DNA from: an uncultured Verrucomicrobia subdivision 3 bacterium
GTDB lineage: Bacteria; Verrucomicrobiota; Verrucomicrobiia; Limisphaerales; UBA11358
Length of the DNA: 44,442 nucleotides
Reading direction: 5' to 3'
Assembly: GCA_903944085.1 (NCBI GenBank)
Contig: CAJAQO010000289.1
Location: 1 to 44,442, forward strand
In this document: positions 1 through 44,442 of the stretch, piece after piece
Layout: each line of letters starts with the position of its first letter
Position numbering within the stretch: position 1 is the stretch's first letter
Position numbers and translations under genes: made by a program
The notes under the pieces: generated by a model
Told to the model about the DNA's origin: nothing
The model's database searches: none
What the model saw: the letters and a program-made list of their open reading frames with translations, nothing else

Positions 1-2046
1 CAGCCCGTTCGTGAACACATAGTTCCCCGCATTCGTCGCGCTCGCCGCCGCCACCAGCTTGGAATAAACCAGCTGCACGTTCGTCACCCCAATATTAAAC
101 ACCCGCACCACCACCGGCGCGTTCGTGTCGGGGTTCACCGTGAGCACCGCATTGGAACTCATCGCCGAATAAGTGATGTTGGTGACGCTGTTCGTCAGCG
201 CGACGGAAAACACCGCGCCGCTGTCCGTCGGCAAAGGTAAGGCCAACTGGTAAGAGGAATTGGTCGCGCCGGAAACCGGTGTGCCGTTGCGATACCACTG
301 AAATGTCACCGGATGCCGGCCGATGTAACCGACGCTGAAAGTGGCCGGTTGCTGTTCGGTCACGGTCACATTCGGCGGCTGCGTCGTGATGCTCACCGGC
401 CCGGTTTGCGGCGAAACATTCGGGCCAAGCTGATAATCCTGGGCCACTTGTTGGGCGGACAAGGCGGCGGAGTAAATCCGGAACTCGTCAATGGAGCCGT
501 AAAAATAGGGGTCGTTGTATTGCGAACGGCCCAGCCAGTCGTTGACCGTCGCGCCGACCGCCGCCGGCGTGAACGTGAAGCTGTCATTTTCGCCGGCCAG
601 CACGCCATCCATGTAAATTTTCGCAATCTGGGCATTGCCGTCCTGCGTCCAGACGACGTGATGTTCGACACCGATGGTGGGCCGGGTGGCGAGATCCAGC
701 ACTTGTTCGCCGGAGCCAAGATTGTAAGCTCCCCGCACGCCGCCAAAACCACTCGGCACTGATAAGAACATATAGCTGGTGCCGCCGCCCTGATTGCCTT
801 CGCCGCCAACGCTGTTGCCGAAATCCCAAAGCCGCGCCCAGCCGCCGCCGCCATTGTCGGTGAACCAAGCTTCAAATGTCAGCGAGTTCAGATTGGTGAA
901 CATATTGTTTGGCAAATCCACAAAGGCGCTGGAGCCGTTGAGCACGACGTTGCTGTTGGCGATCGTCGCGCCGCCGGACAAAATTCCGTTCGCGCCGCCT
1001 TCGGAATCGTTGGCGTTCGTGGTGAAACTGTAGCGGTGCGCCAGCGTTTGCGGCGGGTCGGACACATAAATAGTTTGCGCCCCGCTCACGCCGGCATAGC
1101 TGGCCGTCAACGTGGCCACGCCCGGTCCAACCGCCGTGATGCGTCCCGCCGCACTGACGGTGACAAGATTGGTGTTGCTGGAGCGGTAAATCACACCGGA
1201 CACGAGCAGCAAATTCACATTAGTGACGTTGGCGAAATTGCCGATGACACCCGGCGTCTGCGAGGTGCTCTGCACCATCGTGCCGGCGGCTTGAAAGTTG
1301 ATGGATTGAAGCGTGCCGGGATCGGCCACGAGCTGTCCCGCTCCCGCTGCTAAATCCACCGCGATTTGCAACTGGCTCAAGGCACCGTTGTAAATGCGGA
1401 AATCGCTGATGCTGCCTTTGAACAACGGGTCATTATATTGTGAACGGCCGATCCAGTCATTGGTCGTGTTGCCGAGCGCCGCCGGCGTGAGCGTCATGCT
1501 GGTGTTGCTGGCCACGAGCACGCCGTTGACGTAAATCCAGGCCATTTGGGAATTGCCGTCGGAGGCCCAGACGACGTGTTGCCGCACATTCATGGGCAGC
1601 GCCGTGCCCGTCCACTCAGCGCTTTGCGAAGCGCTGGGCGTGGTGTAATTCCCCAGCAACGACGCCGCACTGTCGCGCGGGGTCATAAACATGTATTGAA
1701 TGCCGCTGGTGCTGGAGCCGAGCGGAAAGTCCTCGCCGCCGGAGCTGTTGCCAAAATCGAAAATGCGCGCCCAGGTGAAGCCGCCGGTGTCCGTGACCCA
1801 GGCTTCGATGGTAACGGCGGTGTAGCCGGTGACGATGTTGTTTGGCAAATTTACATAGCCGCTGGCACCGTCGAGCACCACCGCGCCGCCGCTGATGGTG
1901 GCCCCGCCGACAAGCTGGCCGTTGGCCGCGCCTATCGTGTCGCTGGCATTGGTGCTAAACGGATACCGGTGCGTGAGGTTCGCGGCGACACACGGAAACA
2001 AAAAAAAGGCCAGACCGGCCAGAACAGATACGACTTTGAATTTCAT
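1..2046 (-). CDS. Secreted LamG/Ig-like modular protein, C-terminus beyond the left edge
   Basis: The reverse strand is open from an ATG at 2046 down to base 1, giving 682 codons with no stop, so the 3' end lies outside the window. The product begins with a signal peptide (MKFKVVSVLAGLAFFLFPCVA). Two LamG-type concanavalin-like modules follow, at about residues 24-235 and 335-545. They are clear duplicates: each has a NDW(I/L)GRSQYNDP block and ends in a (D/E)FRIY..ALS segment. A Big_2-like Ig module sits between them at about 250-330. An Ig-like domain (about 556-645, with FQWYRNGTPVSGATNSSY) and the start of an SbsA-like module come last. The Ig plus SbsA order recurs in the giant protein at 17911-26319. 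LamG modules usually bind glycans or proteins; no catalytic domain is visible in this part. It is divergent from the fucosidase gene. The full length and C-terminal function cannot be seen. Confidence 0.85.
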   Translation of the reverse strand, partial: MKFKVVSVLAGLAFFLFPCVAANLTHRYPFSTNASDTIGAANGQLVGGATISGGAVVLDGASGYVNLPNNIVTGYTAVTIEAWVTDTGGFTWARIFDFGNSSGGEDFPLGSSTSGIQYMFMTPRDSAASLLGNYTTPSASQSAEWTGTALPMNVRQHVVWASDGNSQMAWIYVNGVLVASNTSMTLTPAALGNTTNDWIGRSQYNDPLFKGSISDFRIYNGALSQLQIAVDLAAGAGQLVADPGTLQSINFQAAGTMVQSTSQTPGVIGNFANVTNVNLLLVSGVIYRSSNTNLVTVSAAGRITAVGPGVATLTASYAGVSGAQTIYVSDPPQTLAHRYSFTTNANDSEGGANGILSGGATIANSNVVLNGSSAFVDLPNNMFTNLNSLTFEAWFTDNGGGGWARLWDFGNSVGGEGNQGGGTSYMFLSVPSGFGGVRGAYNLGSGEQVLDLATRPTIGVEHHVVWTQDGNAQIAKIYMDGVLAGENDSFTFTPAAVGATVNDWLGRSQYNDPYFYGSIDEFRIYSAALSAQQVAQDYQLGPNVSPQTGPVSITTQPPNVTVTEQQPATFSVGYIGRHPVTFQWYRNGTPVSGATNSSYQLALPLPTDSGAVFSVALTNSVTNITYSAMSSNAVLTVNPDTNAPVVVRVFNIGVTNVQLVYSKLVAAASATNAGNYVFTNGL

Positions 2047-2312
2047 TGGCAAATGGGTAAACCGCAAAGTTACTTCTTAAATTTTCTATTTACAATAATA
2101 ACAGCCCGCGCCGGCTGGTTAAGAACGCTTGCATGGCGCGAATGGGCGGCATTGAAATATCATCACTGCATCGGCGAGAACCGGCTCAAACTTAAATCCA
2201 ACCGCTGGTAAATCCAGGCCCGTTGACCGAACCCGTTTCATTGATGGCTTGCCGCTCAAGAAAAACTTGGCCATTCTTTTTGCAGTCACCCCGATTCCAC
2301 ACTTGAAAAAAT

Positions 2313-4076
2313 ATGATCACCCAAATCAAAACCCAGATTGTGCTGGCTGGCCTGCTGCTGGCGGCGCTTATTCCGTCCGCAGTTTTCGCCGCCGATTCGC
2401 CCGATCCTTACGCGAATGAAACCGCCGCGCAGCGCGACGCGCGGATGCACTGGTGGCGCGAGGCGCGTTTCGGCATGTTCATCCATTGGGGCGTGTATTC
2501 GGTTCCCGCCGGCGTTTATCACGGCCAGGAAGTTGCCGGCATCGGCGAGTGGATCATGTGTCAGGGAAAAATTCCGATGGCCGAGTATCAAATGTTCGCG
2601 AAGTCATATAATCCGGTGAAATATAATCCCGACGACTGGGTGCGGCTCGCGAAAGCCGCCGGCATGAAATACATCGTCATCACCGCGAAACACCATGACG
2701 GCTTTGCGAATTTTGACACGCAGGCGAGCGATTGGAGCATTGTCAAAGCCACGCCTTATGCCAAGGACGTCCTCCAGCCGCTGGCCGCCGCATGCCGCAA
2801 ATACGGCATGAAGCTGGGCTTTTATTATTCGCAGGCGCAGGATTGGAACAACGGCGGTTCCGAGTGCAGCGGCAGTTGGGATCCCGCGCAGAAACACAAC
2901 ATGGACGAGTATGTGGACAAGATCGCGGTGCCGCAAATGAAGGAGCTGCTTTCCAACTACGGCGAATTTCCCGCCGTGCTGTGGTGGGACACGCCGTGCG
3001 ACATGAGCAAGGAAAACGCGGATAAATTGATCTCCGTTCTCAAGCTCAAGCCCGGCATCATCCACAACAACCGGCTGGGCGGCGGCTACAAAGGCGACAC
3101 GGAAACGCCGGAGCAATTCGTGCCCGCCACCGGTTTTCCCGGCCGTGATTGGGAAACGTGCATGACGATGAACGACACCTGGGGTTTCAAAAGCCATGAC
3201 CAGAATTGGAAATCCACCGAGACGATCATCCGCAACCTTGTGGACATCGCGAGCAAGGGCGGCAATTATCTGCTCAACGTCGGGCCGACGAGCGAAGGGC
3301 TGATTCCCGACGCGAGCATCGCGCGCCTCCAAGCCGTCGGCGCGTGGATGAAAGTGAACGGCGAGGCGATTTATGCCACGACCGCCAGTCCGTTCAAGCG
3401 GCTGCCGTGGGGCCGCTGCACGCAAAAAATTTCCGGCGACGAAACGACGCTTTATCTGCACGTCTTCAACTGGCCGGCGGATGGCAAGCTGGTTGTGCCC
3501 GGATTGGAAAACACCGTGAAGTCGGCTCGATTGCTCGCCGGCGGGAAAAAATTAAAATTCAGCCGCGCGTCGGAAGGCGTCGTGGTGGAAGTTCCCGCGA
3601 CCGCGCCGGACAACATTTCCGCGACGGTGGTTTTGAAAATCAAAGGTGCGCCGTTGGTGACCGCCACGCCGATCTCGCAATCAGCTGATGGCGCGGTGCA
3701 TTTGGTCGCGAGCGAGGCGGATCTGCACGGCGGGCTGCAATACGAAAACGGCGGCGGCAAGGATAACATCGGTTTCTGGACGAATCCGGCGGACACGGCG
3801 AGCTGGAGTTTCAAAGTGGACCGGCCCGGCAAATTCAGCGTCATCGCGGACATCGCGGCGGAGGCTTCGGGGAAATTTGAAGTCGTCGTCAACGAGCAGA
3901 AACTGTCCGGCACCGCGCCCGCCACCGGCAGCTACACGCAATTTCAGCACGCGGATTTGCTCGGCACTTTGGAAATCGCCACCGCCGGCACCGTGACCTT
4001 GACTGTGCGTCCGGTGGCCGCCGGCTGGCAGCCGATGAATCTCCGCAGCCTGCAACTCGTGCCGGCGGGAAAATAA
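2313..4076 (+). CDS. Alpha-L-fucosidase, GH29, secreted
   Basis: The 587-residue product should release alpha-linked L-fucose from glycans outside the cell or in the periplasm. A signal peptide ends near residue 27 (IPSAVFA). The GH29 catalytic barrel follows: MHWWREARFGMFIHWG at 45-60, TAKHHDGF at 124-131, and AVLWWDTPCDM at 221-231. D226 in that last block is in the position of the family's catalytic nucleophile. The acid/base residue is poorly conserved in GH29 and I cannot assign it. SKGGNYLLNVGPTSEG is the usual block near the end of the barrel. Residues after about 450 form a beta-rich C-terminal domain with an apparent carbohydrate-binding module (GGLQYENGGGKDNIGFW). The start is the first ATG after the divergent promoter region; no Shine-Dalgarno sequence precedes it. 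It is first in a likely operon with the metallopeptidase and GH92 mannosidase. The family call is strong; the exact linkage is unknown. Confidence 0.95.
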   Translation: MITQIKTQIVLAGLLLAALIPSAVFAADSPDPYANETAAQRDARMHWWREARFGMFIHWGVYSVPAGVYHGQEVAGIGEWIMCQGKIPMAEYQMFAKSYNPVKYNPDDWVRLAKAAGMKYIVITAKHHDGFANFDTQASDWSIVKATPYAKDVLQPLAAACRKYGMKLGFYYSQAQDWNNGGSECSGSWDPAQKHNMDEYVDKIAVPQMKELLSNYGEFPAVLWWDTPCDMSKENADKLISVLKLKPGIIHNNRLGGGYKGDTETPEQFVPATGFPGRDWETCMTMNDTWGFKSHDQNWKSTETIIRNLVDIASKGGNYLLNVGPTSEGLIPDASIARLQAVGAWMKVNGEAIYATTASPFKRLPWGRCTQKISGDETTLYLHVFNWPADGKLVVPGLENTVKSARLLAGGKKLKFSRASEGVVVEVPATAPDNISATVVLKIKGAPLVTATPISQSADGAVHLVASEADLHGGLQYENGGGKDNIGFWTNPADTASWSFKVDRPGKFSVIADIAAEASGKFEVVVNEQKLSGTAPATGSYTQFQHADLLGTLEIATAGTVTLTVRPVAAGWQPMNLRSLQLVPAGK

Positions 4077-4182
4077 TCGCCACGCGCTGTTCGCCACAGA
4101 TCTCTGACAAGGCCGGCAGCGCGTAATTTGAAGTATTTTTATATACTTTGCGGTCAATGTCGGGTAAGTAAAAATCAAAACC

Positions 4183-5559
4183 ATGAATCCATCTGCCTCT
4201 TTCGCGCGGCCAGCCGCCGCCATTTCAGCACTCCTGCTGCTAACCAATTTATCATTCGCCGGCATTCAGACAATGGTCGGCCATCATGCCGAAGGAACGG
4301 AATCGCCCAGCTTCAACTTCACGAACGTCCCACCGCCTTCGCGCAACGATGCGGCCACCACCGCCAAATTCACTTTGGTGTCGGGCGAGGCTGACGCGAA
4401 CGGCGGCGACCTCGACAAACTTCACGACGGCAAAGTGCCCACCGAGGCCGACGCACCCGGCGACAATTTTTTCTTTAATGCCGGCACCAGCGGCGGAAAA
4501 ATCCAAGTTGATTTGGGCCACGCTCGCGACATCAAGCAGGTCAATACTTACTCGTGGCATCCCAGCACACGCGGGCCGCAGGTTTATAAATTATATGCCA
4601 GCGCAGGCACGAATGATCATTTCATCGCCGCGCCGGGCACCGACGCCGAGCTGGCCAGCGGCGGCTGGAAATTGATTGCCCAGGTTGACACCCGCCCGAG
4701 CGGAGATGAAGGTGGCGGACAATACGGCGTCAGTATTTCCGACGATGCCGGGATTATTGGAAATTACCGGTATCTGCTGTTCGACATTTCACCCACCGAA
4801 ACCAGCGACGCTTTTGGCAACACGTTTTACAGCGAGATTGACGTGGTCGAACTCAATGCGCCCGCAGAATCAGCGGTGGCACTGGTTGTCCCGCCATTCA
4901 TCATCAAATCCGCTGATGGCTACTGCGAAATTTCCATTGATACCGCCAAGGCCCCGGAGCTCAAAGATTGGGCGGAACAGAAGCTGGGGCCGGCGCTGGC
5001 CGAATGGTATCCCAAAATCGTGGCCATGATGCCGAGCGATGGCTTTAGCGCGCCCAAAAAATTCAACGTGGTGCTCCGGCCCGGCGACGGTGTGGCCGCC
5101 ACCGGCGGCACGCGCATCACCGCCAACTCGGATTGGTTTCGCGGCGAGCTTGACCGCGAGGCGGTCGGCGCGCTCATTCACGAAGAAGTGCATGTGGTCC
5201 AGCAATACGGCGCCGGCTGGCGGCGGGCCACGCGCGCGCCCGGCTGGCTGACGGAAGGCATTCCGGATTACATCCGCTTTTTCAAATTTGAGCCGCAAAG
5301 CCACGGCGCCGATGCCGTCTGGATGCAGCACCGCCGGACTGCGAACTTCAATTACGATGGCTTGTATCGCATCAGCGCCAATTTCCTGGATTATGTGATC
5401 ACGCATTACGATCCGAACCAGCAACTGCTCGCGAAAGTGAACGCCGCCTGCCGGCAAGGCAAATACTCGGATGACTTATGGCCGGAACTCACCGGCAAGA
5501 AGCTCGCGGACTTGAATGACGAATGGAAAGCCACCTTGCAAAAACCGGCTGCGAAATAA
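4183..5559 (+). CDS. Secreted basic-secretory-protein-type metallopeptidase with N-terminal discoidin-like domain
   Basis: The product has 458 residues and a signal peptide (AAAISALLLLTNLSFAG, to about 27). Residues 60-225 look like a discoidin/F5-8C-type binding domain: GGKIQVDLGHARDIKQVNTY, then YRYLLFDISP and EIDVVELN. Residues 243-450 match the basic secretory protein peptidase family: YCEISIDTAKAPELKDWAE, then a zinc motif HEEVH at 333-337 (HExxH), then WLTEGIPDYIRF at 355-366. Zinc is predicted to bind H333 and H337, with E334 as the catalytic base. A likely role is cutting protein next to glycans trimmed by the flanking fucosidase and mannosidase; that is inferred from context. The gaps are 106 bp upstream and 43 bp downstream. 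A small inverted repeat, AAGTAT-N6-ATACTT, lies at 4131-4148, 34 bp before the ATG, and may be regulatory. No Shine-Dalgarno sequence is seen. Confidence 0.88.
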   Translation: MNPSASFARPAAAISALLLLTNLSFAGIQTMVGHHAEGTESPSFNFTNVPPPSRNDAATTAKFTLVSGEADANGGDLDKLHDGKVPTEADAPGDNFFFNAGTSGGKIQVDLGHARDIKQVNTYSWHPSTRGPQVYKLYASAGTNDHFIAAPGTDAELASGGWKLIAQVDTRPSGDEGGGQYGVSISDDAGIIGNYRYLLFDISPTETSDAFGNTFYSEIDVVELNAPAESAVALVVPPFIIKSADGYCEISIDTAKAPELKDWAEQKLGPALAEWYPKIVAMMPSDGFSAPKKFNVVLRPGDGVAATGGTRITANSDWFRGELDREAVGALIHEEVHVVQQYGAGWRRATRAPGWLTEGIPDYIRFFKFEPQSHGADAVWMQHRRTANFNYDGLYRISANFLDYVITHYDPNQQLLAKVNAACRQGKYSDDLWPELTGKKLADLNDEWKATLQKPAAK

Positions 5560-5602
5560 TCGCCAGCGAGGAATTTGCAAAATAATCAATTCTACCAGCG
5601 CC

Positions 5603-7915
5603 ATGAAAACTCGTCGGCTAACGCATCATTCCTTGAAATTAATTTTTCTGACCGCCACAGCATTGCTCGTTCTTGGTGGAATGGAACTGCGCGCGGAGCA
5701 GTTGCCATTGGCGGATTATGTTCGTCCGTTTGTCGGCGCTCAGGGCGAGGGCAATACTTATCCCGGACCTTCCGCGCCGTTCGGCCTGATGCAGTTGAGT
5801 CCCGACACCGACAAAACGAATTGGGACACGGCGTCGGGTTACGAATACACCGATCCCACGATTCTCGGATTCAGCCTCACGCATTTGACCGGGACGGGCT
5901 GTCCGGACCTCGGCGATTTTCTGTTCATGCCGCAGGTGGGAAAACCGGCTTTCGTTTCCGGCATGAAAGATCATCCCGAAGACGGTTATCAATCCACTTT
6001 TTCTCATGCCGATGAATCGGCGTCCGCCGGTTATTACAAAGTGAAACTGCAAAAATCCGGCGCCACGGTGGAGCTGACCGCCGGCGAGCGCGCGGGCATT
6101 CTGCGTTTCACTTTCCCGGCCAGCGACGAAGCTTCCATCTTGACCGACTTGAGCCACGTCATCAACGGCGGCCGCTGGCGCGTGGCGCAATCGCGCGTGC
6201 GCATCGAGGATGGCTCCACGATCACCGGTTTTCATTTGATCAATGGCTGGGCGAAGGAGCGCTATCTTTATTTTGCCGCGCGCTATTCGCGTCCGTTTGA
6301 CAGCACGGAAATCATCAGTGCCGGAAAACCGGTGCTCTACAACACCTATCGTTTTCGCAGCCACAATGAAGCCGCCGGCACGAACCTGCAGTTCTTTGCC
6401 AAATACAAAACGCGGGCGAATGAAGTCATCCAGGTGAAAGTCGCCGTGTCCGCCGTGAGCGCCGCCAACGCGCTGGAAAATCTGGACGCGGAAATTCCGG
6501 ATTGGAATTTTGAAAAACTGCTGGCCGCCACGCGCGCAAAATGGAACCGCGAATTGAGCAAAATCGAAATCGAAGGTTCGCCGGCACAAAAGGAAACCTT
6601 TTACACTTCGCTGTATCACGCATTTCTCGCGCCGAATCTTTATCAGGACGTGAACGGCGAATATCGCGGCTTCGACCAGAATATTCACCGGGCCAAAGGT
6701 TTCACGGAATACTCGGTGTTTTCGCTCTGGGACACTTTCCGCGCCACGCATCCGCTGTTTGCGCTGATCCAATCCCAGCGCGACGCGGACATGATCAACA
6801 GCCTGCTCGTGCATTACGATCAGAGCGCGGATCATCTGCTGCCGATGTGGGAACTGCAAGGCAACGAGACTTGGTGCATGATCGGCTACCATGCCGTGCC
6901 GGTCATCGTGGACGGCTATTTGAAAGGCGTGAAAGGCTTCGACGTGCAGCACGCTTACGAGGCGATGAAAACCACGGCGATGAATCCGGATTACGACGGC
7001 CTGGCCGACTACCGGAAACTCGGCTACGTCCCCGATGATCACGAGGATGAAAATGTTTCCAAGACGCTCGAATATGCGTTTGACGATTATTGCATCGCGC
7101 AAATGGCCAAGGCGCTCGGCAAAACCGAGGATGTCAATTATTTCATGCAGCGCGCGGCGAGCTACACGAATTCATATGATCCGACCTCCGGCTGGATGCG
7201 CCCGAAAGATTCGCAGGGCAACTGGCGCACGCCCTTCGACGCGCACGTTTTCGGCGGCGACACCAACAGCGATTTTACCGAAGCCACCAGCTCGCAATAT
7301 TCGTGGTTCGTGCCGCAGGATGTGCCGGGCTTGATCGCGTTGATGGGCGGCAAAGAAAAATTCGTGGCGAAACTGGATTCGCTGTTCAATGCCCAGCAGA
7401 CCGACGCGTTCAAAAAAGATTTGTCGGCCAACGATCTGCGCGGCTGCATCGGCGAATACTGGCACGGCAACGAGCCGAGCCATCATGTGATTTATCTTTA
7501 CAGCTATGCCGGCCAGCCGTGGAAAGCGGCGCAGCGGCTGCACCAAGTCGTCACGACGCAATACGGCAGCCAGCCCGGCTCGCTCTGCGGCAACGACGAC
7601 TGCGGCCAGATGTCGGCGTGGTATCTGTTCACCTGCCTGGGTTTTTATCCGGTGTGTCCGACGAGTGATTATTATGTGATCGGCGCGCCGCAAGTTCCCA
7701 AGGCCGTCATGCACCTTTCTAACGGGAAAGTTTTTCGGATGACGGCGGAAAACATTTCCGACGAGAATATTTACGTCCAGTCCGTCCGGCTGAATGGCAA
7801 AAACTGGGACTCGCCGTTTCTGCCTTACAAAGAATTGAAAAACGGCGGCACGATTGTTTTCAACATGGGCGCGCAGCCGAGCCAGTGGGGAACCAAGCCC
7901 AAACCGCTGGATTGA
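5603..7915 (+). CDS. Alpha-mannosidase, GH92, secreted
   Basis: The 770-residue product should be a calcium-dependent exo-alpha-mannosidase (often alpha-1,2) acting on N-glycans or mannans. The ATG at 5603 was chosen because it opens a signal peptide (KLIFLTATALLVLGGMELRA). An upstream in-frame start at 5516 would overlap the previous gene and add a charged stretch in front of it. Family blocks in order are YVRPFVGAQGEGNTYPGP, GFSLTHLTGTGCPDLGDF, SLWDTFRATHPLF, MWELQGNETWCMIGYHAVPV, DFTEATSSQYSWFVPQD, GNEPSHHVIYLY and GNDDCGQMSAWYLF. E560 in the TEATSSQY block probably matches the catalytic acid, and D665/D666 lie in the base and calcium region; these assignments are from memory of the family. 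Many GH92 enzymes have EGN where this one has EAT. It is last in the GH29-peptidase-GH92 set. Linkage preference cannot be told from sequence. Confidence 0.95.
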   Translation: MKTRRLTHHSLKLIFLTATALLVLGGMELRAEQLPLADYVRPFVGAQGEGNTYPGPSAPFGLMQLSPDTDKTNWDTASGYEYTDPTILGFSLTHLTGTGCPDLGDFLFMPQVGKPAFVSGMKDHPEDGYQSTFSHADESASAGYYKVKLQKSGATVELTAGERAGILRFTFPASDEASILTDLSHVINGGRWRVAQSRVRIEDGSTITGFHLINGWAKERYLYFAARYSRPFDSTEIISAGKPVLYNTYRFRSHNEAAGTNLQFFAKYKTRANEVIQVKVAVSAVSAANALENLDAEIPDWNFEKLLAATRAKWNRELSKIEIEGSPAQKETFYTSLYHAFLAPNLYQDVNGEYRGFDQNIHRAKGFTEYSVFSLWDTFRATHPLFALIQSQRDADMINSLLVHYDQSADHLLPMWELQGNETWCMIGYHAVPVIVDGYLKGVKGFDVQHAYEAMKTTAMNPDYDGLADYRKLGYVPDDHEDENVSKTLEYAFDDYCIAQMAKALGKTEDVNYFMQRAASYTNSYDPTSGWMRPKDSQGNWRTPFDAHVFGGDTNSDFTEATSSQYSWFVPQDVPGLIALMGGKEKFVAKLDSLFNAQQTDAFKKDLSANDLRGCIGEYWHGNEPSHHVIYLYSYAGQPWKAAQRLHQVVTTQYGSQPGSLCGNDDCGQMSAWYLFTCLGFYPVCPTSDYYVIGAPQVPKAVMHLSNGKVFRMTAENISDENIYVQSVRLNGKNWDSPFLPYKELKNGGTIVFNMGAQPSQWGTKPKPLD

Positions 7916-8007
7916 ACCGGTAAAACGAAACCAGCCGTCGCAGTTTTGTTTTTGCCCGGCTGCATCCACCAGTCCGTTTTGGCATCGGCCCGAAGCCCGA
8001 TGCGCAA

Positions 8008-8028
8008 CTTGTTTTGGTTTTAGACAAG
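8008..8028. promoter_or_regulatory. 21-bp imperfect palindrome, candidate operator, copy 1
   Basis: The arms CTTGT and ACAAG are separated by 11 T-rich bases. A second 21-bp element at 13210-13230 is identical at 19 of 21 positions, including both arms. This copy lies about 180 bp upstream of the S53 peptidase gene and 46 bp upstream of the small reading frame at 8075. The GntR/LacI-type regulator gene lies between the two copies. A binding site for that regulator is the simplest reading, but it is an inference. The five-base stem is too weak to be a convincing terminator for the GH92 gene. Confidence 0.4.
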
Positions 8029-8074
8029 TCGTTTGGCGTTTCCCTGCGGCTGATGGTAAGTTAAGACATAAACC

Positions 8075-8179
8075 ATGCGCCGCTTCAACGAGGACAAATG
8101 CGCCATGCTGGCGGCTTGGTTGAAGCAGACGGCGAGCTGGTTTCTCGTTGCGGCTGTATTTTTGTGGTTATCCGCCTGA
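8075..8179 (+). CDS. Possible 34-residue single-pass membrane peptide
   Basis: An ATG at 8075 opens 34 codons ending in TGA at 8177-8179, eight bases before the S53 peptidase ATG. The peptide has a charged start (MRRFNEDK) and a hydrophobic second half (TASWFLVAAVFLWLSA) that would cross the membrane once. I do not recognise a family. The position directly ahead of a secreted peptidase gene could mean a co-expressed small membrane protein or a translated leader. It could also be chance: the gap is GC-rich, and no Shine-Dalgarno sequence marks the start, though most genes here lack one too. Treat it as a candidate. Confidence 0.3.
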   Translation: MRRFNEDKCAMLAAWLKQTASWFLVAAVFLWLSA

Positions 8180-8186
8180 TTGAAAT

Positions 8187-11100
8187 ATGATGAATCATTT
8201 TTTCCCCGCCGGCCTGATTAAAAAATTAAACCGCGCTTCCGTGGCCTTATCGCTGCTGCTTCTGGCCTCACCGGCGTTAGCCCAAGGCGGCCGGATCATC
8301 CCCGGCCACTTCGTTCCCGAGACGAGCCATTTGCAAGCGTTGGAGCGGCTGCCGGGAACCAATCATTTGAATCTGGTTCTGGGCTTGCCGTTGCGGAACG
8401 AGGCGGCGCTGGATCAGTTGCTGCAAGATTTGCATGATCCGGCCAGCACGAATTATCACCGGTGGCTGACGCCGGAACAATTCTCGGAGCGCTTCGGCCC
8501 CACCGTGGAGGATTATCAAAAAGTGGTCGGCTTTGCCCAAGTCAGTGGCCTGAAAGTGACCAGCCTGACGGCCAACCGGATGCTCCTGGACGTGGAGGCG
8601 CCGGTGTCAAATATTGAAAAAGCTTTCAGCGTGGTCCTGCGCCGATATCCGCATCCGCGGGAAGCCCGGAATTTTTATGCGCCGGACACCGACCCGACCG
8701 TGGCGGCGGATGTGCCGCTGCTGCACATCAGCGGCCTGGATAATTTTATTTTGCCACACCGGTTGGGCGGTGCGGTCAAGCCGGCTCCGCTCGCGACCAA
8801 TTCGATCACGGCATTTTACAGCGGCTCCGCACCGGGCGGCTATTTCATGGGCAAGGATTTTCGCAACGCCTACGTGCCCGGCGTCACCAATACGGGCGCA
8901 GGTCAATATATTGCCATTATTGACGTCGGCGGGCCGTATTACATGCAAGATGTTTACCTGTATGAGACCAATGCGAATCTTTCGACAAACACGGTCGTCA
9001 CGAACATTTTGCTGTCCGGTGCGACGGGGATTCCCAACGGCACCAATGCCGACGACGGCGAGGAAGCTTTGGACATTTGTATGGCCATGTCCATGGCGCC
9101 GAGCGCGACAATTTTGAATTACGAAGGCGGTGCAGACGATGTGTTCAATCAAATCGCAGCGGACAACAAAGCCAAGCAGATGACTTTGTCCTACGGTTTC
9201 GGCCTGGATGCGAACAATTACCAGTCCTTCAAACAATTTCTCGCGCAGGGGCAGGCGATGAGCCAGGCGTCCGGCGACGGCGACGCAGATCTGGACGGCG
9301 GCACCGGCCTGACCGGCAATCCCTACGCGACGATTGTTGGCGGCACGACTTTGACGACCAGCGGCGCGAGCGGGCCGTGGAGTTCTGAGACCGCTTGGAA
9401 CTGGAATAATAACGGCGGCAGCGGCGGCGGCATCAGCGGTTACGGCATTCCCAACTGGCAGCAAGGCATTAGCATGACCAGTAATCTGGGTTCCACCGGC
9501 TACCGAAATTATCCGGACGTGGCGATGCCCGCGGACGGCGTGTTTTTAATTTCACGCAATGGCAACTCCATCGGCTCGGTGGGCGGCACGAGTTGCGCCT
9601 CGCCGTTGTGGGCCGGCTTCATGGCGCTCGTCAACCAGCAGGCGGCCACGCTCGGCAAACCGGCGGTGGGTTTTGCCAATCCGCCGATCTATTCGATTGG
9701 CAAAGGCGTTTATGCGACTTACACCAAATGCTTCCACGACATCACCACCGGTAATAATTACAACAGCCAGAATCCAACACGGTTTCCGGCGGTCACCGGC
9801 TACGACCTTTGCACCGGCTGGGGAACACCAACCGGCAGCAATACGATCAATGCGCTGGCAGGCGATGGCACGAATGATTTTGATTTCTATCCGTCCCAAG
9901 GAAAATTCAATCTCGTCGCCGGCGCTTCGGCCAATGCCACGATCACCATGACGCGCATGAACGGTTTGACCGGCAGCGCCACATTTTCCATCACCGGCCT
10001 GCCCACCGGCATCACCGCAACCATCAGCCCGGTGAGCACGACTAACACGACCACGATGACCGTCGTGACGCGCACCAATACGCTGCCGGGCAGCTACACC
10101 GCGACGCTCACCGGCACGCTGGGCAGCCTGACGCATACTGTCACGTTGACGTTTGTTGTCATCGCGCCGATTCCCGGAGCCACGCAGGTCAGTCTGGCGT
10201 CGTATTACAATCGCACGGGAATTTATTCGGATGGCCGCAGTTTCAGCGTCGGCGTGGATGGCAGTTACTCCGCATATTCGGCAAATTTGCTCGGCTCGAC
10301 GCTTTCTTGGAATGGTTTGGTTTTCAATTTGGGTCCGTCGAATGCGGCGGACGTGGTTTATTGCGCGAGCCAGACCATCACGCTGCCGGCCGGCCGCTTC
10401 AACACGCTGCAAATTCTCGCCACGGGCGTGCAAGGCAGCCAGACGGCGGAGACATTCACCGTGACTTACACGGATAATTCCACGGCCACATTCACGCAAA
10501 GTTTTAGCGACTGGGCAAACCAGCAGGGTTACTCCGGCGAAAGCACGGCGATCACGATGCCTTACCGGAATTTGAACGGCGGCAATTCGCAGACGCTGAA
10601 TGTGAGCGTGGACGGCTACGTTTTCACGCTGGACCAAACCAAGACCGTCAAAAGCATCACGCTGCCGAGCGATTCAAATCTGGTTTTGCTTTCGATGATG
10701 CTCGCCAACGATCCGGTCAGCGCGCCGCTGGCCACTTTTTACAATCGCGCCGGCATTTACACGGACGGCACCACGTTCACCAATCCCGCGACCGGCGGCT
10801 TGGACGGCGGCGGCTATGCGTATTCCGGCACGCTGCTCGGCGGCTCGCAGATTTGGAGCAACACCGTGTTCAACTTCGGTCCGGCCAACGCCACCAATGT
10901 GATCAGCGCCGCCAGCCAAACCATTCCGCTGCCGAGCGGAAATTATTTTAATCTGCGAATGCTCGCGACGGGCGAGAATGGCGGCCAGGTGTCGCAATCC
11001 TTTGTCGTCACTTACACGGACGCCACGACCTCGACGTTTGTGCAAAGCTTGAGCGACTGGTATTCTCCGTCCAGCTATGCCGGTGAAGCCAAAGCCATCA

Positions 11101-12014
11101 TCATGGGCCACCGGAATTCCAGCGCCGGCACCGCCGACAACCGGACCTTTTATCTCTACGGTTACTCGTTTGCGCTCAATTCTGCCAAGACCGTTCAAAG
11201 CATCCGCCTGCCCGGCAATGGAAACGTGATCGTCGCCGCGATCAGCCTCGTGCCGAACTGGCCGCCCACGTTTGGTGCCAATCCGTTCACGCTGGCGAGC
11301 GTCAATGCCGGCCAAGCTTATTCCGCCACCATCGCGACAAATGCCAGCGATCTGAACGGCGGCACGCTGACGTATGGCAAAGTCAGCGGCCCGGCGTGGC
11401 TGAATGTTGGCACCGCCGGCAGCCTCTCCGGTGTGCCCGCGAATTCGGATGCGAACACCAATACATTCGTGGTCAGCGTGAAAGATACCGGCGGATTATC
11501 CAACACCGCGACGCTTTACATTTACGTCAACGGCGCACCGGCGTTCACGCTGAATCCGTTTTCAACGCCGGACATGGTCGCCGGTCAAAATTATTCCGGC
11601 ACGATTGCCACCAATGCTGCCGACCCGAATCCCGGCGACGTGCTCACGTTCGCAAAAATCAGCGGGCCAGCGTGGCTGACGGTCGGCGCGGACGGCACGC
11701 TTTCGGGCGAGCCGTTCTCGGCAGATGTTGGCACCAACAGCTTTGTCGTCAGCGTGACGGACCCGCAAAATCTTTCCGGCACCGCCACGCTGAACATCAA
11801 CGTAGTGGCACCACCGTCCATTCTTTCAACTATTTTGGCGAACGGAACGAATTTGCTGCTGAGTTGGAGCGGCGGCATTGCGCCGTATCAGGTGCAGGTT
11901 TCGACCGATCTGACCGCTTCTGTCTGGATCAACCTCGGCGGCGTGGGCAGCACCAACAGCGTGAGCATCACGCCCAGCAACGCGGCGGCGTTTTACCGCA
12001 TTCTTGGCCAATAG
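8187..12014 (+). CDS. Secreted S53 (sedolisin/kumamolisin) serine-carboxyl peptidase with duplicated C-terminal modules
   Basis: The 1275-residue product is an endopeptidase of the S53 family, whose members usually work at acidic pH and self-activate by removing a prodomain. A signal peptide ends at about residue 32 (LLLLASPALA). The Pro-kumamolisin prodomain spans about 40-195 (NYHRWLTPEQFSERFGPT). In the catalytic domain, E292 and D296 form the ExxxD pair, D364 sits in SGD (oxyanion), and S469 is the nucleophile in GGTSCASPLWAG. FHDITTGNN and GYDLCTGWG form the expected calcium site near 515-550. An Ig-like domain follows (about 570-665). Next come two copies of an unnamed beta domain (667-843 and 845-1023; NR.GIY.DG, VTYTD, QS.SDW). 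Two dystroglycan/cadherin-like repeats (about 1025-1208; GPAWL...G.LSG.P) and a tail ending FYRILGQ complete it. The regulator gene follows directly. Confidence 0.93.
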   Translation: MMNHFFPAGLIKKLNRASVALSLLLLASPALAQGGRIIPGHFVPETSHLQALERLPGTNHLNLVLGLPLRNEAALDQLLQDLHDPASTNYHRWLTPEQFSERFGPTVEDYQKVVGFAQVSGLKVTSLTANRMLLDVEAPVSNIEKAFSVVLRRYPHPREARNFYAPDTDPTVAADVPLLHISGLDNFILPHRLGGAVKPAPLATNSITAFYSGSAPGGYFMGKDFRNAYVPGVTNTGAGQYIAIIDVGGPYYMQDVYLYETNANLSTNTVVTNILLSGATGIPNGTNADDGEEALDICMAMSMAPSATILNYEGGADDVFNQIAADNKAKQMTLSYGFGLDANNYQSFKQFLAQGQAMSQASGDGDADLDGGTGLTGNPYATIVGGTTLTTSGASGPWSSETAWNWNNNGGSGGGISGYGIPNWQQGISMTSNLGSTGYRNYPDVAMPADGVFLISRNGNSIGSVGGTSCASPLWAGFMALVNQQAATLGKPAVGFANPPIYSIGKGVYATYTKCFHDITTGNNYNSQNPTRFPAVTGYDLCTGWGTPTGSNTINALAGDGTNDFDFYPSQGKFNLVAGASANATITMTRMNGLTGSATFSITGLPTGITATISPVSTTNTTTMTVVTRTNTLPGSYTATLTGTLGSLTHTVTLTFVVIAPIPGATQVSLASYYNRTGIYSDGRSFSVGVDGSYSAYSANLLGSTLSWNGLVFNLGPSNAADVVYCASQTITLPAGRFNTLQILATGVQGSQTAETFTVTYTDNSTATFTQSFSDWANQQGYSGESTAITMPYRNLNGGNSQTLNVSVDGYVFTLDQTKTVKSITLPSDSNLVLLSMMLANDPVSAPLATFYNRAGIYTDGTTFTNPATGGLDGGGYAYSGTLLGGSQIWSNTVFNFGPANATNVISAASQTIPLPSGNYFNLRMLATGENGGQVSQSFVVTYTDATTSTFVQSLSDWYSPSSYAGEAKAIIMGHRNSSAGTADNRTFYLYGYSFALNSAKTVQSIRLPGNGNVIVAAISLVPNWPPTFGANPFTLASVNAGQAYSATIATNASDLNGGTLTYGKVSGPAWLNVGTAGSLSGVPANSDANTNTFVVSVKDTGGLSNTATLYIYVNGAPAFTLNPFSTPDMVAGQNYSGTIATNAADPNPGDVLTFAKISGPAWLTVGADGTLSGEPFSADVGTNSFVVSVTDPQNLSGTATLNINVVAPPSILSTILANGTNLLLSWSGGIAPYQVQVSTDLTASVWINLGGVGSTNSVSITPSNAAAFYRILGQ

Positions 12015-12072
12015 CTCATTGCGTTTGCGCTGCGGGCGGGGCAGCCAGCGGGATTGGCAATGCATTGGACGG

Positions 12073-12099
12073 AACACATTTAATTCGTTAACATGTGTT
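12073..12099. promoter_or_regulatory. Inverted repeat just upstream of the GntR/LacI-type regulator
   Basis: AACACAT at 12073-12079 pairs perfectly with ATGTGTT at 12093-12099. Inside, TTAA and TTAA flank a TTCG centre, with one unpaired base. The right arm ends three bases before the regulator's ATG at 12103. This is a natural place for an autoregulatory operator or an RNA hairpin that hides the start. It could also act as a weak terminator for the peptidase gene, since four T residues follow, but the stem is AT-rich. The sequence does not resemble the 21-bp elements at 8008 and 13210. Confidence 0.4.
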
Positions 12100-12102
12100 T
12101 TG

Positions 12103-13194
12103 ATGGAACATCTGCCCAAAAGGTCAAACCTGCCGCAGGCCACGGTGGCCACCTTGAAAGAGTGGATCAGCACCGGCATGTTGAGCGAGGTGCTGCCGGG
12201 CGAGCTGCAATTAAAAAACCGCCTGGGGGTGGGGCGGGATACGCTGCGACAGGCGCTGAAATTGCTTGAGCAGGAAGGCTGGCTGGAACCGGCACTGCAA
12301 GGGCAGCAGCGTCGCGTCCGGATCAGGCATTCGAGTCCGCCGAAACAGACGGACCGGGGCCAATTGCCGGTGACGTTCCTGTCGCCGCACCGGATTGAAC
12401 ATCGGATTACCTTATTGGAAATGGAGGACACACAAATCCGGCTGGCCGAGCTGGGGCGGAGTCTGCGATTTCTTGCGCCAGATTTATTTCATCTCAAGCA
12501 TCCCGAACGCCAGTTGGAGCGGCTGGTGCAGGCTCATCCATCAGCGGCATGGATTTTGTATATCACCAGCGAGCCGATCCAGCGCTGGTTTGCGCAGCAG
12601 GGCCTGCCAACATTTCTCTACGAATGGCCGTTTCCGAATGTGAATCTTCCTTACGTCGTGGCGGACTGGGAAAGCGCCGCGTTTCATGCGGGCCTGCAAT
12701 TCATCCGCCACGGCCACCGGGTCATTGGCGTGTTTGAATACGCGGAACGCCGGCCCGGCCTGATGGCGATTGAGCAAGGTTTGCAACGGGCCTTGGCCAC
12801 GGCGGGCTACAACGCCCGGCTGGCGGTGTTCCACGACGACCGCTCGCTGTCCGCCATGGCCCGCTCGCTGGAACTCGCCTTCAGCGCCAAAGAACGGCCG
12901 ACGGCACTGGTATTCACGCGGGCCACGCAAGTGCTGACCTGTTTTTCGTGGGTGGCGGCCCGGGGCATTCGCATTCCGAAAGATGTTTCGATTGTTTCCC
13001 TGGCCAACGACAGTTGGTTTGCAGACCTTTATCCCCCGCTCGCCTATTACGCCCCCAATACGAGAACCTTTTCCCGCCACGTCGCGCAGCAGGTGCTGGA
13101 ACTGGTGAACACGGGGCGGGTGACGCGCAAATCCATCAAAATCCCGCTGGAGTATGTTGCCGGCGCGACCATCGGCCCGGTGGCGTGCCCTTGA
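12103..13194 (+). CDS. Transcriptional regulator, GntR-type HTH with LacI-type sensor domain
   Basis: The product has 363 residues from the ATG at 12103. An earlier in-frame start at 12004 would overlap the peptidase gene and add 33 residues without family character, so it was not used. Residues 5-75 form a winged helix of GntR type, with the recognition block NRLGVGRDTLRQALKLLEQE. Residues 110-360 look like a periplasmic-binding-protein-type sugar sensor as in LacI-family regulators: FIRHGHRVIGVFEY, AMARSLELAFSAKERPTAL, IRIPKDVSIVSLANDSWF. This architecture is common in Verrucomicrobia near polysaccharide-use genes. It probably controls the neighbouring secreted peptidase and modular protein genes in response to a sugar; the ligand is unknown. 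Two near-identical 21-bp palindromes flank the peptidase-regulator pair, and an inverted repeat lies at its own start. Confidence 0.88.
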   Translation: MEHLPKRSNLPQATVATLKEWISTGMLSEVLPGELQLKNRLGVGRDTLRQALKLLEQEGWLEPALQGQQRRVRIRHSSPPKQTDRGQLPVTFLSPHRIEHRITLLEMEDTQIRLAELGRSLRFLAPDLFHLKHPERQLERLVQAHPSAAWILYITSEPIQRWFAQQGLPTFLYEWPFPNVNLPYVVADWESAAFHAGLQFIRHGHRVIGVFEYAERRPGLMAIEQGLQRALATAGYNARLAVFHDDRSLSAMARSLELAFSAKERPTALVFTRATQVLTCFSWVAARGIRIPKDVSIVSLANDSWFADLYPPLAYYAPNTRTFSRHVAQQVLELVNTGRVTRKSIKIPLEYVAGATIGPVACP

Positions 13195-13209
13195 ACTGGC
13201 CGAGCCAAT

Positions 13210-13230
13210 CTTGTTTTGTTTTCAGACAAG
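13210..13230. promoter_or_regulatory. 21-bp imperfect palindrome, candidate operator, copy 2
   Basis: This copy has the same CTTGT and ACAAG arms and the same 11-base spacing as the element at 8008-8028, differing at two internal positions. It lies 15 bp after the regulator stop codon and about 400 bp upstream of the LamG/lectin gene at 13631. The shared sequence argues for a protein-binding site serving the genes on each side of the regulator. A role as a terminator for the regulator is possible, but the stem would be only five base pairs. Confidence 0.4.
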
Positions 13231-13630
13231 CAGATTTCACTTTGGAACCACTGGCGCTGGCATGAGTATGGTTTAGATTCATTACCAGCAACCATAACAG
13301 CCAGACCAAATAATTTGAGAAACCACTCTCTTCCAAAAAAGATGGCCACAGCCTTCGGCCTGAAGGCTCGGCCCGGATGGCACACCCTCGGCTGGTCACC
13401 GCCCGGTGGGCGTGAATTAAATTAATTTGCATGGTCATGGCCACCGTCATCCATTTTGTCACCTGGCAGTCGTCAACCAGCCAAGTGGCCGCCTTCGTTT
13501 TACGAACCGCCAGCGAAGATTCCGTCGCCTCAACAATTTCTTTGCCAGAGCCGGCCTGATTCCGGTTACCGCAAAGAGCAGCAAGCCCGACACCCAAAAA
13601 TCAAACCATCCCAAGCAACAGAACAAACAT
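13231..13630 (+). other. 400-bp non-coding stretch upstream of the LamG/lectin gene
   Basis: No convincing gene is seen on either strand. The reading frame of the downstream gene stays open from 13427 but encodes a His/Arg/Lys-rich, low-complexity stretch before the signal peptide, so it is treated as leader. A reverse-strand frame (13136-13597) shows no family. Visible items are an AT-rich patch (GAATTAAATTAATTTGC, about 13412-13428) that could be part of a promoter, and a short GC-rich inverted repeat around 13360-13410. This is the longest gap between genes in the window and probably holds the promoter and a long 5' leader. Confidence 0.4.
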
Positions 13631-16600
13631 ATGAAATCAAGACTCCTGCCCATTTTGTTGACCTGCGCGTGCGCCAGCTTGGCCCGCGCGGACTTCAACC
13701 CTGTCACCCTGACGGCCAACAGCTACACCTACGACATCGTGGTGGAATCCAACACGGTGGCAGCGCTGCCCTACTGCATTGATGCGACCTCGGGGTCCGG
13801 CACCAGCAAGGGTGATAACACTTATTACGAGCAGGGCCTTCACTCCCGTCCCGGAGTAGCGGGATGGAACTCTGGTATTCCCGTCCACAATACGGTCTTC
13901 ACCAACATCAATAACGCAAACATGATGTTCTTGATGCCGCCGGATTATACCACCAACAACACCCTGCAACTCGATTCCGGGCTGACCACCGGCACTTTTA
14001 CATTCAATACGCCAACCTACGCCACAAATCTGGCCATCCTCTCGGGCGGTGCCGGGGCCGGCACCGTAAATTACACCGTGACCCACAGCGACGGCTCCAC
14101 GGAAACCGGAAGCATCAGTTTGCTGGACTGGTTCTCCGGTGGTTCCAGTGTCGCTTGGGGATGCAATGGCCGCATCACTTCCGGCGGTGGCTACAACAAT
14201 TACAACAGCAGCAGCGTGAATAACAATAATCCGTATCTTTATGGCTACCAAATAAAGGTCTCCGGCACCTTGGCCGTCAGCAACATCGTGTTCACTTTCA
14301 GTTCCGGCAATGAGCAGAACTTTTATGCCGTCAGCGGCAAGAACGTGGGGTCATCAACTTGGAATCCCATCCCGCTTGGCGGATTCAACCGCCGGACCAC
14401 CGTTCCCGCCACCGTTCCGTTCCCGGTCAACGCCACCATGGATCAGGGCACCAATATAGCTCAAGCCGGCAATGGCATGAACACTTGGTTTGAGCAGGGA
14501 TATGTTAACGACACCCCGACGGATGCGGCTTATGGACTGCCGCCTTCCGGCTCCATCTTTAACAGCCAAAGCCAGCCCACGCACCACTATCAGATGGGTA
14601 ATTACTCCGCAAACAATGCGATCCTGATTGACGTAAACCACCTTGTGGCAAACATTACGCCGGCAGTTAAGACCAATCTTTTTTCGTCCTTTGCGCTCCT
14701 GACCGCCGGCGGCAACATTGGCGGCAACAACGTCATGACCAACATCTGCATTCTGCAACATCAGGACGGGATAAATGAAACCAACCTCTTCTACGGTTAC
14801 GATTGGTATAACAGCGTTATTGCACCGGCCTTCATTGCCAATGGGCGGGTTGACATGCAAGGCCGCTCAGCCAACACCGTCGGCGGTGGCAACCCTAAAT
14901 TCTTTGAATCTTTCTTCGTGCTTTCGGATGTCGGCAGCCCCGTCACCAACATTGTGGTGATGTTTAAAGCCGCCCCGGCCACCAGTTCCACCACCTTTAT
15001 CATGGCTGTCAGCGCCTCGGCTGGCGGCGTGCCGCCATTGGTCACGGCGGGAGCCCTGCCGGCCACCCAGACTTGGTTCCCAACCCAATCGGCAAATTTC
15101 TCCGTTCAAGTCAGCGGAACGGCACCACTTACGAATACCTGGTTGGTGCAACAGGGAGTTGATATTAATAGCAATCCGTTGTATGTCCCGCTCACTAATG
15201 GAATTGACGCCAATGGAGCAACCGTCTCCGGGGCTGGCACGACCACGCTCACAATTAATAATCTGACTTTGGCCGACGGCACCAATTACGAATACATTGC
15301 CGCCAACGCCTTCGGCACCGCGACCAGTTCGCCGGCGATTCTCGTCATGAACGCTGGCACGCCGGTTGCGCCCATCATTGATGCCCAAGCTCCCACCGCG
15401 TCGTTCAGCGCGCTGACCAATCACACCTCGACATTCTCAGTCACCATTGATACTTCCAGTGCGCCTCCGCTCTTCTACCAATGGTATAGCGGTGCGGCCG
15501 CGATTTCTGGCGCGACCAACGCCACATATGTGAACGTGAACATCAATTCAACCACCTTCACCTGCATCATCACCAATTTCGTGGGCGCGGCAACGAGCAG
15601 TCCGGTATCAGTCACCATCTACTCGAAGCCTGCACTATCAACCTATCAGTCGGCGATTTTTGCTCTTAACCCGGTGTCCTATTGGCCGCTAAATGAAGCT
15701 GACGGCAATACTGCATATGATTATGCCAGCACCAATGACGGCACTTATACCGGCAATTTCACCCTGGGCAATACGGGTCTGCCGGCCACGGCGGGCCTCG
15801 GCACCAACACCTCCGCCGGCTTTGATGGCTCTACTGCCTATGTAAACATTCCCGTGCATAATCTTAATATCACCGGCCCGATGACGGTGATCGAATGGGT
15901 TCAGCCACCGGTCGGTGCCGACACCGGTTTCACCACCCCGTTGGGCCACTCGGATTCAAGCTACCGTTTTGACGTGGCCGGCGGCCAGCCGCACTGGGCC
16001 GACGCCGGGCCAGACGTCGTCAGTGCCACCACGATTAACGACGGCAATTGGCATCAGTTGGTTGGTGTTTATGACGGCACCACCCAACGGCTGTATGTGG
16101 ATGGCCAGCCAGCGGGCACTCCGCAAACCGGCGCCCCGGCCGGTAACACCGGCAATGTTTGGATCGGCGGCGCGCCTGATTATGCGGGCGCACGCAATTT
16201 CAACGGCAACATCGCGCAGGTTGCGATTATCTCCAGCGCCCTTTCTGCGGCCCAAGTGCTGGCGATTTATCAAAGCCTCGACACGCCGCCAACGGTTTCG
16301 ATCACACCTGCCAGTCCTTCGATTTATGCCGGCTCCAGCATCACCCTGACCGCGCATACCAATACGAGCGTGACTCCGGCCACGAGCCTGCAATGGTATT
16401 ATATTGATCCATTGAACAACTCGAACAATATCGCCGGGGCGACCGGTTCCACTTACACCATTGCCAACGCGCCGCTTTCGTTGAACGGCTACACTTATGG
16501 CGTGAACGCCGGCAATGCTTACGGCAGCACCACCGCAAGTGTCGTCTTGACGGTTCAAAATGGCCCAGCCTATCTGGGTGGTGATATTTCGCCGCTGACC

Positions 16601-17698
16601 GGTGAGGCTTACGTCGGAGCGCCGGTGACTTATACCGTAAATGCTCAAGGCAGCTTGCCCATCTACTATCAATGGAGCGTGGATGGTATCGGCGTGAGCG
16701 GCGCAACCAACGCCAGCTTTACGTTGCCGGCTCCGTGCGGCACGCATCTGATTCAAGCCTCCTTCACCAATGCCCAGAACGGCGGCATCCCCGTGCTCAG
16801 TTCGGCGGCATCGTTGCAAGGTGACACGTATCCCACCAACATCACGTTCAACACCGACGGCACCGGCTGGCAGTTGAACGGTGGTGTGCCCACCATCGCT
16901 GCCAACATTCTGCAATTGACCGACGGCAACAGCGACGAGGCCGTCAGCGCGTTTTACACGGTTCCGCAATATGTCGGCAGTTTCACCGCCTCATTCACTT
17001 ACACTGCGTCGGGAAATCGTGCGGCTGATGGCGCTACGTTTGCCATTCAAAATTACTCTGCCGGCGCGACTTCCCTGGGCGGCGGCGGTGGCCAACTGGG
17101 CTATGCTGGCATCGGCAACAGCCTGGCCTTGGAGATTAATCTCTATACCGGCAACGGTGAGAACTCCGGCATTGCTGCCGGAACCAATGGCAATACCTTC
17201 GCAACCGGTGGTGCGCAATATCAGGCACCCGGATTGGTTGATGTCACCAGCGGCGACCCCATCAACTTCACGGTGAACTGGGCGAACGGCATCATGGCCG
17301 TGACGGCGACGGATGCCACAACCATGGCTACTTATTCCACCAACTATGTCTATGGTTCGCTGACTCCCATCCTAGGCGGCACGGATCTTGGCTTTGTTGG
17401 ATTTACTGGAGCCGATGGTGGCGCTACCTCGATCCAGACCATCAGCAACTTCCAGTTTAACTCAGTCATCCCGCCGGTGACGCTGTCGGTGTCGCCAGTG
17501 ACCGGCAGTTCGTTTGTCATCTCATGGCCGGCGGCCGATCCAAGCTACGTGCTGCAAAAAACCTCGTCCTTGAAATCGCCATCGTGGGCAGCCGGCCCCA
17601 CGCCGGTGGTGGTCGGTGGAGTCAATCAAGCCACCGTGAATGTGAATGGTGGCAGCGGCCAGCAGTTCTATCGGCTCGTGCGCGTCGTGTGCCAATAG
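13631..17698 (+). CDS. Secreted modular protein: two tandem unnamed domains, Ig-like, LamG and L-type lectin domains
   Basis: The product has 1355 residues from the ATG that opens a signal peptide (MKSRLLPILLTCACASLARA). Residues 21-237 and 244-462 are two diverged copies of an unnamed beta-rich domain: a YDIVVES-type start, a YEQGL/FEQGY block, a hydrophobic strand series and an ending like FYAVSG. Related copies occur in the next gene. Ig-like domains lie at about 470-665. A LamG domain follows at 670-887 (SYWPLNEADG, DGNWHQLVGVYDG, VDGQPAGTPQ, GNIAQVAI). Two more Ig-like domains lie at about 888-1062. A bacterial L-type lectin-like domain at about 1065-1277 (GDGTTFAIQN-like ADGATFAIQN, LALEINLYTG, FVGFTGADGG) comes before a tail that ends QQFYRLVRVVCQ. 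No catalytic site is seen. It is likely a surface or secreted glycan-binding protein; function is unknown. Confidence 0.85.
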   Translation: MKSRLLPILLTCACASLARADFNPVTLTANSYTYDIVVESNTVAALPYCIDATSGSGTSKGDNTYYEQGLHSRPGVAGWNSGIPVHNTVFTNINNANMMFLMPPDYTTNNTLQLDSGLTTGTFTFNTPTYATNLAILSGGAGAGTVNYTVTHSDGSTETGSISLLDWFSGGSSVAWGCNGRITSGGGYNNYNSSSVNNNNPYLYGYQIKVSGTLAVSNIVFTFSSGNEQNFYAVSGKNVGSSTWNPIPLGGFNRRTTVPATVPFPVNATMDQGTNIAQAGNGMNTWFEQGYVNDTPTDAAYGLPPSGSIFNSQSQPTHHYQMGNYSANNAILIDVNHLVANITPAVKTNLFSSFALLTAGGNIGGNNVMTNICILQHQDGINETNLFYGYDWYNSVIAPAFIANGRVDMQGRSANTVGGGNPKFFESFFVLSDVGSPVTNIVVMFKAAPATSSTTFIMAVSASAGGVPPLVTAGALPATQTWFPTQSANFSVQVSGTAPLTNTWLVQQGVDINSNPLYVPLTNGIDANGATVSGAGTTTLTINNLTLADGTNYEYIAANAFGTATSSPAILVMNAGTPVAPIIDAQAPTASFSALTNHTSTFSVTIDTSSAPPLFYQWYSGAAAISGATNATYVNVNINSTTFTCIITNFVGAATSSPVSVTIYSKPALSTYQSAIFALNPVSYWPLNEADGNTAYDYASTNDGTYTGNFTLGNTGLPATAGLGTNTSAGFDGSTAYVNIPVHNLNITGPMTVIEWVQPPVGADTGFTTPLGHSDSSYRFDVAGGQPHWADAGPDVVSATTINDGNWHQLVGVYDGTTQRLYVDGQPAGTPQTGAPAGNTGNVWIGGAPDYAGARNFNGNIAQVAIISSALSAAQVLAIYQSLDTPPTVSITPASPSIYAGSSITLTAHTNTSVTPATSLQWYYIDPLNNSNNIAGATGSTYTIANAPLSLNGYTYGVNAGNAYGSTTASVVLTVQNGPAYLGGDISPLTGEAYVGAPVTYTVNAQGSLPIYYQWSVDGIGVSGATNASFTLPAPCGTHLIQASFTNAQNGGIPVLSSAASLQGDTYPTNITFNTDGTGWQLNGGVPTIAANILQLTDGNSDEAVSAFYTVPQYVGSFTASFTYTASGNRAADGATFAIQNYSAGATSLGGGGGQLGYAGIGNSLALEINLYTGNGENSGIAAGTNGNTFATGGAQYQAPGLVDVTSGDPINFTVNWANGIMAVTATDATTMATYSTNYVYGSLTPILGGTDLGFVGFTGADGGATSIQTISNFQFNSVIPPVTLSVSPVTGSSFVISWPAADPSYVLQKTSSLKSPSWAAGPTPVVVGGVNQATVNVNGGSGQQFYRLVRVVCQ

Positions 17699-17710
17699 GC
17701 TTGGCGGTCG

Positions 17711-17752
17711 GCCGCTGCCCGTGAGCGAGGAACGCTCGCTCCGGGCAGCGGC
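17711..17752. repeat. Strong inverted repeat, REP-like hairpin
   Basis: GCCGCTGCCCG at 17711-17721 is matched perfectly by its complement at 17742-17752. Nested inside, GAGCG at 17723-17727 pairs with CGCTC at 17733-17737. The DNA or RNA could fold into a nearly continuous 16-bp stem. It begins 12 bp after the stop codon of the LamG/lectin gene and has no T tract directly after it. It may be a REP-type intergenic palindrome, an mRNA 3'-end stabiliser, or part of a two-hairpin terminator together with the element at 17767-17821. Confidence 0.6.
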
Positions 17753-17766
17753 AACGCAATCAACAC

Positions 17767-17821
17767 CCGCACGGGATCGCGGGACGCCAGCTTGGACGTC
17801 TCCGGTCCCCTGCGGTTTTTT
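17767..17821 (+). terminator. Probable intrinsic terminator after the LamG/lectin gene
   Basis: CCGCA at 17767-17771 pairs with TGCGG at 17811-17815, GGGAC at 17781-17785 pairs with GTCCC at 17805-17809, and six T residues follow at 17816-17821. The stem has internal loops, so it is not ideal. It lies 70-120 bp after the stop at 17698 and about 90 bp before the TTG start of the next gene. It would separate the two giant genes into different transcripts. Confidence 0.4.
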
Positions 17822-17910
17822 AATTCACTGCGCGAAGGCGTATTAATCCTGATAGATTTCGCCAACTAGGCCGATGTCGGCGCGTGTTCAACTTACCTAT
17901 TTGATCCATC

Positions 17911-20900
17911 TTGAAAACCATTCAACGTCAGAAATGTGCGATTGCCACCGCCGCCGGCCTCCTGGTTTTGGCGGCGCTCCACCTTGCCGCCGCCAACATG
18001 ACGCCGCTCACCATCACCGGTTTTAACTGGGACGTAATTGTCGAGAGCACCTCCGCCGGTCCGCCCTACACCACCGCTTCGGAACTGAATCCCGGCGAAG
18101 GCAATGCCTTTTATCAAGTTGGATTATCAGGCAAAAGTTACGGCTTGCCGGTTTCTGGAAATTTTTCCAGCGCGGTGGGCGACGGCACGACTTTTCAATT
18201 TCAAGCTTACACGGCTAAAAACGCGCTGGTGTTAAGCAGCGACACCGGAGCAAGTGTCGGCACGCTGATCCTCGCCACGCCCGCGCTCTACAATCGCATC
18301 GCCATCCTTGCCAATTCCGCCAGCGCCACCGCCGCCAGCACGGGAACGCTGACGCTGACGTTCAACGACGGCAGCACCTTCGTCACCAATTACTATGCCC
18401 CGGACTGGTTCGGCAATACGAACTATGCCCTGGCCGGGGTCGAGCGCATCAACTTAGCTACCGGAGCCACCTCCGGTGCAACCACCAATCCCCGGTTTTA
18501 TCAGACCAGCATCAACCTGGCTGCGCTTTTGGGGGGAGCCAACAAACCGCTGGTCAGCCTGACCTTTGGTAAAGCGACTGCCGCCGGGGCCACCGGCATT
18601 TATGCCGTCAGTGGCGAATTGCTCAACCCGGTGCCCGCTTCCATTACCAGCCAGCCCGTCAGCACGACGGTCAATGAATTGTCGCCGGTGAGTTTCAGCG
18701 CGGTGGTGGCCGGCAACCCTTTTCCAACGCTGCAATGGTATCAAAACGGCTCACCGATGGTTGGCGCAACTAATTCAACTTACTCCGTTGCCGCCGCCGC
18801 CTTGACCAGCAGCGGCGCGCTTTTCCAATTGGTGGCCGCCAATGTGGTCAGCAACATTAGTTATAGCGTTACCAGCAGCGTTGCCACCCTGACCGTCAAT
18901 GCCATCAACAAGCCAATTGCGCTGACCGGTTACAATGTGGACGTGGTCGTTGAAAGCAATGCCGCCGGGCCGCCATACAACAGCTATGCTGTGGAACTAA
19001 ATCCGAGCGAAGGAAGCGCGTTTTATCAAAGCGGTTTGCCGGGCGATGCTTACGGGCTGCCGGCAGCCGGTTCGTTTTTGAGTGCGGTAGATGGCAGCCT
19101 GTTTCAGTTTCAACCTTACACCACCAATAATGCACTGCTGTTGAGCAGCGACACCGGCATCAGTTCCGGCACGCTGACGCTGGTGACGCCACAAACTTAC
19201 CAATCCATCGCGCTGCTCGCCAATTCCGCCAACGGCGACAGCGGCGGAACTGCGATTGTGACGCTGCTTTTCAGCGACGGCACTTCGTTCCCCGCCACCT
19301 ATTATGCGCCGGACTGGTTTAATAATACCGTCAATGTCGCGCTGCAAGGAGTGGAACGCGTCGTCTTGAGCAGCGGGGTGACGCAGGGTGCGCCGAGCAA
19401 TCCACGATTTTACCAGACCACGCTCAATCTCGCCGCTTTGCTCGGTTCAAGCAACAAGCCACTGGCCGGACTCAGCTTCGGCATGGCGCAGGTATCCGCG
19501 GCCACCGCCATTTATGCGGTAAGTGGGATGGTGGCGCCAGCTTCACCGCCTTATTTTGTCAGCCAACCAACCAATGCCACCGTGTCGGAACTCAACCCGG
19601 CAACATTTAGTGCGACGATTGCTGGAAATCCCTATCCCGCCTTACAATGGTATCTCAACGGCGGTTTGATTCCGGGCGCGACCAATTCAGCTTACAACCT
19701 TCCATCCGTTCCGCTGGTGGACAATGGCGCACTTCTAAAATTGGTAGCTTCCAGCCTGGTCAGCAATGTAAGTTACAATATCACCAGCAGCATTGTGACC
19801 TTGACGGTCGTGGCGGATACGAACTTGCCAATTCTGCTAGGTGCGCAGTCGCAGGGCTTGAATCAAGTGCTGGTAAGTTTGTCCAAGCGCATCGCTCAAG
19901 GTTCAGCAACCAACCTGGCAAACTTTACTCTCACGGGGCCGGGTGGTGCGATATCTATTCTAAGTGCGGCACAGGATGCCTCCCAAAGCAACCTTGTTCT
20001 TACTGTAAACTCGATGGTTGACCAAAATACCTATGTTTTGACGGTCAACAATCTGAGTGACCAAACAAGCCGGGGCAATATTATCGCCGCAAATTCGCAG
20101 GCCGGGTTTGTGGCCAGCGCGTATGTGCCAGTGGCGATTGGCCCTCCCCAATTCGGCGGCCAGACAGTATTTAGCAACGCTCTGACAATTTTCAGTAGCG
20201 GCAGCGCCATTGGCGGAACCAACGACCAGTTTCAATACAGTTACAAAATCGTTTCTGGCAATTTTGACATCGCGGTTCGCCTCGTTGGTTTGAGTTTGTC
20301 CGACACCTGGGCGAAGGCGGGGTTAATGGCGCGCGAGGCGTTGACTTCGGGCGGACGTTTTGCCGCTTCCCTGGCGACACCGGCGATCAACGGCTGCTTT
20401 TTCGAATGGCGCAACACCGCCAACAGCACCAACCAATCTGCTGGCAGCTTTCCGGATAATTATCCGAATACTTGGCTGCGGCTTAACCGGGTGGGCAACC
20501 TCTTCAGCGGATTTGCGAGCTATGACGGACAGACTTGGGCGCTGCTGGGCGGCCAAACGATTGCCATGTCCAACCAGCTTTATCTGGGCTTCGCCGTGGA
20601 CAGCGACCTAACGAACCAACCTGTGACCGCCCAGTTTCTGCAAATCACCAACACTCCTGCCAACGCCGTGGTCGGGACGGTGGCTTATCCTTACGAGCCG
20701 CCGGCAGCGTGCAGCCGCACGACGCCCATTGTGCTTTCCGAAATCATGTGGAAACCAGCTCCGCGCACGGACACGAACAACTGTGAGTTTGTGGAAATTT
20801 ATAATTCGAATCCTTGGTTTCAGGACATCAGTTCCTACCAGCTTGTATGCGCGGATATGAATTACACCTTTCCGCCGGGGACAATCCTCGCGGGCGGAGC

Positions 20901-23900
20901 TTATCTCGTCATCGCCGCCTCGCCAGGCAGCATCCAAAATATCTATGGTGTCACCAATGTCCTGGGGCCTTACAACGGCAGTCTGAAACATTCTGAGACT
21001 TTGCAGTTGTTGGACGAACAAGGATCGGTGCTCCTGACCGTTCCTTATTCGGACACTTATCCGTGGCCGGTGGCAACTTCCGGCACGGGACATTCCCTGA
21101 TTCTAGCCAATCCAAGTTATGGCGAAGGCGACCCGCGCGCGTGGACTATCAGCGATATGATCGGCGGCTCGCCGGGCGCGATGGAATCATTTCACCCCAG
21201 CCCGCTCCGCAATGTCGTTATCAATGAAATTTTGGCTCACTCGGAAAATCCAGCCCTGCCGCCATTCGTTGAACTTTACAATCACAGCACTAACACCGTG
21301 GACCTGTCGGGCTGCATCTTGTCCGATAACGCCAGCCTCAGCCAGTATGTCATGCCATCAGGAACCACCATTGGCCCCGGTGGATTTCTTGCATTCAACG
21401 CTTCGCTCGGTTTTAGTTTGAATCCGGCCGGAGACACAATTTATCTTATCAAGCCCGACGGCAGCCGGGTGCTGGACGCTGTGCAGTTCACCGGACAAGC
21501 GAACGGCGTGGCTTATGGTCGGTGGCCGGACGGGGCTAATGATTTTTATCCGCTCCAGTCATTGACGCCGGGGACAAACAACAGTGCCATCCTCATCGGC
21601 AACATTGTTATCAACGAGTTGATGTATGATCCGATCAGTGGAAACGACGATGACCAATACATTGAGCTTTACAATCAAGGCACTAATACGGTCAGCCTGG
21701 CCAACTGGCAATTTACATCGGCCGTCACATTTACTTTTTCCGCCAGCGCCAGTATCGGGCCGAATGGTTATGTGGTGATTGGCCGAAACACTTCAGAACT
21801 AATTTCCAACTATGCAAATCTTAATTCTGGCAATACCTATGGCAACTATTCCGGCAAGCTTTCGCACAGCGGCGAACGGGTGGTGCTGGCCATGCCGCAA
21901 TCCCTCTATGGCACCAACACCATCTATGTGGTGGAGGACGAGGTGACTTATGGCGCCGGCGGCCGTTGGGGCCAATGGTCTGGCGGTGGCGGGAGCAGTC
22001 TGGAGTTAATTGATCCGCACAGCAATCACCGTCTGGCCGCGAACTGGGCTGACAGCGATGAGTCCAAAAAATCTGCCTGGACCGACATTGAGCACACTGG
22101 CGTGCTGGATAACGGCGCCAATTATGAGGCTTCGATCTTGCACGCCCAGATTGGCATTCTGGACGTGGGCGAATGCTTGGTGGACAACGTCGAGGCTGAT
22201 TTGCAAGGAACCAATTACATCGCCAATCCAACTTTTGAATCAGGCCTGGCTAGCTGGTCGTTGCAAGGAAGTCATGTCCGTTCTAGCTTGGAGAGTTCCG
22301 GTTACAATAGCAGCTACTCGCTGCATATTCGCAGCGGCGACAAATTCTGGCCGGCGGAAAATTCCTGCCAAGCCGTCCTGAATGCCAATGGCATGGTGGC
22401 TGGCAGCACCGTCACCTTGAGATATAAGGCCCGCTGGATTCATGGCTGTCCAGAACCCGATTTGCGCTTGAATGGCAACTGGCTCGAAGCCACCGCCGTG
22501 TTGCCGATTCCCCGCAATCTAGGCACGCCGGGTTCGCCGAATAGCACCTACATCACCAACGCCGGGCCGGCATTATATGGGGTTACACATATTCCGCCGC
22601 TGCCTGCCGCCGGTCAACCGGTGGTTGTTACTGCTCGCGTTCAAGATCCGGATGGCTTGCGCAGCCTGACGTTGTTCTACCGGATAGATCCGGCCATCGC
22701 TTACACCAGCGTGACCATGAAAGACGACGGCACCGGTGGCGATGCCATCGCCCGCGACGGCATCTATAGCGCAACCATTCCGGGACAGATTGCACAAACA
22801 GTTACTGCCTTTTACCTTTCCGCTGTGGACAGCTTGGGCGCTTCAAACCGCTTTCCGGCTTTGCTTACGGATCAATCGCCGGTGCGCGAATGTGTCGTGA
22901 TGTTTGGCGACGGCAATCCGAGCGGCAGCTTTGGGACTTATCATGTCTGGCTCACGCAAACCAATGTCAACCGCTGGGCCAGCCTCGCAGACCTAAGCAA
23001 CGAAGGCAATGATTTCACGTTCGTCTATGACAACAATCGGGTCATCTACAACGTTCAGGGGCACTATTCGGGCAGCCCGTTTCACCAGGAGTTTGATTCG
23101 CCCGTCGGCAATCTCTGTGCTTACAAATGGGAATTCCCGGATGACGACAAATTTCTGGGCGCGACCGATTTTAATAAGATTCATCAGCCGGGCAACTCGC
23201 CGGGAGACGATCCGAGTTTGCAGCGGGAGCAGACGACCTGGTCGTTTATGCGCGCCATGAGTGTGCCTTGGGGCTATCGGCGATATGTTGCCGTCTATGT
23301 GAACGGCAACCGGCGCGGTGTGCTGATGGAAGACGCGCAAGTGCCCGATGGTGACATGGTCAAACAGTATTTCCCCAACGACACCGGCGGCTTTCTTTAC
23401 AAGATGCAGCCGTGGTTCGAATTTGCCCCGTCCCCGTCCGGCTATTCCATTGGCACGACGGCGGAATCCTATTGTTATTTTCTGCCATATGTTACCACCG
23501 GCGGCGTCAAGAAAGCAGCGCGCTATCGCTATAACTTTGAAATCCGCCGCACGCCGGACAGTTACAGCGATTTTACCAACGTGTTTTCGCTGGTGGACGC
23601 GGCCAGTGCTTTTGCCAGCCCCAACTATGTTGCCAACATGGAAAACATGGCGGACATGGATGAGTGGATGCGCGTTTTCGCGGCCAATCATGCCGCTGGC
23701 AACATTGATTCCGTCGGCACACAGATCAGCCAGAACATGTATAGTTACATTGGCTTGAATGGCACCAAATTCACGCTCATGCCGTGGGATCTTAACATTG
23801 ATTTGGGCGGGGCGCAGTCGCTGGCACCGGGGCAGAATTTGCTGGTCTATGACAGTGCGGATTCGAATTTAGGCGTGATTTATCAAACTCCCGCCTTCTT

Positions 23901-26319
23901 GCGGATGTATTGGCGCGCACAGCAGGAATTGGTGAACGGTGCGCTGAATATTGCCGTGACCACCGGCCCGCTCATGAATGCAAAATACAACGCTTTTGTC
24001 GCCAACGGCCTTGGCGTGGAGAATCCCAATGCCGCCATCCTGCCTTGGATTTCTTCGGCTCAAACCAGCATTGCCGCACAACTGGCGGCGGTCAACGCCT
24101 CCGCGTTCAGCGTCAACCCCACCGCGACGGTAAGTAATAACATGGCCTATGTCAGCGGCGTCGCACCGGTGGCGGTTGGCACGGTTTGGATCAACGGAGC
24201 TGCGTGGCCAGTAACTTGGACCACGCTGACCAATTGGATTGTCGCCGTGCCGCTGCGTCCCGGGACTAATCAACTCAATATTGCGGCGGTGGACAAGAAA
24301 GGCCAACTTATCGCCGGCGAGACCGGCAGCGTGGCGGCGGTTTACAATGGCACGGCAGCGTCACCGGCGGGACAAGTGGTGATCAATGAAATAATGTATG
24401 CGCCCGTATTGCCAGACGCACAGTTTATTGAACTGTATAATAACTCAACCAACACGGCTTTCGATCTTTCCGGCTGGCAGTTGCCGGAACTGGCCTACAC
24501 TTTCCCCAACGGTTCGGAACTTGCCGCCGGCGGCTTCCTTGTGCTGGCAAATAATCAGGCTGCTTTTGCCGCCGCTTATGGCGCGACGAACAATGTGTTC
24601 GATCTTTTTGACGGCACGTTGCAACCAGGCCAAACGCTCGCGCTGCTGCAGACCAATTTGGCCGGTTCCAACAGCACCATCGTGGCTGAAGTATCCTTTG
24701 ACAGCGTGCTGCCCTGGCCAACCAACGCCAATGGCACGGGCAGCTCGCTGCAATTGATTGATTCAAGGCAGGACAATTGGCGCGTGGGGAACTGGGCGGT
24801 GGCGGCCGCCGCGGGCCGGACGGCAAGTCCCGGCGCAACTAATACGACCGCCGCGTTACTAACTCCGTTCCAACCGCTATGGCTCAACGAAGTTGAACCT
24901 AACAACTTGACGGGTATTACCAACCGGGCCGGCCAGCGTGCCCCGTGGATCGAGCTTTACAATCCCTCCACGAACACGATTTCCTTCAGCGGACTTTATT
25001 TGGCGAATAATTACACGAATTTGGGTCAATGGCCGTTTCCCGGCTACGCCAGCATTAAAGCCGGCCAGTTTCTAGTCGTCTTCGCCGACGGCCAGACCAA
25101 TCTTTCAACCACTAATGAACTTCATGCCAGCTTTGGCCTGCCGGGCAGCAGCGGGGCGCTGGCCTTGAGCCGGTTGACCAATGCCCAATGGCAGGTGCTC
25201 GATTATCTTAACTACACTAATCTGCTGCCGAACTATTCCTATGGATCCTTTCCCGACGGACAGAGTTTTGTCCGGCAGGTTTTTATTCAACCGACGCCCG
25301 GAGGCACTAACATCGGTTCCGGCACGCCACCGCCGTCCTTTGTTCCGTATCTGGCCGCTGGTTCGGTATATACCCAAAACTTTGATTCTTTGCCTGATCC
25401 CGGTGCCACCTCCATCAACACGGCCAATCCGGTGACGATCAATGGGATCACTTACTCGCTTTCCAATCCATTCGACTTCGCTTTTCCAGTCAGCGCCAGC
25501 GGCGGCAATGGCGGCTTGGGGCTCGCGAGCCTCGCGGGTTGGTATGGTCTGGCGAATCCCGCGGCTAGTGTTGGCACTCGTTTCGGGGCTTCGGACGGCG
25601 ACCAAACCACCGGCGGCCAGCTTAGCTTTGGACTGCCGAATAGTTCGAATCGCGCACTCGGTTTGCTGGCCACGAGCAGCACTGGTTATACCGTGTTTGG
25701 CGTCCGTTTCATCAATGGCACGTCGCAGACGTTGAACTTTGTAAATCTCCAGTTTATCGGCGAAGTCTGGCGTCAATCCAATCTGGCGAAGACGCTAAGT
25801 TGTTCTTACTTGATAGATCCCACGGGGACCGCTGCATTTTCGACGAACGCCACGGCATCCTTGGCAAACTTGAGCGTGAGTCTTCCGATCGTCTCCGCCG
25901 ATGTTGGCGGCGTGGCGGTGGATGGCACGGCGGCGGGCAACCAGCTTAATCTGGCGGTGACGAACCAAGCCATCGCCGCTTGGCCGCCGGGCGCGGCGCT
26001 TTGGCTGGTGTGGGAAATGGCCGACCCGACCGGTAAAGCCCAAGGGCTGGCGATAGACAACTTAAGTTTTTCCGCCTCGGTTTTTCCGTCCGGTTTTGTG
26101 GTGCCGGCGTTGACCGCACCGACAACCGCTGGAACTAATTTTGTATTTTCGTGCGCCTCTTTGACCGGGCTGGCCTATCAAATTGAATTCAGCGACAGTT
26201 TGAGCACGAGCAACTGGATTCCGCTGGGCGGTTCGGTTTCCGGCACCGGCAATCCATTGATCTTCACCATCAACGCGACTAACTCACAACGCTTTTTCCG
26301 GGTGCGGATTGTGCCGTAA
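17911..26319 (+). CDS. Giant secreted protein: CotH-like kinase domain, five lamin-tail domains, tandem unnamed domains
   Basis: The product has 2802 residues. The start is TTG at 17911: an in-frame TGA at 17902-17904 blocks any earlier start, and no later one keeps the signal peptide (IATAAGLLVLAALHLAAA). In order it holds: unnamed domain copies at about 30-235 and 331-545 (YYAPDWF, NPRFYQT, IYAVSG in both), each followed by an Ig-like domain; an SbsA-like domain (about 636-735); a DUF1349-like sandwich (740-910; DTWAKAGLMARE); lamin-tail domains at about 939-1060, 1101-1225, 1229-1370, 2157-2290 and 2324-2450 (VINE(I/L)(M/L)...F(V/I)ELYN); a CBM-like part (about 1430-1530); and a CotH-type kinase-like domain (about 1664-1974) with FTLMPWDLNIDLGG. 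The tail ends QRFFRVRIVP, like its neighbours. CotH proteins phosphorylate or bind surface proteins; the role here is unknown. Confidence 0.9.
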   Translation: MKTIQRQKCAIATAAGLLVLAALHLAAANMTPLTITGFNWDVIVESTSAGPPYTTASELNPGEGNAFYQVGLSGKSYGLPVSGNFSSAVGDGTTFQFQAYTAKNALVLSSDTGASVGTLILATPALYNRIAILANSASATAASTGTLTLTFNDGSTFVTNYYAPDWFGNTNYALAGVERINLATGATSGATTNPRFYQTSINLAALLGGANKPLVSLTFGKATAAGATGIYAVSGELLNPVPASITSQPVSTTVNELSPVSFSAVVAGNPFPTLQWYQNGSPMVGATNSTYSVAAAALTSSGALFQLVAANVVSNISYSVTSSVATLTVNAINKPIALTGYNVDVVVESNAAGPPYNSYAVELNPSEGSAFYQSGLPGDAYGLPAAGSFLSAVDGSLFQFQPYTTNNALLLSSDTGISSGTLTLVTPQTYQSIALLANSANGDSGGTAIVTLLFSDGTSFPATYYAPDWFNNTVNVALQGVERVVLSSGVTQGAPSNPRFYQTTLNLAALLGSSNKPLAGLSFGMAQVSAATAIYAVSGMVAPASPPYFVSQPTNATVSELNPATFSATIAGNPYPALQWYLNGGLIPGATNSAYNLPSVPLVDNGALLKLVASSLVSNVSYNITSSIVTLTVVADTNLPILLGAQSQGLNQVLVSLSKRIAQGSATNLANFTLTGPGGAISILSAAQDASQSNLVLTVNSMVDQNTYVLTVNNLSDQTSRGNIIAANSQAGFVASAYVPVAIGPPQFGGQTVFSNALTIFSSGSAIGGTNDQFQYSYKIVSGNFDIAVRLVGLSLSDTWAKAGLMAREALTSGGRFAASLATPAINGCFFEWRNTANSTNQSAGSFPDNYPNTWLRLNRVGNLFSGFASYDGQTWALLGGQTIAMSNQLYLGFAVDSDLTNQPVTAQFLQITNTPANAVVGTVAYPYEPPAACSRTTPIVLSEIMWKPAPRTDTNNCEFVEIYNSNPWFQDISSYQLVCADMNYTFPPGTILAGGAYLVIAASPGSIQNIYGVTNVLGPYNGSLKHSETLQLLDEQGSVLLTVPYSDTYPWPVATSGTGHSLILANPSYGEGDPRAWTISDMIGGSPGAMESFHPSPLRNVVINEILAHSENPALPPFVELYNHSTNTVDLSGCILSDNASLSQYVMPSGTTIGPGGFLAFNASLGFSLNPAGDTIYLIKPDGSRVLDAVQFTGQANGVAYGRWPDGANDFYPLQSLTPGTNNSAILIGNIVINELMYDPISGNDDDQYIELYNQGTNTVSLANWQFTSAVTFTFSASASIGPNGYVVIGRNTSELISNYANLNSGNTYGNYSGKLSHSGERVVLAMPQSLYGTNTIYVVEDEVTYGAGGRWGQWSGGGGSSLELIDPHSNHRLAANWADSDESKKSAWTDIEHTGVLDNGANYEASILHAQIGILDVGECLVDNVEADLQGTNYIANPTFESGLASWSLQGSHVRSSLESSGYNSSYSLHIRSGDKFWPAENSCQAVLNANGMVAGSTVTLRYKARWIHGCPEPDLRLNGNWLEATAVLPIPRNLGTPGSPNSTYITNAGPALYGVTHIPPLPAAGQPVVVTARVQDPDGLRSLTLFYRIDPAIAYTSVTMKDDGTGGDAIARDGIYSATIPGQIAQTVTAFYLSAVDSLGASNRFPALLTDQSPVRECVVMFGDGNPSGSFGTYHVWLTQTNVNRWASLADLSNEGNDFTFVYDNNRVIYNVQGHYSGSPFHQEFDSPVGNLCAYKWEFPDDDKFLGATDFNKIHQPGNSPGDDPSLQREQTTWSFMRAMSVPWGYRRYVAVYVNGNRRGVLMEDAQVPDGDMVKQYFPNDTGGFLYKMQPWFEFAPSPSGYSIGTTAESYCYFLPYVTTGGVKKAARYRYNFEIRRTPDSYSDFTNVFSLVDAASAFASPNYVANMENMADMDEWMRVFAANHAAGNIDSVGTQISQNMYSYIGLNGTKFTLMPWDLNIDLGGAQSLAPGQNLLVYDSADSNLGVIYQTPAFLRMYWRAQQELVNGALNIAVTTGPLMNAKYNAFVANGLGVENPNAAILPWISSAQTSIAAQLAAVNASAFSVNPTATVSNNMAYVSGVAPVAVGTVWINGAAWPVTWTTLTNWIVAVPLRPGTNQLNIAAVDKKGQLIAGETGSVAAVYNGTAASPAGQVVINEIMYAPVLPDAQFIELYNNSTNTAFDLSGWQLPELAYTFPNGSELAAGGFLVLANNQAAFAAAYGATNNVFDLFDGTLQPGQTLALLQTNLAGSNSTIVAEVSFDSVLPWPTNANGTGSSLQLIDSRQDNWRVGNWAVAAAAGRTASPGATNTTAALLTPFQPLWLNEVEPNNLTGITNRAGQRAPWIELYNPSTNTISFSGLYLANNYTNLGQWPFPGYASIKAGQFLVVFADGQTNLSTTNELHASFGLPGSSGALALSRLTNAQWQVLDYLNYTNLLPNYSYGSFPDGQSFVRQVFIQPTPGGTNIGSGTPPPSFVPYLAAGSVYTQNFDSLPDPGATSINTANPVTINGITYSLSNPFDFAFPVSASGGNGGLGLASLAGWYGLANPAASVGTRFGASDGDQTTGGQLSFGLPNSSNRALGLLATSSTGYTVFGVRFINGTSQTLNFVNLQFIGEVWRQSNLAKTLSCSYLIDPTGTAAFSTNATASLANLSVSLPIVSADVGGVAVDGTAAGNQLNLAVTNQAIAAWPPGAALWLVWEMADPTGKAQGLAIDNLSFSASVFPSGFVVPALTAPTTAGTNFVFSCASLTGLAYQIEFSDSLSTSNWIPLGGSVSGTGNPLIFTINATNSQRFFRVRIVP

Positions 26320-26334
26320 AAACAACTGCGTCCT

Positions 26335-27564
26335 TCACAGCCGCAGGAAGATTTTCCGCTGATACAGGAAGCGTGCGAACCAGAGGAACAGCGCTACGGC
26401 CACCGCCGAAATGACCAGTTCGCCGAAGCCCTCGGCAACGCGGGTGTCCAAAAAGTTTTTCACCGGCCCGCCGGCCACCCGCAGCGCGAGCTTTTCAAAG
26501 CCCAGTCCGCCGATAAAATTACTGGTGAGATACAGCGTGATCGGGTTCATGCCGATCCAGATGAACGGCTGGCACCACGCCGATTTCTTCTGCACATCCA
26601 CAATCCAGAAAAACGTGCCGAGCAGCATTGCGCTGTAGCCGCCGGCGACGAGCACATACGACGAGGTCCAAATCTTTTTGATGACCGGCATTTCCATGCC
26701 CCACAGCCAGCCCACCGCCGCGCTCGCCGCGCCGGCACCGATGAGATAAACCACTTTTTTCGTGTCCGGCACGGATTTGTTGCGCAGGAGCAGGCCGGCA
26801 AAAATGCCCAGCAGCCCGGTCGCACACGCGGGCAGCGTGCTCAAAATGCCTTCGGGATCGTAGGTGCCATCATATTTCCGGCCGGGCAGATATTTTTGGT
26901 CGAGATAATCCGTCAGGTTGACGCCTTGAATATAGGAGCCGCGCAGCAGGTTCGTGCTGGCCAGGTTGAGTTGCGACACGCTCGTGAAACCGGCGTCTTT
27001 GGTGATGACCGCCGTGCCGCCGGGCGTCGGGCGCACGTCAGGAAACGGCACCAGTTCCAACAGCGCCCAATAACCAAGCAGCAGTGCCACCGCGACGGCC
27101 AGCATCGCGCGCAGATTGCAAAAAATGAAGAGCAGCCCGCCGAACGTGTAACAGAGCGCGATGCGATTCAACACGCCCATCAGCCGCATGTCCGGCCACG
27201 GATTCGTGAAGCCGCCGGAATAAATCAGCGCGACGATGAACAGGAGGATGCCGCGTTTCAAAACCCGTTTCACCGCGGCGGCCCGGCCTTCGCGCTCGAT
27301 GATTTTGGTCAGCGAAAAAACCGTGGAGACGCCCATGATGAAAACGAACATCGGAAAAATCAGGTCGTAAAAATGGAAGCCTGCCCATTCGGCGTGGTCG
27401 AGCTGCGCGGCGAAAAATTGCGTCACCGGATTGCGGCTCATTTCGTGCAGCGCATACACGAGCGAGTCCGCGCCGAGAATCCAAAACATGTCGAAGCCGC
27501 GCAGCGCGTCGAGCGAAGTCAGCCGTGGATTGTCGGAGGCCGTGGGGGCAGGATGGGCAGGCAT
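26335..27564 (-). CDS. NagX/DUF5009-like membrane acyltransferase
   Basis: The 409-residue product is a polytopic membrane protein with about ten hydrophobic segments. The block RLTSLDALRGFDMFWI at about 14-29 is the hallmark of the DUF5009/heparan-alpha-glucosaminide N-acetyltransferase-like family, and FYDLIFPMFVFIMGVS and GVLNRIALCY follow as expected. Members are thought to move an acetyl group across the membrane to glucosamine or other sugars, or to take part in amino-sugar use; most are untested. The gene converges on the giant CotH gene with a 15-bp gap and is divergent from the LD-carboxypeptidase. Its closeness to glycan-degrading genes fits amino-sugar handling, but this is inference. 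Confidence 0.88.
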   Translation of the reverse strand: MPAHPAPTASDNPRLTSLDALRGFDMFWILGADSLVYALHEMSRNPVTQFFAAQLDHAEWAGFHFYDLIFPMFVFIMGVSTVFSLTKIIEREGRAAAVKRVLKRGILLFIVALIYSGGFTNPWPDMRLMGVLNRIALCYTFGGLLFIFCNLRAMLAVAVALLLGYWALLELVPFPDVRPTPGGTAVITKDAGFTSVSQLNLASTNLLRGSYIQGVNLTDYLDQKYLPGRKYDGTYDPEGILSTLPACATGLLGIFAGLLLRNKSVPDTKKVVYLIGAGAASAAVGWLWGMEMPVIKKIWTSSYVLVAGGYSAMLLGTFFWIVDVQKKSAWCQPFIWIGMNPITLYLTSNFIGGLGFEKLALRVAGGPVKNFLDTRVAEGFGELVISAVAVALFLWFARFLYQRKIFLRL

Positions 27565-27652
27565 AGTTTGATTTGAGTTTTCCGCCTAAAATTCAATGGG
27601 CATGAGCTTACGGTTCGCGCCGGCCGAACGGAAAGAAAAAGTTGTGGTTTTT

Positions 27653-27683
27653 CTTGCGCTTTTGTAACAAAAGCTTTCGCAAG
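27653..27683. promoter_or_regulatory. Nested palindrome between divergent genes, candidate operator
   Basis: CTTTTGT-A-ACAAAAG at 27659-27673 is a perfect 15-bp palindrome. It is bracketed by CTTGCG at 27653-27658 and CGCAAG at 27678-27683, which are also complementary. The element sits 67 bp upstream of the LD-carboxypeptidase ATG and 89 bp upstream of the NagX-like ATG on the other strand. It could bind a dimeric regulator acting on both genes. An RNA hairpin in a leader is the alternative. Confidence 0.45.
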
Positions 27684-27750
27684 CTGGGGAAGCGATTTAT
27701 TTTGGGCCGCGCCGATAAAAATCTTTCCGAAGAGGAAAAACAATCAAAAC

Positions 27751-28710
27751 ATGAAAACCTGGCTCAAACCGGAACGGCTTAATTTTGGCGACACCGTTGG
27801 CATCGTTGCGCCGGCGAGCGCGCCGCCGGACCCGCAGGCGGTGGACCGCGCGGCGGCGGCACTGGAAAAATTCGGGTTCAAGCCGAAGCTGGCGAAAAAT
27901 GTCCGCGCGCGGCTGGGCTTTCTCGCCGGCACCGACCGCGAACGCGCGACGGATTTGATGGCGATGTTCACCGACAAAAAAGTGCAGGCCATCATCTGCC
28001 TGCGCGGTGGCTACGGTTCCGCGCGGATTCTGGACCGGCTTGATTACGACGTCATTCGGCGGCATCCAAAAATTCTTTCCGGCTACAGCGACATCACCTC
28101 GCTGCATGGCGTGCTGGGCAAAAAAACAAATCTGATTTCCTTTCATGCCCCGATGCTGAACGGCGCGCTGGCGGATCCGAAAGTCCCGGAGTTTACCCGG
28201 AAATCTTTTTTCCGCACCGTCATGGAAGCGCAGCCAGCCGGCAGCATTTCCGCAGGCTACGCGGGAAAAACGGTTTCGATTTTGCGCGGCGGAATGGCCG
28301 AAGGCCGGTTGGTGGGCGGAAATTTGTCGGTGCTTTGCGCGAGCCTGGGCACGCCATTTCAACCCGTGTTCAAAGGGAAAATACTTTTTTTCGAGGACGT
28401 GGGCGAGAAGCCGTATCGCCTGGATCGGCTGCTGACCCAGCTTTTGAACGCGGGAATTTTTTCGCAGGTGGCCGGCGTGGCGGTGGGCGTGAATCAGGAT
28501 TGTGGCGACCCGGCGGCGAAGCCCGGCGGCGAGTATCGCCAGTCCGCCGCCGACGTGGTGAAGGAGCGGCTCGCGCAACTGCGCGTGCCGGTGGTGACGG
28601 GGCTGCCGTTCGGCCACGTGGATTTGAACGCAACGATTCCCGTCGGTGCGATGGCCGAATTGGATGGCAAACGTGGCGACCTCATCATCACCGAATCGGC
28701 AGTGAGCTAA
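27751..28710 (+). CDS. LD-carboxypeptidase, peptidase S66 family
   Basis: The 319-residue product belongs to the S66 family, which trims the terminal D-alanine from muropeptide tetrapeptides during cell-wall recycling; some relatives (MccF) cut other peptide-like compounds. The catalytic triad is visible: S113 in SGYSDITSLHG, E215 in FFEDVGEKPYRLDR and H289 in GLPFGHV. Flanking blocks LRGGYGSARILDRLDYD and GGNLSVLCASLGTPFQP are typical. The length is normal and no signal peptide is present, so it should act in the cytoplasm. An AGGAAA stretch lies 15 bp before the ATG, one of few purine-rich leaders here. It converges on the HDOD gene with a 42-bp gap that includes a GGCGG-N7-CCGCC hairpin at 28714-28730. 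Confidence 0.93.
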   Translation: MKTWLKPERLNFGDTVGIVAPASAPPDPQAVDRAAAALEKFGFKPKLAKNVRARLGFLAGTDRERATDLMAMFTDKKVQAIICLRGGYGSARILDRLDYDVIRRHPKILSGYSDITSLHGVLGKKTNLISFHAPMLNGALADPKVPEFTRKSFFRTVMEAQPAGSISAGYAGKTVSILRGGMAEGRLVGGNLSVLCASLGTPFQPVFKGKILFFEDVGEKPYRLDRLLTQLLNAGIFSQVAGVAVGVNQDCGDPAAKPGGEYRQSAADVVKERLAQLRVPVVTGLPFGHVDLNATIPVGAMAELDGKRGDLIITESAVS

Positions 28711-28752
28711 CATGGCGGCAGGCTTCCGCCGCGAATTTCGTGCGGCTGCGAA

Positions 28753-29595
28753 CTACCGCATTTGGATCAGCGCGTTCACAAAATCCCAGTTTTCCTGCAT
28801 CTGTTCGTCGTAAAGTTCCATGTGCCGGCTGCCGATGCCGAGCAAATCCATGGCGAGTTGCAGCTCGGGGCTGGTGCCGCCGAAATTTTCCGCCGGATGT
28901 TCAAAAATGTGCGCCAGCGCATTGCCCACGCAAACGCCGGCCGCCGTTTTTTTGGCCGCACCCGCCGCCGCCGGTTGGTGATGGAACCGCACGCCTTGCA
29001 CCAGCAAGGCCGGCAGTTTCCAAGTCTCCATCAGGCACGCGCCAACTTCGGCGTGGGTAAAACCGTAGGCGGCTTTTTCGCGCTCCGTCGGATTTGCTCC
29101 AGTGCTGGCGGCGCTGGTGAGCAGTTGGCCGTATTCCGCGCCTTTGGCCTGGGCCAGCACCACGCGGCCAATGTCGTGCAGCAGCCCGGCCGTGAACAGC
29201 AAGTTACTTTCTTCGCCGATGTCCTCGGCGATGAATTTGCAGCCGAACGCAGTCGTAAGGCTGTGCTTCCAAAGCTGCGTGCCATCCAGGCCGGAGTTCG
29301 CCGGCGGGTTGAAAGAATTGCTGCCGGTGACGGCGGAGACCAGCGCAAAAATGGTTTGGAAACCCACGCGGCCGATGGCTTCGGGCACGCTGGCCACCGG
29401 CTCACGGCCGCTGAAATAAACGCTGTTGCAATAATGCAGCAGCTTCGCCGTCAGCACGGGATCGAGCGCGATGAGTTCGCCCACTTCTTCGAGCGTCGTT
29501 TGCTCGTGGCGCAACGCGTCCAGCACTTTCGGCAGAACCTGCGGCGAGGGCGGCAGCACTTTGATTTCGCGCAATAATTTGTAAATCGCTTCCAT
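28753..29595 (-). CDS. HDOD domain protein
   Basis: The 280-residue product has an HDOD domain over about 13-210: LPPSPQVLPKVLDAL, LIALDPVLTAKLLHYCNSVYF and the remnant metal site GLLHDIGRVV with H140 and D141. HDOD proteins are HD-superfamily relatives that usually work in signalling with two-component, c-di-GMP or chemotaxis systems, and most have no proven enzyme activity. This one has no receiver or GGDEF domain attached. It is cytoplasmic, with no signal peptide. It lies 134 bp downstream of the small membrane protein gene on the same strand. The partner and signal are unknown. Confidence 0.9.
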   Translation of the reverse strand: MEAIYKLLREIKVLPPSPQVLPKVLDALRHEQTTLEEVGELIALDPVLTAKLLHYCNSVYFSGREPVASVPEAIGRVGFQTIFALVSAVTGSNSFNPPANSGLDGTQLWKHSLTTAFGCKFIAEDIGEESNLLFTAGLLHDIGRVVLAQAKGAEYGQLLTSAASTGANPTEREKAAYGFTHAEVGACLMETWKLPALLVQGVRFHHQPAAAGAAKKTAAGVCVGNALAHIFEHPAENFGGTSPELQLAMDLLGIGSRHMELYDEQMQENWDFVNALIQMR

Positions 29596-29729
29596 AATTG
29601 GGCCGGCCCTGCGAAAACTCGCCGGCCCGGGAACACGTTTTGTTCCCTTCGATATTCGGCGAAAAACAGAAAAACTGAAGCCCGGATTTGAAGGTGGCTT
29701 GGAGCGTCTGGCAAAATTCGGCCAACGCT

Positions 29730-30218
29730 TTATTTTTTGTCGTGCGTGTGGACAAAGAGGCCGATGTAATAAACGAGGTAGTAACCGGCGATGAGCCCGA
29801 AAATAAAATACGTCAGCGGACTTTGAAATGCCGGCGGACTGTTCGGTGCCGCCAGCGCGTCGTGGATGGCCCAGAAGCGATACGCCAGGCGGCCGAGGAA
29901 CAGCAGCGACAGCGCGATGCCAATCTGCGTGTTGGGCGTGTAGAAATGCCCTTCGTCGGTCGTTTCAAAACGTGTGAGCCGCAGCCCGACGAAACCCAGC
30001 AACGCGCCGAGCAGCAAGCCGCCGCCGATGCCCAGCAGCAATGTCGGATGCGGGAGCGACAATCCGAGCAACACAAAACTGGCGACGGAAAAAATCACGA
30101 TGGATATGGTGATGCGCACCGGCCGCAATTTTTGCTGCCCGAGGTTGCGGCGCACGCGGCGATAAATGCTCCAAGCAAACAAACCGCCAAAAAGAATTGG
30201 CACGGCTGGCGACGACAT
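29730..30218 (-). CDS. Small integral membrane protein of unknown function
   Basis: The 162-residue product has four or five hydrophobic helices at about 3-17, 36-56, 59-79, 97-115 and 135-157. A basic loop (YRRVRRNLGQQKLRPVR) after the first predicts a cytoplasmic side, and the end (VHTHDKK) is polar. It vaguely recalls CcdC/DUF1453-type proteins, but I would not name a family. It follows the deacetylase-family gene by 62 bp on the same strand, so the two may share a transcript. Confidence 0.75.
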   Translation of the reverse strand: MSSPAVPILFGGLFAWSIYRRVRRNLGQQKLRPVRITISIVIFSVASFVLLGLSLPHPTLLLGIGGGLLLGALLGFVGLRLTRFETTDEGHFYTPNTQIGIALSLLFLGRLAYRFWAIHDALAAPNSPPAFQSPLTYFIFGLIAGYYLVYYIGLFVHTHDKK

Positions 30219-30280
30219 GCGCGGAGGTTAATTTTTCAATGCTGCTTGTCCAGACGATTCCCGCCGGCGGCCGGAAAAAA

Positions 30281-31144
30281 TTATTTTCCTTCCACGCCTT
30301 TGAGATAGGCAAAAATCAATTCCGGCAAATCCTTGCTGTAGCCGCCTTCGAGCACGCTGAACAAGGGCGCGTTCAGCGCGCGCAGCGTCTGGCCGAGCCA
30401 GTAAAAATCTTCCGGCAGCAGCGTGCCGTCGGCCAGCGGGTCGCGCAGGTAGGCGTCGAAGCCGGCGGACACCGCCACGAGGTCGGGCCGGAAACTGCGC
30501 AGGTCATCCAGCGCGTTTGCAAGCTTGGCGCGATAGGTCAGCCGCGGCGTGCCGGGACCGACGGGATAATTGTAACAATTGCGTCCGCGATTTTCCGCGC
30601 CGGTGTCGGGATACGTCGGATGCTGGTGCACGGAAAAAAATTCAATGCCCGGCTGGTTCAGTAAAATATCCTCCGTGCCATTGCCGTGATGCACGTCGAA
30701 ATCAAAAACGGCGACGCGCTTGGCACCGGTGGCCGTGGCTTCCAGCGCGGCGATGGCGATGTTGTTGAGATAGCAGAAGCCCATGGATTTTTCGCGCAGC
30801 GCGTGATGGCCGGGCGGCCGCATGAGGCAGAAGGCATTTTGGCCGGCGCGGGCCAGTTTCAACGCGTCGAGCGCGGCGGCCACGGACGCGCGGGCGTAGC
30901 CGGCAATGTTTTCAAAATAAGGCGTGTCTTCGTCGAAATCTTTTGGCTCGGCCAGGCGCGCGAGCATTGCGGGCGTGTGGGCGCGCAGGATGGATTCATC
31001 CGTCACGCTGGTGGGTTTCACCCAGGTCAGCGCCAGTTCCGTCTGGGTTTTCAACCGTTCGAGCGTGTTCGCGATTCGTTGCGGGCGTTCGGGATGGCCG
31101 GCGCGCGCGTAGCCGGTGCAAGTTTCATCGGTGATGATGGTCAC
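30281..31144 (-). CDS. Histone deacetylase superfamily amidohydrolase
   Basis: The 287-residue product belongs to the zinc-dependent arginase/deacetylase fold. Visible blocks are RPPGHHALREKSMGFCYLNN with H113 and H114, VAVFDFDVHHGNGTEDIL with zinc ligands D150 and H152, VSAGFDAY supplying the third Asp, and VLEGGY with the transition-state Tyr. Bacterial members remove acetyl groups from polyamines, acetoin-pathway enzymes or other acetylated amines or proteins; the substrate here cannot be assigned. The length is normal for a single-domain bacterial member. No signal peptide is present. It is divergent from the S1/P1 nuclease gene. TATATT lies about 12 bp before the ATG and might be a -10 element. 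Confidence 0.92.
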   Translation of the reverse strand: MTIITDETCTGYARAGHPERPQRIANTLERLKTQTELALTWVKPTSVTDESILRAHTPAMLARLAEPKDFDEDTPYFENIAGYARASVAAALDALKLARAGQNAFCLMRPPGHHALREKSMGFCYLNNIAIAALEATATGAKRVAVFDFDVHHGNGTEDILLNQPGIEFFSVHQHPTYPDTGAENRGRNCYNYPVGPGTPRLTYRAKLANALDDLRSFRPDLVAVSAGFDAYLRDPLADGTLLPEDFYWLGQTLRALNAPLFSVLEGGYSKDLPELIFAYLKGVEGK

Positions 31145-31275
31145 GCAGGAATATAATCACGAACGGGCGCGAAGGAACATGAATTTTGTGGTGGGTGCCA
31201 GAGTTAATCATTTTCTTAATCTTCATCGTTAGACAAACGGGAGGGTGCGCCGGCGGGTGGCCAGCGGATTCTTTT

Positions 31276-31303
31276 TTGAAATTGCGCCGCGTTCCGCTAG
31301 ACT
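31276..31303 (+). promoter_or_regulatory. Candidate sigma-70-type promoter for the S1/P1 nuclease gene
   Basis: TTGAAA at 31276-31281 and TAGACT at 31298-31303 are separated by 16 bp and match the consensus at 5 of 6 and 4 of 6 positions. The ATG is at 31324, so the leader would be about 14 nt and too short for a normal Shine-Dalgarno site, as none is seen. This is prediction only. Confidence 0.35.
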
Positions 31304-31323
31304 CGGCCAAGCAAAGTAAAATT

Positions 31324-32367
31324 ATGAAATCCAAGTTATTTGTGTTGGCCGCCGCGCTCGGCGCTTTGGTTTTTAACGCCGCCGCGTGGGATTACGAAGG
31401 CCATCACGCCGTGAACGAGCTGGCGCTGGCCGCGCTGCCGACCAATTTCCCGGCGTTCGCGCTGACGCCGGCAACGCGCGCCCGCATCGGCTTTCTCGCC
31501 GGCGAGGCGGACCGCTGGCGCAATGAAACCAACCTGAAAAACGGCACGGGCATCGCGCTCGGCCACGCCAGCGGGCCGGATCATTACATTGATCTGGAAG
31601 ATTTGAAGCTTTACGACCTGACGCCCGCGCAATTGCCGCCGCTGCGCTACGATTTTGTGGCGGCCATCGTGAAAGCGCGCGCGGCGCATCCTGAAAAATT
31701 TCCGGCGATTGACCCGGCCAGAGATTCGGACCACACGCGCGAGTTGAGCGGCTTCCTGCCGTGGGCCATCACGGAAAATTACGAGAAGCTGCAATCCGGT
31801 TTCAGCACCCTTGCCGCGCTGGAAAAATTCGGCGGCACGCCGGAGGAAATCGCGAACACCAAGGAAGACATTATTTATGTGATGGGCGTGATGGGCCATT
31901 TTGCCGGCGACGCCAGCCAGCCGCTGCACACAACGATGTATCACCACGGCTGGACAACGAACAACAACCCTAACCATTACACGACGTCGTTTGGATTTCA
32001 TTCGTGGATTGACGGCGGATTCTTCAAAAAAACTGGCGGCATTGATGCGAAAAAACTGGCGGGAAAAATTCATCCGGCGGAAAAAATCCCGGCGGCAACG
32101 GAGCCGGACGGCATTTTCCAAACCTCGGTGAATTTCATTGTGGAAGCCAACAAGCTGGTGGAGCCGCTCTACATTTTGGACCGCGACGGCAAGCTCTCCA
32201 ACAAAGGCGACGCCGGCGCGGAAGGCCGCGCGTTTCTGGAAGCCCAGCTCGTGAAAAGCGGCCAACTGCTCGGCGACCTGTGGTTCACCGCTTGGGCGAC
32301 CGCGCCGGAAGACACTTACCTCGAGCGCGAACTACAGCAGCGCAACCCGGTGACGGAACCGAAGTAA
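31324..32367 (+). CDS. S1/P1-type zinc nuclease, secreted
   Basis: The product has 347 residues from the ATG that opens a signal peptide; an earlier in-frame start at 31186 adds a poor N-terminus. Predicted cleavage after NAAA leaves W22 as the first mature residue. In S1/P1 nucleases the N-terminal Trp binds zinc through its amino group, so this fits the family closely. H27 in WDYEGHHAVNELA, MGHFAGDASQPLHTTMYHHG and FHSWIDGGFF supply further zinc ligands. These enzymes cut single-stranded DNA and RNA and remove 3'-phosphates, scavenging nucleotides outside the cell. Similarity to bacterial zinc phospholipase C means lipid substrates cannot be excluded. The next gene is the sulfatase, 268 bp downstream. 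Confidence 0.88.
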   Translation: MKSKLFVLAAALGALVFNAAAWDYEGHHAVNELALAALPTNFPAFALTPATRARIGFLAGEADRWRNETNLKNGTGIALGHASGPDHYIDLEDLKLYDLTPAQLPPLRYDFVAAIVKARAAHPEKFPAIDPARDSDHTRELSGFLPWAITENYEKLQSGFSTLAALEKFGGTPEEIANTKEDIIYVMGVMGHFAGDASQPLHTTMYHHGWTTNNNPNHYTTSFGFHSWIDGGFFKKTGGIDAKKLAGKIHPAEKIPAATEPDGIFQTSVNFIVEANKLVEPLYILDRDGKLSNKGDAGAEGRAFLEAQLVKSGQLLGDLWFTAWATAPEDTYLERELQQRNPVTEPK

Positions 32368-32635
32368 ATCCGCATCGCCTGCGCTCGGCGTGCGCGGCGA
32401 AAAATTTGAGCGAAAGAGCGCCGGCCAGTCGCGGGCCTGCGCCGCGTAGAAACTGACGGCAGCAGCGGTCAAATCATCGGGTGCTGGCGAGCACGAACTT
32501 GTCCCTGCCGCCAACCAATTGGCTGATGCCGACTAATGGTTTTTTGGGACCGCTATCATCCGCTTCCAGGAAATGAAAGCGCCTCCGATCAGGCGGGCCA
32601 CAGGCTGTCAGGACTGGCCGTAAGCAGCTTGGACT

Positions 32636-35635
32636 ATGGCAGCCGTTGCATTATGTTTCGCCAACAACATGATTTGTTTTAGCAAGGTTGGCCGCTGCGC
32701 ATTGTTCGCCGCGCTGATATTTGGTGGCGTCGGTGACGTCACCGCCAAGCCCAACATCATTTTCGTTCTCACGGATGATCTCGGCTATGGTGACGTGGGC
32801 GTGTTTTTTCAAAATCTTCGCGCGACAAACAATGTTCGTTCGGAGCCGTGGCATCTCACGCCGCAGCTTGACCAGCTTGCGGCTGAGGGGACGCAACTTC
32901 GCCGTCACTATTGCGCCGCGCCGGTTTGCGCGCCATCGCGGGCGTCGCTGCTGTTGGGCGTGAGCCAGGGACACGCCAATGTTCGCGACAATCAGTTTGA
33001 CAAGGCGTTGGAAAACAATCACACGCTGGCAACGGTGATGAAAGAGGCTGGCTACGCCACAGTCGCCATCGGCAAATGGGGTTTGCAAGGCGGCAAAATG
33101 TCCGGCGACGAAGATGTTTCCGCCGTTGACGCCGACAAGGATTCGCCAGTCTGGCCGGCGTATCCGACGAAGCGCGGGTTTGATGATTACTTCGGCTACG
33201 TGCGGCACGCCGACGGCCACGAGCACTATCCCAAGGAAGGTTTATACTCCCGCAAACCCAAGCAAGTTTGGGACAACAACCGCGAAGTTTCCGCCGGGCT
33301 CGACAAATGTTACACCGCCGACTTGTGGACGGCGCGGGCGAAGCATTGGATTCAAGCGCATCAGGCCGCGAAACCGGAGCAGCCGTTTTTCATGTATCTC
33401 GCCTACGACACGCCGCACGCCGTGCTGGAGTTGCCGACGCAGGCGTATCCGGCCGGTGGCGGAACGAACGGCGGTTTGCAATGGCTTGGCACGCCCGGCC
33501 ACATGATCAACACCGCGAGCGGGAAAATTGATTCTTACTATTATCCCGAATACGCCCACGCGACGTGGGACGATGACCATAACGCCGCCACGCCGGAAGT
33601 GCCGTGGCCGGATGTGAACAAACGTTACGCGTGCAGTGTCCGGCGCATAGACGATGGGGTTGGCGATTTGCTCACGCTGCTCGGACAACTCAATTTGGCC
33701 ACGAACACGCTCGTCGTTTTCACCTCGGACAACGGGCCGAGCCGGGAATCGTATCTGCCGGGGAACATTGAACCGGATTTTTTCAGCAGCTTCGGCCCGT
33801 TCGACGGCATCAAGCGCGACACTTGGGAAGGCGGCATTTGTGTCGGGGCCATTGCCCGCTGGCCGGGCGTGATCCAGCCGCACCAAGTCTCGATGCTGGC
33901 AAGCACGTCTTACGATTGGATGCCAACGCTGGCGGAAGCGGCGGGCGTGGCGACTCCGGCCCGAAGCGACGGCGTGTCGCTGTTGCCCACGCTCACAGGC
34001 AAAGGCGCTCAACGCGAGCCGCAGGTTTACATCGAGTATTATGAAAGCGGCAAAACTCCGAGCTACCAAGCCTTCGCACCGGCTCATCGCGGGCGGGTGC
34101 GAAATCAGATGCAAGTCATCCGGCTGGGCGGGTATCAAGGCGTGCGTTACAACCTCAAATCCGCCGCCGATGATTTTGAAATTTACGATCTCGACGCGGA
34201 TCCGCAGCAAACCAACAATCTCGCGCTCCGTCCGCAGTTTGCCGCGCTCGAGCAGCAGATGAAAGATCGCGTGTTGCAGTTGCGCCGGCCCGATGCCGCC
34301 GCGCCGCGGCCTTATGATGCGACGCCTGTGCCCGCTACGACGAATTCAGTTTTCACCAATGGCGTTTTGAATTATGCCGTTTATCAAGGCCAGTGGACGT
34401 GGGTGCCGGAGTTTGCCGCGCTCACGGCGGTCAGCACCGGCACGGTGGCCGGCTTGGATTTGTCCGTGCAACCGCGCGCAGAAAATTTCGGCATTGCCTA
34501 CCGCGGTTTTCTCACGGTGCCGGGCGAAGGCGACTATACATTTTATCTGCAAAGCGATTCCGGCGCGCATTTCCGCATCCACGAGGCGACGGTGATTGAC
34601 GATGATTTCAATCACACCGGCGGCGAGGTGGCCGGCACAATCCGTCTTGCGGCGGGGCGTCATCCCTTCCGGCTTTACTACCGACACGGCAGCGGACCGC
34701 AACTGCTGACGTTGAATTATTCCGGCCCCGGCTTCGCGAAGCAGGCCATCGCGCCCGTGAATTTTTCGCTGGCGGGCACGGCCGCTGCCGAGCCGCAGGC
34801 GGCGGATGACTTTGGTTCCACCGCCAAAAACGAGCCGGTGTTGATTCCTGTGCTGGCGAACGACACCGACGACGGCTGGCCGCAACCGCTGCAAATCAGC
34901 GCCGTGACTCAACCGGCAAATGGCTTGGCCGCCCAGGAAGGCCAGCGCATCCGCTACACGCCGCGCCAAAATTTCACGGGCCGGGATCAATTCACTTACA
35001 CGATCACCGACGGCGCGAACACGGCGACAGCCACCGTGAAAGTGGTGGTTGGAGATTCCCCGGCAATTTCCGCAGACCGCGCCATTGGCCGCTGGCCTGG
35101 GCCGTTTCAATTGGATGGCAAAACTGCGCCCGTGACTGTGACCGACAGTTTTCAACCGCCGACCGGTTCGTCGCCCCGCACCACGGCGGCATGGATAAAG
35201 ACTGAAGCTGCCGGAGCCATCATCGCGTGGGGACCGAACAACCAGAGCGGTCGCAAATGGATCATGCGTGTGGAAGACGCAGCGGCGAGTCCCGGAGTTT
35301 TGCGCGTGGAAGTGGGCGGCGGTTTTGTGCGCGGCAAAAAGGATTTGCGCGATGGCAATTGGCATCACGTCGCCGCCGTGCTGCCGGCCGCCGCGTCGCC
35401 AAACGTGTCGGCGGTGCAGCTCTATGTGGACGACGTGCTCGAAACCGAGGCCGTCAGTTCGCCGGGAAAAATCCAGACCGTCGCGGCGAAAGTCACCATC
35501 GGCGTGGACAGCCAAGAGCGTTACTTCACCGGCGTGATTGCGGAGGCGCAAATTTTCCCGCGCGCTTTGACCGCGCCCGAAATCGCGGCGCTGTTCGCGG
35601 CGAACAAACCGGACGGCCACGCGCCAACCCGCTGA
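32636..35635 (+). CDS. Secreted Cys-type sulfatase fused to PA14-like, cadherin-like and LamG modules
   Basis: The product has 999 residues. The start may be 32636, or 32669, which gives a cleaner signal peptide (MICFSKVGRCALFAALIFGG). The sulfatase domain spans about 38-500: NIIFVLTDDLGYGDVG with metal-binding Asp pair, then C98-A-P-S-R, the formylglycine motif that needs a maturing enzyme, then VFTSDNGPSRESYLPG. Residues 566-712 resemble PA14 (YTFYLQSDSGAHFRI), 721-807 are a cadherin-like repeat (LANDTDDGWPQP, DQFTYTITDG), and 817-995 are LamG (DGNWHHVAAVL, YVDDVLE, IAEAQIFPRALTAPEIAALF). Family S1 sulfatases remove sulfate esters from glycans; the substrate is unknown. The three added modules should tether the enzyme to polysaccharide. 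No maturase gene is in the window. Confidence 0.92.
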   Translation: MAAVALCFANNMICFSKVGRCALFAALIFGGVGDVTAKPNIIFVLTDDLGYGDVGVFFQNLRATNNVRSEPWHLTPQLDQLAAEGTQLRRHYCAAPVCAPSRASLLLGVSQGHANVRDNQFDKALENNHTLATVMKEAGYATVAIGKWGLQGGKMSGDEDVSAVDADKDSPVWPAYPTKRGFDDYFGYVRHADGHEHYPKEGLYSRKPKQVWDNNREVSAGLDKCYTADLWTARAKHWIQAHQAAKPEQPFFMYLAYDTPHAVLELPTQAYPAGGGTNGGLQWLGTPGHMINTASGKIDSYYYPEYAHATWDDDHNAATPEVPWPDVNKRYACSVRRIDDGVGDLLTLLGQLNLATNTLVVFTSDNGPSRESYLPGNIEPDFFSSFGPFDGIKRDTWEGGICVGAIARWPGVIQPHQVSMLASTSYDWMPTLAEAAGVATPARSDGVSLLPTLTGKGAQREPQVYIEYYESGKTPSYQAFAPAHRGRVRNQMQVIRLGGYQGVRYNLKSAADDFEIYDLDADPQQTNNLALRPQFAALEQQMKDRVLQLRRPDAAAPRPYDATPVPATTNSVFTNGVLNYAVYQGQWTWVPEFAALTAVSTGTVAGLDLSVQPRAENFGIAYRGFLTVPGEGDYTFYLQSDSGAHFRIHEATVIDDDFNHTGGEVAGTIRLAAGRHPFRLYYRHGSGPQLLTLNYSGPGFAKQAIAPVNFSLAGTAAAEPQAADDFGSTAKNEPVLIPVLANDTDDGWPQPLQISAVTQPANGLAAQEGQRIRYTPRQNFTGRDQFTYTITDGANTATATVKVVVGDSPAISADRAIGRWPGPFQLDGKTAPVTVTDSFQPPTGSSPRTTAAWIKTEAAGAIIAWGPNNQSGRKWIMRVEDAAASPGVLRVEVGGGFVRGKKDLRDGNWHHVAAVLPAAASPNVSAVQLYVDDVLETEAVSSPGKIQTVAAKVTIGVDSQERYFTGVIAEAQIFPRALTAPEIAALFAANKPDGHAPTR

Positions 35636-35681
35636 TTGCTGGATTTTCGCCATCCCGTTTCAAATCTGCCGGATTCGCTGT

Positions 35682-35710
35682 TTGACCAAAGCGGCGGGAC
35701 AAACTAAACT
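35682..35710 (+). promoter_or_regulatory. Candidate sigma-70-type promoter for serA
   Basis: TTGACC at 35682-35687 and TAAACT at 35705-35710 are spaced by the ideal 17 bp and match the consensus at 5 of 6 and 4 of 6 positions. They lie 22 bp before the ATG at 35733. It would drive serA and perhaps the co-directional genes to 41054. This is prediction only. Confidence 0.45.
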
Positions 35711-35732
35711 AATCGCCTAATTTGGATTAACT

Positions 35733-37331
35733 ATGAAAATCATCATTTGTGACCCGATCTCGCCCAAAGGCATTGCGCTGCTCCAGCAGCGGCCGGAATT
35801 TAATGTCGTCGTTTTGCCGAAACGGCTGCCGGAAGCGGAACTGATTCCGCTGGTGGCGGACGCGACCGCGCTGGTGGTGCGTTCCGAAACCAAGGTCACG
35901 CGCAAAATCATCGAGGCAGCCAAGCAATTGCGCGTCGTGGGCCGCGCCGGCGTGGGCGTGGACAACGTGGACATCGAGGCCGCCACGCAGCACGGCACCG
36001 TGGTGATGAACACGCCCGGTGGCAACACGGTGACGACGGCGGAACTGACGTTCACCATGCTGCTCTCGCTCGCGCGCAAAGTGCCGCAGGCGGCGGCGAC
36101 GATGATTGCCGGCAAATGGGATCGCAAATTATTTCAAGGCGTCGAACTGCAAGGCAAAACGCTCGGCGTGCTCGGCATGGGCCGCATCGGCACGGAAGTC
36201 GCCAAGCGCGCCATCGCGTTCGGCATGAAGGTCGTCGCGTATGATCCGTATCTCACGGAAGATCGCGCGAAAGCCATCGGCGCGGAGTTCGCGCCGGAAG
36301 TGGATGATGTTTATCGCGTCGCCGATTTCATCACCGTCCACATGCCGGTGACGAAGGAAACCAAGGAAATGCTGAACGCGGCCGCGTTCGCGAAGATGAA
36401 GCCCGGCGTGAAAATTGTGAATTGCGCGCGCGGCGAAATCATTTCGGAAACCGATTTGATCGCGGCGCTCGAATCGAACAAAGTCGCCGGTGCGGCGCTG
36501 GACGTTTTTGCCGTCGAGCCGCTGCCCGCCGACCATCCGTATCGCAAGCAGTCGAATTTGATTCTCACGCCGCACCTCGGCGCGAGCACGGAAGAAGCGC
36601 AGGAAAAATGCGGCATTGAAGTTGCGGAAGTCATCGCGGGCTATCTGCTCACCGGCGAAGTTCGCAACGCCGTGAACCTGCCGTATCTCGACGCGAAAAC
36701 CTACGAACAGGTGAAGCCGTATTTGCCGCTCGGCGAGGCGCTGGGCAAATTAGTGGCCCAGCTTTCGCCGGCGACCGCCGACAAACTGCACATTACGTTT
36801 GGCGGCAATGCGCGGCTTTTGCCGAACACGGACCCGGTGACGCGCGCGATTTTGCGCGGGTTTTTATCCACCAGCAATTTGAAAGATGTGAACAATGTCA
36901 ACGTCCGCAGCGTGGCGCAGAGCATCGGTATCACCGTCGAGGAAAAGAAATCGGACGAGCCGGTGACGTTCAACGAATGGGTGCACGTGCAGGCGTTCAG
37001 TGGCGCGCGGAAACTGGTTTCGGCGGGCGGCACATTTTTTGGTTCGCCGAATAATCCGCGCATCGTGCGGGTGTTCAGCCAGCCGGTGGAAATTCCGGTC
37101 ACGGGCACGCTGCTGCTGTTGAACAATGCCGACAAGCCGGGCATCGTCGGGCTGCTGGGCACGCTGCTGGCCAAGCACAAAGTGAACATCGCCAGCATGA
37201 GCCTGGGCCGCGATACGGCGGGCGGGCGGGCGTTGACGGTGTTGAGTCTCGACAGCGAGCCGCCGCAGGCGGTGCTGGATGAACTGAAAAAAGACACTGA
37301 CATCAGCAATGTGAAGGTGGTAAAGTTATAA
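35733..37331 (+). CDS. serA: D-3-phosphoglycerate dehydrogenase
   Basis: The 532-residue product catalyses the first step of serine synthesis, oxidising 3-phosphoglycerate to 3-phosphohydroxypyruvate with NAD in the cytoplasm. The long type is clear. The catalytic region has GRAGVGVDNVDIEAATQHG and GNTVTTAELTFTMLLSLAR. The Rossmann motif is GKTLGVLGMGRIGTEVAKRA. VNCARGEIISETDL and HLGASTEEAQ carry the active-site Arg and His. An intervening domain of about 130 residues follows. A C-terminal ACT domain (TLLLLNNADKPGIVGLLGTL) may mediate regulation by serine. The length matches bacterial long SerA proteins. It is the first of five co-directional genes, with the prolyl isomerase 47 bp downstream. 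Confidence 0.97.
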   Translation: MKIIICDPISPKGIALLQQRPEFNVVVLPKRLPEAELIPLVADATALVVRSETKVTRKIIEAAKQLRVVGRAGVGVDNVDIEAATQHGTVVMNTPGGNTVTTAELTFTMLLSLARKVPQAAATMIAGKWDRKLFQGVELQGKTLGVLGMGRIGTEVAKRAIAFGMKVVAYDPYLTEDRAKAIGAEFAPEVDDVYRVADFITVHMPVTKETKEMLNAAAFAKMKPGVKIVNCARGEIISETDLIAALESNKVAGAALDVFAVEPLPADHPYRKQSNLILTPHLGASTEEAQEKCGIEVAEVIAGYLLTGEVRNAVNLPYLDAKTYEQVKPYLPLGEALGKLVAQLSPATADKLHITFGGNARLLPNTDPVTRAILRGFLSTSNLKDVNNVNVRSVAQSIGITVEEKKSDEPVTFNEWVHVQAFSGARKLVSAGGTFFGSPNNPRIVRVFSQPVEIPVTGTLLLLNNADKPGIVGLLGTLLAKHKVNIASMSLGRDTAGGRALTVLSLDSEPPQAVLDELKKDTDISNVKVVKL

Positions 37332-37378
37332 TTCTGTTGTTTGAACCAAAACGAAATTTGCCAGTCCAATTGAACCAA

Positions 37379-38473
37379 ATGAAATTAAAATTGATTGTTG
37401 CCGCCGCGCTGGTTGCCGGCGTGTGTTCCACGCAGGCCGTCACGCAACCCGCCACGGCGGGCACCAATGCCAATCCTGAAGCCGCGATGACCGCCTTGTT
37501 CGGCGATCCGGCGGTGGTCAAGGGCAAGGGCTTTGAAATCAAGCGCAGCGATTTGGACCAGGTGGTGTCCGGGGCCAAAGCCAACGCCGCCGCCGCCGGC
37601 CAGCAGTTGCCGCCGGATTTTGAGATTTCCGTGCTGAACCAATTGATCACCATCCAGGTGCTGTTGCAGACGGCGAACGCCGCCGACCAGGCCGCCGGCA
37701 AGTTGGAGGCGGATCAGCAATACACGAACTTGCTCAAAAAATTCACGTCGCCGGACGCGTTTGAGCGCCAGCTCAAGGCCGTGGGCATGACGGTCGCGGA
37801 TCTGCGCGCCAAGGCCACGCAGGAAGCGGTCGCCAAGACGGCGCTGAAGCGCTTGCTGAATATCAGCATCACGGACGAGGATGCGAAGGATTATTACAAC
37901 CAGCACGCGGCGGATTTTGAACAGCCGGAGCTGGCGCACGTCCGGCACATTTTGCTGATGACGATTGATCCGGCCACGCGTTCGTCGCTGACGACCAACA
38001 CGGTGGCCGCCAAGCGCAAGCAGATTGATGATTTGCGCAAGCGCGTGCTCGCCGGCGAGGATTTTGCGGCGCTGGCCAAGCAGTTTTCCGAAGATCCCGG
38101 CTCGAAGGAAAACGGCGGCGAACTGCCGGAATTTCCGCGCGGCCAGATGGTGCCGGAATTTGAATCCGCCGCCTTTGCGCTGTCCACCAACCAGGTCAGC
38201 GAAGTGATCACCACGCAGTTCGGCTACCACATCATCAAACTGCTGGACAAGACGCCGGCGAAGAAAGTGGATTACGCCACGGCGGCGACGGACATCAAGG
38301 ACGGGCTGGCGCGGATGAAGATCTCCAAGCTCGCGCCGGATTACGTCAAGAAGCTGCGCACGGATGACCAGGTGGAAATTCTTGATGCCAACTTGAAAGC
38401 GCTGGACGAAAAGGTCCAGGCCAATCAGGCGGCGGCTGCTGCCGAAGCTCCGGCCACCGGAACCAGCAAGTAA
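37379..38473 (+). CDS. Parvulin-type peptidyl-prolyl isomerase, SurA/PrsA-like, exported
   Basis: The product has 364 residues from the ATG that opens a signal peptide (MKLKLIVAAALVAGVCSTQA). An upstream TTG at 37337 is less likely. An N-terminal chaperone-like helical part (about 45-180) comes before a PpiC/rotamase domain at about 185-315: ELAHVRHILL, GEDFAALAKQFSEDPGSKENGGEL, FPRGQMVPEFESAAFAL and TQFGYHIIKLLD. It should help fold exported or outer-membrane proteins in the periplasm. That fits a genome exporting very large modular proteins, though the link is inferred. The C-terminus is Ala-rich and low in complexity. It sits 47 bp after serA and 44 bp before the coiled-coil gene, so probably in an operon. 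Confidence 0.92.
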   Translation: MKLKLIVAAALVAGVCSTQAVTQPATAGTNANPEAAMTALFGDPAVVKGKGFEIKRSDLDQVVSGAKANAAAAGQQLPPDFEISVLNQLITIQVLLQTANAADQAAGKLEADQQYTNLLKKFTSPDAFERQLKAVGMTVADLRAKATQEAVAKTALKRLLNISITDEDAKDYYNQHAADFEQPELAHVRHILLMTIDPATRSSLTTNTVAAKRKQIDDLRKRVLAGEDFAALAKQFSEDPGSKENGGELPEFPRGQMVPEFESAAFALSTNQVSEVITTQFGYHIIKLLDKTPAKKVDYATAATDIKDGLARMKISKLAPDYVKKLRTDDQVEILDANLKALDEKVQANQAAAAAEAPATGTSK

Positions 38474-38517
38474 GCAGACTTGCCAAACCTGCCGCCGACG
38501 GCCACATTTAACACCCT

Positions 38518-39330
38518 ATGAAACTCAAGGTTGTCATTGTCATATTGGCGGTAGCCAGTATCGGGCTGGGCATTGCGCTGTTCGCCACCAAAAAGTCGGC
38601 GGACGAGCAGCACAGCACGGATGTGAATTCCATCATTGAGTATTCCAACCAAGTGGTGACCGCCAACAGTCATTTGGACGAATTGCGACAGGTCAACTTG
38701 ACGCTGTCAAACGACCTGACCTCCAGCCAGCAGCAGTTGTCGTTGAACGCGGAGCAGTTGGCGCAGTTGTCCAACAACCTGGCCACGGCGAACGCGACGC
38801 TCGCCAGCGCCAACACGGCGCTGGCCGAAACCAAGACGTCGCTGGCCAGCGCGCAAGAGCAGGTCACCAACCTGAATCTTCATATTTCAGATCTCGAAGC
38901 GCAAAACAAGGTGCTGGATCAGCAGGCCACGACGCTGTCCTCCAAGCTGGCGAATTTGACCGGGCAGATTGAGAACACCAAAAACATGCTGGCCATCGCG
39001 GAAACCAACAGCGCTTTTTTGCAGGGCGAACTGCAAAAACAGCTCGTGCAAAAGGCCGAGTTGGAACACAAGTTCAACGACGTGGATGAGCTGCGCGCCC
39101 AGGTCAAAAAAATGAAGGATGAAATGTTTGTCGCGCGCCGCCTGCAATTGATGAAGAATGACAACAGCGGCAAAAAAGGCGCGGAGCTGCTCAACCAGCG
39201 CTCGCTGTCGGTGACCAATTCGCCGACTCACAAGCCGGCGGCGAATTACGATCTCAACGTCGAAGTCGGGTCTGACGGCTCGGTCAAGGTCATTCCGCCG
39301 CTCGGCGCGACCAACCGTCCGGCGCACTGA
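38518..39330 (+). CDS. Single-pass membrane protein with long coiled coil
   Basis: The 270-residue product has one N-terminal membrane segment (VVIVILAVASIGLGIALFAT, 4-23) that can serve as an uncleaved anchor. A long heptad-rich coiled coil spans about 40-205, with repeats such as ATANATLASANTALAETKTSLASAQ. A polar tail (about 210-270) ends in a beta-like segment VEVGSDGSVKVIPP. I do not recognise a named family; similar proteins sit near the cell envelope in Verrucomicrobia. It lies between the exported prolyl isomerase (44 bp before) and the FmdB-like gene (27 bp after). It may be an envelope scaffold. Function unknown. Confidence 0.8.
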   Translation: MKLKVVIVILAVASIGLGIALFATKKSADEQHSTDVNSIIEYSNQVVTANSHLDELRQVNLTLSNDLTSSQQQLSLNAEQLAQLSNNLATANATLASANTALAETKTSLASAQEQVTNLNLHISDLEAQNKVLDQQATTLSSKLANLTGQIENTKNMLAIAETNSAFLQGELQKQLVQKAELEHKFNDVDELRAQVKKMKDEMFVARRLQLMKNDNSGKKGAELLNQRSLSVTNSPTHKPAANYDLNVEVGSDGSVKVIPPLGATNRPAH

Positions 39331-39357
39331 TTTTCCCGCCGAAATTTTCGCGCGATC

Positions 39358-39672
39358 ATGCCGACCTACGAATACACCTGTGAAAAGTGCGGACATGAGT
39401 TTGAAGCCAGCCAGTCCATGTCCGCCGCGCCGTTGAAGATTTGTCCGAAAGATCTCTGCGCCCGGAAAAAATGGGGCAAAGGCAAGGTGAAGAAAAAAAT
39501 CAGCAGTGGCGCGGGCCTGATCTTCAAAGGCAGCGGTTTTTACATCACCGATTACCGCAGCGACAACTACAAAAAATCCGCCACCACCGCCGCCGGCGAA
39601 GGCAAACCGGCCGCGAAGCAGGAGACGAAAACGGAAACCAAGCCGGCGCCCAAGGCTACGGAAAAAAAATGA
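39358..39672 (+). CDS. FmdB-like zinc ribbon protein
   Basis: The 104-residue product opens with MPTYEYTCEKCGHEFEASQS, the classic FmdB/CxxC_CxxC_SSSS start. Zinc should be bound by C8, C11, C29 and C34. The second knuckle is CPKDLC rather than the more common CPxC. A conserved ISSGAGLIFKGSGFYITDY block follows, then a Lys/Ala/Pro-rich tail of low complexity (about 75-104). FmdB proteins are small putative regulators or chaperone-like factors of uncertain role. The stop overlaps the next gene's ATG by four bases (ATGA), which suggests coupled translation. Confidence 0.93.
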   Translation: MPTYEYTCEKCGHEFEASQSMSAAPLKICPKDLCARKKWGKGKVKKKISSGAGLIFKGSGFYITDYRSDNYKKSATTAAGEGKPAAKQETKTETKPAPKATEKK

Positions 39673-41054
39673 CCTCGCCGCGCCACGGTTGCGCGGTGCT
39701 GCTCGGCCTGTTGCTCTCGCTTGCCGGCGCGAAAGGACAATTTTCTTTTGCCGATCCCAATGCGGTCCGCAGCGTTTCCGGCCAGTTTGTTGTCTCCAGC
39801 GCGTCCGCCGGCCCGTCGTTTTTTCGGAATCCCGCCATAGCCGCTGACACCAACGTGCTGCGGCTGGAACCCGCGCTGCTGGCGGTGGCGGCTGAGCGTT
39901 TCAAAATCTCCCTCTGGCGCCAGCTCGGCTTGGCATCCGACGCGCCGTGGTCGGGAAAAGTTTTTCTCGTTCTGCATCCGGCGCGGGCGCTGGATGAAAC
40001 GGTGACCGTCGCCTCCGAGCCGTTTATTAACCATTGGAATTACCGGGTGGAATTTCCGGCCGCCCTCGCGAAGACGCGCTACGCCCGCGCGCTGTCCGCC
40101 GTGCTGCTCTTGGAAATCGCCAACCGCACGGCCAAGTCCGACAGCCACGGCGCGGAAGTTCCGGCGTGGCTGGTGGACGGATTCGCGCAGCAGGTGCTCG
40201 CCGCCGACGGCGAGCGAGTGCTGTTATCTGCGCCCGCAAAAAAAACGGGCGGCCTGCCGGTCAGCCGGCTCGACCAGACCGAGCACGATTTCGACCCACT
40301 CGCCGCCGCGCGGCGGGTGCTGCAAAATCTGCCGGTGCTGACGTTTGACCAATTGAGCTGGCCGACGGAGGCGCAACTCGACGGCGCGGATGGCGGCGCT
40401 TACTTCGCCAGCGCGCAATTGTTTCTGCACGATCTGCTGGCCTTGAAAAACGGCCCGGAAAAACTGCGCACCCTGCTGGCGGAATTGCCGGCGCATCTTA
40501 ACTGGCAGACGGCTTTCTTCACTGCGTTCGGCGACGATTTCAAACGGCCGCTGGACGTGGAAAAATGGTGGGCGCTGCGCGTCGTCAATTTCGCCACCCG
40601 CGCGCCCGGGCCGCGTTGGACGACCGAAGCCAGCCGCGACCGGTTGGCCGAGCTGCTGAGCGTTCCGGTGGAATTTCGCAATGGTTCCAACGCGCTGCCG
40701 GATCATGCGGAAATTTCCCTGCAGGCCGCCCTCCAGCATTTGAATCCCGTCCAGCGCGATGAAGTGTTGCGGACGAAGCTGCGCGATCTCGCGCTGGTGG
40801 AACTGCGGCTCGCACCGCCCTTCGGCGACCTGGCCGACGGCTATCGTCTGGCGCTGGCTGGATTTCTGGGCGAACAAAAAATGCCCGCGCCGGTTTCTGT
40901 CACCAACAAACGGGCGGCGACGATGAATCGCAAGGCGAGTCTCGCGGCCACGTTGAAAAAATTGGATGCGCTGGATCGGCGTCGTCGCGAGGCCGAGGCG
41001 CACGCCGTCATTCCTTTGCCGGGCAACTCAAAAGCCGGTTCGCCGGGAAGCTAA
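39669..41054 (+). CDS. Exported MA-like (M1-type fold) protein without zinc-binding histidines
   Basis: The product has 461 residues from an ATG that overlaps the FmdB stop by four bases. A signal peptide is present (CAVLLGLLLSLAGAKG). Residues about 95-180 follow the layout of gluzincin MA-like peptidases: VFLVLHPARALDE, WNYRVEFP, then ALSAVLLLEIANR and VPAWLVDGFAQQVLA. Active relatives have HExxH and WLxEGxAQ at these two places. Here they read LEIAN (148-152) and WLVDG (167-171). Both zinc His are lost and the third-ligand Glu is Asp, so catalysis is unlikely. A helical region (about 245-350) and a Lys/Arg-rich end follow. It may be a binding or scaffold protein of the envelope. The stop overlaps the convergent RidA-like gene by four bases. 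Confidence 0.8.
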   Translation: MTSPRHGCAVLLGLLLSLAGAKGQFSFADPNAVRSVSGQFVVSSASAGPSFFRNPAIAADTNVLRLEPALLAVAAERFKISLWRQLGLASDAPWSGKVFLVLHPARALDETVTVASEPFINHWNYRVEFPAALAKTRYARALSAVLLLEIANRTAKSDSHGAEVPAWLVDGFAQQVLAADGERVLLSAPAKKTGGLPVSRLDQTEHDFDPLAAARRVLQNLPVLTFDQLSWPTEAQLDGADGGAYFASAQLFLHDLLALKNGPEKLRTLLAELPAHLNWQTAFFTAFGDDFKRPLDVEKWWALRVVNFATRAPGPRWTTEASRDRLAELLSVPVEFRNGSNALPDHAEISLQAALQHLNPVQRDEVLRTKLRDLALVELRLAPPFGDLADGYRLALAGFLGEQKMPAPVSVTNKRAATMNRKASLAATLKKLDALDRRRREAEAHAVIPLPGNSKAGSPGS

Positions 41055-42175
41055 ACCGGCGGGGCGCTTAAACTTTCCGTTTCTGCTTCGGCCTCAAGCT
41101 CGAACAGCAGGTCGTCGCGGCAGACATCGCATTGCGCGGAGACGACCGGCATTTGCGTCAGCTGATTAGCCGCGAGCCATTCTGTAAAAACTCCGGCATC
41201 CGCCGCGTGGCGAAAATAGGCCGTGGCGCGGGTCAAATCGGCAAAGCTGAATCCGCGCGCGCGCAGCATCGCCTCCACCACGTCCATCGTCAGCTCCACC
41301 TGTTTGCGGACATCGCCGACCCAGACCGTTTTGCCGCCGGGCGCGATGCTGGCCGTGCCGGAAATGTGCAGCCGCCGGCCGGTGTTCGTGGACATTTCCA
41401 TCGCGCGGCTGAAGGAGCTGCCGTAGGCGGGCGCGGGACATTGCAGCGGCGAAGCGACTTCTTTGGCGTAGGCATTTTTTTCGAGCGGGCGAAATGCCTG
41501 CGCCGCCAGCGTGAGCGCGGTGCCGGCGGGATTTTTCGCGCCGACGCCGGTGCTGGCGGGCATGGAACCGGTGCGGAATTTCACGCCGGAATAAATTTTC
41601 GTCCGCGCGCGGTTGAAATCGTCATACCACGACAAAATATTTTCGAGAAAAAACCAGGTCCGCACAGTGTCGGCCAGACCGAATCCGGCAGCGGCCAGAA
41701 TGCTTTGCAGATTCTCAAGCGTGTGGCGCGTTTGGTCGGCTGGCGAAAGCGTTTTATCCGCCGGCACTAGCCCGCCGACAAAACATTGCCGCGCGCCGCC
41801 GTCCGTGAACACGGAGCCGATCACACGGCCGCCAAACCGGATGCGCTCCACGTCGCCGGTGAAAGCATGAAACTGAATTCCCGCAATCGGCGCGGCATTG
41901 CAGTCGGCACCTTCGACCCAAGTAATCGGCCAGTCCAGTCGGCCAAATAATTTTTGTAGCGCGTCCGCAGTGGCCGCACTGGCACCGACTTGGCCGAAGC
42001 CGAGCAGATGCACCGGCGTGGCGGCGGTTTCACGCAGCCGCGCGGCGAGCCGGCGGCCCAGGTCAGGAATCTGCTCGCCGGCCTGCGGCTTGCAGGTGAA
42101 GGAAACCAGCTCGCCCGTTTTAACGGCCGGCGCCGACGCGGGCACCGCGCCCGGATTTGATACAAGCAACGACAT
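41051..42175 (-). CDS. RidA/YjgF superfamily protein, chorismatase-like (FkbO/Hyg5 type)
   Basis: The 374-residue product has two RidA-like halves. The first spans about 120-215 (RHTLENLQSILAAAGFGLADTVRTWFF). The second is about 235-365, with APAYGSSFSRAMEM, LHISGTASIAPGGKTVWVGD and VVEAMLRARGFSFADLTRATAYFR. This size and order match the FkbO/Hyg5/XanB2-type chorismatases and their uncharacterised relatives, which hydrolyse chorismate or form hydroxybenzoates. The chorismate-site residues cannot be checked by eye. RidA-type deaminase activity is the other option. No signal peptide is present. It stands alone on this strand, with a 4-bp stop-to-stop overlap with the gene at 39669-41054. Confidence 0.8.
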   Translation of the reverse strand: MSLLVSNPGAVPASAPAVKTGELVSFTCKPQAGEQIPDLGRRLAARLRETAATPVHLLGFGQVGASAATADALQKLFGRLDWPITWVEGADCNAAPIAGIQFHAFTGDVERIRFGGRVIGSVFTDGGARQCFVGGLVPADKTLSPADQTRHTLENLQSILAAAGFGLADTVRTWFFLENILSWYDDFNRARTKIYSGVKFRTGSMPASTGVGAKNPAGTALTLAAQAFRPLEKNAYAKEVASPLQCPAPAYGSSFSRAMEMSTNTGRRLHISGTASIAPGGKTVWVGDVRKQVELTMDVVEAMLRARGFSFADLTRATAYFRHAADAGVFTEWLAANQLTQMPVVSAQCDVCRDDLLFELEAEAETESLSAPPV

Positions 42176-42335
42176 TGCTCCATACGACGGGCTGCCGCCC
42201 GGAATGGTTACAAGACAAACTGCTGATGCAAAAAATAAGAACTTTAGAGGCTATTCATTTCTTGTCATTGGCATGGCAAAAAATGTGTGGTTTTTTCCTG
42301 AAGCTTTTGGTGGCACTTTGTCGTCTGATCTAACC

Positions 42336-43922
42336 ATGACATGTCGCGCCAAAAAATTTGCCGCCCGCAACGGCGGGCTGCTGGCGCTGCTGCTATTCGC
42401 CGCCGGTCGGATTTTGGCCGCCACGCCGTTTGAAAGCCCGGTCGCGCTGATGCCACAAAATAAAATTGACGAAATTATTTTCGCGCGGCTGCAGGCCTTG
42501 CATATCACGCCCGCGCAGCTCTGCTCTGATCCAGTGTTCCTCCGGCGCGTTTTTCTGGATGTGACCGGCACGTTGCCCACGGCATTGGAAGCGGAGAATT
42601 TTATCCTCGACCGCAGCCCCGACAAGCGCCGCGCGCTGATTGACCGACTGCTGGCGCGCGACGAGTATGCGGATTATCTCGCGATGAAATGGGGCGATCT
42701 CCTGCGCATCAAGGCCGAATTCCCCATCAACCTCTGGCCGAACGCCGCACAGTCCTATCATCGCTGGGTGCATGACGCCATCCGCGACAATGTGCCGGTG
42801 GATAAATTTGCCCGCGAACTGCTCACCGCCAGCGGCAGCAATTTTGAAATGCCGCCGGTGAATTTTTACCGGGCGATGCAAAACCGCACGCCGTCCGGCA
42901 TCGCCCAAACCGTCGCGCTGACGCTGCTGGGCGAGCGGGCGGAGAACTGGCCAACGAACGAGCTGGCCAAGCTGGCGGTGTTTTTTGCGAACGTCGGCTA
43001 TAAATCCACCTCCGAGTGGAAGGAGGAAATCGTCTATTTCAATCCCGCTTCGACCAACGCTGGCGCGCTGAACGGCGCGCCGTGCGCGGCGGTTTTTCCC
43101 GACGGCGAAAAAGTGAAGCTCTCGCCGGACCAAGATCCGCGCGACGTGTTTGCCGACTGGCTGGTGAAAGATCCGCAATTCGCGAAAAACATCGTCAATC
43201 GCGCGTGGTCGTGGCTGCTCGGGCGCGGCATCGTGCAGGAGCCGGATGATTTTCGCGCGGACAATCCGCCGAGCAATCCGAAGCTGCTGGCATTTCTGGA
43301 AAATGATTTGGTTTCGTCCGGCTACGATTTCAAGCACCTCTACCGGCTGATTTTGAATTCCAAAACCTACCAGCTCGCCGCGATTCCGCAGAGCAAGAGT
43401 CCGGAAGCGGCGGCGAATTTTGCTTTTTATTCGCTGCGCCGGCTGGATGCGGAAGTGCTGATTGACGCGCTGGATCAAATCACGGGCGCGGACGAAAAAT
43501 ATTCCAGCGCGATTCCGGAGCCTTACACGTTTATTCCCGACAACCTGCGTTCCATCGCATTGCCGGACGGCAGCATCACCAGCGGATTTCTGGAACAGTT
43601 CGGCCGGCCGTCGCGCGACACCGGGCTGGAATCGGAACGCAACAACCGCATCACCGCCGCGCAAAAATTGACGCTGCTGAATTCCAGTTTGATGCAGAAA
43701 AAAATCGAGTCGTCGCGGATGATTGATTTCCAGACTTCGGCCGGGCGCACGCCGGCGGAGGTCGCCAACGGCATGTATCTCGGAATCCTTTCGCGGTTCC
43801 CGACGGCGGCGGAAACGAAGACAGCGCAGGATTATTTTCAATCCGGCATTGGCAAGCGCCAGGCGGCCGTGGACCTAGCGTGGGCGTTGATGAACAGCAC
43901 GGAATTTCTTTACCGGCATTAA
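42336..43922 (+). CDS. DUF1549/DUF1553 exported protein
   Basis: The product has 528 residues from the ATG at 42336, just ahead of a signal peptide (GGLLALLLFAAGRILAA). Earlier in-frame starts (for example 42273) place extra residues before it. DUF1549 is seen from about 39 to 170 (DEIIFARLQALHITPAQLC, FLRRVFLDVTGTLP, DYLAMKWGDLLRI). DUF1553 spans about 269-525 (DVFADWLVKDPQFAKNIVNRAWSWLLGRGIV, LKHLYRLIL-like FKHLYRLILNSKTYQ, WALMNSTEFLYRH). These paired domains, with a DUF1501 gene next door, are typical of Planctomycetes and Verrucomicrobia and have no proven function. Many relatives carry an N-terminal cytochrome domain; this one does not. The DUF1501 gene follows after a long inverted repeat. 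Confidence 0.93.
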   Translation: MTCRAKKFAARNGGLLALLLFAAGRILAATPFESPVALMPQNKIDEIIFARLQALHITPAQLCSDPVFLRRVFLDVTGTLPTALEAENFILDRSPDKRRALIDRLLARDEYADYLAMKWGDLLRIKAEFPINLWPNAAQSYHRWVHDAIRDNVPVDKFARELLTASGSNFEMPPVNFYRAMQNRTPSGIAQTVALTLLGERAENWPTNELAKLAVFFANVGYKSTSEWKEEIVYFNPASTNAGALNGAPCAAVFPDGEKVKLSPDQDPRDVFADWLVKDPQFAKNIVNRAWSWLLGRGIVQEPDDFRADNPPSNPKLLAFLENDLVSSGYDFKHLYRLILNSKTYQLAAIPQSKSPEAAANFAFYSLRRLDAEVLIDALDQITGADEKYSSAIPEPYTFIPDNLRSIALPDGSITSGFLEQFGRPSRDTGLESERNNRITAAQKLTLLNSSLMQKKIESSRMIDFQTSAGRTPAEVANGMYLGILSRFPTAAETKTAQDYFQSGIGKRQAAVDLAWALMNSTEFLYRH

Positions 43923-43932
43923 CCATGAAGCC

Positions 43933-44015
43933 TCACGCAAAGACGCAAAGACGCAAAGAAAAAGTGAAAGATGGAATGTTTTTTCCTTCTTTGCGCCTTT
44001 GCGTCTTTGCGTGAG
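43933..44015. repeat. Long inverted repeat of ACGCAAAG units between the DUF1553 and DUF1501 genes
   Basis: The left arm (43933-43961) contains three direct ACGCAAAG units. The right arm (43987-44015) is its reverse complement with one mismatch in 29 bases. The loop is 25 bases (43962-43986) and includes a run of T residues. The DNA could form a large hairpin or cruciform, 10 bp after one stop codon and 10 bp before the next ATG. Similar ACGCAAAG-type repeats are scattered in many bacterial genomes. The lack of spacers excludes CRISPR. If transcribed it may affect read-through into DUF1501. Confidence 0.9.
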
Positions 44016-44025
44016 CCACAAAATT

Positions 44026-44442
44026 ATGAGCGAATTCTATTTTGATTTTCAAAAACAGCGCCCGCGCATCAGCCGGCGCGAGGCCATCCGCCGCGCGATG
44101 TTCGCCGCGAGCGGACTGGTGCTGGCGAATCATTTGTCGTTCAAGGCGTATGCCGCGCCGCGCGCTGCCCGCGCCAAGGCCGTCATCCAAATTTGGATGT
44201 GGGGCGGGCCGTCGCACACGGACATTTTTGATCCCAAGCCGGATGCGGGCTACGATTATTGCGGGCCGCTGAAAGCGCCGATTGAGACAAATGTTTCCGG
44301 TATCCGCATCGGCGAGCTGCTGCCGATGCTGGCGAAACAGGCGGACAAATACTCGATCATCCGCAGCATGACGCACGGCAATTTCGGCCACGAAACGGCG
44401 TCTTACATCGTGCAAACCGGCCGGCAGCCTGGCGGGCGCACC
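44026..44442 (+). CDS. DUF1501 protein, truncated by the right edge
   Basis: There are 139 codons from an ATG at 44026, open to the end of the window. The N-terminus has a twin-arginine-like signal (ISRREAIRRAMFAASGLVLA), as is usual for DUF1501 proteins. AVIQIWMWGGPSHTDIFDPKPD and SIIRSMTHGNFGHETASYI are the family's conserved blocks; the fold is related to alkaline phosphatase/sulfatases. It pairs with the upstream DUF1549/DUF1553 gene. The rest of the protein lies outside the window. Confidence 0.93.
   Translation, partial: MSEFYFDFQKQRPRISRREAIRRAMFAASGLVLANHLSFKAYAAPRAARAKAVIQIWMWGGPSHTDIFDPKPDAGYDYCGPLKAPIETNVSGIRIGELLPMLAKQADKYSIIRSMTHGNFGHETASYIVQTGRQPGGRT

Follow-up and report, generated by a model that had tools for sequence, protein, structure and literature searches.

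The azinomycin aziridine synthase AziU3/U2 of Streptomyces sahachiroi (PDB 7WUW, 8GS1) closes an aziridine ring by sulfate displacement (PMC12559475, PMC9570651), and its substrate is a sulfated amino-acid derivative, O7-sulfo DADH (PMC11168924, PMC12559475). The complex that AziU3 forms has been described as having a novel fold. Beta-sandwich carbohydrate-binding modules such as CBM29, CBM11, CBM15, CBM8 and CBM86 are secreted in attachment to glycosidases, and PEP-CTERM is a sorting signal linked to exopolysaccharide genes and surface habitats (PMC1569441). Here we describe a domain of about 205–220 residues, found in four copies in a 44,442-nucleotide window (the whole stretch of DNA analysed), and compare it with these systems.

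Four copies of the domain in two adjacent proteins

A sequence-only reading of the window had proposed a domain of about 210 residues, with two copies in each of two adjacent giant proteins, and all four copies were found where it had placed them (Table 1). The first protein, P1, begins with a signal peptide read by eye as MKSRLLPILLTCACASLARA. Pfam matches and the translation place after it the two domain copies, joined by a linker of 4 residues, then Ig-like domains, a LamG domain (Laminin_G_3, residues 732–876) and an FYRL-type C-terminal end; no catalytic domain was recognised in P1 by Pfam. The second protein, P2, starts with the arrangement copy, Ig-like, copy, Ig-like (Pfam, translation), which is followed by five LTD domains, a sub-threshold CBM_4_9 match, a CotH kinase-like domain and an FFRVRI C-terminal end. 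Signal peptides recognised by eye suggest that both proteins are secreted. A PEP-CTERM sorting domain was not found at either C-terminus with NCBIfam, and in P1 and P2 themselves the domain is not joined to a carbohydrate-active enzyme.

Table 1. Positions in the window of the carrier proteins, the domain copies and associated features.
Feature	Coordinates	Strand	Residues	Evidence
Distant relative copy 1, S53-type (kumamolisin-like) peptidase	10323..10670	+	713–828 (HMM-matched part)	A2 profile E 5.6e-8
Distant relative copy 2, S53-type peptidase	10812..11210	+	876–1008	A2 profile E 4e-11
Regulator upstream of P1, GntR DNA-binding + LacI-type sugar-sensor	12004..13194	+		Pfam; synteny
P1, 1355-aa predicted secreted protein	13631..17698	+		ORF, translation, Pfam
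Copy P1a	13688..14344	+	P1 20–238	Independent profile 74 bits, E 6e-21; alignment
Copy P1b	14357..15022	+	P1 243–464	Independent profile 66 bits, E 1.7e-18; alignment
P2, 2802-aa predicted secreted protein, TTG start	17911..26319	+		ORF, translation, Pfam
Copy P2a	17992..18621	+	P2 28–237	61% identical to P2b; independent profile 307 bits
Ig-like domain separating P2a and P2b	18640..18900 (end approximate)	+	P2 244–297 (Ig_3 match)	Pfam Ig_3
Copy P2b	18901..19536	+	P2 331–542	Independent profile 307 bits; AlphaFold model
P2 CotH kinase-like domain	23194..23946	+	P2 1762–2012	PF08757 E 3.7e-14; genome search

The blocks YAPDWF, NPRFYQT, NLAALLG and IYAVSG, which had been reported as common to the P2 pair, are present in both copies; the first block, quoted as VVES, stands in P2b (VVVES) and reads VIVES in P2a. 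Similarly, DIVVES, LDWFSGG and NFYAVSG, quoted for P1, were confirmed in P1a, whereas in the more diverged P1b the corresponding positions read VPAT, YDWYNS and IMAVSAS. Pairwise Smith-Waterman z-scores among the copies range from 10.8 to 69. Because profiles A1 and A2 contain the window copies, their E-values on those copies are circular and were set aside as evidence; the scores of the four copies in Table 1 come from an independent 42-row profile that includes neither sequences of the window nor any P1-like row. With this profile, 500 shuffles each of P1a and P1b reached maxima of 7.8 and 5.6 bits, far below the scores of the real copies, and the kinship of P1a and P1b to the family is therefore above chance. 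The homology of the four copies is real. The most conserved residues of the family are D138, W139, N12, R153, N77, Y73 and S208 (family alignment numbering), with D138 and W139 nearly invariant, and these residues could be structural.

The gene for an S53-type peptidase (8187–12014) encodes a duplicated C-terminal domain, unnamed in Pfam, which is a distant homologue of the P1/P2 domain and also occurs in tandem. Roughly its C-terminal two thirds align with the P1/P2 domain, and copy 1 gives an hhalign probability of 95.5. Other neighbours of P1 and P2, assigned by Pfam, are GH29, GH92, BSP and sulfatase genes. In six other genomes, picked for carrying a P1/P2-type pair on one contig, relatives of the GntR/LacI-type regulator adjoin the P1/P2-type genes in two, BSP is found in one and a whole S53-type gene in one.

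A family unnamed in the libraries searched, and its carriers

That the domain represents an undescribed family is supported within Pfam, NCBIfam, PHROGs and PDB sequences. The Pfam search that the sequence-only reading had called for, run with the two whole proteins, then 19 and then 51 members, found no match of weight and no existing family for the copies. No family in NCBIfam or PHROGs matched the domain, none in these three libraries exceeded its curated cut-off on the domain stretch, and profile searches of PDB sequences gave no credible match. CBM_AftD (PF24607) matched a single member of the 19 at E 0.019, below its curated cut-off of 27 bits, and no place in the window's genome exceeded that cut-off. 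Oxalate decarboxylase chains in the PDB matched at E 0.2–1.7 along a 40-residue stretch that includes 'DGS...DW', and these matches were attributed to chance. A phage origin was rejected (no match among 50,697 phage records, no PHROGs family), as was a defence role (P1 and P2 match no PADLOC family).

Of 320 genomes from the order, 70 (about a fifth) carry the domain, with up to nine or more copies per genome, and more distant relatives occur in Planctomycetota and in Prevotella/Segatella. The window's genome holds further copies on other contigs, several of them single or in mid-protein. The earlier claim that the domain always lies near the N-terminus and in pairs holds for P1 and P2 only: a set of 51 non-redundant proteins whose context is available contains 38 with a single copy, 12 with two and 1 with three, and the first copy lies within 130 residues of the reading-frame start in 27 and away from the N-terminus in 24. 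P2a and P2b each group with the same-position copy of another tandem protein, L078 (support 100/98 and 100/99), which indicates that the tandem copies are old and position-specific. A match recorded as 'Geobacteraceae' (L098) may be mis-binned, since its contig is a small one from a MAG and the sequence clusters within the verrucomicrobial proteins.

Carrier architectures are diverse. In Segatella (protein WP_218457951.1) and Prevotella the domain is C-terminal in GH85-family proteins (GH85 + F5/8C + PKD + domain), whose genes adjoin GH125 and GH130 genes in Segatella and SusC/SusD-like genes, read by eye, in Prevotella. Other carriers place it after GH76 and BACON and before Ig and LamG (L104), after a putative M12/M66-like peptidase that has weak Pfam scores (L099), or ahead of CHB_HEX_C and PA14 or LamG (L088, L090), and a GDSL lipase/esterase bears two copies (L044). 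Some copies lie in proteins without a recognised sugar enzyme, including CotH/LTD and autotransporter-like repeat proteins. Five small proteins from other Verrucomicrobiota (L039, L040, L042, L043, L046) score above 16 bits with TIGR02595 (PEP-CTERM) and consist of a start region, one copy and a PEP-CTERM tail, suggesting that the domain can work alone.

Predicted fold

Structure prediction, also proposed by the sequence-only reading, gave an AlphaFold model of P2b with pLDDT 95, pTM 0.92 and mostly strands, a confidently predicted beta-sandwich. The corresponding model of the P1 tandem pair was poor (pLDDT 60, pTM 0.44, 7 rows), and for that reason we make no claim about how the P1 copies pack. 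AziU3 is a clear fold match to the predicted model (VIA Z 16.1, rmsd 2.9, 175 of 212 residues aligned, 16% identity; Foldseek E 8e-7), with a Z about twice that of any other structural match. CBM29, CBM8, CBM86, CBM11 and CBM15 match at Z 7.3–8.2 and rmsd 3.2–3.8, near background for a tool whose best Z is typically 7–8 for models without clear relatives, and a family missing from the VIA-align or Foldseek listing is not thereby excluded.

A candidate glycan-binding module

We consider it somewhat better than an even bet (about 0.55) that the domain is a non-catalytic, secreted, glycan-binding beta-sandwich module that tethers enzymes and surface proteins. Carbohydrate or surface binding, which had been suggested earlier, is supported indirectly by the predicted beta-sandwich, the secreted context and the attachment to GH85, GH76, GDSL-esterase and peptidase-like domains. 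Attachment to a carbohydrate-active enzyme, one criterion for a CBM, is seen in the GH85 carriers of Segatella and Prevotella and the GH76 carrier, and an independent beta-sandwich fold, another, in the predicted model and the one-copy stand-alone proteins. Because relatives are joined to enzymes that digest mannose-rich sugars, the domain is probably a sugar-gripping accessory. The mannose theme recurs, with GH92 nearby, GH76 and GH85 fused, and GH125 and GH130 adjoining in Segatella, making mannose-rich glycans the first candidate ligand. Whether present singly or in ancient tandems of two or three differing copies, the domain would act as an accessory grip that keeps multidomain secreted enzymes or surface proteins on a polysaccharide or glycoprotein, which may be a substrate or exopolysaccharide of the cell itself. 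P1 and P2, long fibre-like proteins with Ig, LamG, LTD and CotH domains, would thereby be held on a glycan at their N-terminal end, beside the GH29, GH92, S53-type and BSP enzymes encoded alongside.

The domain could instead be a spacer or a protein–protein adhesion module with no glycan ligand, like the adjacent Ig, FN3 and LamG domains. Its occurrence among Ig, FN3, LamG, LTD and PA14 domains, in tandem and in giant proteins, would fit such a role, as would carriers in which no catalytic domain was recognised (P1 with Pfam; L036 and L037 by eye). Nonetheless, it would be surprising for a pure spacer to form almost all of the small PEP-CTERM proteins, or to be attached in single copy to GH85 and GH76 enzymes, and we regard this explanation as possible, if on the unlikely side. 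Glycan binding might also serve to anchor proteins to the exopolysaccharide or envelope of the cell itself and not to a substrate, a non-exclusive sub-case of the glycan-binding reading. The PEP-CTERM tails of the stand-alone relatives, belonging to a system tied to exopolysaccharide genes (PMC1569441), and three exosortase genes in the window's genome are in keeping with this; but P1 and P2 have no such end, and the glycosidase genes beside the Segatella GH85 carrier suggest substrate targeting; we regard self-anchoring as fairly unlikely.

The fold match raises the prospect of an enzyme or small-molecule binder related to AziU3, acting for example on sulfated or amino compounds, with catalytic secreted copies. 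The full-length structural match, the sulfated AziU3/U2 substrate, the near-invariance of D138 and W139 and the sulfatase gene within the window would all agree with this. However, AziU3 was not among the PDB chains found at E up to 10 with profiles A2 and A6, several carriers already have separate catalytic domains, and tandem repetition is typical of binding modules; we judge an enzymatic role very unlikely. It is a long shot that the family and AziU3 form one superfamily and that a pocket like that of AziU3 is retained in at least some secreted members, where it would bind or even chemically process sulfated sugars; in that case a natural-product enzyme would have a relative in an abundant surface module of bacteria.

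If the domain does bind glycans, it would constitute a new CBM-type family and could help predict the targets of these largely uncultured bacteria. For the module itself, the limits of the domain, its host range and a profile are now defined, along with a confident structural model, and it is also present in GH85 enzymes of human-associated Prevotella and Segatella. The AziU3 match in turn suggests a possible origin for a fold described as novel.

Among known systems, the beta-sandwich CBMs are likewise beta-sandwich, secreted and glycosidase-appended; they differ in length (130–180 residues versus about 210) and have no sequence match to the domain. The small PEP-CTERM proteins contain the same domain as nearly their sole content and bear the tail that P1 and P2 lack. 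AziU3 has the fold in common over its full length, but it is a biosynthetic, aziridine-closing enzyme that displaces sulfate with its partner AziU2, whereas the window domain is part of multidomain, putatively secreted proteins, and at this locus an azinomycin/vazabitide-type biosynthetic cluster is absent, the neighbours being GH29, BSP, GH92, S53-type, regulator and sulfatase genes.

Homology and history of the four copies

P1 and P2, two adjacent giant proteins of the window, each begin with a signal peptide-like stretch, as judged by eye. In P1 the two domain copies, P1a and P1b, are followed by Ig-like domains and LamG (Pfam); in P2 an Ig-like domain follows each of P2a and P2b, with five lamin-tail domains and then one CotH kinase-like domain further on (Pfam). 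The interval proposed from sequence alone, 13691-19540, takes in all four copies. P2a and P2b are 61% identical, and identity to P2a is 34% for P1a and 26% for P1b. To avoid circularity, the P1 copies were scored with a test profile of 42 sequences from other genomes only, all P2-like and none from the window. P1a reached 74 bits and P1b 66 bits (E 6e-21 and 1.7e-18, respectively), against maxima of 7.8 and 5.6 bits in 500 shuffles of each; outside the copies, the remainder of P1 and P2 gave no match to this profile. Pairwise local alignments among the copies had z-scores of 10.8 to 69. The motif blocks quoted for the repeat are present, with the corrections that P2a reads VIVES instead of VVES and that the P1b blocks are clearly altered.

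Features of the window and of related loci
Feature	Location	Strand	Remarks
P1 gene	13631-17698	+	1355 aa; adjacent to P2
P1a	13688-14344	+	domain copy of P1
P1b	14357-15022	+	domain copy of P1; four residues after P1a
P2 gene	17911-26319	+	2802 aa; adjacent to P1
P2a	17992-18621	+	domain copy of P2
P2b	18901-19536	+	domain copy of P2
STNL/FYR-type C-terminal stretch	17470-17698 (P1), 26090-26319 (P2), 11790-12014 (S53-type gene)		starts approximate
S53-type peptidase, repeat 1	residues 713-828		profile E 5.6e-8
S53-type peptidase, repeat 2	residues 876-1008		profile E 4e-11
Prevotella and Segatella GH85-type proteins	L142 2524-6756, L143 13-6753		C-terminal unnamed domain is a family member

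In a tree of 69 rows, P2a and P2b each group with the same-position copy of L078, a Verrucomicrobia subdivision 3 locus (same genome as G612) within the window's genus (100/98, 100/99); the P2a/P2b duplication therefore predates the split. L078 has an extra middle copy. The P1 copies form their own clade (98/92) with copies of L035, L037, L078 and L081. P1- and P2-type genes share a contig in six other genomes, with BSP beside them in one, a whole S53-type gene in one and GntR/LacI-type genes in two; since the six were chosen for co-occurrence, these figures record recurrence, not frequency.

Carriers, neighbors and distribution

The repeat had been said to lie always near the N-terminus and in pairs, a generalization that fails among 51 non-redundant proteins with context: 38 carry one copy, 12 two and one three, and the first copy lies ≤130 residues from the reading-frame start in just 27. 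Tandem spacing is 3-9 residues in the P1 type, about 97 residues with an intervening Ig-like domain in the P2 type, or else about 270 residues. In L036 (1742-7261, residues 419-450) and L037 (1-2883, minus strand, residues 409-469), the second copy fits only the first part of the profile and autotransporter-like repeats follow.

Carriers in Segatella and Prevotella combine GH85, F5/8C and PKD with the domain, and the Segatella gene adjoins GH125 and GH130 genes. Elsewhere the domain occurs with GH76, BACON, Ig and LamG (L104), in PA14 and CHB_HEX_C proteins (L088, L090), in two copies with a GDSL lipase/esterase (L044) and in a protein whose resemblance to peptidases has weak scores (L099). 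In other Verrucomicrobiota, proteins of ~270 residues hold a single domain between a signal-like N-terminal stretch and a PEP-CTERM tail. The window's genome has three exosortase genes (contigs C55, C83 and C106; L155, L156 and L157), though P1 and P2 lack PEP-CTERM ends. In L034 (10817-11644, minus strand) the module is fused to an N-terminal domain of ~275 residues with an invariant DDE (D136 D137 E138) and relatives in L038, L096, L101, L102, L103 and L107; these gave no PDB sequence match (E up to 0.1) and no credible Pfam match, and by eye look like a glycosidase-type barrel.

A similar C-terminal stretch, STNL...W...FYR[LVIA], lies close to the end of nearly all giant carriers of the group (28 of 39 by strict pattern, most others by eye) and is possibly a sorting or anchoring domain. 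P1 residues about 1100-1265 (window 16928-17425) resemble an L-type (legume) lectin by eye, with no Pfam match. Upstream, the gene at 8187-12014 has a Pro-kumamolisin activation domain (Pfam), and we read it as an S53-class peptidase. Its two further unnamed C-terminal repeats are both recognized by the domain profile, and profile-profile comparison gave 95.5% probability over 116 columns. With GH29 fucosidase, BSP peptidase, GH92 mannosidase, the S53-type peptidase and a sulfatase, 2313-12014 and 32636-35635 look like a region for breaking down glycoproteins or glycans.

Further copies lie on contigs C94, C264, C233 and C41 of the window's genome. Matches occurred in 70 of 320 genomes at the order level (≤9 scored copies per genome) and in 14 of 387 in a phylum-wide sample, a count that includes the window's genome and some weak matches. 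Across 84,980 species genomes, 34 loci were found, mostly labeled Verrucomicrobiota MAGs. Beyond the phylum, the domain occurs in one planctomycete, Frigoriglobus tundricola (Planctomycetota), and in two Bacteroidota, Segatella hominis and Prevotella oral taxon 299. The domain was not found in phage records.

Candidate role and predicted fold

The suggestion of an undescribed family was borne out within the collections searched: no credible match to the domain appeared in Pfam-A (both proteins, then 19 and 51 members), NCBIfam (both proteins and eight relatives), PHROGs (19 members) or the PDB (profiles against all PDB sequences). The AlphaFold model of P2b (51 rows; mean pLDDT 95, pTM 0.92) predicts a beta-sandwich with one short helix. 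Among solved structures, AziU3, a Streptomyces aziridine-synthase protein (8GS1, 7WUW; Z 16.1, rmsd 2.9, 175 residues aligned, 16% identity), matches it far better than any other; the length of the chain and the titles of the entries are the grounds for assigning it to AziU3, not AziU2. PAPP-A (Z 8.5) and CBM29 (Z 8.2) come next, then CBM8, CBM86, CBM11 and CBM15. Nearly invariant in the family are D138, W139, S208, N12, G52 and R153 (numbered as in the family alignment, two higher than in the conservation count).

The homology of the copies, their spread, the fusions to glycosidases and the predicted fold are established. The best explanation is a non-catalytic glycan-binding module, which would hold secreted enzymes and surface proteins to glycan; here we infer secretion of the carriers, glycan as the ligand and the tethering role itself. 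Mannose recurs among the enzymes associated with the domain (GH92 in the window, GH76 and GH85 as fusions, GH125 and GH130 as neighbors), which is a ligand lead, nothing more. Rival explanations are that the domain serves as a spacer or protein-binding module, that it anchors to the cell's own exopolysaccharide, or that it has an AziU3-like activity. The last would draw on the fold match, which we do not read as evidence of the same chemistry.

AziU3/U2 closes the aziridine through sulfate displacement (PMC12559475; Kurosawa et al. 2022, as cited in PMC9570651) and has been termed a novel fold (PMC11168924). The domain and AziU3 are alike in fold on the predicted model, whereas no sequence-level match was found between them. 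Distant common ancestry is probable from the modeled structure, and this link to AziU3 is the surprising part of the finding.
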